NCBI GenBank assembly: GCA_022826005.1
Contig: JAJDVT010000053.1
Coordinates: forward strand, 1 to 57,742
Length of the DNA stretch: 57,742 bases
Source: Gemmatimonadota bacterium
GTDB lineage: Bacteria > Gemmatimonadota > Gemmatimonadetes > Longimicrobiales > Gaopeijiaceae
Direction of reading: 5' to 3'
Part shown: piece by piece, positions 1-57,742 of the stretch
Numbering within the stretch: position 1 is the first letter of the stretch
Layout of the letters: the number at the start of each line of letters is the position of its first letter
Program-made: the position numbers and the translations under genes
Notes under the pieces: generated by a model
What the model saw: the letters and a program-made list of their open reading frames with translations, nothing else
Databases searched by the model: none
Told to the model about the DNA's origin: nothing

Positions 1-79
1 GACTACGCCCGGCCCTCACCAGCTCGACCATTCGATCCTTGTACTCGGGCGGATACCGCCCCTTCCCGCTTCCCGCCAT
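1..79 (-). CDS. IS3-family transposase OrfA, N-terminal 26 residues (partial)
   Basis: The start codon at 79 follows AAGGAGGTGAG. Visible residues (RYPPEYKDRMVELVRAG) match the beginning of IS3/IS911-type OrfA proteins, whose first helix-turn-helix binds the IS ends. The gene runs off the left edge. An identical start is present at 57662 on the opposite strand. Confidence 0.7.
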   Translation of the reverse strand, partial: MAGSGKGRYPPEYKDRMVELVRAGRS

Positions 80-137
80 GGCTCACCTCCTTGGTTGGCA
101 CCAATGGAAAAGTGTCCGTCATAGCGGGGCAACTCCA
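1..137 (-). mobile_element. IS3-family element, left copy: 5' end only
   Basis: Bases 1-137 are the perfect reverse complement of 57604-57740. The presumed terminal repeat begins at 137 on the minus strand (TGGAGTTGCCCCGCTATGAC), with the TG start and CCCCG...GGACAC pattern usual for IS3-family ends. A strong ribosome binding site (AAGGAGGTGAG) precedes an ATG at 79 that opens a transposase OrfA reading MAGSGKGRYPPEYKDRMVEL before running off the window. The element points out of the window. The IS3 assignment rests on the N-terminal (R/K)YPPEYK-x-R-x-V motif and the end sequence; the rest is not visible. Confidence 0.75.
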
Positions 138-397
138 ACGAAACCGTCGAGCTGCTGGGGCTCCAGACCAACGCCATCGACGGCACCGAGTACTTCTGGA
201 CGCCCATCGAATCGCACGGACTGAACGGCCTGGTGAAGGGGGCTACCCAGGCGATGGGGAACGTGTTTGTCGAAGACGACTTCTTCTGGAGGAGCGGCTT
301 CATGATGGACGCGCTGATCTCGCACCAGTACCTGTGGCCGCTGGGGTCGTGGACGATCGATTTCGATAGACGGATGTACTACTTCCCGGGCGGGTGA
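138..397 (+). pseudogene. C-terminal remnant of a secreted-protein gene, possibly retropepsin-like aspartyl protease
   Basis: An open frame with no start runs from the IS end to TGA at 395. It encodes about 85 residues with acidic and aromatic stretches (FVEDDFFWRSGF) and ends in SHQYLWPLGSWTIDFDRR. That last part resembles the C-terminal strand of retropepsin-like proteins (hydrophobic-G-x-W-x-IDFxR), but the catalytic DTG is not present, so the family call is tentative. The 5' part was cut off by the IS copy at 1-137. Confidence 0.45.
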
Positions 398-418
398 GGG
401 GAGGATGGGGCCCTCGAC

Positions 419-655
419 TCACGTCCGCCAGCGGCCTGGCATGATTCGCCGCATGAATCCGTCAAAGCGTGGCACCGTGAACCCGGTATCTCCGTGGGCC
501 GGGCTCCAGACCATTCCCTTCGAGATCAGCTTGCTGCGAACCGGGGCAATCGAGGTGACCGTGCGTCCCAGTTCACTCGCGATCTCGCCGGAGCGATGCG
601 GCCCCGCACCCAACTCGGCCATCGCCCGGAGGAATGGGGTCCATTGCGGTTTCGC
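419..655 (-). pseudogene. C-terminal fragment of an AAA-type ATP-binding protein
   Basis: The minus frame reads AKPQWTPFLRAMAELG, then HRSGEIASELGRTVTSIAPVR and FDGFMRRIMP. This is a winged-helix-like C-terminus found at the end of many bacterial AAA ATPases (SGEIAxxLG...S.APVRxxLIxKG). An in-frame stop lies just upstream at about 653 and no Walker motifs are present, so only the last 70-75 residues remain. The bases 660-828 beyond it hold an AT-rich patch (670-720) and no gene that I can support. Confidence 0.5.
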
Positions 656-828
656 CTATACGAAGGTTAGGCGGTTTATCGAAAAACGATAATATCGCTA
701 AACTCGCTATAAACCAGGAATTGGGGAGTCCGAAGCGAGGAGCGGGAGGCGAACCCGTCCACTGGACCGTGCTCAACGGGATGGGCCGGTTGGGGCGGTG
801 AGTTGGAGCCGCCCTGGATTGCCACCGC

Positions 829-1236
829 TCAAAGCAACGCTTCCAACGCCTCGGCCGGTGTGATCGCCGGGATGGGGGAGTGTTTGAAGTCCCGAGCGTT
901 CCTCGTGACGACGTAGCGGGCTCCGCAGGCCCGCGCCGCGGCAACCTGCATCGCGTCCTCGAAGTCGGTCATCCCCAGCCGGGCGGCATAGGCGATCGCG
1001 TCCGTGCCGCACTCCGCTACAGCCACGAAACGAATCAGCTCAGCGATGAAGGCGCGCGCATCCGCACCGCTTCGCGCGGGCGTGACGAGGGAGCAGAAGT
1101 TCGACAGCGTGTGCCACGCCACGAACACGCGCTTCGGCCCCGTCTGCAGACGATCGATCAGTTCGGAAGCCGGGTCGGAGAACGGCTGGCGGTCGAGCGC
1201 CACGTCAACGAGCACGTCCGTATCGATCAGGATCAT
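829..1236 (-). CDS. VapC-type PIN-domain toxin
   Basis: This 135-residue protein has the PIN ribonuclease layout: N-terminal MILIDTDVLVD with the first metal-binding Asp, a central helix region, DFEDAMQVAAAR carrying the later acidic residues, and the C-terminal TRNARDF strand typical of VapC. VapC toxins cleave tRNA or rRNA when released from the antitoxin. The start overlaps the stop of the upstream antitoxin gene by 4 bases, so the two are co-translated. All expected acidic positions seem present, so the toxin is probably intact. Confidence 0.88.
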   Translation of the reverse strand: MILIDTDVLVDVALDRQPFSDPASELIDRLQTGPKRVFVAWHTLSNFCSLVTPARSGADARAFIAELIRFVAVAECGTDAIAYAARLGMTDFEDAMQVAAARACGARYVVTRNARDFKHSPIPAITPAEALEALL

Positions 1237-1454
1237 AGGTACTTCCGCGCCAGGGCGTCATACCGGGGATCGTCATGGCTCGCGGGGCGGAACTGTCCTC
1301 TCCACCGCGACGCGAAGGACGGTTCGCCGACGGAAGCCTCATCCCGCAAAGCGCGCTCGATCAACGCCGACAGCGACACGCCCCGCGATCGCGCGTATCG
1401 CTTGGCAGCAACGACAACCTCGGGATCCACCGTGACTGTGAGCTTCTGTTTCAT
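1233..1454 (-). CDS. Ribbon-helix-helix antitoxin (DUF6364/VapB-like)
   Basis: This 73-residue protein begins MKQKLTVTVDPEVVVAAKRY, then ARSRGVSLSALIERALRDE. That is a ribbon-helix-helix: one beta strand that pairs in the dimer, then two helices. The C-terminal tail (FRPASHDDPRYDALARKYL) would be the toxin-binding arm. It is first in a two-gene operon with the PIN toxin and is expected to repress its own promoter, where TACGTA palindromes lie at 1489-1509. Confidence 0.85.
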   Translation of the reverse strand: MKQKLTVTVDPEVVVAAKRYARSRGVSLSALIERALRDEASVGEPSFASRWRGQFRPASHDDPRYDALARKYL

Positions 1455-1485
1455 CTCCGGGCCAATGGAAGGGGAAGAGAAAGAC

Positions 1486-1513
1486 GTGTACGTAGTGATT
1501 ATATACGTATATG
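1486..1513. promoter_or_regulatory. Candidate VapB operator: two TACGTA half-sites
   Basis: Upstream of the antitoxin ATG at 1454 lies a perfect 12-bp palindrome, ATATACGTATAT (1501-1512). A second TACGTA core sits 15 bp away at 1489-1494. The AT-rich stretch is unusual for this GC-rich region and fits a promoter-operator for the toxin-antitoxin operon. Binding is inferred. Confidence 0.45.
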
Positions 1514-1585
1514 GGACCGGAAGTCAATTACGAGAGGCCGCAACCGATGCTCGATTCCGTAAGTCGTCGGCCGAGCCGAACCTTT

Positions 1586-1894
1586 CTAGACCCCCGCCCC
1601 CGACACGGCCACCGGCCGATACGGCTCGACATCGAGTTCCCCTTCCCGCTGGCGCGTGCGGGCGATGTCATAGGACGACTGCATCCGCATGAGGGTGTCC
1701 ATCTTCACCCCAAAGGCCTTCTCGATTCGCAGCGCCATCATGCCGGACAGATCCGACCGTCCATTCAGGAACATGGAGAGCGCGGGCCGCGATACACCGA
1801 GTGCTCGTGCCGCCGCGGCTACCGTCAGGCCGTGCGGTTCGATCACCTCGGTCCTGACGAGTCTTCCGGGGTGCAGGGGGTTCAGCATTCGCAT
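1586..1894 (-). CDS. HigA-family helix-turn-helix regulator, no adjacent HigB
   Basis: The 102-residue protein starts MRMLNPLHPGRLVRTEVIEP, the hallmark N-terminus of HigA addiction-module antitoxins (LNPxHPGxxLxE). An XRE-type helix-turn-helix follows (LTVAAAARALGVSRPALSMF, then FLNGRSDLS). HigA normally sits directly after the toxin gene higB. Here the upstream neighbour is the 3' end of a beta-propeller gene and no RelE-fold ORF is visible, so the regulator is orphaned. It may act as a free transcription factor. Confidence 0.8.
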   Translation of the reverse strand: MRMLNPLHPGRLVRTEVIEPHGLTVAAAARALGVSRPALSMFLNGRSDLSGMMALRIEKAFGVKMDTLMRMQSSYDIARTRQREGELDVEPYRPVAVSGAGV

Positions 1895-1899
1895 TGGAC

Positions 1900-1923
1900 G
1901 TAAAGTGTTACGCAACGGTTTAC
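1900..1923. promoter_or_regulatory. Candidate HigA operator, imperfect 24-bp palindrome
   Basis: The sequence between GTAAA (1900) and TTTAC (1923) pairs at 9 of 12 positions around its centre. It lies 6 bp upstream of the HigA start codon, where an autorepressor would bind. The GTAAA/TTTAC arms resemble those of the 21-bp-phased motif elsewhere in the window, but the phasing is absent here. Confidence 0.35.
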
Positions 1924-1940
1924 CGAAGTCAAGTTGACGG

Positions 1941-3359
1941 TCAGGACCCCTCCACCAGCTCGTAGACGGCCACGCTCTGCTCGTCGAACTCGCCTTTCTC
2001 GAGGAGCAACACCCAGTCCGGGCCCGCGTCCAAGAGGGTCCGGCCCGACGGGATGGTGAGGCGGTGGAGCCATGTGCCGTCCGGACCCAGCAGGTGGAAC
2101 TCGGCGGTTCCCAGGCCCCGCCAGGGGTGAGGCACCACCCACACGCTGCCGTCGGGTAGCGGCAGGAGCCCTTCCGACGCGAAGGCGGGAAAGCGCTCCG
2201 GCAGGTCGTCGCGAATCTCCGGCCACCTCTCCCTCTCGAATTGGCGGCGCTCGGCGGGGTTCTCGTACCGGGCGAGGTAGGCGTCGAGGTAGCGGTCAAG
2301 GTGCTCGCGCGTGACTTCGAGGTCCGGTCCGGCCCACTGCGCGATCCGCGTCACGCGGCCGTTCCAGTCGACTTGCTCCAGTTCGTAGTCGTCGGCCGAG
2401 CCGTACCAGACGCCGGTGGCCGTGACCGTGAAGGCCAGATCCTTCCCCCAGGTTCTCGGGCCGGAACCGCCGCCATAGTTGAAGCGCTCGGCCCCGGGGA
2501 TGCCGCTGGCCAGGGTGACCACGCCATCGTCCCGCTCCAGCCTCAAGTCGATCTTCCAGCGGTAGAACTCGCCCAGCGGCACGGTCTCCTCAAGGTCCCA
2601 CCCGCTTTCCGGCCATTCGTCGAACACCAGATCGCCGTTCGGCGCGCATGTGGGACTGTTGTACGGGTTCACTCCGGCTCCGGCAAGCACCCGCGTGTCG
2701 ATCACCGTTCCGTCCGGGCCGAGTCGCGTGATCCTGTCCTGGCTCCAGTCGAATACCGTGACCGTGGCTCCCGGGCAGCCCCGCATCAGCCGGATTCCTT
2801 CATACTCGCCCGGCCCCTCGCCTTTCCGCCCGCTTGACCACGCGTGCCGCCCGCCGGCGTCGAACATTCGAATCTCGTAGATCGACTCGTCCGCGACGAC
2901 GACGCTTCCATCTCCGAGGCGGACGGCGCCCGTGATGTTGCCGAAGAGGTACTCGTCGGCGCCGTCCAGCAGGCCCACCCGCACCAGCGGCTCTTCGGCG
3001 AGCACCAGGTCCGGATCCCGGGGGGAGTCGCTCTCGATGATGGTCTGGGCGATGGTTCCGGAGATCGGCGGAGTCGTTTCGGGTTCGCTGTCCTCGTATG
3101 CGGCCTCTGGTCGATCCTGGGAGGCGGCCAGCCTTTCCAGCAACTCACTCTCCGTCCAGCTGATCCTCAGAGCACGGGGCGTAATCCGAATCGTCTCAAA
3201 GGAACTCAGTTGTCCGATGAGATCATAGGCCAGATCCCGGGGCGTCAACTCCGGTTCGGCGTCCGGGTTCTCCGGTGGGGGCTCCGCAACGTCCGTGATG
3301 TCGCAGGTCAGGGCGACCATGGCAATGAACGTGGCGGTGGCGAGGCGGGTTGCGGTCAT
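1941..3359 (-). CDS. 6-bladed beta-propeller secreted protein (BP-1)
   Basis: This is the largest propeller of the window at 472 residues. It has a hydrophobic secretion signal (RLATATFIAMVALTC) and a long acidic linker of about 100 residues. The propeller follows, with the family's signature loop GRKGEGPGEYEG at about residues 182-193. Repeated 'D-x-x-G' turns such as LGDGSVVVADES mark the blades, and the last strand is SVAVYELVEG. Such proteins are usually periplasmic or surface-exposed; no catalytic residues are apparent and the ligand is unknown. It is transcribed away from BP-2, and the intergenic DNA contains three phased 16-bp motifs (3419-3476). Confidence 0.82.
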   Translation of the reverse strand: MTATRLATATFIAMVALTCDITDVAEPPPENPDAEPELTPRDLAYDLIGQLSSFETIRITPRALRISWTESELLERLAASQDRPEAAYEDSEPETTPPISGTIAQTIIESDSPRDPDLVLAEEPLVRVGLLDGADEYLFGNITGAVRLGDGSVVVADESIYEIRMFDAGGRHAWSSGRKGEGPGEYEGIRLMRGCPGATVTVFDWSQDRITRLGPDGTVIDTRVLAGAGVNPYNSPTCAPNGDLVFDEWPESGWDLEETVPLGEFYRWKIDLRLERDDGVVTLASGIPGAERFNYGGGSGPRTWGKDLAFTVTATGVWYGSADDYELEQVDWNGRVTRIAQWAGPDLEVTREHLDRYLDAYLARYENPAERRQFERERWPEIRDDLPERFPAFASEGLLPLPDGSVWVVPHPWRGLGTAEFHLLGPDGTWLHRLTIPSGRTLLDAGPDWVLLLEKGEFDEQSVAVYELVEGS

Positions 3360-3418
3360 GCGGGCGCTCCTGAATCAGCAGTCCGTGCAACGCAAAGTGG
3401 TGCGCTGGACACCTGAGT

Positions 3419-3476
3419 GTAAAGTGGACATGACGTTTTGTACTGTTCTCATGACGTTTTGTACCGTTGTGATGAC
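3419..3476. promoter_or_regulatory. Phased operator-like array A: three 16-bp motifs at 21-bp steps
   Basis: The copies are GTAAAGTGGACATGAC (3419), GTACTGTTCTCATGAC (3440) and GTACCGTTGTGATGAC (3461), exactly 21 bp apart. They lie between divergent BP-1 (start 3359) and BP-2 (start 3552). The two-turn spacing places all copies on the same face of the helix, as expected for cooperative binding of a dimeric regulator. Related arrays occur at 5815, 35980, 39318 and 45678. Confidence 0.6.
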
Positions 3477-3551
3477 GTTGGAGAGACACTCGGAATGGTC
3501 GCAGGGTTGCCCAGGGCGCAATTCGGGTGCCCAGCAGACCGGGAGACCCAC

Positions 3552-4646
3552 ATGAGGAAATCCACGGAACTCAACACGCGCATCCTGCGGATCCGCACCC
3601 CCGCCGCCCACCCCTTCGCGCTCCCATGCGTCGTCGCACTCTCCCTGCCGGCGGCCGCCTGCGCGCCGGACGCCCCTGCGGGCAGCCGGCCGGATGTCGT
3701 CGTCGACACGATCGGCGATACCATCGTCGTGCGCACGAACTCGGGGAGCGTATGGGGGGCGGAAGCCACCCTCGTGCCCGAGGTGTCGATCGGCGAGGTC
3801 GACGGGCCGGAGGAATACCTCTTCGGTGCCGTGGCATCGATCGCGGTAGACGACGACCACAACGTCTACGTCCTCGACTGGCAGGCTCAGGAGATCCGAC
3901 AATACGATGCGCTCGGCGACTACGTCAGGAGGTTGGCGCGCCGCGGTGAGGGACCGGGCGAGCTGGCCACCGCCGACCGGATGGCCTACCTGCCCGATGG
4001 CCGCCTCGTCGTTCCGGACGTGCGCAACGGGCGGTTGAATCTCTTCGGTCCGGGAGCAAACGACCGGGAGCAGTGGCCCCTGCAGGACTACTACCCCTCC
4101 GGCAGGGGCCTCCGTACGGAGCAGGTGCCCTTCAGTCCGGAGGCCCTGTGGGCGGGCCACCCGCACGGGGGAATCGTTAAGGGCATCTCCAGCGACTACC
4201 GGATCGATCTGCAGCTCGGGGACCGCGTCCTCCGGGTCGAGCGCACCGTCGATCCGATTCCGGTCTCTCCCGCCGAACGGGACCACTACCGCAACTCCAT
4301 CACCGAGGATCTCCGCCACACGGTTCCCGACTGGGAGTGGGACGGACCCCCGATTCCGGAAACCAAGCCGGTGTTCAAGAGGCTGCACAGCGGCAGGGAC
4401 GGACGGATCTGGGTGGAGCTCTCGTCCGAACTCAAGGACGTCTCGAACCCGTCACTGGGAGAGAGGGTTCGCTTCGACATTTTCGAGCCGGACTGAACCT
4501 ATCTCGGTGCCATCAACGCGCCTGGAGACTTCAGAGCGTCGATCAACCCGGTGTTCGATGGCGACTACGTCTGGGCCGTCACCCGGGGCGAATTCGATGT
4601 AGAGCGGGTGGTGCGGTACCGGATCGTGCGTACCCGATCCCGGTAG
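3552..4646 (+). pseudogene. 6-bladed beta-propeller lipoprotein with in-frame TGA near the end (BP-2)
   Basis: Translation from the ATG at 3552 gives a lipoprotein-like signal (VVALSLPAAACAPD), blades with RRGEGPGELATAD, and FGPGANDREQ. The frame meets TGA at 4494 after FDIFEPD. The same frame then continues without a break for 50 codons as TYLGAINAPGDF ... YVWAVTRGEFDVERVVRYRI to TAG at 4644. That tail is the canonical last blade of the family. A Gly codon GGA (FEPDGTYLG is the usual text in paralogs) changed to TGA explains it with a single base. The product would lack the strand that closes the propeller, so it is probably inactive unless the stop is read through. Confidence 0.78.
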
Positions 4647-4694
4647 GGACGCACCCTTGACGACCGAACGTCCGTCTCTCACGTTGAGGCCCCA

Positions 4695-5780
4695 ATGCTC
4701 GACATCCAATCACCTCGCCGCACCGTCGCCAGGTATCTTCCTCTGACGGTCGTGGTCTTTCTAGCGTTCAGTTGCGACCAGGGACAGCGGGCCGCTTCCG
4801 GCCTTCAGTGCGACCCGCACCCGGCCGATGTCGCCACACGGGACTTCGCTGACGCTTTCGTCCCGCTTCAACCGCTGGTGTTCCGAACCACGGACCCCAA
4901 TCCCGTGCTGTCGGTCCGCGCATTGAGCGTTTCGCCGTCGGGTCACCTCCTCGTGACAGACAGCCGGAGCGGTGACCTGAAGCTTGTGGACGGGGATGGG
5001 CGCATCATTCGGGCCATCGGTCGCGCCGGAGAGGGTCCTGGAGAGTTCACCGCTCTCTTCGACGCCGCTTTTCTGTCAGACGACCGGATCGTGGCGCTCG
5101 ACGGCGGAAGAGTGCTTGCCACCCTCTTCGACTCGGAGGGGGAGGTCCTGACGACTTTCCAGCTTCGGGAGCAATTGGACCCCCGGGTCGTGGTGCCCAT
5201 TGATGATTCCGCCTTTCTCATCGGAGGTCTGGTCGGTGGGTTGGAGGGCGGCAATCATCTGGCCAGGATCTATTCTCTTGACGGATCCGTTTCCGAATCG
5301 TTCTTGCCCGCGGATCAACTCCTCTTCGACACCGGCGCGATCGTCGATCGCGTATGGGGAGTTGCATTGCCGGGCGGCTCGGTAGCCCTCGGACTTGCCA
5401 TCACGCCAGCGGTTCACCTGTTCTCCGAATCCGGCGCTCACATCTGCACGCAGGCGTCGGAACCGCCTCAATGGGCGCAGTTGCTGCCGCGCGACGAGCC
5501 GGCAGCCATGGATGCGGCGACGCGCGCATGGATCCAGCAAGCGACCCTCAGCGGGGGTGCTGCGTATGCCGGCGGCAGTCTGTACAGACAGTACGGGAGC
5601 TCCGGGGAAGACGGCGTGTCCCTGCTCGCCGAGTATGATGACCGCCTGAATCTGCAAAACATCTACACGTCGCCACCGGGTCGCCTGGTTGGGGCGGACG
5701 CGGACACGCTCTTCTTTCTGGGCGAGGAGACGGTCGCCGAGACCCGGCTGCTGAGGTATCAGCCCGGGCGGCGTCCGTAG
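4695..5780 (+). CDS. 6-bladed beta-propeller lipoprotein (BP-3)
   Basis: This 361-residue protein has the signal RYLPLTVVVFLAFSC and a lipobox Cys at about residue 27. The propeller loop GRAGEGPGEFTALF is at about residues 113-126, preceded by the blade LLVTDSRSGDLKLVDGDGRI. The final strand, ETRLLRYQPG, is shorter than in its paralogs. It lies 48 bp after the broken BP-2 on the same strand and could be transcribed with it. Outer-membrane or periplasmic anchoring follows from the lipobox; the ligand is unknown. Confidence 0.82.
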   Translation: MLDIQSPRRTVARYLPLTVVVFLAFSCDQGQRAASGLQCDPHPADVATRDFADAFVPLQPLVFRTTDPNPVLSVRALSVSPSGHLLVTDSRSGDLKLVDGDGRIIRAIGRAGEGPGEFTALFDAAFLSDDRIVALDGGRVLATLFDSEGEVLTTFQLREQLDPRVVVPIDDSAFLIGGLVGGLEGGNHLARIYSLDGSVSESFLPADQLLFDTGAIVDRVWGVALPGGSVALGLAITPAVHLFSESGAHICTQASEPPQWAQLLPRDEPAAMDAATRAWIQQATLSGGAAYAGGSLYRQYGSSGEDGVSLLAEYDDRLNLQNIYTSPPGRLVGADADTLFFLGEETVAETRLLRYQPGRRP

Positions 5781-5814
5781 GACGAGTCCGCTACCGCCCG
5801 GTCTCGCTCATTCT

Positions 5815-5851
5815 GCCATGTTGACATGACAGAATGTAAAGTAAAGACGAC
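5815..5851. promoter_or_regulatory. Phased operator-like array B: two 16-bp motifs 21 bp apart
   Basis: GCCATGTTGACATGAC (5815) and GTAAAGTAAAGACGAC (5836) share the (A)GT...GAC layout and 21-bp step of array A. The second copy matches array A's first in its opening seven bases. They lie 46 bp upstream of the BP-4 start codon. TTGACA at 5821 could also serve as a -35 box. Confidence 0.5.
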
Positions 5852-5896
5852 AAGACGGGGAACCGATCGCGAACGCCGAACCGGAGAGTCCGCCTC

Positions 5897-7087
5897 ATGC
5901 CGTATGACACCGAGCCACCTCGTCAACACTTCAGTCCCGTCAAGACGGTTCTGACGCCCGCCGTCACAGCACTCGTGGTCCTCGCCGTCGCCTGCAGCCA
6001 GGATTACGCCGAGGGCGACGCCATCCTCTTGCCCGACGCAGAGGGCGTCTTCACGCCCGCGGTGATCGGCACCGCCGCAGTGCCGCCGAGCGAGAGCGGC
6101 CAGGTCGCGCTGCTGGCGGACGAACGCGTCGCATGCGTATTCGATTTCTACGACACCCGGGTCCGCTGCATGGACGCAGAGGGGGCCGCCGTGGGAGTCT
6201 TCGGCCGAACGGGGGAGGGCCCCGGCGAGTTCGGCAACTCCGACTCCCCCAACAGCCTCCACCTCATGCGGGGCGAGGACGGCACGCTTGGAGTTTATGA
6301 CAGCCGGCTGTTCCGCTTCACGGTCTTCGAGCCGTCGGGTTCCTACGTGGCGGAGGCGCGGATGCCATTCCTGCAGCCGCGCCGGTCGTTCGGCACGGTC
6401 CTCACGGGAACGGTGTGGAGGGGCTGGATCGCCGACTCCCTGATGGTCCGGTTCGACGTGAACGTCGCATCCGGGGAGGTCGTGCGGCAGGAAGGGTCGC
6501 CGAGCGGACCCTGGGGTGTCGAGTGTGGGGAAGGGGAAGGCATCGATGGCATCCCGGACCGAGCGGAGGGATGGGTATTCGAGGCCTGCGGGGATCGCTT
6601 GATCTTCGTCGACAACACCGGCAACGCCACGGTGCTGAGCGTGCCGACGGAACTCCCGGACGAACGGGACGTGGCGAGGCGGGAAGAAGAGATGTGGATT
6701 GGCCGGGCGACCTTGGGTCCGGCTGAGATGGCCAGGGCTCTCCAAATAAGTTCGGACGGTACCTACCAATCGCTCGTCGACCAGACTCTGGAAAGCTATC
6801 GAAGCCGGCCCAAGCCCTACTCTCTGGGCGGGGGACACCGGTTGGTCGACGCCGCCAACCGTTACTGGATCGCCACGCAGCGCGACACGCATGAATGGTC
6901 CTACCTGGACGTGTACGAGAACGCGGAGTACGCCGGGTCGGTGAGGGTCACGGATCGGCTGCGGGGCTTCGACGTTTTCGGGTCGACGCTGGTGGTTCTG
7001 GTTGAGCGGCAGGTAGGCCCGGACGATGCGGACGGGGTTCCGGACCGGGCGCTGGACTGGTACGACCTGGGGCACCTCGGCTGGTAG
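5897..7087 (+). CDS. 6-bladed beta-propeller lipoprotein (BP-4)
   Basis: This 396-residue protein begins MPYDTEPPRQHFSPVKTVLT and has a signal ending ALVVLAVACSQDY with lipobox Cys 33. The signature loop GRTGEGPGEFGNSDS is at about residues 104-118. An internal Cys pair (MECGEG-like and FEACGD) may form a disulfide. The last blade reads DVFGSTLVVLVERQVG. Its N-terminus is clearly homologous at DNA level to that of the frameshifted BP-7 at 14290, so the two arose by duplication. It is followed within one base by the scar gene at 7088. Confidence 0.83.
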   Translation: MPYDTEPPRQHFSPVKTVLTPAVTALVVLAVACSQDYAEGDAILLPDAEGVFTPAVIGTAAVPPSESGQVALLADERVACVFDFYDTRVRCMDAEGAAVGVFGRTGEGPGEFGNSDSPNSLHLMRGEDGTLGVYDSRLFRFTVFEPSGSYVAEARMPFLQPRRSFGTVLTGTVWRGWIADSLMVRFDVNVASGEVVRQEGSPSGPWGVECGEGEGIDGIPDRAEGWVFEACGDRLIFVDNTGNATVLSVPTELPDERDVARREEEMWIGRATLGPAEMARALQISSDGTYQSLVDQTLESYRSRPKPYSLGGGHRLVDAANRYWIATQRDTHEWSYLDVYENAEYAGSVRVTDRLRGFDVFGSTLVVLVERQVGPDDADGVPDRALDWYDLGHLGW

Positions 7088-7267
7088 ATGGAGATCCGTC
7101 TCAGCCCCGCCGCAGGCGTCGTCGCACTCTCCCTGACGGCGGCCGCTTGCGCGCCAGACGTCCCTCTGGGCAGCCGGCCGGATGTCGTCGTCCACTACGT
7201 CTGGGCCGTGACCCGGGGCGAGCTCGATGTGGAGCGGGTGGTGCGGTACCGGATCGTGCGGGAGTGA
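7088..7267 (+). CDS. 59-residue chimera: BP-2-like signal peptide fused in frame to BP-2-like last blade
   Basis: The first half (GVVALSLTAAACAPDVPLGS, then RPDVVV) matches residues 28-51 of BP-2. The second half (YVWAVTRGELDVERVVRYRI) matches the closing blade of BP-2. The roughly 300 residues between them are missing and the junction is in frame. This is the product of an internal deletion in a second copy of BP-2, presumably between short repeats at GTCGTC/GAC. The result is still an open reading frame with a lipobox. It overlaps the next start (TGATG), so it is read in the operon. It may be a harmless scar or a small lipoprotein. Confidence 0.65.
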   Translation: MEIRLSPAAGVVALSLTAAACAPDVPLGSRPDVVVHYVWAVTRGELDVERVVRYRIVRE

Positions 7268-8769
7268 TGAGGCAGGCTCGACCGTTCCCCGCCCTCCGTG
7301 CGACGTGGAGGTTGCTGGCGGTGGCCTTGCTGGGTGGCGGGGTCTGGGTCTCGGGCTGCGGGGATGGCGCGACCGAACCCCCCTCAACCCCCGATCTGCG
7401 TCGACCGACCACGGTGACGGTCACGCCCGCGACCGCCCAGCTCGTCACCCTGGACGCCACCGTGCAGCTCACCGCACAGGTCCGCGACCAAAACGGGGAG
7501 GCGATGCCGGGAGCCACCGTGACCTGGGCCAGCGCCGATACTGCCGTGGCAACCGTGAGTTCAGCGGGGCTGGTGACGGCCGTGGGCAACGGAAAGGTCT
7601 CGATCGCGGCCCGAACAGGCTCCGCCTCCGGGACGGCGACGGTGACGGTGGTCGACTTCACCGCGCTGCTGCGCGTTTTCGCGGACCGGCACGGCATTGG
7701 TGCCGCAGCGCTCGCGGTGATGAAAAACGGGGAGATTGTCAACGGGGGCGCGGTCGGTTTCATGGATGCGGAGCGCCAGGTGTCCATCCGCCAGGACGTA
7801 ATGATGAGGCTCGCGAGCGTCTCCAAGCCCATCACGGCTGCCGCGATCCGCACCCTGGCGAACGCCGGCAGGCTGGCCCTGGACGACCGTGTCTTCGAGC
7901 TGGGGCAAGGCGAAGGCGGGCTACTGGATTTCGACCCGTTTCCGCAACTGGGCGATTCCCGTCTCGCGGACGTAACGGTGCTGCACCTGCTTCAGCATCG
8001 GGGTGGCTGGGACCGGGAGACCGCCGGGGATCTCACCTATCGGGAAATCGAGATCGCGCAGGCGATGTCCATCTCAAGCCCACCCGGACGAAAGAATACG
8101 GTGCGCTACATCCTCGGCCAGCCCCTGCAGTTCGCACCTGGATCCCGGCGCGCCTACTCCAATATCGGTTACCTCGTGCTTGGCCTCATTGTCGAGGAGG
8201 CATCCGGCCAGGACTACATCACCTATGTGCGCGAGAACATCTTCACACCCCTCGATGTTCCGGCCGGGGACGTCATTCAGGGCCGGACTTTCCCCGAGGC
8301 CCGTAGCGACCGGGAGCCGTGGTACGACGGCGAGGGGTTTGCCCGGAACGTTTACGACCCGTCCGGGCCTCTCGTACGATGGCCAGACGGAGGATGGGAC
8401 CACGAAGCCAGGATCGCTCAAGGAGGTCTGGTCGCGTCCACACGGGCGATACTGGCCTTTCTCGATGCCTACCAGGTCGCTGGAGATGATATCGGTCGCC
8501 GTCGCCGGGGTGGAGAAGGCGAGCAGTGGTGGTGGTACCACACCGGCAGCCTCTCGGGCACCAACACGCTGGCCCTTCAGCGCGGGAACGGAATCAATTA
8601 CGTGGCTCTCTTCAATCGCCGTGCGTCGCGAGGGGATCCGAGTTACGCAGGACTGTTCAGGGAGGCCATGGAGGAGCTGCTCGCCGAGTTGGCAGGGACA
8701 GCCATGGCCGACGCCACGTCCATTTCGTCGATTTCGATGAACCCGGCCAAGCCGATCCTTCACCGATGA
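7267..8769 (+). CDS. Lipoprotein with Ig-like (BIG2) domain and beta-lactamase-family serine hydrolase domain
   Basis: This 500-residue protein has a signal with lipobox VSGC (Cys 31), then a BIG2-type Ig-like domain at about 48-128 (TVTVTPATAQLVTLDATVQL, ending VSIAARTGSASGTATVTVVD). A serine beta-lactamase/class C-like domain follows, with SVSK (Ser184/Lys187), YSN (Tyr297) and HTGSLSG near residue 425. All three catalytic motifs are intact. Such enzymes hydrolyse peptides, esters or beta-lactams; the substrate is not deducible. The ATG overlaps the stop of the 59-residue gene. Bases 8770-8934 after it hold no feature that I can support. Confidence 0.88.
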   Translation: MRQARPFPALRATWRLLAVALLGGGVWVSGCGDGATEPPSTPDLRRPTTVTVTPATAQLVTLDATVQLTAQVRDQNGEAMPGATVTWASADTAVATVSSAGLVTAVGNGKVSIAARTGSASGTATVTVVDFTALLRVFADRHGIGAAALAVMKNGEIVNGGAVGFMDAERQVSIRQDVMMRLASVSKPITAAAIRTLANAGRLALDDRVFELGQGEGGLLDFDPFPQLGDSRLADVTVLHLLQHRGGWDRETAGDLTYREIEIAQAMSISSPPGRKNTVRYILGQPLQFAPGSRRAYSNIGYLVLGLIVEEASGQDYITYVRENIFTPLDVPAGDVIQGRTFPEARSDREPWYDGEGFARNVYDPSGPLVRWPDGGWDHEARIAQGGLVASTRAILAFLDAYQVAGDDIGRRRRGGEGEQWWWYHTGSLSGTNTLALQRGNGINYVALFNRRASRGDPSYAGLFREAMEELLAELAGTAMADATSISSISMNPAKPILHR

Positions 8770-8934
8770 GACGTCGCCCGCCGGGGGCATCCACGGGCAG
8801 ATCAGTGGTGACAATGCCAAGCGCGGATGCATCGCCGTACGAACGCAGCGGATGCTTATTCCGCGGCCTGCCAGTCATCGAAACAATGCGGCCACCACCC
8901 CCCGGAGATGGCGACCCTTCGAGGCCCCGATCGC

Positions 8935-10134
8935 TCACCCACCCCGGTCGAGGCGGTGAACCCGTACGGTCGGTACACCCAATGCGTCCCGGTGAATACC
9001 GTAGACGCGGCCTCGCGCGACCTGGCTGAGCCTGAAGCCGTCGGGCATCCGGACCACCCCGAGCCACCGTCCCGCAGCGCTGAGGACGGTCCATCGTTCG
9101 GGCGCGGGATCGGTTGGTGGGAACGCGCGCACCCAGATGTTTCCCTCGTCGTCGGCAAGCAACAGGTCGAAGAAGGGCTTGTGCTCCGGCAGCCAGGGAA
9201 GATCGCTGAGCTGTATCCGGACGCCGCTCTCAAGACCGACCTCCTGTTCCTCATTCCACCGCTGCCTCTCCTCGGCGGTGATGGGATCGGGTGTCGCGTG
9301 CCAGCGGAGGATGCGTTTCAGTTCCCCGCCGGGAGCGACGATGCGAAGCTCTGCCCGCAGGGAGTACCCGTACAGCAGATCGTCACCCGTCAACAGGATG
9401 GGAAGGACGCGGGTGGTCCACGGGACGCTCCGGGTGAAAAAGCCGCCGTACCGATACACGTGCCGGTCGGGTACGCGCGCGACCGTGTCCCGCCCGATGA
9501 ACGACTCGTCCGTCCACGCGAGATCCCAGTGGGTCAGTCCCTCCGGTCCCTCCGGATCCCGTGCCCGGTACGGATCGTCGATGACAACAAAGCGGCGGCA
9601 ATCACCGGATCTGAGAAAGACACTCAGGGGCATCCGGGTCCGGCCGTCGACCATCGCCAGGCGGCGAATGAAGCGGCCTTCGGAATCGAAGAGATTGTAC
9701 GCAGCCTGGTCCGCCGCGATGATCGTGTCCCCCTCGCAGGTGTACACCGACGAGAAGTCCCTGAGTTCGCCCGGACCCTCACCCTGCCCTCCGAACCGAT
9801 GGGTGAACTGCCCCACGGAATCGAAGATCGTCACCTCCGATGTGGTGATATCGCCGACCACCAGGCTGCCGTTGGAGAGGACGTGCACCCGCCGGATCCG
9901 CCCCCAGGGCGGGTGGTTCGGATCTTCGCCCCCCGTCGCTCCTGCGCCGATCGCCAACTCCGGCTCGGCGACGACCGTCCAGCCCCGCTCAGCATCCCAC
10001 TCCGGCAAAAAGCTCTCCAGGATCGCGACCCCGGCGCTGTCGGTCTGAACGAAGCCGGGGGCTGCGGTTGGGCCATCGCAGGCGGCTGACAGGCAGGCCA
10101 GAAGCAGGACGGTCGCTGCACGCATGACTTTCAT
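8935..10134 (-). CDS. 6-bladed beta-propeller lipoprotein (BP-5)
   Basis: The start at 10134 is chosen because MKVMRAATVLLLACLSAACD forms a clean lipoprotein signal (Cys 19) behind GGTGTGAG; the longer upstream frame has no such signal. The 399-residue product has GGQGEGPGELRDFSS at about residues 92-106. A 'DSAGVAILES' opening strand is shared with BP-7 and BP-8, and the last blade reads RDALGVPTVRVHRLD. The closing strand shows the usual x-x-L-x-VP pattern. It is transcribed toward the serine hydrolase gene (convergent). Confidence 0.84.
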   Translation of the reverse strand: MKVMRAATVLLLACLSAACDGPTAAPGFVQTDSAGVAILESFLPEWDAERGWTVVAEPELAIGAGATGGEDPNHPPWGRIRRVHVLSNGSLVVGDITTSEVTIFDSVGQFTHRFGGQGEGPGELRDFSSVYTCEGDTIIAADQAAYNLFDSEGRFIRRLAMVDGRTRMPLSVFLRSGDCRRFVVIDDPYRARDPEGPEGLTHWDLAWTDESFIGRDTVARVPDRHVYRYGGFFTRSVPWTTRVLPILLTGDDLLYGYSLRAELRIVAPGGELKRILRWHATPDPITAEERQRWNEEQEVGLESGVRIQLSDLPWLPEHKPFFDLLLADDEGNIWVRAFPPTDPAPERWTVLSAAGRWLGVVRMPDGFRLSQVARGRVYGIHRDALGVPTVRVHRLDRGG

Positions 10135-10310
10135 GGAGCTCACACCTTTCCAGCAACCGATTCGCACGGGACCTTGCCGAACTACACCGATGCGGTACGC
10201 AACGTAACGATCGAGGCACGGGAACGCACGGTAAACCTTGAAGGCGCGGTGGCGTCGCGACGTGCCCACGGGAGGCCGCCGAGTTCCGGTCGGTTCGAGC
10301 CACCACCTCG

Positions 10311-10359
10311 GCTCTCTGCCCTATAGTGGCACGAACCCCCCGATCCGTTGGGTGGCCCG
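10311..10359. repeat. About 50-bp dispersed repeat, copy 1
   Basis: The sequence running from GCTCTCTGCCCTATAGTGGC to GTTGGGTGGCCCG recurs at 22068-22117 with about six differences and one 1-base gap. Both copies lie just beside beta-propeller sequence. The core ACGAACCCCCCGATC is identical. The function is unknown. Confidence 0.6.
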
Positions 10360-10384
10360 CGCCGAGGTTAGCGCCAGGTCGCAG

Positions 10385-10510
10385 GCCGGTGGATTCCGAA
10401 CGGAGTACGTGCCCTTCAGTCCGGCGGCCCTGTGGGCGGGCCACCCCCACGGGGGGACCGTGAAGGGCGTCTCAAGCGACTACCGCATCGATCTGCACCT
10501 TGGGGAGTGA
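10385..10510 (+). pseudogene. Internal fragment of a BP-2-like beta-propeller gene
   Basis: The plus strand encodes GGFRTEYVPFSPAALWAGHP, then HGGTVKGVSSDYRIDLHLGE before a stop. This is nearly the same as BP-2 residues around 190-230 (GRGLRTEQVPFSPEALWAGH). No other part of the gene is nearby. The fragment overlaps the 3' end of the TPR gene on the other strand and may have arrived by a duplication that truncated it. Confidence 0.7.
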
Positions 10511-11366
10511 GTCCTTCCCCCAACCGGGGCAACAACACTTCGCGCACCCACACATAACCGGGCTCCAGTTCCAGCGCCCGCTCATACGCGGCGCGGGCCT
10601 CGTCGGCCTGACCCAACGCAGCATGCGTCTGCCCGAGCCACGCGTAGGTCTCGGCGTGACCCCAGGCGGGCAGCGGCGATTCCGGCGCATCCTCCGCGAA
10701 CAACTCGATTGCGGCGAGGAAGTGCTCCAGCGCGGCTTCGTGACCACCCCCGAACATGCTTGGTGTGTGGAACGCCGAAATCCCTTCCAGCAGCCTGACG
10801 CGAGGGTTGTCGGGTCCCAGGGCCTTCGCGCGGCCCATCGCTGCACCCGATCGCATTCCCAGGGTCATCGCCGAAGCGGCGCCATCGATCCGCATGCCGA
10901 GCGCGGACGACAGCAGAGCGTGCGATTCGGCGATCGGTTGGATTTCGATCGATCTCTCGAGAAACGACTCGGCCTCTTCGAGCGACCCGTGGGCCGCGCG
11001 CACGTCGGTCTCCATCGTTCGCTCGGCGAGTAGGTACAGCGCATAGCCCATGTAATGGTTGAGCAAAGCGTCGTCCGGGAAGGCGGTCACCGCCCGGCGG
11101 GCAAGGATCACCGAGTGCCCCAACGCATCGTCGTCACCCGCGATGCTCGCTTCGTCGAGTCCCGCGCGCAGGCGCTCGGCGAGTTCGACGGGATCCAGAG
11201 TCTGGGCGGCCAGCCCGCGGGGCGCGCCGAGCTGGAAGGTGCCGGCAAGCAGGAGAGCGAGGGCAGGCAGGAGGACGGAGTGGCGAAGCACAACGGAGGC
11301 CCGGGGGACGGGAGGGGCCGGCATGGGCGGCGGCGTGACGTGTGAAGGCTTGCATGAACCGGACAC
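10416..11366 (-). CDS. Secreted TPR-repeat protein with altered C-terminus
   Basis: The GTG at 11366 is placed well behind AAGGAGAG. A signal peptide (VVLRHSVLLPALALLLAG, ending LAAQ) precedes tetratricopeptide helices: ALLNHYMGYALYLLAERTME, SLEEAESFLERSIEIQP, and a final canonical TPR, HAALGQADEARAAYERALEL. The native protein probably ended soon after VREVLLPRLGEG, at about 10505. The last 30 residues (GSRLRRPSRSPRGGGPPTG) come from reading the complement of a propeller fragment, so the C-terminus has been replaced. It follows the TonB-receptor remnant in the same orientation, and such pairs act in outer-membrane uptake. Confidence 0.7.
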   Translation of the reverse strand: MSGSCKPSHVTPPPMPAPPVPRASVVLRHSVLLPALALLLAGTFQLGAPRGLAAQTLDPVELAERLRAGLDEASIAGDDDALGHSVILARRAVTAFPDDALLNHYMGYALYLLAERTMETDVRAAHGSLEEAESFLERSIEIQPIAESHALLSSALGMRIDGAASAMTLGMRSGAAMGRAKALGPDNPRVRLLEGISAFHTPSMFGGGHEAALEHFLAAIELFAEDAPESPLPAWGHAETYAWLGQTHAALGQADEARAAYERALELEPGYVWVREVLLPRLGEGLTPQGADRCGSRLRRPSRSPRGGGPPTGPPD

Positions 11367-11387
11367 GATTCTCTCCTTGTTTGAGGT

Positions 11388-11780
11388 TCAGAACGGCAGC
11401 GTGGTCGTGACTCCGAAGTAGATGCTCCGAGGGAACGGGGTCTTGAGGGGGATTCGCTCGGAGTAGTCACGGCTGTAGCGATACTCCCTGACGTTCGGCC
11501 GGTCGAGCGAATTCATGACGGAAACGAAAAAGACGGTGGTGTTGTCGGACCAGTAGCTCTGCAGCACACTCGCCGACAGATCGATCCTGGCGTAGCGGGG
11601 CAGCCGCTCGGACAGGGGGGCGCCGTAGACGGGCTCCCACAACCCGCGATTCGGGTCGAAAGCCGCATCAAGCACGGGAGTGAAGGGCACTCCGGTAGCG
11701 GCGCGGTAGGCCACACCCGCGTCGAGCCAGTTCCCGACGCCGCGGTTGCGTCGTCCCGACGTGACGGAATGGAACGATTG
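11388..11780 (-). pseudogene. C-terminal remnant of a TonB-dependent outer-membrane receptor
   Basis: The minus strand encodes the last strands of a 22-stranded barrel: YRAATGVPFTPV, LSERLPRYARIDLSASV, NSLDRPNVREYRYSRDYSER and FPRSIYFGVTTTLPF, ending in the terminal Phe typical of outer-membrane proteins. Only about 130 of the usual 700-1000 residues remain. The frame upstream of about 11780 loses similarity and abuts BP-6 on the opposite strand, suggesting that BP-6 and its flank replaced the receptor's 5' part. Confidence 0.7.
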
Positions 11781-11880
11781 AGGCGCCGCGCGCGTAGTGC
11801 AGGCGTTGCAGGGGCTCCACAGCCCCAGCCCGAGCGGAAGCTCGGAGCCGGAGCGTACTTCGCAAGGAAGGGTTTGCAGG

Positions 11881-13200
11881 ATGTTCCAACCGATCGTAAG
11901 CCTTACGGCACCCCTTGTTCGCAACCCGGGTCACTCCCGTGCAGACGGACGCCAGCCGCTCGCCATGTCGCTGATGGCCGCGGGGACCATGGCGCTTGCC
12001 TGGACCGGCACGTTGTCGTCGGTCGCCCAGGCCCAGGATCGGCCGCTGACGCCGGACCTGACCGAGGTCTATCGCGCGGGCGGACTCACCGCACCCGACT
12101 GGGCGCAATTCACCAGCCCGTCCCGCATGGGCTTCGATGCCCGGGGCAACCTGTACGTCCTGGACCGTGAGGCTTCGCACGTGGTGGTCATCGATTCCAA
12201 CGGGGACCTGGTGATGACTGTCGGCCGGGAGGGAGAGGGACCGGGAGAATTCCAGGGCCCATCCGACCTCGTGGTCTGGCGCGACGGCCGCTTCGTCGTG
12301 GTCGATCAAATGCACGCCGCGTACCAGCTCTTCGGGCCGAGCGGCGCCCTGGAGCGGTACGTCAGGATGAGTGCCACTGCAAGTGAAGCCGGCCTGGCCG
12401 CAGCGCGGAACAAGCTCAGGGCCGATCCAGTGGGCGGGTCGCTGATCGCCGAAGGACCCGGGCTGGGAGCCATGCTCTTCTCGGTGTTTGCGGAGGAGTT
12501 CGGCGGCGATCAGGTCGATGTCATTGGAGAGATCGGGAAGCTGGAACGGTTGGACCTGAGCGGAGAGGTCGCCGTTGCGGAAGCTATCGCGCGGGCGAGG
12601 GTGATCCCCCCTGCGGACCTTGAGCAGGACCGTCCGTACTTCGCACCCGAAGTGACCTGGGACGTGCTGCCCGACGGCACCATCGGCTACTTCGACTCCA
12701 CGGCCTATGAGATCAATCTTGTCGATCCCGATGGCAGTGCGAAGGGTGTGCTCGAACGCCCGCTGCATCCCGACGCCGTCACTCCACGGATTCGCTCGGC
12801 CGTGATCGAGCACCTGATCGAGCGGTTCGATGAGGAGTCGGCGGAACTGATCGCCGAAATGCCGGCGGAACTCGCGGACGCCTTGCCCGCAGGTGTCATC
12901 GAGGAGGCGCGGGAGGAAATCGGCAATACGGAATTCTACCCCGAGGTCCCGGTGTTGCGGGGACTGCGGGCTACCTGGGACGGTTCCTTCTGGGTTCAGC
13001 GGCGGGGCGATGAGCCGTGGGACGACGAGGGGCCAATCGATGTCCTGGGGCCGGACGGCCGGTACCGCGGAACGCTCGCTGCGGGTGCTCCGGGGATGCC
13101 GATGGCATTCGGACCGGATGGTCTGGTTGCATTCGTGGAGCGAGACGAGCTGGATGTGCCCACGATTGTGGTCAGGAGGTTGCCGGAAGAGGTGCGGTAG
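11881..13200 (+). CDS. 6-bladed beta-propeller secreted protein (BP-6)
   Basis: This 439-residue protein has a signal ending SSVAQAQD (signal peptidase I type, not a lipoprotein). The loop [15 protein letters not shown] is at about residues 114-128, and an extra acidic helical insertion lies at about 270-345 ([20 protein letters not shown]). It closes with [18 protein letters not shown], the textbook last strand of this family. The insertion is shared with the broken BP-10 at 32312, so the two form a subfamily. The ATG at 11881 is preceded by GCAGG. Confidence 0.83.
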
Positions 13201-13298
13201 GGGGGAAAGACCCCACCTTCGCTACCGGTTCGCGCGGTCGGGGCGGATGAAGAGACGCTCTTTCGTTTGGGGGCCTCGCGCCGGTCGGACAGTCGGAA

Positions 13299-14144
13299 TC
13301 AGAACCGCCGAATGACGCTGAGCGTCAGCCCCGTTTCGTGCGAGTCGATGTTCGAATCGACGGTAACGCCCACATCTGCGAACGGCGTGACCCAGTCTTC
13401 CCGGGCGTAGGACAAGTAGCGAGCTTCGATGCGAACCGCGAGTCGCTCGCCCACACGCCTTTCCATCCCGATTCCGGAAATCCATCCTGAAAAGTCGAAG
13501 TCAAGATTCTCGGTGCCCGATTCGAACTCCCCGGGCGCACACGGCTCGGGGGAGAAACAGCCGTTGTAGTCCGTCCTGAGCCGCACATCCGTGAAGCCGA
13601 CTCCCGCCATCAGATACACGCTCAGGTTGCGGGCACGCAGGACACCCGGACCGCCGCCGACCCTGACCGTCGCCATGTATCTCATTGGCTTCTCGACAGT
13701 CCAGGTATCCGGCCAGCTCTCCCCCAACTGCTTCCGCTCCGCCGATACCCCCACTCCGGCGAACTGCGCTTCCAGGGTGCCGCCGTTCCACCCGACGCCC
13801 ACTTCTCCATCCAGGTAGTAGCCATCGCCGGAGACAGGCAGCCGATACCCCGCGTTCAACCCGAGGCCGTAAGAGAGCCAATTCCCGGTGACCTCGTCGC
13901 GAAAAACCCTTCCCCGCCTCGGCTCGGGGACGAGCGTGTTGGGCGCGGTATTGTCAACCGCTTTCTGCATGGTCGCACCGAAGCGTCCCACCGGGAACGA
14001 GAGACCCAGGTAGAAGCCGCCGGACTCGTCCGGCATCGTCTGCGCCCGAGCGGGAATGGCCGAAGCACACAGTACCACGACCAACGCGGAAAGCAACGGA
14101 CCAGCTTCTCGTGCGGGCAATAGACGCAACATGGGAATCCTCAC
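13299..14144 (-). CDS. Outer-membrane beta-barrel protein
   Basis: This 281-residue protein has a signal peptide (LLSALVVVLCASAIPARAQ) and alternating hydrophobic strands typical of small barrels (GFYLGLSFPVGRFGATM, SYGLGLNAGYRLPV, GYYLDGEVGVGWNG). It ends HETGLTLSVIRRF with the terminal Phe recognised by the BAM machinery. A Cys pair in NGCFSPEPCAPG could close an extracellular loop. No enzymatic motif is seen; it may be structural or a porin-like protein. The short stretch 13201-13298 before it holds nothing that I can support. Confidence 0.75.
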   Translation of the reverse strand: MRIPMLRLLPAREAGPLLSALVVVLCASAIPARAQTMPDESGGFYLGLSFPVGRFGATMQKAVDNTAPNTLVPEPRRGRVFRDEVTGNWLSYGLGLNAGYRLPVSGDGYYLDGEVGVGWNGGTLEAQFAGVGVSAERKQLGESWPDTWTVEKPMRYMATVRVGGGPGVLRARNLSVYLMAGVGFTDVRLRTDYNGCFSPEPCAPGEFESGTENLDFDFSGWISGIGMERRVGERLAVRIEARYLSYAREDWVTPFADVGVTVDSNIDSHETGLTLSVIRRF

Positions 14145-14289
14145 TTGACGGATGAAGTCGCTAAGGGTACGTGCTGTGGGGGTAGCGAATGCTGACCTGG
14201 AAGACTACCGCGGTTTGCTGTCGTCGGCGAGGAGGGTACGGTTGGCGTATCTTCATCAATCGCATTCATCCTACCGGAGATTTCGCCTC

Positions 14290-15569
14290 ATGCCGTACAG
14301 GACCGAGCCCTCGCGATGCCAATTCTGGCCCGCCAACGCGGTTTGGACGCCCGCCGTAGCAGCGCTCCTGGCCCTCACCGCCGCGTGCGTTGGCGCGCTC
14401 GCCTGGCAGCCGTACGCGGCGACAGCACAAGCGCTGGCCAACCAGCAGCGCGACAGCGCCGGAATCCGAATTGTCGAGAACGCACGCCCGGAGGACGGAT
14501 CGCGTCTGGGCTGGCGGATCGGGCCACGTCCGGCGGTTTCGATCGGAAGGTGACCGGCGAAGAGCCCTACCTTCTGACCGGCGCATCGGATGCCACACGG
14601 CTGTCGGACGGACGGATCGTAGTCGTCAACCGCCTAACCCGGGAACTGAGGGTGTTCGACGAGGCAGGAATTCACCTGGAAACCTGGGGCGGAACCGGTG
14701 AAGGGCCGGGCGAGTTCACGGCCCTCACCATCTATCACATCGCTCCCCTGGCGGGCGACTCCGTGGTCGTATGGGGCATCTGGCATGACCCCTTCATGAC
14801 GGTCTTCGATCCGGCCGGGAACTACGAGCGCAGCTTTCGCCCGGAGAGAAGCGAACCGGGTGTGGCGGGCGGCCTGATCTCCGTGGAGGTTACGCCCGGC
14901 GGCGCCATTCTGGCCGGACCCAACCGGGTTAGCAATCTCTCGGTCGCCGACGAAGCAACGGTCGAGCTCTGGAACGCGGACGGCCAACTCCTGGCTTCTC
15001 TTGGCACCCACGCCGGCAAGGAACGAATTCACGATGTAGAGAACACGAACACCTACGACGTCATCTTCGGCCGGTCGCTGCTCCATCAACCCTGGGGCGA
15101 CCTGATCGTCGTCGGCCCGAACACTCGCTACGAGATCAAGGCATACGCGCAGGATGGCTCGCTGGCCCGGATCGTCCGTCGCGATCATGTGACGCGCGCG
15201 CCGACCCGGGCACATGTAGAGGCGTACGCCGAGGCATCGGTAGCCCGGATTCCGTCGGCTGAAGAGCGGGAGAGTGCGCTCAGACGACGTTTGAGCAGGC
15301 CGGTCGCCGAACAGTTCCCAGCCTTTGTTTCCGTGATGAGCGATGCGCTGGGTCACCTGTGGGTCGAGGAATTCGCGCCTCCGGGTGAAGAACTGCCCGG
15401 TGTAATCTGGACCGTGTTCGATCCCGAGGGACGGGCGCTGGGCTATGTCGAGACCCCGAAGGAACTCGAGATCTACGAGATCGGGGAGGACTACATCCTG
15501 GGGCGCACGAGGGATGAACTCGACGTCGAGTATATCCAGGCGTGGCCTCTGGACCGCTCGGGGTCGTGA
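14290..15569 (+). pseudogene. 6-bladed beta-propeller protein with frameshift near residue 87 (BP-7)
   Basis: The ATG at 14290 opens MPYRTEPSRCQFW and a signal (VAALLALTAACVGALAW), homologous to BP-4. The reading continues through DSAGIRIVENARPEDGSRLG to RPAVSIGR and stops at TGA. The +1 frame takes over at KVTGEEPYLLTG and runs through GGTGEGPGEFTAL to RDELDVEYIQAWPLD. The break is at about 14550, in GATCGGAAGGTGACC, where one missing A would restore the frame. Either the gene is a recent pseudogene or the base was miscalled; the downstream frame is intact for 330 residues. Confidence 0.78.
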
Positions 15570-15743
15570 CGGGAGACTCAGCCGAACTCGACGATATTCG
15601 GTCCGTGCCCTCCCGGCGGATCAGTGTCCCGTTGCGGGCAAGTCCCGCTTTGACAACATTTGTTTACAGGCTCCGGCTTCGCTGGTTGGCCGGCCTGCCG
15701 GACGCCGGACCCGCGACCCCACACCCGGAGCGGACCGCAAGCC

Positions 15744-16790
15744 ATGAAGAAGAGGAGCAGCGCCCCGAGCCCGTTCGGAATGGCGGCGCTGGACCTGTTC
15801 GCGTCGGCCCTCGGCGCTTTCATCCTGATCGCGGTCGTCATCTTCCCGATGATCGGGAAGGCGGTGCCGGACATCCCGGCCCCGCCCGCTCCGATCATCA
15901 TGGCGGTTCCCACGCCCGACTCGGTCGTTTGTCCGGTGTGTCCCACATGCCCGGTCGTCGCCGCCGTTACGAAGCCGATCGATTGCCCGGTGTGCCCCGC
16001 GTGTCCGGTTCCGGAACCCGTGCCGGTGACGATCTGTCCCGAAGTCGCCGTACCCGACTCGGTCATATGCCCGATCTGCCCTGCGGTGCCCGCCCCCGTC
16101 ATATGCCCGGTCTGCCCTCCGATGCCCGCGCCAGTCATTTGCCCGGAGCCCGCCCCCGCCCCAATCCAGGTGGACGCCCCGCACTTCCGGTTCCCCCACC
16201 TCGACATCATCATCGCCCTGGACATCACCAACAGCATGAGCGGGCAGGTCGCCAACCTGAAGGCGGAGGTCGAGCAGCTCGCCGTCCTTCTGAACCGCAT
16301 CTCGCCCAGCTTCGGCATCGGGATGGTGGCGTTCGGAGATCGCCGGTGGGAGAGCCCGCTGCAACTGTTCCCGCTGCGGGAGCTCTCCGGTGCGGCCGCG
16401 AACCGCGATGCGTTCCGCACCTTCGTGAACGGCCTCTCGGTCGGCATGGGAACAGGAAGAGGCACCAACCCCGACTCGCCCGAGGCCTTCTACGACGCGC
16501 TTTCGGCGGCCTCGCGCATGACCTGGCGGCCACGATCCGAGCGAAGGGTCGTCGTGATGGTGACCGACAACCCGGCGTACAGCAACGAGGTTGATCAATC
16601 CATCCAGGTGGCGACCGTAATCGGCCGACCCGAAGGGCATCGCGTATCCACGGTCTACGTCAAGACCGGAAGCGGGAACCAACCCGCCACGGAGGAGTTT
16701 CTGCGAAGCGTCGCAGAGGCCGGCGGCGGGCAGTACGTGCGGGACGTGGGTGGCTCGCTGACGGTCAACCTGCTTCTGTCCCTGTTCTGA
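15744..16790 (+). CDS. Membrane-anchored VWA protein with TolR/ExbD-like anchor and Cys-Pro linker
   Basis: The start at 15744 gives MKKRSSAPSPFGMAALDLFA followed by a single membrane helix to about residue 38. An Asp (17) sits at its start, as in MotB, TolR and ExbD. Residues 58-140 form a linker with twelve Cys in CPxCP-type units (CPVCPTCP, CPICPAVP, CPVCPPMP). A von Willebrand A domain follows, with MIDAS motif DITNS (Asp160), GRGTNPDSP and VTDNP. The protein likely spans the inner membrane with the VWA domain in the periplasm. It converges on the ExbB-like gene 8 bp away, its probable proton-channel partner. Confidence 0.82.
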   Translation: MKKRSSAPSPFGMAALDLFASALGAFILIAVVIFPMIGKAVPDIPAPPAPIIMAVPTPDSVVCPVCPTCPVVAAVTKPIDCPVCPACPVPEPVPVTICPEVAVPDSVICPICPAVPAPVICPVCPPMPAPVICPEPAPAPIQVDAPHFRFPHLDIIIALDITNSMSGQVANLKAEVEQLAVLLNRISPSFGIGMVAFGDRRWESPLQLFPLRELSGAAANRDAFRTFVNGLSVGMGTGRGTNPDSPEAFYDALSAASRMTWRPRSERRVVVMVTDNPAYSNEVDQSIQVATVIGRPEGHRVSTVYVKTGSGNQPATEEFLRSVAEAGGGQYVRDVGGSLTVNLLLSLF

Positions 16791-16797
16791 CCGGCCG

Positions 16798-17745
16798 CTA
16801 CCCCAGGCCCGGACCCGGTTCCTCGTGCAGCCTGTTGGACAGATTGCCGAGGCAGTACTGGCCGATCCTGTTCAGGGCACCCTCCTCCTTCCCCCGCATG
16901 ACGTGCATCGCAAACATCAGCACCGCCGATTGCAGGAGGGCGAGCAGGGTCGTGTAGAACGCGACTCCGAGGTCTCCCGTCAACTGCTCCATCATCTCGG
17001 GTCCGATCGTTCCATCCATGATGCTGGCGCCCGCGAACATGACCCCGGCGGAGCGCATAGCAAACGCGATGCCCAGTACGGTTCCGATGAAGCCGAGCGT
17101 CGGTATCAGCCAGATGACGTAGCGCAGCATGTTGTACCGCAGCTCGATTTCATGCTGGTAGAGTTCGAGCGACACGTTGGTCATCGAGTTGACCTGGTCC
17201 ACCGACCCGCTGTTGCGGAACTGCAGAAGCGCGCCGGTGAGCAGGCGCTGCAGCAGGAACCGCCTCTCCGGGTCGGACTCGACCACGCGATTGTAGATCG
17301 GGGCCAGGTCGCGTTTGCGGAGAATGGTCTCGTCGTCCTCCGGAAGCAGCCCGAGGTAGATCTGGTCGCCTTCCCGGCGGCCGGTGAAGTGGCGCACCAC
17401 CAGCTCTCCGGCGGCCGCGCAGAAGGCGAGCCACATCACGTTCTGTATGGTGAAAGGGTAGGGGAAGATCCGGGTGTTCCTGTCGACGAGCAGTTCCGCG
17501 GCCATGCTGTCGTCGCCGGCCGGAAACAGGTACGACAGAGCCCCCACAAGGAGGATTCCGACCAGAAGGGAGGCGAACAGGGTCACCGCCCTGAACGGTA
17601 CCTGCTCGTCCCTCTCCGCGGGCCGCTGCGAGGTGTGCGTCCATTCCGAAGGTGACTCCGACGGCGGCTCCGACGGGGGCTCCGACGGCGGCTCCGATGA
17701 CGGCTCCGATGGCGCGCCCGCGTTGTCGTTGTCGCTATCGCTCAT
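16798..17745 (-). CDS. MotA/TolQ/ExbB-family proton channel protein
   Basis: This 315-residue protein has an N-terminal Ser/Glu/Pro repeat tail (about residues 10-37, EPPSEPPSEPPSE). Four membrane helices follow: LFASLLVGILLVGALSYLF, VMWLAFCAAAGELVV, and the diagnostic pair IPTLGFIGTVLGIAFAM and LGVAFYTTLLALLQSAV. Family members form pentameric channels around a MotB/ExbD-type partner, here probably the VWA protein. Its ATG overlaps the stop of the LRR gene (TAATG), so it is translated with it. The repetitive tail is unusual for the family. Confidence 0.85.
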   Translation of the reverse strand: MSDSDNDNAGAPSEPSSEPPSEPPSEPPSESPSEWTHTSQRPAERDEQVPFRAVTLFASLLVGILLVGALSYLFPAGDDSMAAELLVDRNTRIFPYPFTIQNVMWLAFCAAAGELVVRHFTGRREGDQIYLGLLPEDDETILRKRDLAPIYNRVVESDPERRFLLQRLLTGALLQFRNSGSVDQVNSMTNVSLELYQHEIELRYNMLRYVIWLIPTLGFIGTVLGIAFAMRSAGVMFAGASIMDGTIGPEMMEQLTGDLGVAFYTTLLALLQSAVLMFAMHVMRGKEEGALNRIGQYCLGNLSNRLHEEPGPGLG

Positions 17746-19244
17746 TACCGCCCGCACTCGGGAAGGCGAACCCCGCCCCGCTGCGGATTGATGCCGGACT
17801 CGAAGCGCATCAGCGCCCTCGGTATGCAGCCCGACAGGCGATTGTTGCTGAGTGTCAGCCGCTTCAGGTTGGTCAGGTTGGCCAGTTCGGCAGGGATCTG
17901 CCCGGAAAGCTGGTTGCCGCTGAGCGCGAGGAGCTCGAGGCGCTGCAGCCCGCCCAGCTCGGGCGGTATCCGGCCCGCGATCTGCGTTCCGGACAGGCGC
18001 AGCCGCTTGAGATTCGCCAGGTTCCCGAGTTCGGGCGGGATTATCCCGGTCAGCGGATTGTTGTACAGGTGCAGGTCCTCGAGGCTCGACATCTCACCCA
18101 GCCCGGCCGGAATCGCGCCCGACAGCTGGTTGTCTTCCACGAACAGCGCCTTGAGCTTTTGCAGCGAGCCCAACTCGGCCGGGATCGCGCCGGACAGCTG
18201 GTTTCCACCCAGGTTGAGGAGCTCCAGCTCGGTCAGGCGCGCGAGCCGCGCGGGTATCGCGCCCCCCAGATTGTGCCCGTTGAGATCGAGCCCCACGACG
18301 TTGTCGCCCCGGGACCGCACACCCGTCCACGACCGCCGGTTCAGGGCGAGGCGCCAGTTCAGGTCGCCGGTGGTACCAGCCAGATCGGTTCTCGCGGCGA
18401 GCAGCAGCTGGTCGTCGGTGAGCCTCTCCTCGGCACGTCGCTGCGCTGCCTTCAGCAGGTCCGCCTGTCGCTGCTCCCTGTCCGCCACCGCCCCGGCCGC
18501 GGCTCGGCGGGCCTCCTCCGCCTGGCGCTCCTGCTCGACCTGGCGGGCTTCCTCCGCCAAGCGTTCCTGCTCCGCCCGGCGGGCTTCTTCCGCCTGCCGC
18601 TCCTGCTCCGCCCGGCGGGCTTCCTCCGCTTGCCGCTCCTCCTCCGCCTGGCGCTCCTGCTCCGCCAGACGGGCTTCCTCCGCGATCCGCTCCATCTCCC
18701 GGCGGGCCTCTTCCGCGAGCCGCTCGTCCTCGGCGCGGCGGGCCTCTTCCGCCTGCCGCTCCTGCTCCTCACGCCGTGCGGCATCGAGGCGGGCCTGTTC
18801 CGCCAGCCGCTCCTCCCTTGCGATCCGGCGTTCCTCGGCGAGCCGCTGCGCCTCGGCCTCCGCCTCCTCCATGCGCCGCTCCTCCTCCGCCTCCGCCTCC
18901 GCCTGCCGGCCCGCCGCCAGCAGTTCCGCCACGCTGGCGCGGTCCAGATACCCGGTGGCCTCGATTCCCCGATCGGCCTGCCATTCGCGGAGTCCTTCAC
19001 GGGCTTCGGGTTCCAGCACTCCATCGGCGTCCCCGGAGTAGCGACCCTCGGCGGACAGTCCCAGTTCCACCAGCGCGAGGACATCGGTGCCGAGGCCGAG
19101 TTGCGCCTCCTGGGCGGCGGCGAGCTGCTCGGGCGTAAGGGTCCGGTTCCGCGCCATCGAAACCATGGCCGCCGCTACCGCCACGACCACTATGACGCCG
19201 AACGCATAGAAGAAACGACGACGGCCTGCCCCGCGGCGGCGCAT
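17745..19244 (-). CDS. Peptidoglycan-binding, coiled-coil, leucine-rich-repeat membrane protein
   Basis: The 499-residue protein has a membrane helix at about residues 10-32 and a PG_binding_1-like domain at about 45-112 (SGDADGVLEPEAREGLREWQ and GYLDRASVAELL). An uninterrupted Glu/Ala/Arg coiled coil of about 160 residues follows (QERQAEEARRAEQERLAEEA units). Next come about seven plant-type leucine-rich repeats (LSGAIPAELGSLQKLKALF and relatives). It probably reaches from the inner membrane through the periplasm and holds the cell wall. The start is taken at 19244, overlapping the previous stop. The low-complexity coil is a likely site of copy-number change. Confidence 0.84.
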   Translation of the reverse strand: MRRRGAGRRRFFYAFGVIVVVAVAAAMVSMARNRTLTPEQLAAAQEAQLGLGTDVLALVELGLSAEGRYSGDADGVLEPEAREGLREWQADRGIEATGYLDRASVAELLAAGRQAEAEAEEERRMEEAEAEAQRLAEERRIAREERLAEQARLDAARREEQERQAEEARRAEDERLAEEARREMERIAEEARLAEQERQAEEERQAEEARRAEQERQAEEARRAEQERLAEEARQVEQERQAEEARRAAAGAVADREQRQADLLKAAQRRAEERLTDDQLLLAARTDLAGTTGDLNWRLALNRRSWTGVRSRGDNVVGLDLNGHNLGGAIPARLARLTELELLNLGGNQLSGAIPAELGSLQKLKALFVEDNQLSGAIPAGLGEMSSLEDLHLYNNPLTGIIPPELGNLANLKRLRLSGTQIAGRIPPELGGLQRLELLALSGNQLSGQIPAELANLTNLKRLTLSNNRLSGCIPRALMRFESGINPQRGGVRLPECGR

Positions 19245-20314
19245 CACCGGCTCCAGACGAGACCGATCTCGGTACGGCCCGCGGCGCGCCTGACGAACAG
19301 ATCCGGCCCGCCCCCGGCCACGTTGGTCCTCCGCGGCGCCGGCAACGCGGTCACGCGCGAAATCGCCTCGATCTCGTACATCTTCCTCGACCCGAACGCC
19401 CAATCGACCGCACCCCAGACTCCGAGCACGCTCCCGACTCCGATGAGCCACGTGTTCGCGGTCTCGGTCCGGTTCCGCCGGTGCACCGCGGACTGGTACT
19501 TCCATTCCGTGTCGTAGTCCGCCCGGTCCGGAACGCCCAGCCAGGGCAGCCACTTCACCGCCGCGTAGGAGCCGCCCGCCATGATTGTGCCCCAGAGGAA
19601 CTTTCTCTTGCCCGACCCGCGCCTTGCGGTGGCGTCCCGGTACTGCTCCTCCAGAGGCAGATCGGCCAATGCGGGGAGTTCCCCTTCCATCGTCCCCATG
19701 TCACGCCTTGCCAGGAAGTAGTCGGCGGTCCCCCAGGTGAGGAGGCCGGTGCCGGCCAGCGTAAGGACATTCCTGACCGTGCCCACCCTGGAATGCCTGT
19801 CGACAGCGGCCTGATGGGACGCCGAGTCGGCATAGGCGTCCTCGCCCGCCGCCGCGAACAAGACCTGGGTTGTGGCAATCGCGACGATGGCCAGCGACCC
19901 TCCCCAGATCGACCTCTTCCGGCCCGACGACCGACGCGCCATCGATCTATCGTACTGCGTGTAGATGTCCGGGATCACGGAGCCCGTCGCTGCGGGCCGC
20001 GCTCCGGCGGACGCGCCTCCCACGACCTCGACCTCGGATGCGAGGACATACCCGATCAGGTCGTCCTGGCCGGGCTGGCCCGGTACCGACACGATATGGT
20101 ACGGACCCGATTCCCCGATCCAGTCCAGCGTCGCACCGGCTGCCATGTTGGCGATTATCGGGCTGGAATCGGACGGGTCAAGCCGGACGGCCGCGCCACT
20201 GCCGAGCGCCCTGACCTGTTGGGCCGAAGCGAGCCCGTGTCCGAAAGCCGGTGCCACGAGAGAGACTCCGAGAATGATGATGCCAGCGCCGACCAAGCCG
20301 TGCTTCAGCCTCAT
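19244..20314 (-). CDS. Membrane protein with SH3-like domain, first gene of the LRR/ExbB cluster
   Basis: The start at 20314 (MRLKHGLVGAGIIILGVSLV) is chosen for its signal-like helix and GTGAG ribosome site. Residues 35-105 look like a bacterial SH3 domain (VRLDPSDSSPIIANMAAGAT, then DLIGYVLASEVEVV), a fold that often binds peptidoglycan. Four further hydrophobic segments (WGGSLAIVAIATTQVLFAAA, VLTLAGTGLLTWGTADYFLA and two near the end) come in two similar halves, each preceded by an RxxGxxK(R/S) stretch, so the C-terminal part is an internal duplication. The gene overlaps the LRR gene by TGATG. Confidence 0.65.
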   Translation of the reverse strand: MRLKHGLVGAGIIILGVSLVAPAFGHGLASAQQVRALGSGAAVRLDPSDSSPIIANMAAGATLDWIGESGPYHIVSVPGQPGQDDLIGYVLASEVEVVGGASAGARPAATGSVIPDIYTQYDRSMARRSSGRKRSIWGGSLAIVAIATTQVLFAAAGEDAYADSASHQAAVDRHSRVGTVRNVLTLAGTGLLTWGTADYFLARRDMGTMEGELPALADLPLEEQYRDATARRGSGKRKFLWGTIMAGGSYAAVKWLPWLGVPDRADYDTEWKYQSAVHRRNRTETANTWLIGVGSVLGVWGAVDWAFGSRKMYEIEAISRVTALPAPRRTNVAGGGPDLFVRRAAGRTEIGLVWSR

Positions 20315-20529
20315 TCTCACTGTCTGCTTCCTCGCGCTTTCGTGATCCGCCACCGGCGGACCAGTCCCGCTCTCGCGGACGGTTGGTTGCCCGGTCAAGT
20401 CTAGCGGATCGGCCCGATGGGGTCCAGTTCAAGCCGGAGGCCAGCGCCGGATGTCCTTCCGGGTGATGATGTCGAAGCCATGAGGGTTGGACATCCCTTG
20501 TACCTCGCGGGCGACAGTATCTTTGTCTC

Positions 20530-20843
20530 ACGTTCCATCCGTGATCGTGCTTGATCCTGCCGACAGCGTGCAGTATTGGTTCGACGTTCCGGCGACGCCG
20601 GTTCCGGTCAGCGCTGCGGAACTGAGAGCGGTAGTCGAGCAACGCATCCGGGTGGGCGGACGAGCTGAATCCAGGAGCGACGAATGGGAGTGGACCGCGT
20701 TTACACACGAGGGCAGGAAGGTTGGTTCGGTCCTGCTTCCCGCCGGATTCGTGGTCCCTGCGGTGAGGCAGGACCGCCTGTTCGGCGTGTTCACCGACGA
20801 GCTGGACGTACCGCACATTCGGATGTACCGGCTGGTGCGGTAG
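20530..20843 (+). pseudogene. C-terminal fragment of a beta-propeller gene
   Basis: The frame reads DPADSVQYWFDVPATPVPVS, then EWEWTAFTHEGRKVGSVLLP and TDELDVPHIRMYRLVR before TAG at 20841. This is the last blade and a half of the family, including its closing strand. No signal peptide or GEGPGE loop precedes it, so the 5' two-thirds are gone. The next propeller (BP-8) begins 3 bases after this stop. Confidence 0.72.
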
Positions 20844-20845
20844 GA

Positions 20846-22042
20846 TTGGCACCCCGAAGCCTCACTATTCTCACGATCCTGGCACCGCTCGCCGCGTGCA
20901 CGCCAGACCCCCCGAACCCCGCCGATGTCCCCATCCGGATCGAGGACAGCGCGGGCGTCCGGATCGTCACATACGAGGGTACTCCAATCGGCGAAACCGC
21001 CTTCCGCTTCGCCGCGGAGCCCCACTACCGTCACGGCGGCAACGCGGGTGACTATACCTTCCAGGGGATCGGCAGCGGTCGCCTTCTGCCGGACGGCGGT
21101 GCGGTCGTGTACGACGAGTGGAACGTCGAGCTGGTCGTGCTCGGGCCGGACGGCGGGACGTACGAAGTGCTCGCCGTGGAGGGCGAGGGACCGGGGGACG
21201 TGGGCCACATCGGCGCCATGTTCGCACTGGGGCGGGACAGCATCCTGGTGGCCGACCCCAACCTTGGCCGGATCACCCTCTTCGCCGGCGGTTCGGTCGC
21301 GCGCACCTGGGCCCTCCCGTCCATGCGCCATATCCGTGTGAAGGGATTCGCTTCATCCGGCGAGTTGCTGCTGGCCACTTCCTGGGGCCCGTCCGGGTTC
21401 GAGGACGATTGGCTCCCCGGGCACATGGCCCGGTTCGACATGGAGACCGGCGCTCTCGACACGGTCGCGTCCTTCGATTTCACGCCGCAGGTCCCGCCGG
21501 AGCTGGAGTGGGACCCGATCGAGGCTTCCGGCGAGGTGACAGTAGCCGGCGGGCGCTTTGTGCAGACCCGATCCGACCGGGCGGAGGTCACATGGCGTCT
21601 GGCCGATGGCACCGCAACGCAGATCGTCCGCTGGCGGGCTGAGCCGACACTTCTCACCGAGGACTGGCTGGAGCCCATCGAGGCCGCGCACCGGATGGAG
21701 ATCGAAATGCACAACCGCGGCCTTTCCGATGCCCGGATCGCCGAAATCACCCGGCAGAACATGGCCGCCTATCATGCCAGCATCGGCCGCTCGATGCCGC
21801 TGTTCGGTTCGCCGTTCGCCGATGGCGAGGGGAGGGTCTGGCTGCCGTCGTACAGGCCGGGCGGCGAGCGCAAGAGCGTGCCGCCGTATACGGTGATCGG
21901 GGTTGACGGGGGATGGGTGGGGACGGTGGAGGCGCCGGCGGGGTTCAGGGTGCTCGATGTGCGCGACGGGGTGGTGCTGGGGGTGGAGGTGGACGAGGTG
22001 GGGGTGGAGGGGGTGGTGATGTACGAGTTGATCAGCGGGTAG
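20846..22042 (+). CDS. 6-bladed beta-propeller lipoprotein with TTG start (BP-8)
   Basis: The frame is open far upstream, but the lipoprotein signal begins at a TTG at 20846: (M)APRSLTILTILAPLAACTPD with Cys 19. That start lies just after the stop of the preceding fragment and behind GTAGGA. The 398-residue product has VEGEGPGDVGHIG at about residues 111-123, a Glu to Asp variant of the signature loop. It also has an 'EDSAGVRIVTYEG' first strand and the close VDEVGVEGVVMYELI. The terminal GTGGAGG-rich codons make the C-terminus Val/Gly rich. Confidence 0.8.
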   Translation: MAPRSLTILTILAPLAACTPDPPNPADVPIRIEDSAGVRIVTYEGTPIGETAFRFAAEPHYRHGGNAGDYTFQGIGSGRLLPDGGAVVYDEWNVELVVLGPDGGTYEVLAVEGEGPGDVGHIGAMFALGRDSILVADPNLGRITLFAGGSVARTWALPSMRHIRVKGFASSGELLLATSWGPSGFEDDWLPGHMARFDMETGALDTVASFDFTPQVPPELEWDPIEASGEVTVAGGRFVQTRSDRAEVTWRLADGTATQIVRWRAEPTLLTEDWLEPIEAAHRMEIEMHNRGLSDARIAEITRQNMAAYHASIGRSMPLFGSPFADGEGRVWLPSYRPGGERKSVPPYTVIGVDGGWVGTVEAPAGFRVLDVRDGVVLGVEVDEVGVEGVVMYELISG

Positions 22043-22067
22043 CGGTGAGCCCGAATCGGCACTCGCC

Positions 22068-22117
22068 GCTCTCTACCCTATAGTCGTCACGAACCCCCCG
22101 ATCTGTTGGGTGGGCCG
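22068..22117. repeat. About 50-bp dispersed repeat, copy 2
   Basis: This copy matches 10311-10359, with identical cores CCCTATAGT, ACGAACCCCCCGATC and GTTGGGTGG. It lies 26 bp after the stop of BP-8. Confidence 0.6.
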
Positions 22118-22241
22118 TGATGCGACCATGAATCCGCTCATCCGAAGACGCCTGCCACGATCTCGACGATCGCCTCGAACACCTTCTCGGCGGCCGTCCC
22201 AACGGCTTCCGCTGCGCCCGGGGCGGCTTGCACAGCCGCGA

Positions 22242-22631
22242 CTACAGTGCGTCCCGGCGCACCTGCAGCATCTTCTGGTCGCAGACCGGGCAGTTGAGCC
22301 GCGTCTTCGCCCCGCAGGCGCCGCATTTGGGCGCGTCGCGGTCCACGAACGCCCGGCATGAGTGACACTGCGCGCGGTGCGGCTCATCGCGGGCAGGGAT
22401 CCTGGACCACAGCGACTCCGGCCGCTCGAAGCTCAGCCGCTGCACCTCGCCCAACTCGAACCACATGCCGCCGCAGCGGGTGCAGTGGTCGAGCGTCAGC
22501 GCGCCCGAGCCGTCGCCACCACTCTCCCCGACCGTCGTCTTCTCCATCTTCACGCCGAGACAGACGGGGCAGGGCCAGCGCGTCTCGGTCACGGGTCCGG
22601 CCTCTTCCTTGCCGCGAGCCGGCTCGCTCAT
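22242..22631 (-). CDS. Zinc-ribbon (TFIIB-type) protein, possible frameshift at the 3' end
   Basis: This 129-residue protein has two zinc ribbons. The first is TFIIB-like (CPVCLGVKMEK ... CTRCGGMWFELGEV). The second is CHSCRAFVDRDAPKCGACG, followed by a fifth CxxC, NCPVCDQKM. The stop comes at RRDAL. A one-base shift would extend the protein by about 36 residues (VVAAVQAAPGAAEAVGTAAE, ending IVEIVAGVFG at 22138), a plausible amphipathic tail. The start overlaps the stop of the winged-helix membrane gene by 4 bases. It may be a nucleic-acid or protein-binding adaptor; the function is unknown. Confidence 0.72.
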   Translation of the reverse strand: MSEPARGKEEAGPVTETRWPCPVCLGVKMEKTTVGESGGDGSGALTLDHCTRCGGMWFELGEVQRLSFERPESLWSRIPARDEPHRAQCHSCRAFVDRDAPKCGACGAKTRLNCPVCDQKMLQVRRDAL

Positions 22632-23080
22632 GGTTCGAGCAGCCCCCGCGCCGTCTCCTTCTCGGAGAGGTGTCGCACATCATGGAACGCATACACCAGC
22701 ACGCCCGAGTCCGTGATCTCGATCTCGGCCATTTCGCGCCGCATCAGTTCGCTCAGAAGCTCCTCGGCCGCCGTGGCCGGCACGGCCAGCTCCCCTGCCA
22801 CTTCGACGGCCGTGAGCCGGCCGCCGTGCCGCTCCGCCATCTTCAGGATCTCGGCCTCGAGCGTGTCCCGGCGCAGCTCCTCCCGCCTGTTTGCGATGCG
22901 GCGCCCGGCCCCGAAGTGTTGTGCCAGCAGCCAGCTGCCGCCCGCCGCGGGCAGTCCGGCCGCGATCAGGAGCGCGACCAGCGTAGCGGGCGCGGACGGG
23001 TCCACGTCGGCACGCAGAAACCCCACGACCATGAAAAGCGCGACGGCCAGGAGCGCGACACCTCCGCCGAGTTTGGCCAC
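22628..23080 (-). CDS. Two-helix membrane protein with cytoplasmic winged-helix domain
   Basis: The 150-residue protein has two N-terminal membrane helices (VALLAVALFMVVGFL and LVALLIAAGLPAAGGSWLLA). A winged-helix-like domain follows at about 70-140 (EAEILKMAERHGGRLTAVEV, then TAAEELLSELMRREMAEIEI). Such membrane-tethered winged helices can sense envelope state or simply scaffold. It is the first gene of a pair with the zinc-ribbon protein. Confidence 0.7.
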   Translation of the reverse strand: MAKLGGGVALLAVALFMVVGFLRADVDPSAPATLVALLIAAGLPAAGGSWLLAQHFGAGRRIANRREELRRDTLEAEILKMAERHGGRLTAVEVAGELAVPATAAEELLSELMRREMAEIEITDSGVLVYAFHDVRHLSEKETARGLLEP

Positions 23081-23161
23081 CGGTAAGCCTCCGATCGTGT
23101 GGAAAGCGCCTGTAGAGAGGGCAGGAAACGTCGCAGGGCGCGGGCGGGGACGCCAGAACCA

Positions 23162-23276
23162 GCGCCATTTCCGTGTCTGTTCGCACGCCGTTTCTGTCTC
23201 CGTGCTCGCGCCATTTCTGTCGCTGTGCTAACGCCGTTGCTGTAGCTGTATTCGCGCCATTTCTGTCGCTGAACCC
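23162..23276. repeat. Five-copy 23-bp tandem repeat upstream of the DUF4143 ATPase
   Basis: Five units begin at 23162, 23185, 23208, 23231 and 23254. They alternate between GCGCCATTTC(C/T)GT... and ACGCCGTT(T/G)CTGT.... The period is exactly 23 bp and the last copy ends 72 bp before the ATPase start codon. Twenty-three is not a multiple of three, and no protein uses the array. The alternation suggests a 46-bp higher-order unit. It may be an operator array or an iteron-like cluster. Confidence 0.75.
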
Positions 23277-23348
23277 CTTCCGCACATCCCTCTCATCCGC
23301 TATTATCCGTCCACAACCGACGATCCGGCGAGCCCGCAAGGTACCCAC

Positions 23349-24599
23349 ATGACCTATCACCCGAGAATCGTGGACCGTGAGCTGTCCGAGCGACTGCAGG
23401 CCACGGGCGCGGTAGTGATCGAGGGCCCGCGGGCTTGCGGCAAGACCACCACGGCAAGGCAGGTTGCCGCCAGCGAAGCGCGCCTGGACGTCGACGCGGT
23501 TGCGCGCCGCCTGGCCGGCCTCGAGCCCGCCCGCGTCCTGGTCGGTGACGTGCCGCGGCTGATCGACGAATGGCAGCTGGAGCCGGCGATCTGGAATCAT
23601 GTGCGACGGGCGGTGGACGATCGGCGCCTCCCGGGCCAATTCATCCTCACCGGATCCGCGGTGCCGGCCGACGACGCCACCCGCCATACGGGGGCTGGCC
23701 GACTGACCCGCCTTCGCATGCGCCCCCTCTCGACGTTCGAACTGGGTCGCTCATCCGGCGAAGTGTCGCTGGCGGACCTCCTGGCCGGCGCGCGTCCCAA
23801 AGCGGGCCGGTCAGTGATTCGCCTCGACGACCTGGCGGAACTGATTTGCATCGGCGGATGGCCGGTCAATCTCGACCGCACCACCGAACAGGCGCTCCGC
23901 GCCAACAGGGACCATCTCGACGAGATCCGTCGCCTGGACATCGCCAACGGGGACGGCAAGAGGCGAGATCCGGTAAGGGTGGGCATGCTCATTCGGTCGC
24001 TGGCGCGGAACGTCGCGACCGCGGCCGCAAACGCCACCCTTGCCTCCGACACCGGCGAGGGCGTCGCCGCCATCACCGAACATACGGCTGCCGACTACCT
24101 GCGGGCGCTGGAACGGATCATGATTGCGGAAAACCAGCCAGCTTGGCCCACGCACCTTCGATCGAGGTCGGTGCTGCGGAGCAAACCGGTCCGGCACCTG
24201 GCGGATCCGTCGCTTGCCGTGGCAGCCGTTCGTGCGACGCCCGCCCGCCTGCTCCGCGACCTCGACTTCCTGGGCCTCCTCTTCGAGTCGATGGTCGTGC
24301 GGGATCTGCGAGTCTATGCCCAGGCAGCCGACGCGGAGGTGTTTCACTACCGCGAGAAGGGCGGACTGGAGGTCGACGCGATCGTGCAGGCCAACGACGG
24401 CCGTTGGGCCGCGTTCGAAGTGAAGCTGGGTGAGGGAAGGGTGGACGAAGGGGCTCGCAACCTGCTCCGGATGGTGGAGAAGGTGGATGCGGCGCGGATG
24501 GGCGAGCCGATGGCGCTGGGTGTGATCGTCAGTAGCGGGTATGGGTACACGCGGGAGGATGGGGTGGGGGTGATTCCGGTGGGGGCGTTGGGGCCGTGA
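23349..24599 (+). CDS. DUF4143-type AAA ATPase
   Basis: This 416-residue protein has Walker A GPRACGKTTTA (about residues 25-35), Walker B-like RLIDEWQLEP, LTGSAVP (sensor 1), and the C-terminal REKGGLEVDAIVQ...FEVKLGEG. That C-terminal part is the nuclease-like fold (E-x-D, ExK) that defines DUF4143 proteins. These ATPases are common in accessory regions and often sit near toxin-antitoxin genes; their target is unknown. All core motifs are intact. The 23-bp repeat array is the only upstream signal. Bases 24600-24780 downstream hold no gene that I can support. Confidence 0.87.
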   Translation: MTYHPRIVDRELSERLQATGAVVIEGPRACGKTTTARQVAASEARLDVDAVARRLAGLEPARVLVGDVPRLIDEWQLEPAIWNHVRRAVDDRRLPGQFILTGSAVPADDATRHTGAGRLTRLRMRPLSTFELGRSSGEVSLADLLAGARPKAGRSVIRLDDLAELICIGGWPVNLDRTTEQALRANRDHLDEIRRLDIANGDGKRRDPVRVGMLIRSLARNVATAAANATLASDTGEGVAAITEHTAADYLRALERIMIAENQPAWPTHLRSRSVLRSKPVRHLADPSLAVAAVRATPARLLRDLDFLGLLFESMVVRDLRVYAQAADAEVFHYREKGGLEVDAIVQANDGRWAAFEVKLGEGRVDEGARNLLRMVEKVDAARMGEPMALGVIVSSGYGYTREDGVGVIPVGALGP

Positions 24600-24783
24600 G
24601 CCCGATCTGGCAGTCCCGCTCCCCCGGCATCGTCAACCGGAGGCCGCCGGACGCGCCTCAGCCCGCGCCGGCCCCGCCGGATAGTCCCCCCGCTTCCCCG
24701 TATCCCCCACCTGAATCCTCGCTCGATGCGCTCGCAGAACGCGGCCAGCAGCTCCTCCTGTCCGTCTTGGTTGCCGCAATTCT

Positions 24784-24830
24784 TCAACTTTAAGTTGACA
24801 ATCGTACCAAATAAAGAATAACTTGTCAAC
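24784..24830 (+). promoter_or_regulatory. Promoter-operator of the XRE-ImmA gene
   Basis: TCAACTTTAAGTTGA (24784-24798) is a perfect palindrome with one central base. GTTGACAA (24794-24801) is mirrored by TTGTCAAC (24823-24830). TTGACA at 24795 could be the -35 box, with ATAACT at 24818 as a weak -10 at 17 bp. The start codon follows 26 bp later. This fits autoregulation by the XRE domain of the downstream protein. Confidence 0.6.
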
Positions 24831-24856
24831 CATCGACCCGCGCAAGAGGAGGCACC

Positions 24857-25936
24857 ATGTTCGGACAGCGGCTTCGGCTCGCGCGCAAGCGAGCGGGCCT
24901 TTCCCTGCGGGCGCTTGCCGAGCGGATGGATCCGAAGGTCACCGCGCAGGCCATCAGCAAGTACGAGGCGGGCAGGATGATGCCCTCTTCGGCTGTTCTG
25001 GTCGGCCTCGGCGAGGCGCTCGATGTCTCGCTGGACTTCCTCATGAGCAATCGGATCGACGTTCTCGACGGGCTCGTGTTCCGCAAGGATTCGGGCACTT
25101 CCCGCCGTGAGCGCGCCCGCGCCGAAGCGCTCCTGATCGACAACCTCGAACGGTATCTGACCATCGAGGACATCCTGGGCATTCCGCCGGCGGGCGACCG
25201 TTTCGAGCACTGCCGCTGCGACTGCATCGCCACCGAAGCCGAGATCGACGAGCGCGCCGATCAGCTCCGCGCGGCGTGGGACCTCGGCATGGATGCGGTG
25301 CCCAGCCTGTGCGCCCTCCTGGAGGAAAAGGGGATCAAGGTGGTCGAAGCGGATCTTCCCGAGCGCATCAGCGGCCTGGCGTGCCGGGCCATGCGGCGCG
25401 GCAGGGTCGTCGCCGATGCGGTCGTGGTGTCCAGCCGGACGAGCGTGGAACGCAAGCGCTTCACCCTGGCCCACGAACTCGCCCACAAGATCATCCGGGC
25501 CACCGGGAACCCAGCCATCAAGCTGGAAACGGCGATGAACCGCTTCGCGGGGGCGTTCCTTGTGCCGGGCAGGGATCTGCTGGAGAAGGTGGGGGCGAGG
25601 CGCCGGCGCGTCACGTACTACGAGATTGCACGGCTCAAGCATACCTACGGGGTGTCGGCGGCGGCCATCCTGGTGCGCCTCGGGCAGGTGGGCGTGCTGC
25701 GTGCGTCCGCGGTTCGGCGCGCGTTCGCGACGTTTGCGCGTTCCTGGCTGACGTCGGAGCCGGAGCCGATCCGCGAGGGCGAGGGATTCGGGGCGTTCGA
25801 GAAGCCGCAGCGGTTCAGGCGGCTGGTGTGGCGGGCTGTGGGGGAGGAACTGATCTCGCCGGTCCGGGGGGCGGCGCTGCTGGGGGAGCCGCTTGAGGTG
25901 GTGGAGTGGCAGGTCAGTGGGCCGGGGGTGGGGTGA
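24857..25936 (+). CDS. XRE-ImmA/IrrE protein (HTH plus zinc peptidase)
   Basis: This 359-residue protein begins with an XRE helix-turn-helix at about residues 5-60 (LRLARKRAGLSLRALAERM ... AISKYEAGR). An ImmA/IrrE metallopeptidase domain follows, with H206-E-x-x-H210 in FTLAHELAHKII. ImmA-type peptidases cut repressor proteins to release stress or mobile-element genes; fusion to an XRE domain is common in Xre-COG2856 toxin-antitoxin modules. No separate partner gene is adjacent. The C-terminal 90 residues (ARLKHTYGVSAAAILVRLGQ) are the usual helical extension. Confidence 0.87.
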   Translation: MFGQRLRLARKRAGLSLRALAERMDPKVTAQAISKYEAGRMMPSSAVLVGLGEALDVSLDFLMSNRIDVLDGLVFRKDSGTSRRERARAEALLIDNLERYLTIEDILGIPPAGDRFEHCRCDCIATEAEIDERADQLRAAWDLGMDAVPSLCALLEEKGIKVVEADLPERISGLACRAMRRGRVVADAVVVSSRTSVERKRFTLAHELAHKIIRATGNPAIKLETAMNRFAGAFLVPGRDLLEKVGARRRRVTYYEIARLKHTYGVSAAAILVRLGQVGVLRASAVRRAFATFARSWLTSEPEPIREGEGFGAFEKPQRFRRLVWRAVGEELISPVRGAALLGEPLEVVEWQVSGPGVG

Positions 25937-25974
25937 AGGCGGTGCGGCCGTACCCTGGCGTCGGGCCGAACCTG

Positions 25975-26247
25975 TCAGTAGTGATACCGCGCCGCGAGAA
26001 AATGGACTCGATCGTCGGTGACCTGATAGACCAGCCGGTGTTCAGTGTCGATGCGACGCGACCACCGTCCGGCGAGTTCGCCGCGGAGTGGTTCAGGCTT
26101 GCCCAGTCCTCCAAAGGTATCTCGGAGCACCGCGTCCACCAGCTTGAGCGTGCGCAGGGCCCGCTTGCGATCGGCGCGTGGCCGGTACGTCAGGTCTTCA
26201 AGGAAAGCGGGGTCGAATACTGCCGCTCTGCGTCGCGATCCCGTCAC
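25975..26247 (-). CDS. yoeB: YoeB-type RelE-fold toxin
   Basis: This 90-residue protein ends HRLVYQVTDDRVHFLAARYH, with the motif E-HR-LVY...YHY that carries the catalytic residues of Txe/YoeB mRNA interferases. The start is FDPAFLEDLTYRPRADRKRA. GKPEPLRGELAGRWSRRID is the substrate-binding loop. It overlaps the YefM-type gene by 4 bases and is translated with it. All expected residues are present. Confidence 0.88.
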   Translation of the reverse strand: MTGSRRRAAVFDPAFLEDLTYRPRADRKRALRTLKLVDAVLRDTFGGLGKPEPLRGELAGRWSRRIDTEHRLVYQVTDDRVHFLAARYHY

Positions 26248-26528
26248 TCGCCTGGCAGGCCGAGGCGCTGGCGCAGTTCGTCCACGTCAACTGCCTCCCC
26301 TTCCCCGGAGTCAGCCCGGCCCATCGCCTCTCGCAACCTCTCGGCGTTCTTCGGAGAGCGCAGCAGGTAGCTCGTCTCCATCCATGCACTCAGATCCTCG
26401 GCGGCAATCAGAGCAACGGGTTCCTTTCCGCGCCTTCGGATGACGACCGGCTCGTGCGTGTCGGTCACCTGGTCCATCAGCGCGGCCAGGTTCTTCCGCG
26501 CTCCGGTGTAGGATGTCTCTCGTATCAT
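26244..26528 (-). CDS. yefM: YefM/Phd-family antitoxin
   Basis: This 94-residue protein has the Phd/YefM DNA-binding N-terminus (SYTGARKNLAALMDQVTD, then EPVVIRRRGKEPVALI) and an acidic helical C-terminus that wraps the toxin (RADSGEGEAVDVDELRQRLG). It is the first gene of the pair and should repress the promoter just upstream (26530-26570). Confidence 0.88.
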   Translation of the reverse strand: MIRETSYTGARKNLAALMDQVTDTHEPVVIRRRGKEPVALIAAEDLSAWMETSYLLRSPKNAERLREAMGRADSGEGEAVDVDELRQRLGLPGE

Positions 26529-26662
26529 TGTCGGATTCCGGTACTGACCACTTGAGGAGTGTGATTATGTACAGGCAATCAGTACCACTAGATGGTCGAT
26601 CGCAAGGGAAGGACAGGTTGCGAGATAGGAACTCGAGCTTTGCGGAAGACCCCGTTAGCCAC

Positions 26663-26684
26663 GATTATCCATTACAGGATAATC
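26663..26684. repeat. Perfect 8-bp inverted repeat upstream of BP-9
   Basis: GATTATCC and GGATAATC are separated by ATTACA. The element lies 36 bp before the BP-9 start codon. No T-run follows, so an operator is more likely than a terminator. The surrounding 26530-26719 carries no gene. Confidence 0.45.
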
Positions 26685-26719
26685 ATCTGTTCATGGATAG
26701 AGGTGGCTGAAGGAGACCG

Positions 26720-27820
26720 ATGGCGAGAGACCCCTGGAACACCCGACGCGACCAACTTGCCGGACACGCGCTCGGCACAGCCCCCGCGCTTTGTCTTCGA
26801 TCCCTTGGTTCACTCGCCGCTGTTCTTGCCCTGGTCGCTGCGAGTGCCGGGGTGGCTGAAGCCCAGAGATTCCGGGACTTCACCACGACGATCGGGGAGG
26901 AGTACACGTACGCTTGCGAGCTCGATCGGTCGGGCCTGGCCGTGCGGGTCATTGCGCAAAACGAGGAAGTGTACCCTCTGCGGGCCGCCCGGACGCCTGG
27001 CGGCTGGCTCGTTTACGACAGGTATGAGGAGCAGGTCGTGGAGCTGGACCAGGATCTTCGGAGAGTTGGCAGCTGGGGCAGGCAGGGTCCCGGCCCCATG
27101 GAGTACGAGGATCCTGTGGGGATGGGACGACTGGACGCCGATCGTGTAGTGATCGTGGACGCGAGCCCTCCCTCCCTGATCGTGTTCGGCCCCGGCGCAA
27201 ACGATAGAAACGAGCACCGTCTCGTCATGGACGCGCGGCCCCAGCATGCCGTGATTGTGGACGGCAGATTGCTGATCTCGACGAGTGACGCCACGGTTCA
27301 CGAAGCCACGTTGGACGGCGAGTTGCGACTTGTCCACACCCGAACCGATTTCGGTCTTCCCCAGGGCCGCGGCTCGGGAGCATCCGCCGTACCCCGGCTG
27401 CGCGGCAACCACATCGCGTTTACCGGGCCGTCGCAGATCTGGACACTGGGCGCCCAGCCACAACAGATCGTTCAGCGATGCATCCATGATGATCTGAAGC
27501 AGATGCTTGAGGCTCCCGTCCAGATCGACACTCCCTTCGGCCCGCTACCGTTCAATCTCACCACCATGAAGGACTTCCTGCCTCTCGGCGCGGACGGATT
27601 CCTCGCTCTCGGCGGGCTTGTCGTCAGAGTCGACGGCCGGCTTCGCCGGTCGATCGAGCACTATGACGCCACGGGCAACCTCACGCAGGCCTGGCTGCTG
27701 ACGGGCTATTTCGCGGTGAATGGCGTCTTCGACGATCAGGTGACCGGCAGGATGCTATTGTGGCAACCGGACGCCATCGCCGGGGTGCAGTTGGTGGAAG
27801 TCGAGGGGCTGGGCAGGTAG
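26720..27820 (+). CDS. 6-bladed beta-propeller secreted protein, divergent member (BP-9)
   Basis: This 366-residue protein has a signal SLAAVLALVAASAGVAEAQ with signal peptidase I cleavage. The signature loop has drifted to GRQGPGPMEYEDP (about residues 119-131), so Glu at the first position is lost. FGPGANDRNEHRLVMD is shared with BP-2. The last strand reads GVQLVEVEGLG instead of the DELDVP form. It is probably folded but functionally separate from the rest. Confidence 0.75.
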   Translation: MARDPWNTRRDQLAGHALGTAPALCLRSLGSLAAVLALVAASAGVAEAQRFRDFTTTIGEEYTYACELDRSGLAVRVIAQNEEVYPLRAARTPGGWLVYDRYEEQVVELDQDLRRVGSWGRQGPGPMEYEDPVGMGRLDADRVVIVDASPPSLIVFGPGANDRNEHRLVMDARPQHAVIVDGRLLISTSDATVHEATLDGELRLVHTRTDFGLPQGRGSGASAVPRLRGNHIAFTGPSQIWTLGAQPQQIVQRCIHDDLKQMLEAPVQIDTPFGPLPFNLTTMKDFLPLGADGFLALGGLVVRVDGRLRRSIEHYDATGNLTQAWLLTGYFAVNGVFDDQVTGRMLLWQPDAIAGVQLVEVEGLGR

Positions 27821-27841
27821 GCGGCCTCGCCGCTCGTCCCC

Positions 27842-30202
27842 CTACGAAATCGGCGTCCCCCTCTTCTTCACGATGAACAGCCCTTCCCCCATCGACGTCA
27901 CCACCACGATTCCGGACCTGAAGAACGGGTAGTTGCTCCAGGAACCGCTCATGGCCGGTGAGTCCGGGCCCGGAACCGTGTCGAAGAACCCGACCAGGCG
28001 GGGATTCTCCGGGTCCGAAACGTCGAAGACGCGCAGGCCGCTGTTGTAGTTGGACTGGAACATGAGGTCGTCGACGATATACAGGTTGTGGTCGCTCGAG
28101 GTGTTCTCGCTGAAGAACTCCTTCACGAGGATGGGCTCGTCGAGGTCCTTGACGTCGTAGATCAGGGTGCGGGTGTTGTCGACCAGCTGGAACTCGTCCG
28201 TTTCGTCGCCCATCAGGAAGTAGGACTGGTCCTTTGTCAGCCACCCCTGGTGGGTGTAGCCGATGTTGGGGTAGTCGGCCACCGACAGCCCGACCGGGTT
28301 CTCCTTGTCGGACACGTCGGCGATGCTGAGCGTGTTCTCGTTCGCGCCGAAGCAGATCTCCTTGCCGTGGTGCTCCTCGTCGGGCCCGCGGTAGATGACG
28401 CACTGCGCGTCGTGGGTGTAGCCTGTTCCGGCGCGGCCGGTGTTCGCATGGGCGAAGCAGCCGGCGAAGGTGGGGTTCTTCGGATCGCGGATGTCGATCA
28501 TGTGGAGGCCGCCGCCGCAGGTGTCGCCGCCGCCGCTGCTTCCCACGGCGTATGCGAAGCCGGTCTCCTCGTTGATGACGATGTTGTGCACGCTGGCGAC
28601 GCGGTCGTAGTGGGCGTCCACGTCGAAGGTGATCATGTCGCCGGAGAACTCGCGCAGCCGCGTGAGATCGAAGACCTGCATGCCGTGCGCGCCGGCGATG
28701 TCCGACACCACGAACACGTGGTCGCTGTACACTTTCATGTCCCGCCAGGAGGTCCCCCGGATGCCCTCGGTCCTGGGCAGGTTCCCCACCACGACCGGGT
28801 TGGACGGATCCGTCACGTCCACGAACGAGGTGCCGTCCATGCGCCCCACGAGGGCGTAGTCGCGCTCCGTTTCCGGATCGGTCCACCCCCAGATGTCGTT
28901 GAGGCGGGTGCCCCGCTCGCCGCCCAGCGCGCTGACCGGCAGGAATGCGAGCAAGTCCACGTCGTTGCACCCGAAGATGGACGCCTCGCCCTGCGAACAG
29001 TCGAGCTGCCCTCCGACGACAGGGTCGAATTCGTCGATTTCGGTGAAGACCGAGGCGGTGCTGCGCCAGCCGCCGCCGTCGCGCTCGAAGATCATCGCCG
29101 TGCCGGCGGCGTAGTCGTCCCCGGGCATCCCGGACACAAGGAGATCGCCGGCCTGCGCCACCACCCTGCCCATGCCCTGGCCGGGTTTCGGCTCGGGCGC
29201 GGTGATCCTGGCAACCGATGACCAGGCGCCGTCGGCATCCGGCGTGAACTGGTAGATGGCGCCCTCGCGCGAGTTCACGCCGTCCGCCCCTATCCAGAGC
29301 GTGCTGCCGTCGGTGGCCATGGACTCTCCGAACCTGTCCCCGGAGACGCCGTCAAAGGCCTGGAGCGTCGCCGTTTCCGTCCATTCGCCGCCCTGCCGGG
29401 AAAAGACGGTCACCGAGCCGGCCCCCCCGAACGGGCTGCTGGCCGTCACGAGGATACGGTCGCCAGCGATCAGCGCCGCGGTGCCGAAGAACGACTGGGG
29501 CCCACCACCGGTGCGACGCAACTCGGCCGTCAGGGCCCAGCCAACGGATCCGCGCTCGAAGACGTAGGCGGCACCTCTCAGCGAATCGACCGCGGTGGCG
29601 CCGACCACCAGCATGTCGTCCGACAGGGCCAGCGCGGCGCCGAACCCGGTGCCTTCCTCCCCGCCGGGGGCCTCCAGCACGGCCTCCTGAACCCAGTCGC
29701 CGTCCGCGTGCCGGAAGACGAGAACGCGGCTGAGTCCCGTCCCCGGCGAATCCGCACTCAGGGCGGCCCGGTCCCCGCTCATCACAACGGCACCTCCCAC
29801 GACCATGCCCTCGGGCAGGCCCTCGGCGACGATCATCCCGTCGTGCCGCCACTGCGACCCAACCCGCGCGTAGGTGTGGACGGCGCCGCTCGCCGGGGAT
29901 GGAAAGGGCCGGTAGGAGGTGACCAGCAGGCGGTCGCCGGACGTGGCCATGGAGGTGCCGAAGCCGTCGCCCTCGGCAGGCTCGGGGCCCATGAGCCGGC
30001 CCGTCGCGACCCAGGTGTCGCCGCTGCGGTTGTAGATGTACACGACACCCCCGCTTGCGCCGCGGGTGGCCGCGACGAGGATCCGGTCGCCGTTGATGAC
30101 GACGCCCTCGCCGAAGGTCTGGGCGGTGACGGGGGTGGAGGTGGCCAGTGCGGTGGCCGCGAGGGCGAGGGGGAGGGCGGTGGGGAGGAGGGGGTTCTTC
30201 AT
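27842..30202 (-). CDS. Choice-of-anchor B family protein with FG-GAP-like and LVIVD repeats
   Basis: The start at 30202 gives MKNPLLPTALPLALAATALA with cleavage after PVTAQ. The 786-residue product has an N-terminal half made of seven FG-GAP-like beta-propeller repeats (GDRILVAATRGASGGVVYIY, FGAALALSDDMLVVGATAVD, FGESMATDGSTLWIGADGVN). The C-terminal half has the choice-of-anchor B core (SALGGERGTRLNDIWGWTDP, SFVDVTDPSNPVVVGNLPRT, HNIVINEETGFAYAVG). Such proteins are exported and surface-linked. No sorting domain is visible at the end (VVVTSMGEGLFIVKKRGTP), so anchoring is unclear. Bases 30203-30470 upstream are low-complexity and hold no gene. Confidence 0.87.
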   Translation of the reverse strand: MKNPLLPTALPLALAATALATSTPVTAQTFGEGVVINGDRILVAATRGASGGVVYIYNRSGDTWVATGRLMGPEPAEGDGFGTSMATSGDRLLVTSYRPFPSPASGAVHTYARVGSQWRHDGMIVAEGLPEGMVVGGAVVMSGDRAALSADSPGTGLSRVLVFRHADGDWVQEAVLEAPGGEEGTGFGAALALSDDMLVVGATAVDSLRGAAYVFERGSVGWALTAELRRTGGGPQSFFGTAALIAGDRILVTASSPFGGAGSVTVFSRQGGEWTETATLQAFDGVSGDRFGESMATDGSTLWIGADGVNSREGAIYQFTPDADGAWSSVARITAPEPKPGQGMGRVVAQAGDLLVSGMPGDDYAAGTAMIFERDGGGWRSTASVFTEIDEFDPVVGGQLDCSQGEASIFGCNDVDLLAFLPVSALGGERGTRLNDIWGWTDPETERDYALVGRMDGTSFVDVTDPSNPVVVGNLPRTEGIRGTSWRDMKVYSDHVFVVSDIAGAHGMQVFDLTRLREFSGDMITFDVDAHYDRVASVHNIVINEETGFAYAVGSSGGGDTCGGGLHMIDIRDPKNPTFAGCFAHANTGRAGTGYTHDAQCVIYRGPDEEHHGKEICFGANENTLSIADVSDKENPVGLSVADYPNIGYTHQGWLTKDQSYFLMGDETDEFQLVDNTRTLIYDVKDLDEPILVKEFFSENTSSDHNLYIVDDLMFQSNYNSGLRVFDVSDPENPRLVGFFDTVPGPDSPAMSGSWSNYPFFRSGIVVVTSMGEGLFIVKKRGTPIS

Positions 30203-30475
30203 GGGGTCGTCCAGGTGGCGCGAGGGTGTGGAGGGTGTGACTGGCGTGAGGTGGTAAGGGTGGGGTGGGGGGTGGCGCGGGGGCAAGGGTGCGCGTGGGG
30301 GGTGACGGGAATATCCCCCCAGCAAGACCGCAGGGAATCCCCCCCAGGATTCCAGGGTCTTCCCCCTCAGATCCCATCCGGCGGCACGCGTCCTATTAGG
30401 TAGCGGGTGCAGATGCGGCTGGCCCGCCTGGCAACGCAGATTCCGCAAAGAGCCAACCGAACGGAGGCACTACTG

Positions 30476-30634
30476 ATGAAGACGGCACTCACACGACTCA
30501 CCACCGCGGGCGTGATCGCGCTCGTTCTCCTGGCTTCGGCCTGCATCGGCCCGCTGCCGACCGATCCCAGCGGCAGCAAGACTCCCACTCCCACGGCTCC
30601 GGGCGACCCGCCGGACGAGACTGTGAAGGGGTAG
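30476..30634 (+). CDS. Small Pro/Thr-rich lipoprotein
   Basis: The ATG at 30476 lies behind GGAGG. The 52-residue product is almost only a lipoprotein signal (TTAGVIALVLLASACIGP) plus a Pro/Ser/Thr tail. The stop is followed 28 bp later by a 14-bp stem hairpin, so it is probably a separate transcript. The function is unknown. Confidence 0.6.
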   Translation: MKTALTRLTTAGVIALVLLASACIGPLPTDPSGSKTPTPTAPGDPPDETVKG

Positions 30635-30661
30635 GGCCCGGTCGAATCGCGGCCTCCCTCT

Positions 30662-30698
30662 GCAAGCCCCCCGGGCCGAGTTTCCCCGGGGGGCTTGC
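30662..30698. terminator. 14-bp-stem hairpin after the small lipoprotein gene
   Basis: GCAAGCCCCCCGGG (30662-30675) pairs perfectly with CCCGGGGGGCTTGC (30685-30698) around a 9-base loop. There is no U-tract afterwards, so it may work as a Rho-assisted terminator or RNA-stabilising structure. Confidence 0.65.
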
Positions 30699-30804
30699 GG
30701 CTTCCCCGGCACCGAATCCCAGGGGCGGAGTGGCGAGGTTGAAGCCGGTTGCAGGGGTCACCCATCGGCGCGGGATGCCGAAAGGCAACTGACAGGCGGA
30801 AAGA

Positions 30805-31395
30805 ATGAAGACCATGACCACACTCGGCGCGGTGGCGATCCTCGGTTCGGGATGCATCAACCCGTTTGCCACCGGTCCTGACCCGACGCTGGAGATCTTC
30901 GTGTCGTCACACGACTACCTGACACGGTACCGGCCCAATGACACCACAAGGGTGCTTACCAGACAGGGATTCGACGACCCGAGGGGCTTTGCGGGCCTCG
31001 AAATCATCATCGATGGCGATAACATGTCGAGGCGCACGTACACCGCCTCGTACTTCGCAAGCATCGGGGAGGTCAAGTTCAGGGTTCCGGGGGCGGGATT
31101 CGCGACCGTGACGGCACGCATCGTCCAGGACGGTCGCACCGTCGCCGACATCTCCGAATCGTGGGGGCTGGGGTCCAAGATCCAGTGGGACCTCATGGTG
31201 GACCGCGCACGCTTCCCTCCAAGCGAGGGCTTTCCGGGCTCTGGGTTCGATCCGGACAACCCCGAATGCGGGTGGTTCTGGTGCCACGAGGTCTGGAAGG
31301 CGCCGATCGCCGAGGACGCCGCCAACTACGAGGGTGAGGCACTGTGGGTGACACTGTACCGCCATCACCCCGACGAGTGCGTGGACGTTTGTTAG
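30805..31395 (+). CDS. Secreted lipoprotein of unknown function
   Basis: This 196-residue protein has a lipoprotein signal (TTLGAVAILGSGC, Cys 17). A beta-rich domain follows (LEIIIDGDNMSRRTYTASYF, then GFATVTARIVQDGRTVADIS) that resembles small Ig-like or CARDB-like folds. The C-terminus has four Cys (NPECGWFWCHEVW and DECVDVC) that could form two disulfides. It lies after the hairpin and has its own start region; no family is recognised. Confidence 0.6.
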   Translation: MKTMTTLGAVAILGSGCINPFATGPDPTLEIFVSSHDYLTRYRPNDTTRVLTRQGFDDPRGFAGLEIIIDGDNMSRRTYTASYFASIGEVKFRVPGAGFATVTARIVQDGRTVADISESWGLGSKIQWDLMVDRARFPPSEGFPGSGFDPDNPECGWFWCHEVWKAPIAEDAANYEGEALWVTLYRHHPDECVDVC

Positions 31396-31634
31396 CGCGA
31401 GCCTTAGGGGGGGTGAGCGACCAGCGCTCGCCCGTCACGACGGTTCCCTTGCGGCTGGGGCAATCCCGGGAGTACGATGCATACTGGAGACAAGGTTGTG
31501 TATTAGTCGCGAATAGATAGACCCCGTGATGAAATAATCGCGACACATGGCCTGCCATGATGGGTCAGGCCGGTCCGGTCAGCCGTGTTGTGGTGATCCT
31601 CGTTACCCGCGGATAGCCCACCCAGGGAGAAGAC

Positions 31635-31955
31635 ATGATGCACACGCCAGCATCCACCCGGCGCGACCGGGACATCACCATCACCAAGCGCTGGGCCACG
31701 ATCTCCGGCGCGCTCATCATCTGCCAGACCGTCGTCGTGCTGTTCATCGGTATGCTGGCGTTCCGGCTGTACCTCGACCGGGAGCAGATCGCGAAGGAGC
31801 TTGCCGGCACAGCGGCCGAAGCCGCCACAGTCGCTGCCATCGACGCCGCGAACGAAACCCTTGGTGTGCTGGTCGCCGACATGGAGGCCAGGCTCATGGA
31901 GCGCGTTCCCGACCCGGCGAATGCCCTCGACAGGATCCGGCGGCTCGTCCGCTGA
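31635..31955 (+). CDS. Small single-helix membrane protein
   Basis: The ATG at 31635 follows GGGAGAAG. The 106-residue product has one membrane helix (ISGALIICQTVVVLFIGMLA) and an amphipathic helical tail (EQIAKELAGTAAEAATVAAI ... NALDRIRRLVR). The function is unknown. Upstream 31396-31634 has two TCGCGA sites (31509, 31540) in a partial inverted repeat (GTGT...CGACAC). Confidence 0.6.
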   Translation: MMHTPASTRRDRDITITKRWATISGALIICQTVVVLFIGMLAFRLYLDREQIAKELAGTAAEAATVAAIDAANETLGVLVADMEARLMERVPDPANALDRIRRLVR

Positions 31956-31972
31956 GAGGGACCGTGTATCGA

Positions 31973-32087
31973 TCACTTCGACGCGTGCCGTGGCCAGACG
32001 ACAGTCACCAGGTGGAGGGACTCGTCGGCGAGGCCCGAGAGGTCCCGCGCGTCGCCTCTGATGATGAGATGATCCGAGGCCACTTTC
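31973..32087 (-). pseudogene. Possible short remnant of a DNA methyltransferase N-terminus
   Basis: A stop-bounded minus frame reads HAKVASDHLIIRGDARDLSG and then LADESLHLVTVVWPRHA. This resembles the opening of N4/N6 DNA methyltransferases, where a GDARDLSxLPDESVHLVVTSPPYW stretch leads into the catalytic motif. The SPPY itself is absent. Only about 37 residues are visible. The rest of 31956-32311 holds no other feature that I can support. Confidence 0.25.
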
Positions 32088-32311
32088 GCATGTATGCGTG
32101 GTCTTCGGCGTCCAAGGTGCTCCAGAGGTCATTCGTTCTTCCATGGCGGAGAACGACTCTGAGACGGTAGCCCTCGACGCCTTCCAGTCCCGTGGCGGGA
32201 TCACGTTTGACTCCCAGAATCAACTTCTCGGAGCCGTCCGGGCTCGGGTTGCGTGGTTGTCGTCCGGCCTTCATCCGGATCCCGGGTCTCCCATTCCTCG
32301 GCGGCGGCCGA

Positions 32312-33540
32312 TCACCTGCGCAGGTTCGCCGGCAGGCGGTACACGACGATGCTCGGGATGTCCATGTCGTCGGTTTCCCAGTACGCGACCAGGCCGTCGG
32401 GGCCGAAGGCGCCAGGCATCCGCAGCCCGTCCCTGGGGAATGTGCCGACGTAGCTGCCCTCGGGATCGAACACGTCAATCAGGCCATCGTTGCCCACAAT
32501 CACCGGATCCTGGCGCCGTACCCACACGAACCCGTCCGGTGTGGTGCGGATCTCGGCGATGACGGGGAGTTCGGGGTAAAACGTCGTGTGCTCGAAGTCC
32601 TCGCGGATGGCCGCCCGCACCTGCAGCGCGGCGGCCATGTCGAGTCCCGGTATCCCGGGGTCTTCGCCGGCGATGTAGCTGTCGGCTTGGCGGAGCACTT
32701 CTTCACGCGCCTCGGCCTCGAGCGCGGGCGTGACCGGCTGCGGTGTGATCGGACGTGACAGCGTGTTGAGCAGGGCACCGTCCCGGACGATCCGGATCGT
32801 GTAGGTCGACGAGTCCGCATAGGCGATGGCACCGCCGGGCAGCACGTCCCACACGAGCTCGGGCTCGAAGATCGGCGCCTCGGTGACGGCGCTCAACATG
32901 TTTTCCAGGTCCCCCGGCTCGATCTCCGCGCTCTCGGGGCGTGGCGGACGCCACGCCTCAACCACGCTTTCACCGGCCACCACATCGCCGCTCAGGTCAA
33001 GCACCTCGATCATGCGCTCGTCGGCCGCTTCCTCGTCGGGGTCGCTTCCAATCAGCTCGGCCAGGGGGTTTCTTCGACAAGGCGACGACCTCATCGGGAC
33101 GCACTCCGGCCAGGGCCGCGATACCTGTTAGAGTTGGTAAGGTGGTACTGCGGACAAGGCGGGCTTGACATGAAATGAAGTCTCCCCCGTCGTTCAGATA
33201 GACACCGATCATGCCCTCGTTGTACGCGATCAGGGAAAGAGCTTCGCCGCGACTTGTATCGAGGCCCAAAGCCACGAGATCGCCGTTCTCGCTGGGAAAC
33301 GCGCCAAAACCACCCCGCTCGAAACCGCTGCGTTCATGGATCAACAGCCCCGTGAAGGGCGCGATACGTTTGCCCACATGCGGATCGGGGCCTTCTTCAC
33401 CGAGGATCAGCCGGTCAAAACCGTCCTCGTTGAGGATCACCAGCCCGTTGGCCCCATGGTTGTAGTCCTGGTAGGAGTCCATATACGCCTCTATGTCCGG
33501 ATGCTCCGGCCCCCACAGCTCGCGCAGTCGAGCAGTATCG
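32312..33540 (-). pseudogene. 6-bladed beta-propeller gene, frameshifted and lacking its 5' end (BP-10)
   Basis: Two frames join at about 33070. The upstream frame contains ARLRELWGPEHPDIEAYMDS ... GVRPDEVVALSKKP and the downstream one AELIGSDPDEEAADERMIEV to TTFYPELPVIAEI and DDMDIPSIVVYRLPANLRR. The acidic-helical insertion and closing strand are the same as in BP-6. No signal peptide or GEGPGE loop is found upstream of 33540, where a stop interrupts. It is a decayed member of the BP-6 subfamily. Confidence 0.72.
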
Positions 33541-33641
33541 GTGCGAACGCGGGTAGATCAGGGACGCCGTGCGGTGCCACGTCGATGGCCGGAAATGCCC
33601 AGCGTGATCCCGCTGCATTTGTCGTCCACTATTGCCCCTAA

Positions 33642-33663
33642 AGTGATCGACAAGCTATCTTGT
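33642..33663. promoter_or_regulatory. Candidate Fic operator: AGTGATCGACAA plus ACAAG/CTTGT inverted repeat
   Basis: AGTGATCGACAA (33642-33653) overlaps a perfect inverted repeat ACAAG-CTAT-CTTGT (33650-33663), 5 bp before the Fic ATG. The same AGTGATCGACAA occurs at 34932, where it overlaps CAAATCGATTTG, another perfect palindrome. This location suggests autoregulation. Confidence 0.5.
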
Positions 33664-33668
33664 TGTTC

Positions 33669-34805
33669 ATGAGCGACACGCAAAGCCCGCAACGGGGCCC
33701 GGTCCACTACCACGCGGGCGCGTTTCCGCCGGGCGCGGACAGCTTCGACTGGCAGGTTCTCCTGCCCCATGTCGGACCCGCGACGGCGGCGGTGGCCCGC
33801 TACGACGGCATTCTCCAGGCCATGCCCAACTCCGGCGTCCTGCTGTCGCCGCTGTCCACCCGGGAGGCCGTTCTCTCGTCGCGCATTGAGGGGACGCAGG
33901 CCTCGATGACCGAGGTCCTCGAGTTCGAGGCCGGGGTCGACGCCGAGTCGCCTGAGCGCCGGGAGGACATCCACGAGATCCTGAACTACCGCCGGGCGAT
34001 GCACGAGGCGGAGCAGATGCTGGAGACGCTCCCGGTCTCCCGCCGCGTGATTTGCAGGGCCCACGAGGTGCTCCTCGACAGCGTGCGCGGCGCCGGGAAG
34101 TCGCCGGGGGAGTATCGCCGCGTCCCCAACTGGATCGGTCCCCCGGGTCGTGGAATCGAGGAGGCCCGCTTCGTGCCGCCCGCCGCCCCCGAGATCCCGG
34201 ACGCCATGAGCCGTTGGGAGCGGTACGCCAACGCGAGCGCCGACTACGTGCCGGACAGGCTGGTCCAACTCGCAGTGCTGCACGCCGAGTTCGAGGCGCT
34301 GCATCCCTTTCTGGACGGCAACGGCCGCGTGGGCCGCATGCTGATCCCTCTTCTGCTCTGGCAGTGGGGCATGGTCGAGCGGCCGCACTTCTATGTCAGC
34401 GGATTCCTGGAGGCCCACCGAAGCGAATACTACGAGTCGCTCCTCTCGGTGTCGCGCGACCGGGACTGGACGACATGGACCCTCTTCTTCATGAAGGCCG
34501 TACGCGCCCAGGCGGAGGAGAATCTGACCAAGGCGCGGGGCATTCTCGGGCTCTACGACGACTTGAAGACCAGCATTCCCAGGATGACGCGGTCCCGGTA
34601 CGCTACTTCGGCGCTGGACTGGTTGTTCAGGCGACTAATCTTTTCGAGCACCGGATTCGTGAGGGGCGCGGACATCCCGGGGCCCACGGCGCGTCGGTTG
34701 CTCACGGTGTTGCGGACGAACGGCGTTGTGAAGGAGCTCGTCCCGGCGGCCGGACGGAGAGCTGCCCTGTGGGTGTTTCCCGATCTGCTCAATCTGGCCG
34801 GGTGA
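33669..34805 (+). CDS. Fic-family AMP-transferase with N-terminal inhibitory helix
   Basis: This 378-residue protein has the Fic core HPFLDGNGRVGR (His212), which transfers AMP or a similar group to protein hydroxyls. It also has the inhibitory motif SSRIEGT at residues 70-76, where Glu74 blocks the ATP site until displaced. N-terminal FDWQVLLPHVGPATAAVARY is the usual DUF4172-like start, and the C-terminus (RRLLTVLRTNGVVKELVPAA) is a winged helix that may bind its own promoter repeats. The start ATG at 33669 is preferred to TTG at 33660. All catalytic residues are present. Confidence 0.88.
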   Translation: MSDTQSPQRGPVHYHAGAFPPGADSFDWQVLLPHVGPATAAVARYDGILQAMPNSGVLLSPLSTREAVLSSRIEGTQASMTEVLEFEAGVDAESPERREDIHEILNYRRAMHEAEQMLETLPVSRRVICRAHEVLLDSVRGAGKSPGEYRRVPNWIGPPGRGIEEARFVPPAAPEIPDAMSRWERYANASADYVPDRLVQLAVLHAEFEALHPFLDGNGRVGRMLIPLLLWQWGMVERPHFYVSGFLEAHRSEYYESLLSVSRDRDWTTWTLFFMKAVRAQAEENLTKARGILGLYDDLKTSIPRMTRSRYATSALDWLFRRLIFSSTGFVRGADIPGPTARRLLTVLRTNGVVKELVPAAGRRAALWVFPDLLNLAG

Positions 34806-34931
34806 CGGAAGGTGTTCTGAACCCCGGGTTTTCGGGCTTGGGTGTGAGGAGGTGGATGGCGGCGCCAGCCGATCGCGCTTGCCGCTCACCGGTGAGCAGC
34901 TACGCCGGTTGTCGCTCACTTTCCAGTCATG

Positions 34932-34973
34932 AGTGATCGACAAATCGATTTGATGCGCATGCATGATCGACAA
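34932..34973. repeat. Two further TGATCGACAA copies downstream of Fic
   Basis: TGATCGACAA occurs at 34934-34943 and 34964-34973, 30 bp apart. The first is part of AGTGATCGACAA, identical to the copy upstream of Fic at 33642. The Fic gene is thus bracketed by the same short direct repeat. The rest of 34806-35119 has no gene. Confidence 0.5.
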
Positions 34974-35119
34974 GGGGGACGCAGCAAGTCGCCTTCACCG
35001 ACCGGTCTCTCCGACTGTCGGGTCCTGGTTCTCAGTGCCGTCGGCGGGCGGCTCCCGGTAGAATACGTAAGCTGCAATTGACCATTCAAGCCGGGCCTCG
35101 GCCCGGAGCGAGTCGATCG

Positions 35120-35608
35120 ATGATTCCGACAAGGAGAATCCTGGCCCTCGGCGCTCTGGCCGTTGTGGGATGCGCGGAGGCTGATCAATCGTCCGAAGTG
35201 GCGGAGCACCAGGCCGAAGTGGCGGCCGCGGGTGCGCAGGTGATGCCCTTCGATCTCGACGCGACCACCCATTTCTTCGAGAAGACGGAGTACGGCGGCA
35301 TTCAGGAGGTCGTGGCGGACTCCGCGGATCCGCATCAGGTGGCGCTCATCCGGGAGCACCTCGAGGAGGAGGCCGAGCGCTTTGCGAGGGGCGACTTCCA
35401 CGACCCCGCAATGATCCACGGCGAGGACATGGCCGGGCTCCACGAACTGGTCATGGGGCATGAGAAACTTGCGATCGAGTACGGAGAGATCGAACTCGGT
35501 GCACGGATTGTATACAGGGCCGATGAGCCGGCGCTGGTATCGGCGATCCATGACTGGTTCGACGCGCAGCTGCGGGACCACGGCGATCATGCGAGCGGGC
35601 GGCGGTAA
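35120..35608 (+). CDS. Secreted lipoprotein, conserved family of unknown role
   Basis: The start at 35120 gives MIPTRRILALGALAVVGCAE with a lipobox Cys 18. The 162-residue product has TTHFFEKTEYGGIQEVVADS, HLEEEAERFARGDFHDPAMI, GEDMAGLHELVMGHEKLAIE and a C-terminal SAIHDWFDAQLRDHGDHA. The histidine-rich blocks (HFF, IHGED, GLHEL, DHGDHA) suggest metal binding. Homologs are widespread and variably named. It probably faces the periplasm. Confidence 0.68.
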   Translation: MIPTRRILALGALAVVGCAEADQSSEVAEHQAEVAAAGAQVMPFDLDATTHFFEKTEYGGIQEVVADSADPHQVALIREHLEEEAERFARGDFHDPAMIHGEDMAGLHELVMGHEKLAIEYGEIELGARIVYRADEPALVSAIHDWFDAQLRDHGDHASGRR

Positions 35609-35672
35609 TGGGGTGGATTCCGGTCCTGCGCCCGGTCAGCACATCGTGACGGAAGAGACCAGGAGCGGCCAG

Positions 35673-35927
35673 ATGCGCGAGATCATCTTTGAAGTGACAG
35701 AAGCTCCGGAAGGCGGCTACGACGCCAGGGCGCTGGGCCACAGCGTCTTTACGCAGGGCGATGACTGGGACGACCTGAAGGACATGGTCAGGGACGCCGT
35801 ACTGTGCCACTTCGACGACCGGGAGACACCCAGGGTGATCCGGCTGCACTGCGCTTCTGGAGCTGGAGCCCCTTGCCCGGCTCCGACAAGACCGGACAAG
35901 GGGACTGCGGCGTCGCCGCTGGGGTGA
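35673..35927 (+). CDS. HicB-like small protein with a replaced C-terminus
   Basis: This 84-residue protein starts MREIIFEVTEAPEGGYDARA, then GDDWDDLKDMVRDAVLCHFD. That is the HicB-type partial RNase H fold: strand, GxYxA, helix. From about residue 60 the sequence changes to Gly/Ala/Pro (ASGAGAPCPAPTRPDKG), because codons 66-77 are made of the 35-bp hairpin repeat also found at 47574. No HicA toxin gene follows; the DNA beyond holds array C and the end of mcrC. It is probably a truncated antitoxin-like remnant. Confidence 0.65.
   Translation: MREIIFEVTEAPEGGYDARALGHSVFTQGDDWDDLKDMVRDAVLCHFDDRETPRVIRLHCASGAGAPCPAPTRPDKGTAASPLG
35869..35903. repeat. 35-bp hairpin repeat, left flank of the defence island
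   Basis: CCCCTTG...CAAGGGG with inner CCGG...CCGG forms a stem around ACAAGA. The 35 bases match 47574-47608 with one difference. Both copies are in the same orientation and bracket mcrBC to the membrane-protein pair. This copy is read as the C-terminus of the HicB-like gene. Confidence 0.7.
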
Positions 35928-35979
35928 ACCATCTCTCGCTGCAGGCTCACAGGGTCATTGTCACATTACAGCAGGAAGT

Positions 35980-36016
35980 GTAATGTCGAGTTTACTTAAT
36001 GTAATCCGTACTTGTC
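35980..36016. promoter_or_regulatory. Phased operator-like array C: two 16-bp motifs 21 bp apart
   Basis: GTAATGTCGAGTTTAC (35980) and GTAATCCGTACTTGTC (36001) follow the 21-bp step of the other arrays. Unlike them, the array lies at the 3' end of mcrC rather than at a promoter, overlapping the last codons. It may control an antisense or lost gene, or be a leftover boundary of an inserted segment. Confidence 0.4.
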
Positions 36017-37173
36017 ATTCCGCTGCTCGAATCGGTCGTAGGAGGTGCGGTCACGGAATCCTCGGCTGACTCGGCGGGGGCCGTGATCCCAACCGTCTCC
36101 AGCATCTCCTCATGAATCAGCCGCCAATCCCGCCCAAGATCCACCGTCCGCGCCTGAATCCGAAACCCTTCGAGCCGAACGTCGGCCCGTAGCGCCTCAT
36201 CGCCCACCTGCGGATACAGCAGAATCCCCTCGTGCGGCGCTCCGTCGGGCCGGGTGGCCTGACGATTCCTCAAGTACGCGAGCAGCTGGTAGAGGTTGCC
36301 GGAGTGCAGCTTGCCGGAGCCGGTGCCCGAAGCGGGGCCGATGCCGGAGCCGCGCCTCCGCCCGCGCGCGAGCGCGTCCTTGTAGTACTTCGTGTCCAGG
36401 ATGATCCGGCGCTGGGGTGATTCGAGGATCACGTCGGCGTCCATGACGGGGATCCGGTCGCGGTCGGCGTCGGTCTTCCAGCCGGGGTCGGTCCACTGGA
36501 CCCGGCGGCCGCCCGGATTCACGCGGTACGCCCGCTGCTCGCGCTGGTAGAATCCGGTGACGAACTCCTCGAAGAGCGCCCACATGGTCGCCTCGTCCCG
36601 CCGGAAGTCGCGGAAGGTGGTGCGGCCGGTCGTCTCGTCGACCAGCGAGCTTTCGTAGAGGAGCCTGCACACCGAGAGGAGGAAGTGGTAGAGCCGCCGG
36701 TTGCCGCCGAGCTGGAGCTGGCCGAAGGTGTTCCGCTTCAGGCGGGTGCGCGAGATGCCGTCGAGCCTTCGGTAGGCGGAGCGCACGTCGGCGCGGACAC
36801 GGCGGTCGAGTGTGACGCGCCGTCCGAGCAGCCCGTGCAGCGACGAGCGCAGGATGCGGTTCGGGAGGATGTCCACGCTCAGCTCCTCGAAGTCGCACGC
36901 GGCCCGGGCCCGCGCACGGAGCGCACGCTTCGCCGTCTCGCTGACCGCCAGCTTGCCGCGGATGCCGGAGAGGTCCTCGCGGCGTTCGACGTACCCGCGG
37001 TCGATCCCGCGCCGGAAGAGGTGGTTGACGCCGCCGGCGAGCACCTTGCCCAGCAGGTCCTGCACCGTCGAGAGGCCGCCGAGCGTGGCCAGCCGCGTGG
37101 TGTCGCGTTCCTGGACCCGTCCCCAGGCGTAGCAGAGGAGGTAGTAGACGTTGAGGATCGGGATGTTCTTCAC
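35992..37173 (-). CDS. mcrC: McrC-family nuclease subunit of a McrBC system
   Basis: This 393-residue protein starts MKNIPILNVYYLLCYAWGRV, the standard McrC opening. It carries the PD-(D/E)xK nuclease site as MDADVILESPQRRIILDTKY, where the Asp and the DxK supply metal and catalytic residues. The usual N-terminal block (YVERREDLSGIRGKLAVSET) is present. McrC cuts DNA when the McrB GTPase ring stalls. The gene starts 12 bp after mcrB stops, as one operon. The length is normal for the family. Confidence 0.9.
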   Translation of the reverse strand: MKNIPILNVYYLLCYAWGRVQERDTTRLATLGGLSTVQDLLGKVLAGGVNHLFRRGIDRGYVERREDLSGIRGKLAVSETAKRALRARARAACDFEELSVDILPNRILRSSLHGLLGRRVTLDRRVRADVRSAYRRLDGISRTRLKRNTFGQLQLGGNRRLYHFLLSVCRLLYESSLVDETTGRTTFRDFRRDEATMWALFEEFVTGFYQREQRAYRVNPGGRRVQWTDPGWKTDADRDRIPVMDADVILESPQRRIILDTKYYKDALARGRRRGSGIGPASGTGSGKLHSGNLYQLLAYLRNRQATRPDGAPHEGILLYPQVGDEALRADVRLEGFRIQARTVDLGRDWRLIHEEMLETVGITAPAESAEDSVTAPPTTDSSSGMTSTDYIK

Positions 37174-37185
37174 GGGTCCCCGGGG

Positions 37186-38481
37186 TCAGGCGTCGGCGGT
37201 GAGCCTGGCCACTTCGTTGCCGACATCCTCCGGCGAGTCGAACCAGTACTCGCGAAGCAGCGGCGCGATCTGGGTCTCGACGATGTGGGTGTACCAGGCG
37301 TCGGAGGGCTCCTCGTCGTCGTCGTCGCGGGGCACGAAGTAGCTGTGGCCGATCCGGAAACCGGGGCCGAGTTCCCTGTCGCCGCTGATCGTCTCGTTGA
37401 GCTTGCCGATGCGGTCGGAGATGCGGCGGGCGAGGGAGGGGTCGGCGCCCTTGCCCGTGAGGTGCTTTTCGAACGCCTCCCGGCCGAAGTCCGTTCCGAA
37501 GGCGGGCTGCAGCGACTCGAAGGCGAATCGCCGGCGGAGCGCGTAGTCGACCAGGGCCAGCGACCGGTCGGCGGTGTTCATCATGCCGAGGATGTGGACG
37601 TTCCCGGGGACGTGGAAGCGGTCGTCCGCGGGGTCCGCATAGGTCAGCGCGACGGCGTAGTCCTCGCTGCGCTTGTCGGCCTCGATCAGCATGAGAAGCT
37701 CGCCGAAGATGCGCGACAGGTTGCCCCGGTTGATCTCGTCGATGATGAAGACGTGGGGGGTGTCCGGGTTGGCGCGCGCGCGTTCGCAGAAGCGGTGGAA
37801 GACGCCGGACTTGAGGGTGAAACCGCCGTCGTCGGTGGGGCGGTACCCCTGCACGAAGTCCTCGTAGGCGTAGGACTGGTGGAACTGGACCATCTCGATG
37901 GGGTTGTTGTCCTCGTGGCCGATGAGGCACCAGGCGAGGCGGCGGGCGATGAAGGTCTTGCCGGTGCCGGGGGGGCCCTGGAGGATGAGGTTCTTGCGGG
38001 TTGTGAGGGAGGTGAGGAGGCGGTTGAAGTGGGTGGGGGGGAGGAAGAGGTCGTGGTGGGCGTCCTTGATGGTGTAGGACGGTTCCGGCGGCTTGGAGTT
38101 GTTGAACGACCAGAGGATTTCGACCGGGGTCGTGTCCCTTGTTTCCGCGGGCGTGGCCTCGCCGGCGTAGGTGAACGGAGCTCTCTTGGCCGCGCGCCAG
38201 AAGACATGAATCCGCCGTCCTGGCTCCAGCAGCTGCTTCACGCTTGTCCAGCCGATATGGGAGCGAGTCTGGTGGTACCAGCGCAGACGCTTCCCTTCCC
38301 AACGATTGTCGTAGACGTGACCCGTACTAGCGTCCGTGCCGACGGTGGCGAAGATGAAGAAGACCCCGTCGTGCTTGAGAACGCCCGTGTCCCACTTGCC
38401 GCCCTTGCCTGCGGCTGACGGGACGACCATCTGCTGGATCTCCGGACGCGTGTATTTCCTGCCGGGGACGAACCTGGCCAA
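37186..38481 (-). CDS. mcrB: McrB-family GTPase with DUF3427-like N-terminal recognition domain
   Basis: In this 431-residue protein the AAA+ GTPase has Walker A GPPGTGKT (169-176), FIIDEINRGNLSRIFGEL (Walker B) and MNTADRSLALVDYALRRRF, the GTPase signature and arginine finger that mark McrB. Residues 8-100 (KYTRPEIQQMV ... TGHVYDNRWEGKRLRWYHQT ... RRIHVFWR) resemble the DUF3427 domain found on defence helicases, instead of the methyl-cytosine reader of E. coli McrB. The mark recognised is therefore unknown. It is the first gene of the mcrBC operon; 38482-38681 upstream is unassigned. Confidence 0.87.
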   Translation of the reverse strand: MARFVPGRKYTRPEIQQMVVPSAAGKGGKWDTGVLKHDGVFFIFATVGTDASTGHVYDNRWEGKRLRWYHQTRSHIGWTSVKQLLEPGRRIHVFWRAAKRAPFTYAGEATPAETRDTTPVEILWSFNNSKPPEPSYTIKDAHHDLFLPPTHFNRLLTSLTTRKNLILQGPPGTGKTFIARRLAWCLIGHEDNNPIEMVQFHQSYAYEDFVQGYRPTDDGGFTLKSGVFHRFCERARANPDTPHVFIIDEINRGNLSRIFGELLMLIEADKRSEDYAVALTYADPADDRFHVPGNVHILGMMNTADRSLALVDYALRRRFAFESLQPAFGTDFGREAFEKHLTGKGADPSLARRISDRIGKLNETISGDRELGPGFRIGHSYFVPRDDDDEEPSDAWYTHIVETQIAPLLREYWFDSPEDVGNEVARLTADA

Positions 38482-38681
38482 GGGGTGCTCCTCTGCAAGG
38501 TGACTCGGATTACCGCGAGGGAGGGTAGTTTGTCACCACGGAATACCACAAGGACCGTTAGCGTCTGGGATAGTGGACGACGTGTCGACAGGCCCGGTGG
38601 CAGCGTAGGTGCGGTTTCCAGAGGCGGACTGGACGGCGCGGTTCCTTGCGATGGAAACCGGATGGTCGAACTGGCAGGTCT

Positions 38682-39206
38682 TCAGTAACCCCAGGGAGCG
38701 GGGAAGCCCGGATCCACTGGACCGATCAGGTCGTCTGCAACGTCCGTCTCGCCCGGGTTCCGGCATATCCATACCCGACACTTGGGCGAGTCGGCGCCGG
38801 GAGCCGGCCGAAACACGAAGATCGCCAGCGCGCCGGTGTTTTCGGGATCCTGCAGCGGGGACAAGGAGCCGAGGCCGGTGATGCGGACCTCAGGGCGTGG
38901 CGCCCCGAATAGGCCCGCCCCGGTATGCGGAACGCCCCGGACGCGGTTTTCCCGCACTCCGTGCGAGTCGATCTCGATGTCGAATTCGACGCTCGGTGCC
39001 CCGATGTCCTTCGCAAGCGACGGGAACGCGGGCTTGAGCAGGTCTCTCGGAACGCAGGGACCAGATCGACGGGTCTCGGTGGCCGAGGTCTCGGTGCCGG
39101 ATAGGAACTTGGCGTGCCAGACCCAGCTGGCCCCGATCCATTTCGCTATCCAATCTCTGAGCTGGTCGGTTTCGATGGGGCTGTATTGTTGGGTTGCAGC
39201 TTGCAT
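38682..39206 (-). CDS. EcoRII-N (B3-like) DNA-binding protein without nuclease domain
   Basis: This 174-residue protein starting at 39206 (MQAATQQYSPIETDQLRDWI) has the features of the EcoRII N-terminal effector domain: WVWHAKFLSGTETSATETRR (recognition arm), then RPEVRITGLGSLSPLQDPEN and TGALAIFVFRP. EcoRII binds CCWGG with this fold and cuts with a C-terminal domain of about 200 residues. Here the frame ends at FPAPWGY and no REase-like sequence follows in any frame. It may be a truncated enzyme or a stand-alone reader or regulator. It diverges from vsr across array D. Confidence 0.68.
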   Translation of the reverse strand: MQAATQQYSPIETDQLRDWIAKWIGASWVWHAKFLSGTETSATETRRSGPCVPRDLLKPAFPSLAKDIGAPSVEFDIEIDSHGVRENRVRGVPHTGAGLFGAPRPEVRITGLGSLSPLQDPENTGALAIFVFRPAPGADSPKCRVWICRNPGETDVADDLIGPVDPGFPAPWGY

Positions 39207-39317
39207 CGCGTGGCTCCGGTTTGCGGTCTGTATTAACCTGGTGCCTGCGGGGGGGAGCGCAACCGGTTCGCGACATTCGCCCTCGCGCGGGGTGACTGCG
39301 GATTGCCTGGTTAAGAT

Positions 39318-39354
39318 GTAATGTAGACACGACATAATGTAACCTCCAGTTTAC
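39318..39354. promoter_or_regulatory. Phased operator-like array D between the EcoRII-N-like gene and vsr
   Basis: GTAATGTAGACACGAC (39318) and GTAACCTCCAGTTTAC (39339) are 21 bp apart. The second matches E1 (45678) closely: both read GTAA-x-CTC-xx-G-x-TTAC. They lie 112 bp upstream of the EcoRII-N-like start and 89 bp upstream of vsr, a divergent promoter region. Confidence 0.55.
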
Positions 39355-39442
39355 CATTTGCCCTCAGCGGTGTCTCCCGACAGATTAGCCAACCCCGTCT
39401 CACGAATCACTGTGCGGCGCGACGGATCGGACAAGCGGCCCC

Positions 39443-39865
39443 ATGACCGACATCTTCGAGCGCAGGAAGCGAAGCGAAATCATGTCCCGGATCCGGGGCC
39501 GTGACACCGAGCCGGAGATGATCGTTCGCAGGATCGCCCACGGGCTCGGGTTCCGCTTTCGCCTCCACCGCAGGGACCTTCCCGGCTCCCCCGATCTCGT
39601 GTTTCCTAGGCACCGGGCCGTGATCATGGTCCACGGGTGTTTCTGGCATCGGCACCCAGGCTGCAAGTACGCCTCAAGCCCCAAGACGCGCGTGCGATAC
39701 TGGCAGGACAAGTTCGAGGGCAATGTGGTCCGTGATCGACGGAATGAGGCGGCCCTGCACGACCTTGGATGGCGAGTGATGGTGATCTGGGAATGTGAGA
39801 CGAGGGATCGCGAGGCGGTAGCTGAGCGGATCGTGGGGTTCCTGCGGGGTACGGATGTCGGTTAA
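39443..39865 (+). CDS. vsr: Very-short-patch mismatch endonuclease
   Basis: This 140-residue protein has all Vsr hallmarks: MSRIRGRDTEPEMIVRRIAH, LPGSPDLVFPRHRAVIMVHG (catalytic Asp), FWHRHPGCKYASSPKTRVRY (zinc and catalytic His) and LGWRVMVIWECE. Vsr nicks beside the T of T:G mismatches that arise when 5-methylcytosine deaminates, so it belongs functionally with the Dcm-type methyltransferase at 44455. It ends overlapping the last codon of the receiver-domain gene on the other strand by 4 bases. The length is normal. Confidence 0.92.
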   Translation: MTDIFERRKRSEIMSRIRGRDTEPEMIVRRIAHGLGFRFRLHRRDLPGSPDLVFPRHRAVIMVHGCFWHRHPGCKYASSPKTRVRYWQDKFEGNVVRDRRNEAALHDLGWRVMVIWECETRDREAVAERIVGFLRGTDVG

Positions 39866-41487
39866 TTCCCGCGCTTGGCGACGCTCTGCGACCGCCTGAT
39901 CCACTCCGACTGGTTGAGCGGGATCCGGGACATTCTCAGCGCGATCGCCTGAGTTATCCACTGGGCGGATTCTGCCTTCAGCTCTCCTACCCAGCGGTAT
40001 TCTCCGCCGCTGGCGTCCTCGAAGGTGAAGGGCTGATCGGTACCATTGCGGCGTGCCAAAACGCACTGCCGGCCAGAGTCGGGTACGAAGTCCACTGAAC
40101 GCCACTGCGACGGATTCAAGGATATGGTCATACGCCGGTCTTGGTTGTGTTCGACCGGCACCACGATTTGGAGTCTGTTGGGCTTGGCGTCCGTGAGGGG
40201 GACGAACAGAAACCTAGTCTTGTCGGTCAATCGAACGCTATCGCATCGCGGCGTCACGCACAGGAGGGGGGCTGCTTTATTGCCTTCGGTCGGGACTACG
40301 ATTGTGCCCATCGACAGCTCGCGCCACGTGGCGGGAGGCACCTGGCGAAGGCTCATGGCGGCGGCGAGGCGGCGATCAAGCTCGCGACTGTTTTCCGCGC
40401 CGCCCGAGAATCCATGGGATAGAAGATCGTATTCGCTACCGCCCTTTTTCAGAGGACCGGGTCCCGCATCGATTCCACCCGTGAGCATGGCGAGCACCTC
40501 GTCATGCGACATGGGCTTGCCCGGCGCACCCTCTTTGCGCGGAGCAAGCTCGATGCCACCATCTCCGAATCGCCCTTTGAGCCAATGCTCGATCGCCTCG
40601 ATTCCCGCCGGACTCCGCTGGCCGACTGCGTCGTCCATGATACCGCGAAGCTCGCTCGCGATCTGTTCCACGATGTGCCGCTCGGAGTCGGGCGGTTGAG
40701 GCAGGCAGGCGCGGTGGACAAGGAAAGCAGGGTCGAGGTCGTGTCCGAAGCACTCCAGCAACCGATGGACATTATCCCGAGCGGCGCCCAGCGCAGTTAG
40801 GACCACGCTTGGCAGGAGACCCTCGACCATGTCGGCAAAATCGGCGATTAGCAGGTCGGCCAACGCGTCCTCGTCGACTTCGATGTTGGGCTCGACAACT
40901 CCAGAACGGGGCTTACCGTACACGACAATCCGGCAAGCGCGGAAGTCGATGGCTTGGCCGCTGCCATCGCCGGAGGCTACCGCCGGGTCGCGTCCGTTGA
41001 GGCCGTTCAGGCACTCCACGATCTCCTCCCGAATCCTCTCGTGGTCGGAATCGCCGGTATAGAACGCGAGCAAGCGAAGTCGGTGCGGCTCATCTTCCGT
41101 GAGGATCCGCTTCAACAACGGTAGCGCGTTCACGTCGTTCGCCCGGTTCAGCCACCAGTCCAGAATCACGATGTCCGCCCGCGCCACGGCTTTGGCGAGC
41201 GCCTCGTGATCGTCTTGCTCTTCCCGAGGGGACAGCACGCCACAGACCATGGCATGGCGGGCGAACGACCATGTTATCGGCTCGACGTTGAGCGGCTGGG
41301 GTGCACGAGCTTGCGACTCCGGCACCGCTGGTGAGCTCCGCGTCTGCGCGCCTCGCCCCACCGACGTCAGATCGCCGTGGACAGGAGGATACCCGCTGAC
41401 GGAGAGTTCGTCGTCGACCACCACCGCCGTCAGGAGGAAACGCCGGGCGATGCCTCGACAGTGCTGCGCAAAGGCGTCAGTCGACAT
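39862..41487 (-). CDS. Receiver-domain protein partner of the dual-GHKL kinase
   Basis: This 541-residue protein begins with a response-regulator-like fold: AVVVDDELSV (acidic pair Asp25-Asp26) and ADIVILDWWLNR with the phospho-acceptor Asp110. An insertion of about 50 residues lies between the first strand and the rest. Residues 150-541 have no recognised output domain; they contain FRACRIVVYGKPRSGVVEPN and a C-terminal all-beta part (RLTDKTRFLFVPLTDAKPNR). There is no DNA-binding motif, so the output may be protein contact or catalysis. It overlaps the kinase gene by 11 bases, so both are co-translated. Confidence 0.78.
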   Translation of the reverse strand: MSTDAFAQHCRGIARRFLLTAVVVDDELSVSGYPPVHGDLTSVGRGAQTRSSPAVPESQARAPQPLNVEPITWSFARHAMVCGVLSPREEQDDHEALAKAVARADIVILDWWLNRANDVNALPLLKRILTEDEPHRLRLLAFYTGDSDHERIREEIVECLNGLNGRDPAVASGDGSGQAIDFRACRIVVYGKPRSGVVEPNIEVDEDALADLLIADFADMVEGLLPSVVLTALGAARDNVHRLLECFGHDLDPAFLVHRACLPQPPDSERHIVEQIASELRGIMDDAVGQRSPAGIEAIEHWLKGRFGDGGIELAPRKEGAPGKPMSHDEVLAMLTGGIDAGPGPLKKGGSEYDLLSHGFSGGAENSRELDRRLAAAMSLRQVPPATWRELSMGTIVVPTEGNKAAPLLCVTPRCDSVRLTDKTRFLFVPLTDAKPNRLQIVVPVEHNQDRRMTISLNPSQWRSVDFVPDSGRQCVLARRNGTDQPFTFEDASGGEYRWVGELKAESAQWITQAIALRMSRIPLNQSEWIRRSQSVAKRGN

Positions 41488-44458
41488 CGGCTTCGTCGTT
41501 CTGCTGCTTGATCGGCGTGATCAGGAAGGTGGCGCCCTGCTCCGGGCCACTCGTTTCGAGGATCAGGTCATAGCCCACCTCGCGTAGTGTTGCCCTGGAG
41601 ATATGCAGGCCCATGCCGCGGCCCCCCGGCTTCCGGGTGAACCCGATTTCGAAGATGTCGTCCCGATCACGGTCGTGGATCCCCGGCCCCGAGTCCGAGA
41701 TGCGGAACCCATTTCCGAAGGCGTCGAGCTGGATTCGGCGTTTGAGGGTCTCGTTCTGGCCGGCGAGCCAATAGATCGCGTTGTCCACGAGATTGACGAA
41801 CACGGGGTAGAAGGAAGACGGATAGCCCGTGACCGTGGCGTTGGTGAATGGGTCGGTCTTGGTCAGTTCGACGTTGTGTCGGGCCAGGCGCTGGCCGAAC
41901 AGGTTGGTCAGGAACTCGTGGATCTCCCAGCCGTGGATGACCACCGCCTTTCGGTAGAGCCTCCTCTGCAGCGGGGTGAAGAGGGTGAGGTAACCGTCGA
42001 GATGGTCGAAACTGCCGCGGATGCCTTGATAGAGTGACATCAGTTCCTGGTTCACATCGGCCCAGGCTTTGAGACTGCGAAGCCCCGAGCGTACGGAACG
42101 GATGGCGGCTCCGAATTCGTGGCTTATGATCTCGATCGCCATCCCGAGCTGAGCAAGCTGAAGGTCGGCGGCCGCCTGTTCCCGTAATGTGACGTTGCTC
42201 TGCTCGACCGCTTCGAGTTGATCGACCAGGGAGGAATCGCTCTTCAGGTCGACGGCCGCCAGCTGGGAGCGTAGGCCGTCGAGTCTGCGGTTGGCATTCT
42301 CCAGGGACTCTCGGATCGGCGCCTCCAGGGCCGCGCGCTCTTCGATCAGCTGCTGGTCGTCCATACCCGTAAGGTCACGCCGAGCGAAATCGGCCATCGT
42401 GCCCCGAATCATCGACTCCACGTCGCGCACACATCGGCCCGCGATCGCTCGGGTGCTCGCCAGAATCTCTTCGGCCGCCTCCTCCACGTCCTGGCGACCA
42501 GCCTTCGTTTCCCGCCGCGCGGTTGTTCCGAGCTCCTTGAGAGTCGATTCCATCCTGTCTCTTGCGCTGACGTCAACCCCCGCTTTGGTCACTTCCTCGG
42601 TCACAATGCTCTCGATCGTGTCACTGATGTCGCGGACGTTTGCGACGAGGTCCTCGTACGCCTCCTGATAGTCGCCCCACTCCTTCCGCAGGGCCCGGCT
42701 CATGCCGATGCGGGGCTTGGAAACCTGATAGTCGGACTCGACATCCCTGAGGCTTCTTCTCGCTTCTCGCTCAATATCGATGATCCGCCGAGCAGCCCTT
42801 GCTCGATCCGTATCGCGGCCTGCTTCCCTTACTCGCTCCTCGATCTCCAAACCCAATACCACGACTCCATCAAGCGGCTTCTCCGTCTCCATCCGCTCGA
42901 AGAACGTGGCCAGGTCCTTCCGGAACTTGGTGCGCTTAGCGGTCACCTGCTTGGCGCGGGCCCGCAGATGTCGCTCGGTCTCTTCCATCTCCCGCTTGCG
43001 GCTCGCGAATCGGTCGCCGTGAACGCCCTCCTCCCGGAAGAAGTCGGCGGCGACCTGCACAAGGAAGCTCTTCAGGATGCCCCGGAGATCACGGTAGGCT
43101 TTGTTCTCGCGAAAACCCTCGCGACCAGCCTTCTCGCGAAGCTTCCCGTTGTTGACGGAGTCGACTTCAACGACACCGAACATCTGCCGGTAGGAGAAGT
43201 AGTAGTACGAAGCGCTTTTCGTACGGCGGAGTTCGATTTCCAGCCAATCGTAGTCCGTGTTGCCGTACGGTTGAATGCGTACTCCGTCCCGATAGAGATA
43301 CAGCCCACCGATCTTTCTCGTCTTCGCAAGCACGCGGCCATGCTCTTCTGGCGGCAGCGTCGAATGTCTTGCCAATCCCTCGACCGCGGCGAACCTGATG
43401 TCGAACGGACCGCAACCCGTCTTCTTGCCCCTTCCGCCGCTCCAGTGGATCACGTGGTCATCCACAAGCTCGCCGTAGATGGAGACGTTCCCCTTGAATT
43501 GGCCGTACTCGTCGAATCGTCCCCAGATCCGGTGATCGGCATTCTCGTACTCGTAGCTGGTGAAGAACTTGCTGTCTCCGATGAGGTCTTCGCAGGTACC
43601 GTCCGTTCCGTGGTCCCTGAAGGCGGTGCGGATGACCGGTGTCCCGCCTTCCGCAAATGATGGAGCGGTGAACCCCAGGAGAGCCTTTTGCAGCGGTGGC
43701 GCCACATCCGAGTCGGGATCCCCGGCGATGTCCTGTTCCAGATTCGGGGATGCGGGGAGAAGGTAGAAGTGGGTACCGTGGCCATCGCCGAGGAGCGTCG
43801 GTTTGCCCAGGTACTCCGCCAGTTCCAGCGGATCGACCTTGAATTGGGCAAGTTCGGTCTCCATTTCCTTCCACGCGTTGCCATCCACGCGCTCGCGAAG
43901 ATGCTCGTTCCGGCCCTGAAAGTCGCGGACCATGTCTGCCACTTTCTCGCCGTCGGGCAGTGTGCCCCCCGGGAATGTCCAAAGCGGAATCCGGATGTCC
44001 TGAAGGTTCAGCTCGTGGTACCGGAAGACCCGCCAGTTCAGGAAGGCCGCCGTCACATCGGAAAGGACGCCGTCACGCGAGGCGCGAGTGAGCACCAGCA
44101 ATTGGGGAGCGATCGTCGCGATGGCGAGGCGGCCGATGCCTTTCTCCCCCAGCACAGGCCGGGCGCGCTTCTCGGACTTTGGGAGCCGGCTCTCGGCGCG
44201 CTTTCGCTTCACACTGGTCTCGGTCGCGATCGTCAGCCACCGGTCGACGAATTCGTCCCTTTCCATTCCAAAACCGTCATCCCGGAGAACGAACAGACCG
44301 TCTCGCCTGTAATAGTCCACTTCCACCCGTTCGGCGTACGCGTCGTGCGCGTTCTTGAAGAGCTCGCTGATGGCGGTGGGTATACCGGCGATCTGCTGCC
44401 GCCCCAGCATGTCCAGCGTCCGGGCCCGAGTCTTGAAGGTTACGTCCATTGCCGTCAA
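41477..44458 (-). CDS. Protein with two GHKL ATPase modules: MutL/MORC/Hsp90-like and histidine-kinase-like
   Basis: The 993 residues begin with a full GHKL ATPase: ELFKNAHDAYAE (Asn36, N-box), RDDGFGM (Asp61, G1) and GEKGIGRLA (104-112, G2). This is the MutL/Hsp90/MORC pattern, with a lid and an S5-like extension. A coiled coil of about 300 residues (480-765) follows. A histidine-kinase end then comes: EIISHEFGAAIRSVR (His780) and a second ATPase with VNLVDNAIYWL (889-898), DSGPGI (922-927) and GGRGMGLHIS (945 on). Two ATP sites plus an H-box and the adjacent receiver protein suggest a phosphorelay. The start overlaps the methyltransferase stop by 4 bases. Confidence 0.85.
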   Translation of the reverse strand: MTAMDVTFKTRARTLDMLGRQQIAGIPTAISELFKNAHDAYAERVEVDYYRRDGLFVLRDDGFGMERDEFVDRWLTIATETSVKRKRAESRLPKSEKRARPVLGEKGIGRLAIATIAPQLLVLTRASRDGVLSDVTAAFLNWRVFRYHELNLQDIRIPLWTFPGGTLPDGEKVADMVRDFQGRNEHLRERVDGNAWKEMETELAQFKVDPLELAEYLGKPTLLGDGHGTHFYLLPASPNLEQDIAGDPDSDVAPPLQKALLGFTAPSFAEGGTPVIRTAFRDHGTDGTCEDLIGDSKFFTSYEYENADHRIWGRFDEYGQFKGNVSIYGELVDDHVIHWSGGRGKKTGCGPFDIRFAAVEGLARHSTLPPEEHGRVLAKTRKIGGLYLYRDGVRIQPYGNTDYDWLEIELRRTKSASYYYFSYRQMFGVVEVDSVNNGKLREKAGREGFRENKAYRDLRGILKSFLVQVAADFFREEGVHGDRFASRKREMEETERHLRARAKQVTAKRTKFRKDLATFFERMETEKPLDGVVVLGLEIEERVREAGRDTDRARAARRIIDIEREARRSLRDVESDYQVSKPRIGMSRALRKEWGDYQEAYEDLVANVRDISDTIESIVTEEVTKAGVDVSARDRMESTLKELGTTARRETKAGRQDVEEAAEEILASTRAIAGRCVRDVESMIRGTMADFARRDLTGMDDQQLIEERAALEAPIRESLENANRRLDGLRSQLAAVDLKSDSSLVDQLEAVEQSNVTLREQAAADLQLAQLGMAIEIISHEFGAAIRSVRSGLRSLKAWADVNQELMSLYQGIRGSFDHLDGYLTLFTPLQRRLYRKAVVIHGWEIHEFLTNLFGQRLARHNVELTKTDPFTNATVTGYPSSFYPVFVNLVDNAIYWLAGQNETLKRRIQLDAFGNGFRISDSGPGIHDRDRDDIFEIGFTRKPGGRGMGLHISRATLREVGYDLILETSGPEQGATFLITPIKQQNDEADVD

Positions 44459-45564
44459 GCGAGACCCGCCTCGGCCAGGTGTCTGGCAACATGGTGCCCA
44501 ACGACAGTCGTCAATCGCACCGGCACGGCGTTGCCGATTTGCCGAGCCCTGGAGGTCGTGCAGCCCGAAAAACGGAAGTCCATAGGGAACGTCTGAAGGC
44601 AGGCGGCTTCACGGACGCTGATCGCACGATCCTGCTCGGGGTGGCCGAAGCGGCCGTTGGAATAGCTGATGCATCGGGTGGTCAGCCCGGAGGCTGGCCG
44701 GTCCCAGGACATGCGGCCGTAGACGTCACTGTACCCCGTTGCCCCCGCGTGGCAGGTGAGCTGGAGGTCCTCCGACCAATCCCGGTTGCCGCCGCCCTCG
44801 GGAGTCGCGCGGATGCGCTTCAGGTTGAGCGCGGAGAGGCGGGCGGCGCGGTGGTCGGGTATTTCGGGATCCACTTCACCGGCGGCAAGCTCCGGGAGAT
44901 CCCCGATCCAGTCGCGAACGGTGGCGAAGTCGGGGTTGTCGGTTCCCGGGCCGTGGGTTTCGTCAGGGAGATCCAGTCGGCCATGTCGACTCGCGAGCAG
45001 AAGGAACCTCCGGCGGCCCTGAGGAACTCCGTACCGCTTGAGGGACACGGAGCCGTGTGCCGGGTCCGCATACCCGGCTTGCTCCAATCCCCGAAGGAAG
45101 CTGCTGAGCGGCTCGGAGTCGGGGCACACATTCTGAATCCCCGGAACGTTCTCCACAAACACGATGTCCGGCTCACACCTCCGTATGAGACGGAGGAACT
45201 CAAGGAGCAGCGGCACCCGGTCGTCCTCGCCCGGCTTGGGGCGGATGGTGTTCTGTTTGGTGAATGGCTGGCACGGCGCACATCCACAGAACAGGATGGG
45301 GTGGGGCCGTTCCTCGTCGACGAGCGTGCGCACGGAATCTTCGTCCACCTGCCGAATGTCCTTGGCCACGAAGGATGTCGACGGGAAGTTCCGCTTGAAG
45401 CTCTGCTCGGCGTCGGCGTCCCAGTCGAGAGCGAACACCACGTCCATCCCGGCCTCCTGGAAGCCGCGGCTTGCCCCGCCGCAACCGGAGAAGAAGTCGA
45501 ACACCTTCGCTGTCCGGCAGGGGACGGTGGCGTAGTTCGTTCCGGAATCGCGGTCTGGGTTCAT
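44455..45564 (-). CDS. DNA (cytosine-5-)-methyltransferase, Dcm-like
   Basis: This 369-residue protein has all m5C motifs: VFDFFSGCGGASRGF (I, SAM binding), GCAPCQPFTKQ (IV, catalytic Cys98), VFVENVPGIQN (VI), YGVPQGRRRFLLLASR (VIII) and ARQIGNAVPV (X). It transfers a methyl group to C5 of cytosine at a site that cannot be read from the sequence. It heads an overlapping three-gene operon with the dual-GHKL and receiver proteins. Vsr and an EcoRII-N-like protein nearby suggest a Dcm/EcoRII-like sequence (CCWGG), but that is inference. Array E lies upstream, from 45678. Confidence 0.93.
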   Translation of the reverse strand: MNPDRDSGTNYATVPCRTAKVFDFFSGCGGASRGFQEAGMDVVFALDWDADAEQSFKRNFPSTSFVAKDIRQVDEDSVRTLVDEERPHPILFCGCAPCQPFTKQNTIRPKPGEDDRVPLLLEFLRLIRRCEPDIVFVENVPGIQNVCPDSEPLSSFLRGLEQAGYADPAHGSVSLKRYGVPQGRRRFLLLASRHGRLDLPDETHGPGTDNPDFATVRDWIGDLPELAAGEVDPEIPDHRAARLSALNLKRIRATPEGGGNRDWSEDLQLTCHAGATGYSDVYGRMSWDRPASGLTTRCISYSNGRFGHPEQDRAISVREAACLQTFPMDFRFSGCTTSRARQIGNAVPVRLTTVVGHHVARHLAEAGLA

Positions 45565-45677
45565 GGATGGGCGGGTAACGGGGCGGGCGGATCGGGACTA
45601 GCCACGCGAGAAAGGGAACCGAAGTGGCGAATCGGGTCAAGCGAGTGCGCCCCTAATCTCGCGAATACCGGCAAAAT

Positions 45678-45714
45678 GTAAGCTCTGGCTTACGAAGTGT
45701 CAAGTATAGTTTAC
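45678..45714. promoter_or_regulatory. Phased operator-like array E between the m5C methyltransferase and membrane genes
   Basis: GTAAGCTCTGGCTTAC (45678) is a perfect inverted repeat (GTAAGC/GCTTAC). GTCAAGTATAGTTTAC (45699) follows at 21 bp. They lie 114 bp upstream of the methyltransferase and 103 bp upstream of the GTG of the first membrane gene, a divergent promoter. Confidence 0.6.
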
Positions 45715-45816
45715 GATGTGAGGGTGGATGCTTGCCGCGCGTCTGCGGAACTGCCATGGTCTTGGCACCCGCAGCCACGCTGCCCCTGTTCTCTTGAGAG
45801 TTGCCGGAGACTATCC

Positions 45817-46674
45817 GTGAACCTTCCCGCACTCACCACGGTTGACCGGTTCCTTCAGCCCCTCGTCGCCACCACACTCCTGCTGGGCCTTCTCATCCTC
45901 TGGGACGGCACCTACGATCAGTCCTGCGTGGCCCTCGCGTCTCCGGCGCTCGTGTACTTCGCGATACTGTACGGGCTCTTGGAATACCGCCTGGAACGCA
46001 AGCGCTTCGCCGTCGACTACTACCTGGATCGTGAGTCCGCTTGGCGGAGGCGGTTGCGGGGGACCTGGGTGCCGGTGTTGGTCAGCATGACCGCGGCGCT
46101 GCCACTGGCCGTCTTTCTAGCCGTCTTCGTGGCCCTCTCGCGGCCCACTGACTGGCTGTTTCTGGCGGCCGCGGCCGTGGCAGCGCCTTTCCTGTTCGAG
46201 GGCAGCTCCCGGTGGCCCGGCCGTCACTTCAGGCGTGACGCCGACGCCAGCGGCCGGGCCGTTACGGTCGCGGACATTCTCAGTGCGCGGCTTGCGGGCT
46301 GGGTCCTCCTGGCGCTGGTTGCGGTCGCGTACGTCTACTTCAACTACATGGTAATCGGAGGTCCCCCGTACATCTATCCGGATTCTCTCCAGCTGACGGT
46401 GGAGGCCTTTATGGCGGGCGTCCACTCGGCGTGCCCGGTGGTGGACGGCGGTCTGCGTGCGGCGGCCGGGATCGAAGGGATCGCCTGGTACGCTGTGACG
46501 GGCACAGCGATGGCTCCGTGGATGCCCGACGGGATCAGGGTGGTCGTGTGGATCGGATTCTTCCTGAACGTAGCGTTGGCGATCACTGGGTTCGTTCGCG
46601 GGCTCGAAGGCTCCATCCTGGTGGCGAAGCGAATCGTCGATCGGAATCGCAAGGAGGCGACAGATGTCGAGTAG
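45817..46674 (+). CDS. Polytopic membrane protein of the defence island
   Basis: The GTG at 45817 follows CCGGAGA. The 285-residue product has about six membrane helices (VATTLLLGLLILWDG, LVSMTAALPLAVFLAVFVAL, LFLAAAAVAAPFLFEG, LAGWVLLALVAVAYVYFNYM and two more near the end). Charged loops (EYRLERKRFAVDYYLDRESA) would face the cytoplasm. No family is recognised. It overlaps the next gene by 11 bases and diverges from the methyltransferase, so the pair is probably an effector or sensor of the same island. Confidence 0.68.
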   Translation: MNLPALTTVDRFLQPLVATTLLLGLLILWDGTYDQSCVALASPALVYFAILYGLLEYRLERKRFAVDYYLDRESAWRRRLRGTWVPVLVSMTAALPLAVFLAVFVALSRPTDWLFLAAAAVAAPFLFEGSSRWPGRHFRRDADASGRAVTVADILSARLAGWVLLALVAVAYVYFNYMVIGGPPYIYPDSLQLTVEAFMAGVHSACPVVDGGLRAAAGIEGIAWYAVTGTAMAPWMPDGIRVVVWIGFFLNVALAITGFVRGLEGSILVAKRIVDRNRKEATDVE

Positions 46675-47566
46675 GGACACGGAGAACGGCGAAGCGGGCC
46701 GAGAAACTCCCAGGAACGGACGGAAGGCATGGGCGGGGAGGACGATTCTCGCACTCGTCCCGCTGGCCATCCTGGCCGCGACCGGCCATCACATGCTGCA
46801 CCAGCGGTTGGAGGAGCAGTTCAGGCGGTTTGGGCAGGAGCGTATCCGAGCCCCGTTGCCGGAAGAAGCTCGGCGTCTGATCGACAGAGGTGTCGAAGAT
46901 GCCTTCGCTCCGGTCTACGACAGGATCCCGGAGTTCCTGGATTGGCATTACTCGTTCTTCGGCCAGTATACCGAGTTGGGCCTGATGCTGGTGGGGCGAC
47001 TGGAGGGAGCGATCGAATCGCGACTCCTCGGTGGGCTGGAAGAGCGCATCAGCGCAACCGGTGAGGATGTCGGGCGCGTGATGCAGGAAGAAATGCTTGC
47101 CGAACTTGAGCGGTGGTTTGATCGTGACATCGCATCGCTCCCACCGGGTGTGAGAACTACGTACGAGCGCATGCTGGAACCGGTGTTGGAGGACGCCAGG
47201 AGGCGATTCACAGTCTCCGTCGGTCCGACCGCCGTTGGGGCCGCCGTGGCCGGGGTCGGTGCGTCGATCGGGGTGAGGGCGGTCGCAACGGGGATTGCCG
47301 AGAGACTGGTGGGGGGTGCAGCGGTCCGGTCCGGGGTTTCCGCACTGGGTCGTGCGGCGGGGCTAATCGTGGCTGCCGGTGCAGCGGTGGGTATCGACTT
47401 CGCGCTTCGGGAGTTGGACGAGATGTTCCACCGGGAAGAACTCGAACGGGAATTGACAGCATTGGTGGACGAGCAGAAGGAGCGGGTGAGGGTCGCACTG
47501 CTGGGCGTCGTGTACGACGTCAAAGCCGAGGCGCTGGGTAACTTCATTCCCGCTCAGTTACGCTGA
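46664..47566 (+). CDS. Membrane-associated helical protein paired with the polytopic protein
   Basis: The 300-residue product has one N-terminal membrane helix (TILALVPLAILAATGHHMLH), a helical middle (LEEQFRRFGQERIRAPLPEE, VMQEEMLAELERWFDRDIAS) and a Gly/Ala-rich hydrophobic segment at about 185-245 (AAVAGVGASIGVRAVATGIA). That segment resembles glycine-zipper membrane insertion regions of toxins and pore formers, followed by a cytoplasmic helix. No known family is assigned. It overlaps the upstream membrane gene and ends 8 bp before the right hairpin repeat. Confidence 0.65.
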   Translation: MSSRDTENGEAGRETPRNGRKAWAGRTILALVPLAILAATGHHMLHQRLEEQFRRFGQERIRAPLPEEARRLIDRGVEDAFAPVYDRIPEFLDWHYSFFGQYTELGLMLVGRLEGAIESRLLGGLEERISATGEDVGRVMQEEMLAELERWFDRDIASLPPGVRTTYERMLEPVLEDARRRFTVSVGPTAVGAAVAGVGASIGVRAVATGIAERLVGGAAVRSGVSALGRAAGLIVAAGAAVGIDFALRELDEMFHREELERELTALVDEQKERVRVALLGVVYDVKAEALGNFIPAQLR

Positions 47567-47573
47567 GGGTTTG

Positions 47574-47608
47574 CCCCTTGCCCGGCTCCGACAAGACCGG
47601 ATAAGGGG
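47574..47608. repeat. 35-bp hairpin repeat, right flank of the defence island
   Basis: This copy is identical to 35869-35903 but for one base (CCGGATAAGGGG against CCGGACAAGGGG) and lies in the same orientation. It sits between the membrane pair and the UvrD-like pseudogene and could also work as a terminator. Confidence 0.7.
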
Positions 47609-47639
47609 TAAGGCGCCGCCGCCGTCCATCTCTCCTCCG

Positions 47640-49239
47640 TCACGAAAAGTGGTGGTCGCGGGCCCGCTGGATTTCCTCGCACGGCTGTTCGTCGGCGATG
47701 AGATATAGCCACTCCTTGGCTCGCGTCATCGCCACGTACAGGCGGTCGAGGTTCAGCAGGCGCTCCTCTTGGTCTTCCTCGGTGGGCGGCGCTGGCTGGT
47801 TTCCGGGGATTGGCATCGCCAGCTGGCCCGATCTTCTGTCGTGCGTGTCGATGGGGAATCGGGATTCTCCCAGGCGCGGGATGAAGACGGCTCGGAATTC
47901 CAAGCCCTTGGCTCGGTCGAAGGTGCCTATGCGGACCCCGTCTTCAAGCGGACCGTCGCGCAGGTCCTTCAGGTTGACGCACGGGACGGTCCTGTCCTTC
48001 AACGCCGCCACCAGTTGCTCGGCGTCCCGGTTCCGCAGGACGAGCACGCCGATTTCGTTGTGCGTGAAGCCCTCGTTCCCGACGAGGTCGTGAATCCGGT
48101 CCAGAATCGCTCCGGTTTCCTTGCCCTGCGCAACGATCATGACGGGTCGATCGCCTTCGTCGCCCTCGAAACGGGACGGCATCCACCGATCCGTCATCGT
48201 TGGCGTCCCTGCTGACGACCACTTCTCCGCGGACGGCGCGAGCGGCCTGGAATATCCTTCGCGTGTTCCGGAAGTTGACGTTGAGGGTATCGGAATGGCC
48301 GGTGAAGTTGAGGTTGGCCCATGCCGGACGGAAACCACCGGGGTAAATGCGCTGCGCCGCGTCGTCCAGCATCAGGATGCTGTCCTTTCTCAGTCTGGCT
48401 CGCGGCCCGCCCGCGACGAGCGCGCGGACGAGCTGGATTCCGACCAGCGTCAGATCCTGGGCCTCGTCCACGACCGCCGCGCGGTATCCGGGCACGGTCT
48501 CCGCCTGCGCCCGGTTGCGGGCTTCCACGAGGCGGTCGGCGAAATCGACGGTGTCCCGTTGTGCCATCTCGCGATCCCAGGCTTCGCGCAGATTCCAGCA
48601 GATCTCCCGGTCCGGCCGCTTGAACGCCCGTCTCCGGCCGAGCCGTTCGAACCGGCCGGTATCCAGGTATTCCTCCTTCCGCGCATCCCGGCCCTTGATG
48701 ATGCGCCTGACCTCTTCCTTCAGGTAGTCGCGGTCCAGCCTCTGTCTTGCCTCCGCCGGCACTGCGCTGAGGTAGGCCGCTTCGAACGCCGCGTCGACAT
48801 CGTCGAGTTTGAGAGGGCGTGAATCGAACCTGTAGGCGAGCCTGTCGATGTTCGCGAAGTGGACGTTATCCGGCGCGTCGGGGAACCGCCGGAACAGCGC
48901 CTCCATGTGGCCGGAGAGAGACCGGCTGAAGGTCGTTGCTAGGATTCTCTCGCCGGGATAACGGAGCCCGAGCACGGCGACCCGATGGAGCGCGACGACG
49001 GTCTTCCCGGTACCGGCCGCGCCTCTGATTCGGCCCAGCCCCGCGTGGTAGTGGCGGTTTACGAGCCTCCGCTGCTGCGCCGGCAGGTACAGCGTCCACT
49101 CCTCGAAGTCGCCCGGGGGTACGGCCGCGTCGCCCTTGGCCGTAGACCCCGGGGGAGCCCAGACCGCGCCATACGCGTCGAGGTCAGTGTAGTGGCCTTG
49201 GCGGCGGGCCCAGTCGTACATGGGGTCGTGGTGGCCCAT
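47640..49239 (-). pseudogene. UvrD/PcrA-like superfamily 1 helicase with frameshift
   Basis: The upstream frame (start 49239) has AGLGRIRGAAGTGKTVVALH (Walker A), LATTFSRSLSGHMEALFRRF and AAVVDEAQDLTLVGIQLVRA (Walker B), ending near DANDDGSVDAVPFRG. The continuation in another frame reads SRFEGDEGDRPVMIVAQGKE, IGTFDRAKGLEFRAVFIPRL and LYVAMTRAKEWLYL, the C-terminal helicase motifs. The shift is near 48185 and needs one base. The joined protein would be about 530 residues, the size of stand-alone defence-type UvrD helicases. Bases 49240-49445 hold no other gene. Confidence 0.8.
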
Positions 49240-49445
49240 GTTCAGGAGTCCGACGCGGTGTGGAGGGGTGGCGTCCGGGGTGTCAAGTTCTCATGCTCCC
49301 GGTGCATCTTCTGTTCTGGTGCGCAGGATTCGCAAGTGACGTCGGTGCTTGAGGCGATCGGCAGTAGTCGATAGTTTGCAACTTGGGACATCGTGGCAAT
49401 CGACTCCACACGCACTTCCAACCGAGATAAGGATGGCTTCAGGCC

Positions 49446-50804
49446 ATGGCGAAAGCCGTCTTGACCACTAAGGTCGATCCGTCATACGATGATCTGCCCG
49501 CGGATCGGTACCACTTCCCGCGCACGTACCTCAACACCGTGCGGAAGGCACTTGGCGACTGGATCGTCTACTATGAGCCTCGCCGTATCAGTGCTGACCT
49601 GTCGGGCCACGGAGGGCGTCAAGCATACTTCGCGACGGCCCGGATCGCGAGCGTCAGGCCTGATCCGCACAAAAACGGCCACTACTACGCGGACATAGCG
49701 GACTATCACCAATTCGACCGTCCTGTCCCTTTCCGCGAACGCGGCTACTACTACGAGAGCAGGCTACAGAAGGACGATGGCTCGACGAACAAGGGCATGT
49801 TTGGCCGCTCAGTCAGGCTCTTGGAGGAGTCTGAATACCAAATGATCCTTGCTGCCGGGTTTAGGACTGGGAGCAAGAGACGAAAGCGAATTGGAATTAG
49901 TACACAGCCTTCTCCCCGGACCGAAGGGGGCGTTTGTTCGCTATCGGTTCCGAACGCACTCACCGTGGGTGGGTCACCTTCCCTTGCTTCGCTTCCAATC
50001 ACTGACGAACAACGCTCAGTGATCCTGGAACAGGTAGATGCTCATCTTCCCGGCACAGAGATCTGGCTCTACCCAGCTGCACTGTTCCTAGAAACGCAAT
50101 CAGAACCTCATGTGACGCTGGTCGCGCTTACATCCGCAGAGGAATACCAAGGCGTGTCAACCCTACGTCGCACCATTTTCGACCATTCGCCACCGCTTGG
50201 TGTATCCGTCTTCGCGTGGCAGGAGATTCCAAGAGAACTCCAAGCGAAGGTCCAGAACCGGCACCGCGTACTGCGCCGGGCAGTTGGTCCTCCTGGGCCC
50301 ATGGGCCGACCAAAAGACACTCGCCATCGTCGCACGCAGCTAGTGAGCCCCACCGCATCATCCCCTTGGCCACACTATTTTGGACCCACCGATCGCCCGC
50401 CACTTGTTCCTGCAGGAGTCCTGCGAGCACTTTGGCTTTCAGAATGCCCGACCGACGAAGTGAACGCAGTAGCAATCAATCTCGGAGAACGCAATCGAAA
50501 TATCGTGTTGTGGCGTCTCGGAGCCATGGGACAACCAATTCCAACCTATGCATCCATTGCCAACCAGTTCGGCATTTCGCGTGCAAGAATTGGTCAGATA
50601 ATCGCTCGTTTTCTCGAAGAAGTAGCAGAATGGGGAATTCGGCTGCCATGGTCCGAGTACTTACTTGTTCGAATCCAGGACATGACCGGTCGCCAATTCG
50701 ATCTCCAGGTTCCTGCGGATCAGGGACAGATCGAGTGTGGTGCCGGCCAGGGTCTCCCCTACCACTTTTCTTTGGCCGATATGGAAGTTGGACGGGAAGC
50801 TTGA
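49446..50804 (+). CDS. PUA/EVE-like domain protein with unusual C-terminus ending in a sigma-4-like HTH
   Basis: Residues 1-130 (KVDPSYDDLPADRYHFPRTY, then RQAYFATARIASVRPDPHKN and YYESRLQKDDGSTNKGMFGR) match the PUA-like N-terminal domain usually fused to HNH nucleases. No HNH follows here. Residues 190-285 (VDAHLPGTEIWLYPAALFLE ... FAWQEIPRELQAKVQNR) look like a degraded nucleotidyltransferase (MNT) fold without its catalytic GSRA. Residues 372-400 (TYASIANQFGISRARIGQII) form a sigma-70 region-4-like HTH. The DNA is AT-richer than its neighbours. It may be a chimera that found a new role, or a decaying defence gene. Confidence 0.6.
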   Translation: MAKAVLTTKVDPSYDDLPADRYHFPRTYLNTVRKALGDWIVYYEPRRISADLSGHGGRQAYFATARIASVRPDPHKNGHYYADIADYHQFDRPVPFRERGYYYESRLQKDDGSTNKGMFGRSVRLLEESEYQMILAAGFRTGSKRRKRIGISTQPSPRTEGGVCSLSVPNALTVGGSPSLASLPITDEQRSVILEQVDAHLPGTEIWLYPAALFLETQSEPHVTLVALTSAEEYQGVSTLRRTIFDHSPPLGVSVFAWQEIPRELQAKVQNRHRVLRRAVGPPGPMGRPKDTRHRRTQLVSPTASSPWPHYFGPTDRPPLVPAGVLRALWLSECPTDEVNAVAINLGERNRNIVLWRLGAMGQPIPTYASIANQFGISRARIGQIIARFLEEVAEWGIRLPWSEYLLVRIQDMTGRQFDLQVPADQGQIECGAGQGLPYHFSLADMEVGREA

Positions 50805-51148
50805 TGAGCCGCTGACAAACTCGCCCATTTCGGTGAACAGAGACAGTCGGAGCAGGTCGTAGTCCATGACACCGATCATCCCGTCTGGTGCCCGCAGAAC
50901 ACGGTCGGGGGCCAGGAACTCGCCCGGACCCTCACCCTTGGCGCCGAACACGAGCGACTCGCCACCCTGTAGCGCGACAATCAGGATGAGAAGCCAGCGA
51001 CAATCAAGGTGAGAAGAGCGGAGGTGGCACTTGCCGGTGCCTCGATGGACGCGACAGGTTCGATGGCGACGTACCTGGGAGCGAAATCGCCCTGCCCACC
51101 GCAAGCAGTGGTGAGCAGGGCGATGAACGCCGTGCGGTGACTCTTCAT
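50680..51148 (-). pseudogene. 6-bladed beta-propeller lipoprotein, truncated (BP-11)
   Basis: From 51148 the minus strand reads MKSHRTAFIALLTTACGGQG, a good lipoprotein signal, up to about 51010. The frame is then lost and resumes as ESLVFGAKGEGPGEFLAPDR and MIGVMDYDLLRLSLFTEMGE to about 50690, where it meets the 3' end of the PUA-like gene. About 60 codons between the pieces and the whole C-terminal half are missing. A short duplicated stretch (GACAATCA-x-G-x-TGAGAAG at about 50971 and 50999) marks the internal break. Confidence 0.7.
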
Positions 51149-51567
51149 GATCCTGAGGGGTGGGACTCCGACGATCCAGAGAAATCGGGATCCCCTTGGG
51201 GTTCTCATGTTCATCCACTCCGCGGCGTAGCTGATGGTGAAGGGCTCAGTCGCCGCATCCGGGTTCCGGGAATAGGGAGGGCCCGGCTTTGCCGACCCCA
51301 TCCCCACCGCCGATCGCGCTTCACGAGGCCCGTTGAGTGGGTTCCCCTGTTCGCTCGCGGGGGTTGCTCCGCCACCGTATTGGCGGCGGGTACCGCCGGT
51401 TCTCAGACAACATCAGACAACACCGGCCACGACGGACGCTTGGCGCATGTCCTACGGTTGACGTCCCCCAAGCTGGTCCTCACCGTTCCGAGCATGGACA
51501 CGGCGAAGCACCAGTTGAGTCTTGCGAGTGAGCGCGCTTCGGCGCACCGGACAGCGGTGGATAACCG

Positions 51568-52509
51568 ATGATCGCGCATCTGACGGAACGCGCGAAGGCG
51601 CTGGAGCCCTTGGGCTGGACGGGCCGCCGCGCCGAGTGGATCGCACTTGCTTGCTTCCACGGCGGCGTGTTCACACGCCAGCAATGGACGAGCTTCCTCG
51701 GCTGCCACCATGAGACGGTGGGCCGCGCCGTCCGCAAGATGGTCGCCCAAGGTGTGGCCTCCGAGGAGAAACCGCACGGCATCAACGGCATCGGTCGGAT
51801 CTGTCGGATCCACGGTCGCAAGGTCTGCCGGGCGCTCGGCGCGGGCGACCGCCGGCGGCGCCGGATCACGTCGCCGGCAGTGCTGATGAGGCGCCTGCTC
51901 GCGCTCGACTACGTGCTCGAACATCCCCGCCTGCCTTGGCTGCCCACCGACGCCGACCGGGTCGCCGCCTTCGAGGCGCTTGGGATCGAACGTCGGATCC
52001 TTCCCCAACGGGTCTACCGGGGCGCGCTCGGGGGCCTCCGGCGCTTCTTCCCGCTCGATCTGCCCATCGCGCTGGACACGGAGCGCGCCGTATTCGTCTA
52101 CGCCGAGCCGGGCCATGAGACCACGATGGCGCTTCGTTCCTGGGGCGCGGCGCACGGCGACCTCTGGAAGGCGCTATGGGACCTGGGCCACAAGATCGAA
52201 GTGGTGGCGGTCGCCCGGAGATGGAAGGAGGATCACCGGGCGGGCCGGGTGCTCGCCAGCTGGGCACGGTATCCCCGTCCGTCTGAAATCGACGAGGAGA
52301 CCCGTAGCGAGGTCGCCCGGATCGAGCAGGCCATCATCGGGGGGGATGTCCGGGTTCTCGACGAGTACGGTGGATTGCAGGCGGCATTGAAGCGCGCCGT
52401 CGCTCTTGAGAAGCGCGCGCGAAGGCGTGCAGGCCGGGGACTGACGGAACGCGTCGCCACATGGCGGACGGTTCGGCTCGCGGGGGCTCGATTCTGGTGG
52501 GAGGCCTGA
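51568..52509 (+). CDS. Accessory-element protein with N-terminal winged helix, function unknown
   Basis: This 313-residue protein has an N-terminal winged-helix-like region (EWIALACFHGGVFTRQQWTS, then RAVRKMVAQGVASEEKPHGI). A conserved core follows (SPAVLMRRLLALDYVLEHPR, LGIERRILPQRVYRG, LPIALDTERAVFVYAEPGHE, MALRSWGAAHGDLWKALWDL). Homologous proteins are typical of integrative and plasmid-like elements and recall replication-relaxation families, but the call is uncertain. It stands between the propeller wreck and the IS1380 remnant. Bases 51149-51567 have no supported gene. Confidence 0.55.
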   Translation: MIAHLTERAKALEPLGWTGRRAEWIALACFHGGVFTRQQWTSFLGCHHETVGRAVRKMVAQGVASEEKPHGINGIGRICRIHGRKVCRALGAGDRRRRRITSPAVLMRRLLALDYVLEHPRLPWLPTDADRVAAFEALGIERRILPQRVYRGALGGLRRFFPLDLPIALDTERAVFVYAEPGHETTMALRSWGAAHGDLWKALWDLGHKIEVVAVARRWKEDHRAGRVLASWARYPRPSEIDEETRSEVARIEQAIIGGDVRVLDEYGGLQAALKRAVALEKRARRRAGRGLTERVATWRTVRLAGARFWWEA

Positions 52510-52670
52510 TGTCTTGTGCCGTGCTGGAGGTGTGCATGAGACAACGGGGGTCGATGCACATCTTGGCGCTCCGGTGATGCACACCGGCTCGTCAGCTTAT
52601 CCGCTGGCGCGGCAAGGTCTTGCGGCTTCGCCGTGCAGAGCGCCGTGGCACAGTAGCCGCTTGGGCCGCG

Positions 52671-52768
52671 GAGGGTAGCGACCCCCCCAGTCCGAAGGCC
52701 TGGTACGGGCGCGGGGCTGTGCGCGTTTTCACACGCCCGGCCCCGCCCCCTCGGGGGTCGCTACCCTC
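52671..52768. repeat. 98-bp foldback element
   Basis: GAGGGTAGCGACCCCC (52671-52686) is mirrored perfectly by GGGGGTCGCTACCCTC (52753-52768). The 66 bases between contain a second stem-like pair (GCGCGGGGC and GCCCCGC). The structure lies beyond the 3' end of the IS1380 remnant and may be a terminator, a REP-type element or an IS end. Confidence 0.55.
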
Positions 52769-52815
52769 CATCAATCCCTGCGGGAAGGCTGTCGAACTCC
52801 GCCGACCGCAGCCGA

Positions 52816-53969
52816 TCAACGACCTTGGGGGTAGTGGCTCTTGCGGCGCGACGTGGACGACAGGGCCGGGGAGACGACGCTCATTAGCTCCCCCAGATGG
52901 CCCTCCGCCTTGCCGCGCTTGCGGTACAGCGCCAGGAGATCCTCGCCGGACATCTCCTCCGACGGTATCGAAGTCAGCAGCCAGAAGCAGCGCGGGATGA
53001 GTTCGCCCGGCCGTTCGACGACCACCTGCACGACCCGGCGGGAACGGGACCACGACCCGGCCCGGTAGGACGACTCGCAGACCCAGGTGCGGGGCTCGCC
53101 GGCGGGCGCCCCGTTCCTCAACGCATCCCAGACCACGGCGTCCATGGCCGGCAGCGCCAGGCGCTTCAGCACGGCGTTGTTGCGCACGCGGACCACATAG
53201 TGCGTGCTCCGCTCCTCCAGCGCCGCCATCAGCGGCTCGCCGGGATATCCGGCGTCGAAGCGCACGGCGGCGTTGCCGCACAGATGCCGCTCCGCCCGCT
53301 CCAGCACCTCGAGTACGAACTCCAGCCCGCCGTCCGCCGTGTGGACCTGCCCCTCGCGCAGCCGCAGGTCCAGGATGTCGCCCGTCTCCCCCTCCGCCGC
53401 CACGATCGGATGATACACGCGCCGGTGATAGTAGCCGTTCCAGGCGCTGCCCGGCTGTTCCCCGTGAACCTCGACCGGCAGGCTGTCGATGTCGATGACC
53501 AGCGTCTTCGGGCGCCGCCACCCGCCCATCGCCTTCAGCCGCCACCCCGCGAGGCGCTGCAACCCCTCGCGCAGCACCTCGACGCCCTCCTTCGCCGACC
53601 ATGCAGCCACCCGCCGCGACAGCGTCGGCTGCGAGGGCAGGTGCCGGCCTTGCCCAGCGGAGCCGTGCCCGCCCGGTCGCCGGTGGCCAGCCGCAGCGCC
53701 GGATCGTCGCGCAGCTCCGTGGCGTCGCTGTGCTCCCGGCGGCCCTGCCCCGCCAGCAGAAGAAGCGTCCGCGCCAGCCGCCTCTGAGAATGCCGGATCC
53801 GGCGCCCGTCCCGCTTGTCCGGCAGCCCCTTCGCCAGAAACCGCACCACCCCGCTGCGCATCAGCAGCTCGCGCCCCGTCAGAGCCCCCGAATCCCCCGT
53901 GATCCGGTCCCGGCGGGAACTGATCCTGACCGACCTGTTGAAGCTGAACGGCGCATCCACTATCTTCAC
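52816..53969 (-). pseudogene. IS1380-family transposase, frameshifted and truncated at the C-terminus
   Basis: The N-terminal frame (from 53969) reads RISSRRDRITGDSGALTGRE and LMRSGVVRFLAKGLPDKRDG up to RLATGDRAGTAPLG. A shift at about 53645 leads to LPSQPTLSRRVAAWSAKEGV, TLVIDIDSLPVEVHGEQPGS (first catalytic Asp), RFDAGYPGEPLMAALEERST (second) and ELMSVVSPALSSTSRRKSHY. The IS1380 DDE transposase normally runs about 100 residues further. Both lesions inactivate it. The 5' end of the element lies near 54012, followed by 54013-54077 without features. Confidence 0.85.
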
Positions 53970-54077
53970 CTCCGGCGTGATGGCTGGCGAGTGCTCGTGG
54001 TTCTTCTAACACTCTGAATCTAACGCACTTGCCGCCTCACGTCGCCTCGGCTCCCGGCCATTCGTGAATAAGGGGGG

Positions 54078-54107
54078 TTGACACGACGCAACTGGGTCAG
54101 GTAGACT
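54078..54107 (+). promoter_or_regulatory. Sigma-70-like promoter
   Basis: TTGACA (54078-54083) and TAGACT (54102-54107) are 18 bp apart. This is the closest match to a consensus promoter in the right end of the window. It points toward the Cys-rich gene and BP-12. The 300-base leader between it and the ATG at 54416 holds no supported gene. Confidence 0.5.
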
Positions 54108-54415
54108 GTGGGTACCTTGAAATTCCATCTACTGGATCCGAGAAACTCAACCATGCGGCCTGAAGCGAACCTGCCGCTCCGGAGCGGCCGAAGCTCTCCG
54201 GGCTTCTCCGGCCCGCTCGCTTCGTCCGGCTCGCTCGCAGCCCGTCTCCACCGTGGGAGGGGAGAGAGAAGAAACATCAGACACCATCAACCGCAAAAAC
54301 CAACCGTCCGTGAAAGCGGGGCAGCCCCACAGTGGACTGCCATCATGTTGGCGGTCCTCTCTATAGATCTCGGAGCCGCCGAAACCATTACTTCGTTTCG
54401 ACAGGAGGTCAACGA

Positions 54416-54956
54416 ATGACAAAGACAGCAATGACTGGAATCATCAAAACCGCTCTTGCGTTCGCCATTTTAGCGGTCGCTACGCCCGAGAATACCGGCG
54501 GCGTCGTTGCCCTGGGCGGCGCAGGTCACGTTTCCCTGAGCCTGACGCCACAGGCAACGAAGCTAAACGAGTTTCCGTTCCTCGGTTGCCAGAACTGCAG
54601 TAATGAATGCCCGGATATCATTCGGCACGAAGCTAAACACCACCCTTGGGGCGAATGGCCTAGTACCTTGGGATGCCGCACACACCCCGCACGACCATGA
54701 TTGCTTCGGAAAGAACGCCCACGGGAGGTGCGGCGACAACGACAACCATATCCGCGGCTGCGCAGTTGGGCAGGACGCTGACCTCGTTGCCGTTCTTGAA
54801 GAAATGTTGTCATCCGATCCCGCGCGAGTCATGGAGTTGGCGAGCCAACCAGCGAATGGGCGGGTGCAGTTGAGTCTGGAACGCAGCGCCATTCAAGTCT
54901 GGGGGTGTGGCGACAGGTTGGTCGCTCATATCCCGGTTGTGCTTCTCGAAGAGTAG
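54416..54956 (+). pseudogene. Secreted Cys/His-rich protein, frameshifted
   Basis: The ATG at 54416 follows ACAGGAGGTC. The first frame has a signal-like helix (GIIKTALAFAILAVATPENT) and LGCQNCSNECPDIIRHEAKH, HPWGEWPSTLG before a stop at about 54698. The next frame is open from about 54640 to 54956 with TPHDHDCFGKNAHGRCGDND, then VLEEMLSSDPARVMELASQP and SLERSAIQVWGCGDRLVAHI. The second part completes the Cys/His pattern (CxxC...H...C...C...C) that would bind zinc or form disulfides. The break lies at about 54650-54670. Only an indel or miscall would explain both halves. Confidence 0.5.
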
Positions 54957-54993
54957 CCTTGTGCCTGAGTCCCCTTTGCATCTTCCGAAGAGG

Positions 54994-56181
54994 ATGACGC
55001 GCGCTGGCTTTAGATTGTTCACAGCGTTCTGTGGTTATCCGATTCTCTTGTCGTGTTCGTCCGGGGACGACTCAGGGCGATCCGCCCTCATCGTCGATGA
55101 TGCCACCCGTTCCGGTACTATACCGCATGTGGCGAACAGAGAGGCGGACGCTCTGGCAGCCGCAGAGTCGTTGAAGCTGATAGAGGAGCTTCGCTTGGGG
55201 CTCGCGCATAATGCGGGCCCGCGCACGGAGTACTTCGATGTGATCCGGGCAATCCGAGCCAACGCAGCCGGTGACATATACGTAATGGATGCGAGTTCAC
55301 AGGAAATCCATGTCTTTGACCGAGACGGCACCCACCTAAGCGTCTTGGGTGGGCGAGGCGAGGGTCCTGGGGAGTTTTTTCGAGCATTGGGAATGGTCTT
55401 TGATCCATATGGTTCGCTGTGGGTGTCCGACCCCGCTAACCAGCGGTACACGGTCTTCGGCGCGGACGGTCGAGTCGAGACCCACGACCGGTATGCGCGA
55501 ATCGGAGTCGGGCCGTGGCCGGCGCGGTTCACGACAAATGGCGACTTCTACGATGTGTCAGTGGAGCGCCATCGGCCCCGGAATCCGAGTAGGAAGGGCT
55601 CAAATGTGTTCGCCTTCGAGCATGTGTCGGCGGACGGGGAGGTGCTAGACACTGCGATGCTGATCCGTTGGCCGGTGCGACTTGACCGTCAAGGCTTGAA
55701 TGTGATTATGGATTTCGCGCCTCGTTTTGCGTTCGCGATCGATCCAACCGGAGCGGCGTGGGTCGCCAACACGAAGGATTACGCTGTCTACCGTACGTCG
55801 CTGCCGGGTGGCGACACAACGCTTGTGTTCACACTTGACTCTCATGCCGCGAGGGTGAGCGAGGCGGAACGAGATTCGGTGGTGGCAATGGGCTGGGTTG
55901 AACGTGAGGATTTGCCCGAGTACAAGCCGGTGATTGATCGTATTATCGTGAGTAGCCACTATGTGTTCATAGTACCGACGCTGGAGGGATACCGACCGGG
56001 GTCGGTGATTGATGTGTTCACGACCGATGGCCATTTCGTCGGACGGTTGGAGTCGCCTGTGACAATTAATTGGCGATTGACTGATTTTGCACTAGGCGAC
56101 CACATATACGTGGGGACGCAGGACGTGCTAGGAGTCCATCAGGTGTCTCGCCTGCGAATTGTAGGCTTGAAGGAGGGATAG
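54994..56181 (+). CDS. 6-bladed beta-propeller lipoprotein (BP-12)
   Basis: The start at 54994 gives MTRAGFRLFTAFCGYPILLS and then Cys 21 (lipobox LLSC). The upstream GTG at 54907 would lengthen the product without a signal. The 395-residue product has GGRGEGPGEFFRALG at about residues 120-134 and a clear first blade (AAGDIYVMDASSQEIHVFDR). It closes with THIYVGTQDVLGVHQVSRL-like strands. Codon use is more AT-rich than in BP-1 to BP-8, suggesting recent arrival. The next propeller begins one base after its stop. Confidence 0.83.
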   Translation: MTRAGFRLFTAFCGYPILLSCSSGDDSGRSALIVDDATRSGTIPHVANREADALAAAESLKLIEELRLGLAHNAGPRTEYFDVIRAIRANAAGDIYVMDASSQEIHVFDRDGTHLSVLGGRGEGPGEFFRALGMVFDPYGSLWVSDPANQRYTVFGADGRVETHDRYARIGVGPWPARFTTNGDFYDVSVERHRPRNPSRKGSNVFAFEHVSADGEVLDTAMLIRWPVRLDRQGLNVIMDFAPRFAFAIDPTGAAWVANTKDYAVYRTSLPGGDTTLVFTLDSHAARVSEAERDSVVAMGWVEREDLPEYKPVIDRIIVSSHYVFIVPTLEGYRPGSVIDVFTTDGHFVGRLESPVTINWRLTDFALGDHIYVGTQDVLGVHQVSRLRIVGLKEG

Positions 56182-56182
56182 C

Positions 56183-57280
56183 ATGGTTTCGGTGCGGCGA
56201 CTCGCTTGCTCCGCAATGATGGCGGCTCCAGTGGCGCTGGCCGTTGCTGCGGGCCTGACGGGACAGGAAGCTCGAGAGGTCACGGAGTGTACGTCTCTTG
56301 CGCCGATCAAAATGACCCGGGAGATCAGAATACCGGACGTGGGTCCCGGGCGCTTGGGCCCAGCTGTGTCCTACGCAATGGATTCCCGCGGAAGACTGTG
56401 GGCGGCTCGCCACGGCTCCAATACGAATACGGTCATCAGTGTTTTTGGCCCCAATGGAGCTCTGGAGGCGGACTTGGGCGGTCAAGGATCCGAGGTCGGA
56501 GAGTTTGGAACAGTGATTGGAATCACTGTTGCGGACGGGGATTCTGTACATGTCTTCGACGTAGAGAATCGAACGCGCACGGTGTTTTCGCCGACCCTAG
56601 AATTCCGGCAAAGGGTCTCGCTACCCGTGCGTCCGTTTCACAATGCCATTGTTCGCATGCCGAAGGGCTCGTGGGTGATCGGTGCGAATATCGTGACCCC
56701 GGAACGCGTGGGTCTTCCACTTCATCTGCTGGGGGATGCCGGAAACGTAGAATCGTCTTTCGGGGCAGTGGATCCGGTGTATCGAATGGACCTGCCCACT
56801 TTGACTCTTCGTGTCCTTGCGACTGCCGACCAGGACAGGGTTTGGGCTGCGCGTCACGCGGAGTACAGGATTGAGCAGTGGGATACCGGCAACACTCTTC
56901 ACAAAGTGTTGGTCCGGAATGTCGAATGGTTTAGGCCTTGGGTGCGCGATGTCGCGACCACGCCGGGGATTCCTCGGAACCCATACGTGCGTGACGTGAG
57001 CGTAGACGAGGACGGACTCCTGTGGGTCTTGGTCACCCGTCCTTCAGAACGGTTTGGTGACCATGTGGCCACCGATGAAAACGGGCAACACTACTGGACG
57101 AGCGATACGGGCTACTGGGCGTCGGTCGTGGAGGTCATCGACCCAGCGATGGCATGCGTTGTCGGCCGGGTCGAGACCGAAGTCAATCTTCAGCGATCGC
57201 TGGGAAATGGACGCTATGCAGGGTACGATGAACTTGACGGTGGCCACCTTGATTTGTGGAAGCTGCTTATCGGGGGCTGA
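56183..57280 (+). CDS. 6-bladed beta-propeller secreted protein (BP-13)
   Basis: The ATG at 56183 begins 1 base after the BP-12 stop, so the two are one operon. The 365-residue product has a signal (MMAAPVALAVAAGLTGQEAR) and GGQGSEVGEFGTVIG at about residues 98-112, where the GEGPGE motif has become GSEVGE. Blades (AMDSRGRLWAARHGSNTNTV, DGDSVHVFDVENRTRTVFSP) are regular, and the last strand is less typical (YDELDGGHLDLWKLLIGG). It shares the AT-rich codon use of BP-12. It is probably a divergent partner of BP-12 rather than a copy of the left-hand genes. Confidence 0.8.
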   Translation: MVSVRRLACSAMMAAPVALAVAAGLTGQEAREVTECTSLAPIKMTREIRIPDVGPGRLGPAVSYAMDSRGRLWAARHGSNTNTVISVFGPNGALEADLGGQGSEVGEFGTVIGITVADGDSVHVFDVENRTRTVFSPTLEFRQRVSLPVRPFHNAIVRMPKGSWVIGANIVTPERVGLPLHLLGDAGNVESSFGAVDPVYRMDLPTLTLRVLATADQDRVWAARHAEYRIEQWDTGNTLHKVLVRNVEWFRPWVRDVATTPGIPRNPYVRDVSVDEDGLLWVLVTRPSERFGDHVATDENGQHYWTSDTGYWASVVEVIDPAMACVVGRVETEVNLQRSLGNGRYAGYDELDGGHLDLWKLLIGG

Positions 57281-57299
57281 CGCGTGCCCGATGGTATTA

Positions 57300-57603
57300 A
57301 TGGTGTAGTGTCCTTGATCATAATGACGACCCTTCTTAAGAATCTCGCCTGCCGGCTTTGGCCAGAGCAGAGGCCTGGGATCTTCATTGTACGTCTCGAT
57401 GTAGTCCTTGGGGCAGCGTTCGAGATGGTCCACGGAGTGGAAGACGTCGCGGTTGAGTTGCTTGCGGGTCAGGGTGGAGAAGATGCGCTCGACGAGGTTC
57501 AGCCACGACGCGGCGGTGGGCGTGAAGCGCAGAAAGGTCCGCTTCTGCCGCTCGATCCGGTCCATGATCCTGGCGTGCTTGTGGGTCGAGTAGTTGCCCA
57601 GGA
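57300..57603 (-). pseudogene. IS630-family transposase, C-terminal fragment cut by the IS3 copy
   Basis: The minus strand reads NYSTHKHARIMDRIERQKRT, FTPTAASWLNLVERIFSTLT, RKQLNRDVFHSVDHLERCPK and DYIETYNEDPRPLLWPKPAG. This is the end of an IS630 DDE transposase, including the last catalytic Glu in VERIF. The N-terminal part is absent because IS3-type sequence starts at 57604. The original stop is lost and the frame now runs on through the complement of BP-13. Confidence 0.85.
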
Positions 57604-57742
57604 TGGAGTTGCCCCGCTATGACGGACACTTTTCCATTGGTGCCAACCAAGGAGGTGAGCCATGGCGGGAAGCGGGAAGGGGCGGTATCCGCCCGAGTAC
57701 AAGGATCGAATGGTCGAGCTGGTGAGGGCCGGGCGTAGTCCG
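57604..57742 (+). mobile_element. IS3-family element, right copy: 5' end only
   Basis: Mirror image of 1-137. The end TGGAGTTGCCCCGCTATGAC begins at 57604, where the IS630 transposase is interrupted, so this copy inserted into that gene. The element continues past the window edge. Confidence 0.75.
57662..57742 (+). CDS. IS3-family transposase OrfA, N-terminal 27 residues (partial)
   Basis: The ATG at 57662 is preceded by AAGGAGGTGAG. The frame reads MAGSGKGRYPPEYKDRMVEL, then VRAGRSP at the edge. The 26 residues shared with the left copy are identical. Confidence 0.7.
   Translation, partial: MAGSGKGRYPPEYKDRMVELVRAGRSP

Follow-up and report, generated by a model that had tools for sequence, protein, structure and literature searches.

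The locus described here lies in a contig of a Gemmatimonadota bacterium; the whole stretch analyzed, 57,742 nucleotides long, is referred to as the window. At the core of the locus are three genes on the same strand, encoding a C5-cytosine DNA methyltransferase (MTase), a histidine kinase (HK)-like protein and a receiver protein (Table 1). The reading frames of these proteins and of Vsr are as described in an earlier note on this DNA. The note also gave gene overlaps of 4 and 11 bases. The kinase and receiver genes do overlap by 11 bases, but the 4-base overlap of the MTase and kinase genes holds only with a TTG start of the latter. In three relatives (L018, L019 and L023), the kinase start is the counterpart of the ATG nine bases downstream, leaving a 5-base gap to the MTase gene. 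The 3′ ends of the Vsr and receiver genes overlap by 4 bases.

Table 1. Genes and predicted domains of the locus, in window coordinates
Feature	Position	Strand	Details
C5-cytosine DNA methyltransferase gene	44455..45564	-	369 aa
HK-like protein gene	41477..44458	-	TTG start gives 993 aa; ATG at 44449, the probable start, gives 990 aa
MutL/MORC-like GHKL ATPase module, HATPase_c_3	44072..44377, residues 28-129	-	Pfam 3e-14; N36, D60, G104-G109
HEF_HK phospho-acceptor domain	41951..42151, residues 770-836	-	PF19191 1e-27; H780
C-terminal histidine-kinase ATPase domain	41513..41815, residues 882-982	-	HATPase_c 2e-16; N889, N893, G924, G946, G948, G950
Receiver protein gene	39862..41487	-	541 aa
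Response_reg_2 receiver domain	40903..41439, residues 17-195	-	PF19192 1e-27; D25/D26, D105, D110, T144, K192
Predicted MazF/CcdB-fold barrel	39925..40323, residues ~389-521	-	conserved G394, C410, C415, D416, R419, R521
Vsr mismatch endonuclease gene	39443..39865	+	convergent to operon
EcoRII-N protein gene	38682..39335	-	accessory module
McrB-like GTPase gene	37186..38481	-	accessory module
McrC nuclease subunit gene	35992..37173	-	accessory module

The MTase matches the Pfam DNA_methylase family (2e-47), and its relatives in PDB are of the DNMT1, HaeIII and HhaI type. Its catalytic C98 and ENV motif are intact, with C98 kept in 83 of 83 relatives. Vsr was likewise recognized by both Pfam (3e-28) and NCBIfam (6e-40). 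The methylase would mark self DNA, and Vsr would mend m5C deamination at the sites of the methylase.

Just beyond Vsr, on the operon strand, we observed a module that the earlier note had overlooked: its statement that there is no nuclease is correct for the three-gene operon and does not extend to the genes next to it. The first product of the module (217 aa; Pfam EcoRII-N, 2e-26) matches only residues 7–159 of the 404 in EcoRII and thus represents the N-terminal (DNA-recognition) domain without the catalytic one. It is followed by adjacent genes for McrB and McrC, in the order known from McrBC type IV restriction. The McrB-like GTPase (1e-98 to the McrB model and 7e-97 to the E. coli McrB chain) carries an MNTAD (NxxD) motif. 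Its residues 3–125 resemble DUF3427 at 7e-6, with 25.9 bits against the Pfam cut-off of 27.7, while the McrB of the relative L018 exceeds this cut-off (4e-7, 30.0 bits). In SauUSI, the end that reads m5C is DUF3427/SRA (PMC3874153, PMC7913695). McrC matches Pfam McrBC (3e-23) and the McrC model at 6e-89, below the cut-off of that model; a D...LDTK motif was spotted by eye. This type IV-like module, present in the window genome and two relatives, probably cuts methylated foreign DNA.

A GHKL–histidine kinase protein and its receiver partner

As far as its sequence tells, the kinase-like protein has a MutL/MORC-like GHKL ATPase at its input end and a complete histidine-kinase core at its output end. 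It scores 96.6 bits against PF19191 (cut-off 24.1), and the receiver protein scores 97.4 bits against PF19192 (cut-off 27). Bellieny-Rabelo et al. (2021; PMC8011034) described, from sequence, the corresponding HEF_HK/Response_reg_2 proteins as a two-component-like pair tied to restriction-modification (R-M). By these matches, the window cassette belongs to their family, in which a soluble two-component-like system is linked with a C5 MTase. The combination of GHKL ATPase and phosphorelay is already in that paper, and the link to paraMORC ATPases is in PMC2292703. No functional test of a cassette of this type was found in the literature searched.

Residue conservation was counted across 83–85 relatives from many phyla. 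N36, G104–G109, H780 and N889 are invariant or nearly so, far beyond chance. N36 is kept in 84 of 84 relatives, as is H780, and the phospho-acceptor D110 in 85 of 85; the earlier proposal had depended on the conservation of the latter two. All these residues had been named correctly. What needs revision is the aspartate of the GHKL DxGxG motif, which is D60 (84 of 84) and not D61 (Asp in 64 relatives, Asn in 20), and the second G-box of the kinase, which consists of G946, G948 and G950. Domain matches and conserved residues together confirm that a MutL/MORC-like GHKL site is joined to a phosphorelay. The receiver domain has an intact acidic pocket and a fold that aligns with PhoP and KdpE receivers at a Z-score of 11.

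Gene neighborhoods of relatives

Of 331 relatives found, 80 were taken into the survey. Linked genes were counted at 63 loci, and MTase, receiver and Vsr at the 59 loci with enough flank. The receiver gene is adjacent to the kinase gene in all 59 of the latter, a C5 MTase is linked in 55 and Vsr is present in 20, so that homologs apart from the methyltransferase are not the rule. Sequence identities of kinase and receiver correlate at 0.93, those of kinase and methylase at 0.65. At 32 of the 63 loci, no gene outside the three-gene core is linked to it. It follows that the core needs an effector of its own and that the output probably lies inside it.

About half of the loci do carry some linked gene, and some of these genes encode nucleases, which could be the real effectors. 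The nucleases vary: HNH_2 in L018 and L019, HNH in L068, McrB with DUF2357-PDDEXK_7 in L057 and EcoRII-N/McrBC in the window. A search for one nuclease partner common to the loci showed wide recurrence of Vsr alone (26 loci); the clusters that follow are mixed and occur in 4–6 loci. The kinase–receiver pair might be the regulatory gate of an ordinary, exchangeable R-M system, as put forward in PMC8011034. It would sense DNA or nucleotide state and control the methylase and any nuclease nearby (HNH_2, HNH, McrBC, AAA type or EcoRII type), either in their activity or in their expression, with the C-terminal domain of the receiver protein only docking partners. The varying nuclease neighbors and the looser coupling of the MTase to the pair agree with this explanation. 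However, it does not fit well with the loci that have no other linked gene, with Vsr as the only widespread extra gene or with a receiver protein in which no DNA-binding output domain can be recognized. We regard it as possible but doubtful.

Within one genus the cassette is patchy, and it occurs in viral/prophage contigs and plasmids, a pattern as for defense genes. This distribution argues against a non-defense role, in which the relay would act as an epigenetic regulator, tuning the activity of the methylase and, through it, the expression of host genes. The Vsr and nuclease neighbors speak against such a role as well, and so does the MTase, which evolves more loosely than the kinase–receiver pair. 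Even though the MTase is nearly always linked, and three adjacent genes of one such locus are reported to be up-regulated during plant infection (PMC8011034), we consider the epigenetic role quite improbable.

The divergent membrane pair, which the earlier note had offered as a possible effector, was rejected: it has no Pfam or NCBIfam match and was seen in only one other fetched genome (L010 and L018 being the same contig).

Predicted fold of the receiver C-terminal domain

The other effector candidate of the earlier note was the C-terminal part of the receiver protein. Profile searches with it, which the note had suggested, gave no credible link to any known family in Pfam, NCBIfam, PADLOC or PDB sequences, and the entire receiver protein had no match in the PADLOC library. 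PemK (PF02452) is absent among the Pfam matches listed for this region, and 18 PemK/MazF proteins of related genomes, compared with it by profile, did not match either (hhalign probability 0.5%).

A different picture emerged at the level of structure. The barrel is covered by AlphaFold models with pLDDT of 89 and 92. In Foldseek, the top 23 matches have a MazF-type fold, all with E-values above 0.001. After realignment with VIA-align, the best 50 PDB entries are MazF-type, CcdB or Kid, with a Z-score of up to 9.6, which is moderate, and an rmsd of 2.6 over 97 residues. L017, a receiver from a plasmid collection, was left out of the structure alignment. Three fold searches and a realignment all show this likeness, which suggests that the modeled C-terminus takes the MazF/CcdB/Kid toxin fold. 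Together with the half of relatives lacking any other linked gene, this prediction strengthens the case for the receiver C-terminus as the effector. A link between a receiver and MazF in the R-M context was not found in the literature searched.

The active site is a different matter. The comparison used the catalytic Arg and Thr of MazF; with positions placed by strand order, there is no conserved Arg at 399–409 and no conserved Thr at 430–434. This favors the gate explanation. The C-terminal WGI motif of CcdB was not seen at the corresponding end of the receiver protein sequences, and no antitoxin gene was recognized at the locus. C415 and D416 of the barrel are invariant among the aligned relatives and R419 is mostly kept.

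The latter residues could form a new catalytic site (C-D-x-x-R) if the GHKL-kinase protein itself acts on DNA in the manner of BbrUII/HgiDII-type enzymes, clamping unmethylated sites and nicking or remodeling DNA with the receiver as its subunit. Its N-terminus is indeed similar to the model of these restriction enzymes (NF050001; residues 13–126, 7e-21), and a three-gene unit containing an MTase resembles an R-M system. However, the likeness is limited to the first 126 residues, at 74 bits against a cut-off of 550, and no nuclease motif was recognized in the kinase-like or receiver protein using Pfam, PADLOC and NCBIfam. Moreover, the kinase core is fully conserved, although it would be superfluous in a pure restriction enzyme. 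Direct action on DNA thus seems unlikely.

The best explanation, which we favor tentatively, is a DNA-sensing phosphorelay that controls an internal toxin-fold effector. While the gene identities are solid at the sequence level, we infer the mechanism, including DNA-state sensing by the kinase-like protein and phosphotransfer from H780 to D110. The N-terminal GHKL module would clamp DNA and read its marked or foreign state, and ATP-driven closure of the module would trigger the transfer. Phosphorylation of D110 would free the toxin-fold domain for a defense or growth-arrest response. A more specific version, in which a MutL/MORC-clamp kinase phosphorylates a receiver with a MazF/CcdB-fold toxin domain that has a new C-D-x-x-R active site, providing methylation-keyed abortive infection across phyla, is rather doubtful. 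With a toxin-fold output, what was a "possible regulator of R-M" raises a concrete question that is cheap to answer, namely, whether the C-terminal domain is toxic and whether D110 controls it. If both hold, a self-contained three-gene system of many phyla would join two-component signaling with the marks of DNA methylation and with a toxin as output.

Comparison with known systems

MazF, CcdB and Kid toxins share the predicted fold of the receiver C-terminal domain. In contrast to them, the window barrel is fused to a receiver, shows no sequence similarity and no conservation of the MazF catalytic residues, and has no recognized antitoxin gene. Detocs is a phosphorelay anti-phage system with a non-transcriptional defense output. 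It is similar to the window system only in its way of working and is not known to have a methylase or GHKL-clamp sensor.

Going by the literature, the GHKL N-terminus is related to paraMORC (PMC2292703) and to VcSduA, which restricts phage (PMC12137116). The BbrUII/HgiDII family shares the N-terminal GHKL domain, but the window protein falls far short of the cut-off for this family, and its remainder is a histidine kinase. The paraMORC ATPases (Iyer et al. 2008, PMC2292703) likewise have an N-terminal GHKL ATPase and C5 MTase, Vsr and restriction genes as neighbors, and a GHKL ATPase with conserved motifs inside an R-M gene neighborhood, as expected for paraMORC, is present in the window. However, the partners of paraMORC1–5 are helicase, nuclease and TIR proteins with no phosphorelay, and a receiver is not mentioned in that study.

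The CoCoNuT census (PMC11090510) reports McrB/McrC beside methylase and two-component genes, as in the window. There, the two-component link is given for McrBs with the NxD motif, with details deferred to a later paper, whereas the window McrB has NxxD.

The closest system is that of PMC8011034, with which the window shares both domains, the main architecture (HATPase_c_3, HEF_HK and HATPase_c) and the linkage to C5 MTase and Vsr. In that paper, the receiver protein has no other known domain, and the MazF/CcdB fold is not mentioned. New here are the toxin-fold prediction, the loci without extra genes, the kinase–receiver identity correlation and the neighboring module of EcoRII-N, DUF3427-McrB and McrC, which the window has in addition.

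Architecture and conservation of the cassette

The cassette consists of three minus-strand genes, encoding a C5-cytosine methylase, a kinase-like protein and a receiver protein, with a Vsr gene convergent to them. The earlier note, which had described an operon of a methylase, a dual-GHKL ATPase/histidine kinase and a receiver, located all four reading frames correctly; its observations are confirmed with minor corrections and its interpretation is supported in part. The catalytic residues it named hold, except that alignment places the DxGxG aspartate of the GHKL site at D60, not D61. Its 4-base overlap between the methylase and kinase genes exists only if translation begins at a TTG, which is not the start in relatives; three related loci (L018, L019 and L023) have a 5-base gap.

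Features of the cassette and its neighbourhood in the window
Feature	Coordinates	Strand	Matches and remarks
C5-cytosine methylase	44455-45564	-	Pfam
Kinase-like protein, 993 aa	41477-44458	-	Pfam HATPase_c_3 28-129, HEF_HK 770-836, HATPase_c 882-982
Receiver protein, 541 aa	39862-41487	-	Pfam Response_reg_2 17-195
Vsr	39443-39865	+	Clear match (Pfam, NCBIfam)
EcoRII-N protein	38682-39335	-	Pfam
McrB	37186-38481	-
McrC	35992-37173	-	Profile matches
Membrane pair	45697-46674, 46664-47566	+	Divergent, overlapping
UvrD/GajB-like helicase	47640-49278	-	Two frames, split near 48170
452-aa ORF	49446-50804	+	Weak sigma-70 region 4 match

Across alignments of 83-85 proteins each, the following residues are invariant: in the kinase, N36, D60, G104, G107, G109, H780, N889, N893, G924, G946, G948 and G950; in the receiver, D25, D105 and D110; in the methylase, C98. 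Receiver D26 and T144 are nearly so. It follows that selection acts on both GHKL sites, the phospho-acceptor histidine, the receiver pocket and the methylase. Across pairs of relatives, kinase identities correlate with receiver identities at 0.93 and with methylase identities at 0.65; shared descent contributes to both values, which carry no correction for it. The contrast indicates that kinase and receiver travel together, whereas the methylase is swapped or follows a different evolutionary course.

Distribution of relatives

Of the 23 genomes listed for the window's genus, 5 have the receiver, a patchy distribution. An alignment of the kinase, run against one genome per species (84,980 genomes), returned 331 relatives. 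The best 80 of the 331 were fetched and come, by record title, from Gemmatimonadota, Rhodothermales, Proteobacteria, Bacteroidota, Actinobacteria, Nitrospira, Synechococcus and others; we added eight relatives from viral or prophage contigs and a few from plasmids. Ranking the loci by similarity to the kinase means that divergent members of the family are under-represented. Among the 59 loci with enough flank, the kinase is accompanied by a receiver in all 59, a C5 methylase in 55 and Vsr in 20. Here and in the neighbour counts below, individual numbers may be off because ORF calling was mechanical.

Flanks of 1.5 kb or more on both sides are available for 63 loci, and 32 of these have no further same-strand gene of at least 140 aa within 300 bp; annotated examples are plasmids of Pantoea dispersa and Pseudoalteromonas. 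With half of the loci carrying no further gene, the three-gene core should be self-sufficient. The remaining loci have mixed neighbours, including HNH_2, HNH, AAA_15 and McrBC-like genes. In five Bacteroidota loci (L053, L054, L058, L063 and L074), an AAA-type ATPase of ~600 aa, a recurrent alternative partner, directly follows the receiver gene, often with Vsr next. In an order-level relative (L012, 7326-11661), a kinase-receiver pair stands without a methylase: the N-terminal GHKL module is missing from the kinase-like protein, and the surroundings contain no C5 methylase. In L023 the kinase-like gene (10001-12970) is broken into three frames; methylase and receiver are intact.

The earlier note's statement that the operon holds no nuclease is right for the three genes alone. 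Beyond Vsr, and on the same strand as the operon, follow genes for a protein with the EcoRII N-terminal domain but not the EcoRII catalytic part (Pfam; comparison with EcoRII), for McrB and for McrC. The McrB GTPase matches E. coli McrB at 7e-97, and its N-terminus is DUF3427-like (7e-6; 4e-7 for the L018 relative). DUF3427 occurs at the SauUSI C-terminus, with a proposed role in substrate recognition (PMC3874153), and the SauUSI structure has an SRA-fold m5C reader at its C-terminal end (PMC7913695). EcoRII-N, DUF3427-like McrB and McrC beside Vsr thus place a nuclease in the neighbourhood, probably a modification-dependent one. Next to a C5 methylase, such an McrBC has either to disregard the mark that this methylase sets or to be kept under control. 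The module is accessory, not core: it is common to the window and two other Gemmatimonadota MAG loci (L018 and L020), while in L057 and L083 McrB-like genes come after the cassette.

On the other flank, the helicase gene has either decayed to a pseudogene by frameshift or been misassembled; its L018 homologue, in the same neighbourhood, is intact (698 aa). The first 140-159 residues of the 452-aa ORF are ~70% identical to HNH_2 endonucleases whose genes directly adjoin the cassette in L018 (7823-8725) and L019 (7544-8443), which suggests a mobile N-terminal domain joined to different C-termini. The membrane pair, already noticed earlier, has no Pfam or NCBIfam match and recurs among the fetched loci only in L018 (same contig as L010), at the same position.

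A predicted toxin-like fold at the receiver C-terminus

An AlphaFold2 model from 72 aligned receivers reached pLDDT 89 and pTM 0.86, with a receiver domain resembling PhoP/KdpE-type receivers (Z about 11). The first seven Foldseek matches of the full model are MazF chains. When only the last 170 residues are folded (pLDDT 92), the first 23 are MazF chains (best E 0.018, prob 1.00). After realigning, every one of the 50 best entries is a MazF-type, CcdB or Kid toxin, with a top Z of 9.6 and an rmsd of 2.6 over 97/105 residues; in a viral library the top match is a PemK/MazF toxin (TM 0.70 by target). A MazF/CcdB-type toxin fold is therefore probable rather than proven, as a Z of this size is moderate and no Foldseek E-value falls below 0.001. 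Sequence comparisons do not support it: a set of 18 PemK/MazF proteins gave an hhalign probability of 0.5%, the Pfam matches listed for this region include no PemK, and none was seen among PDB sequences. Arg and Thr are catalytic in MazF; the Arg is conserved in the PemK/MazF proteins compared, and strand-order comparison found no conserved counterpart of either in the receiver barrel, where G394, C410, C415, D416, R419 and R521 are conserved instead. As modelled, the barrel is toxin-like in fold, and its activity, if any, is different or lost.

Proposed mechanism and known systems

We propose that the methylase would mark self DNA and that the MutL/MORC-like GHKL end may sense DNA state, by analogy with its paraMORC, MutL and VcSduA relatives (PMC2292703, PMC12137116). 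Closure would lead to autophosphorylation of H780 and transfer to D110, as the active sites present would allow, and the toxin-fold domain would presumably be released or activated. Three rival readings are the pair as a gate for exchangeable nucleases, the GHKL part as a restriction engine like BbrUII/HgiDII, and the cassette as an epigenetic regulator. The fold-based hypothesis for the output is quickly testable; we found no functional test of the family in the open literature searched.

The cassette belongs to a known family; it carries an accessory module in addition, and a fold-based hypothesis is offered for its output. Bellieny-Rabelo et al. 2021 (PMC8011034) defined both domains of the pair, found the two genes linked in 91.6% of 644 regions, with R-M genes, C5 methylases and Vsr enriched nearby, and the receiver protein without other known domain. 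They linked the pair to paraMORC ATPases (Iyer et al. 2008, PMC2292703) and proposed a two-component system controlling R-M. The CoCoNuT paper likewise reports two-component genes adjoining methylase-associated McrB systems (PMC11090510). The window cassette carries the same two domains as this HEF_HK/Response_reg_2 family (PMC8011034).
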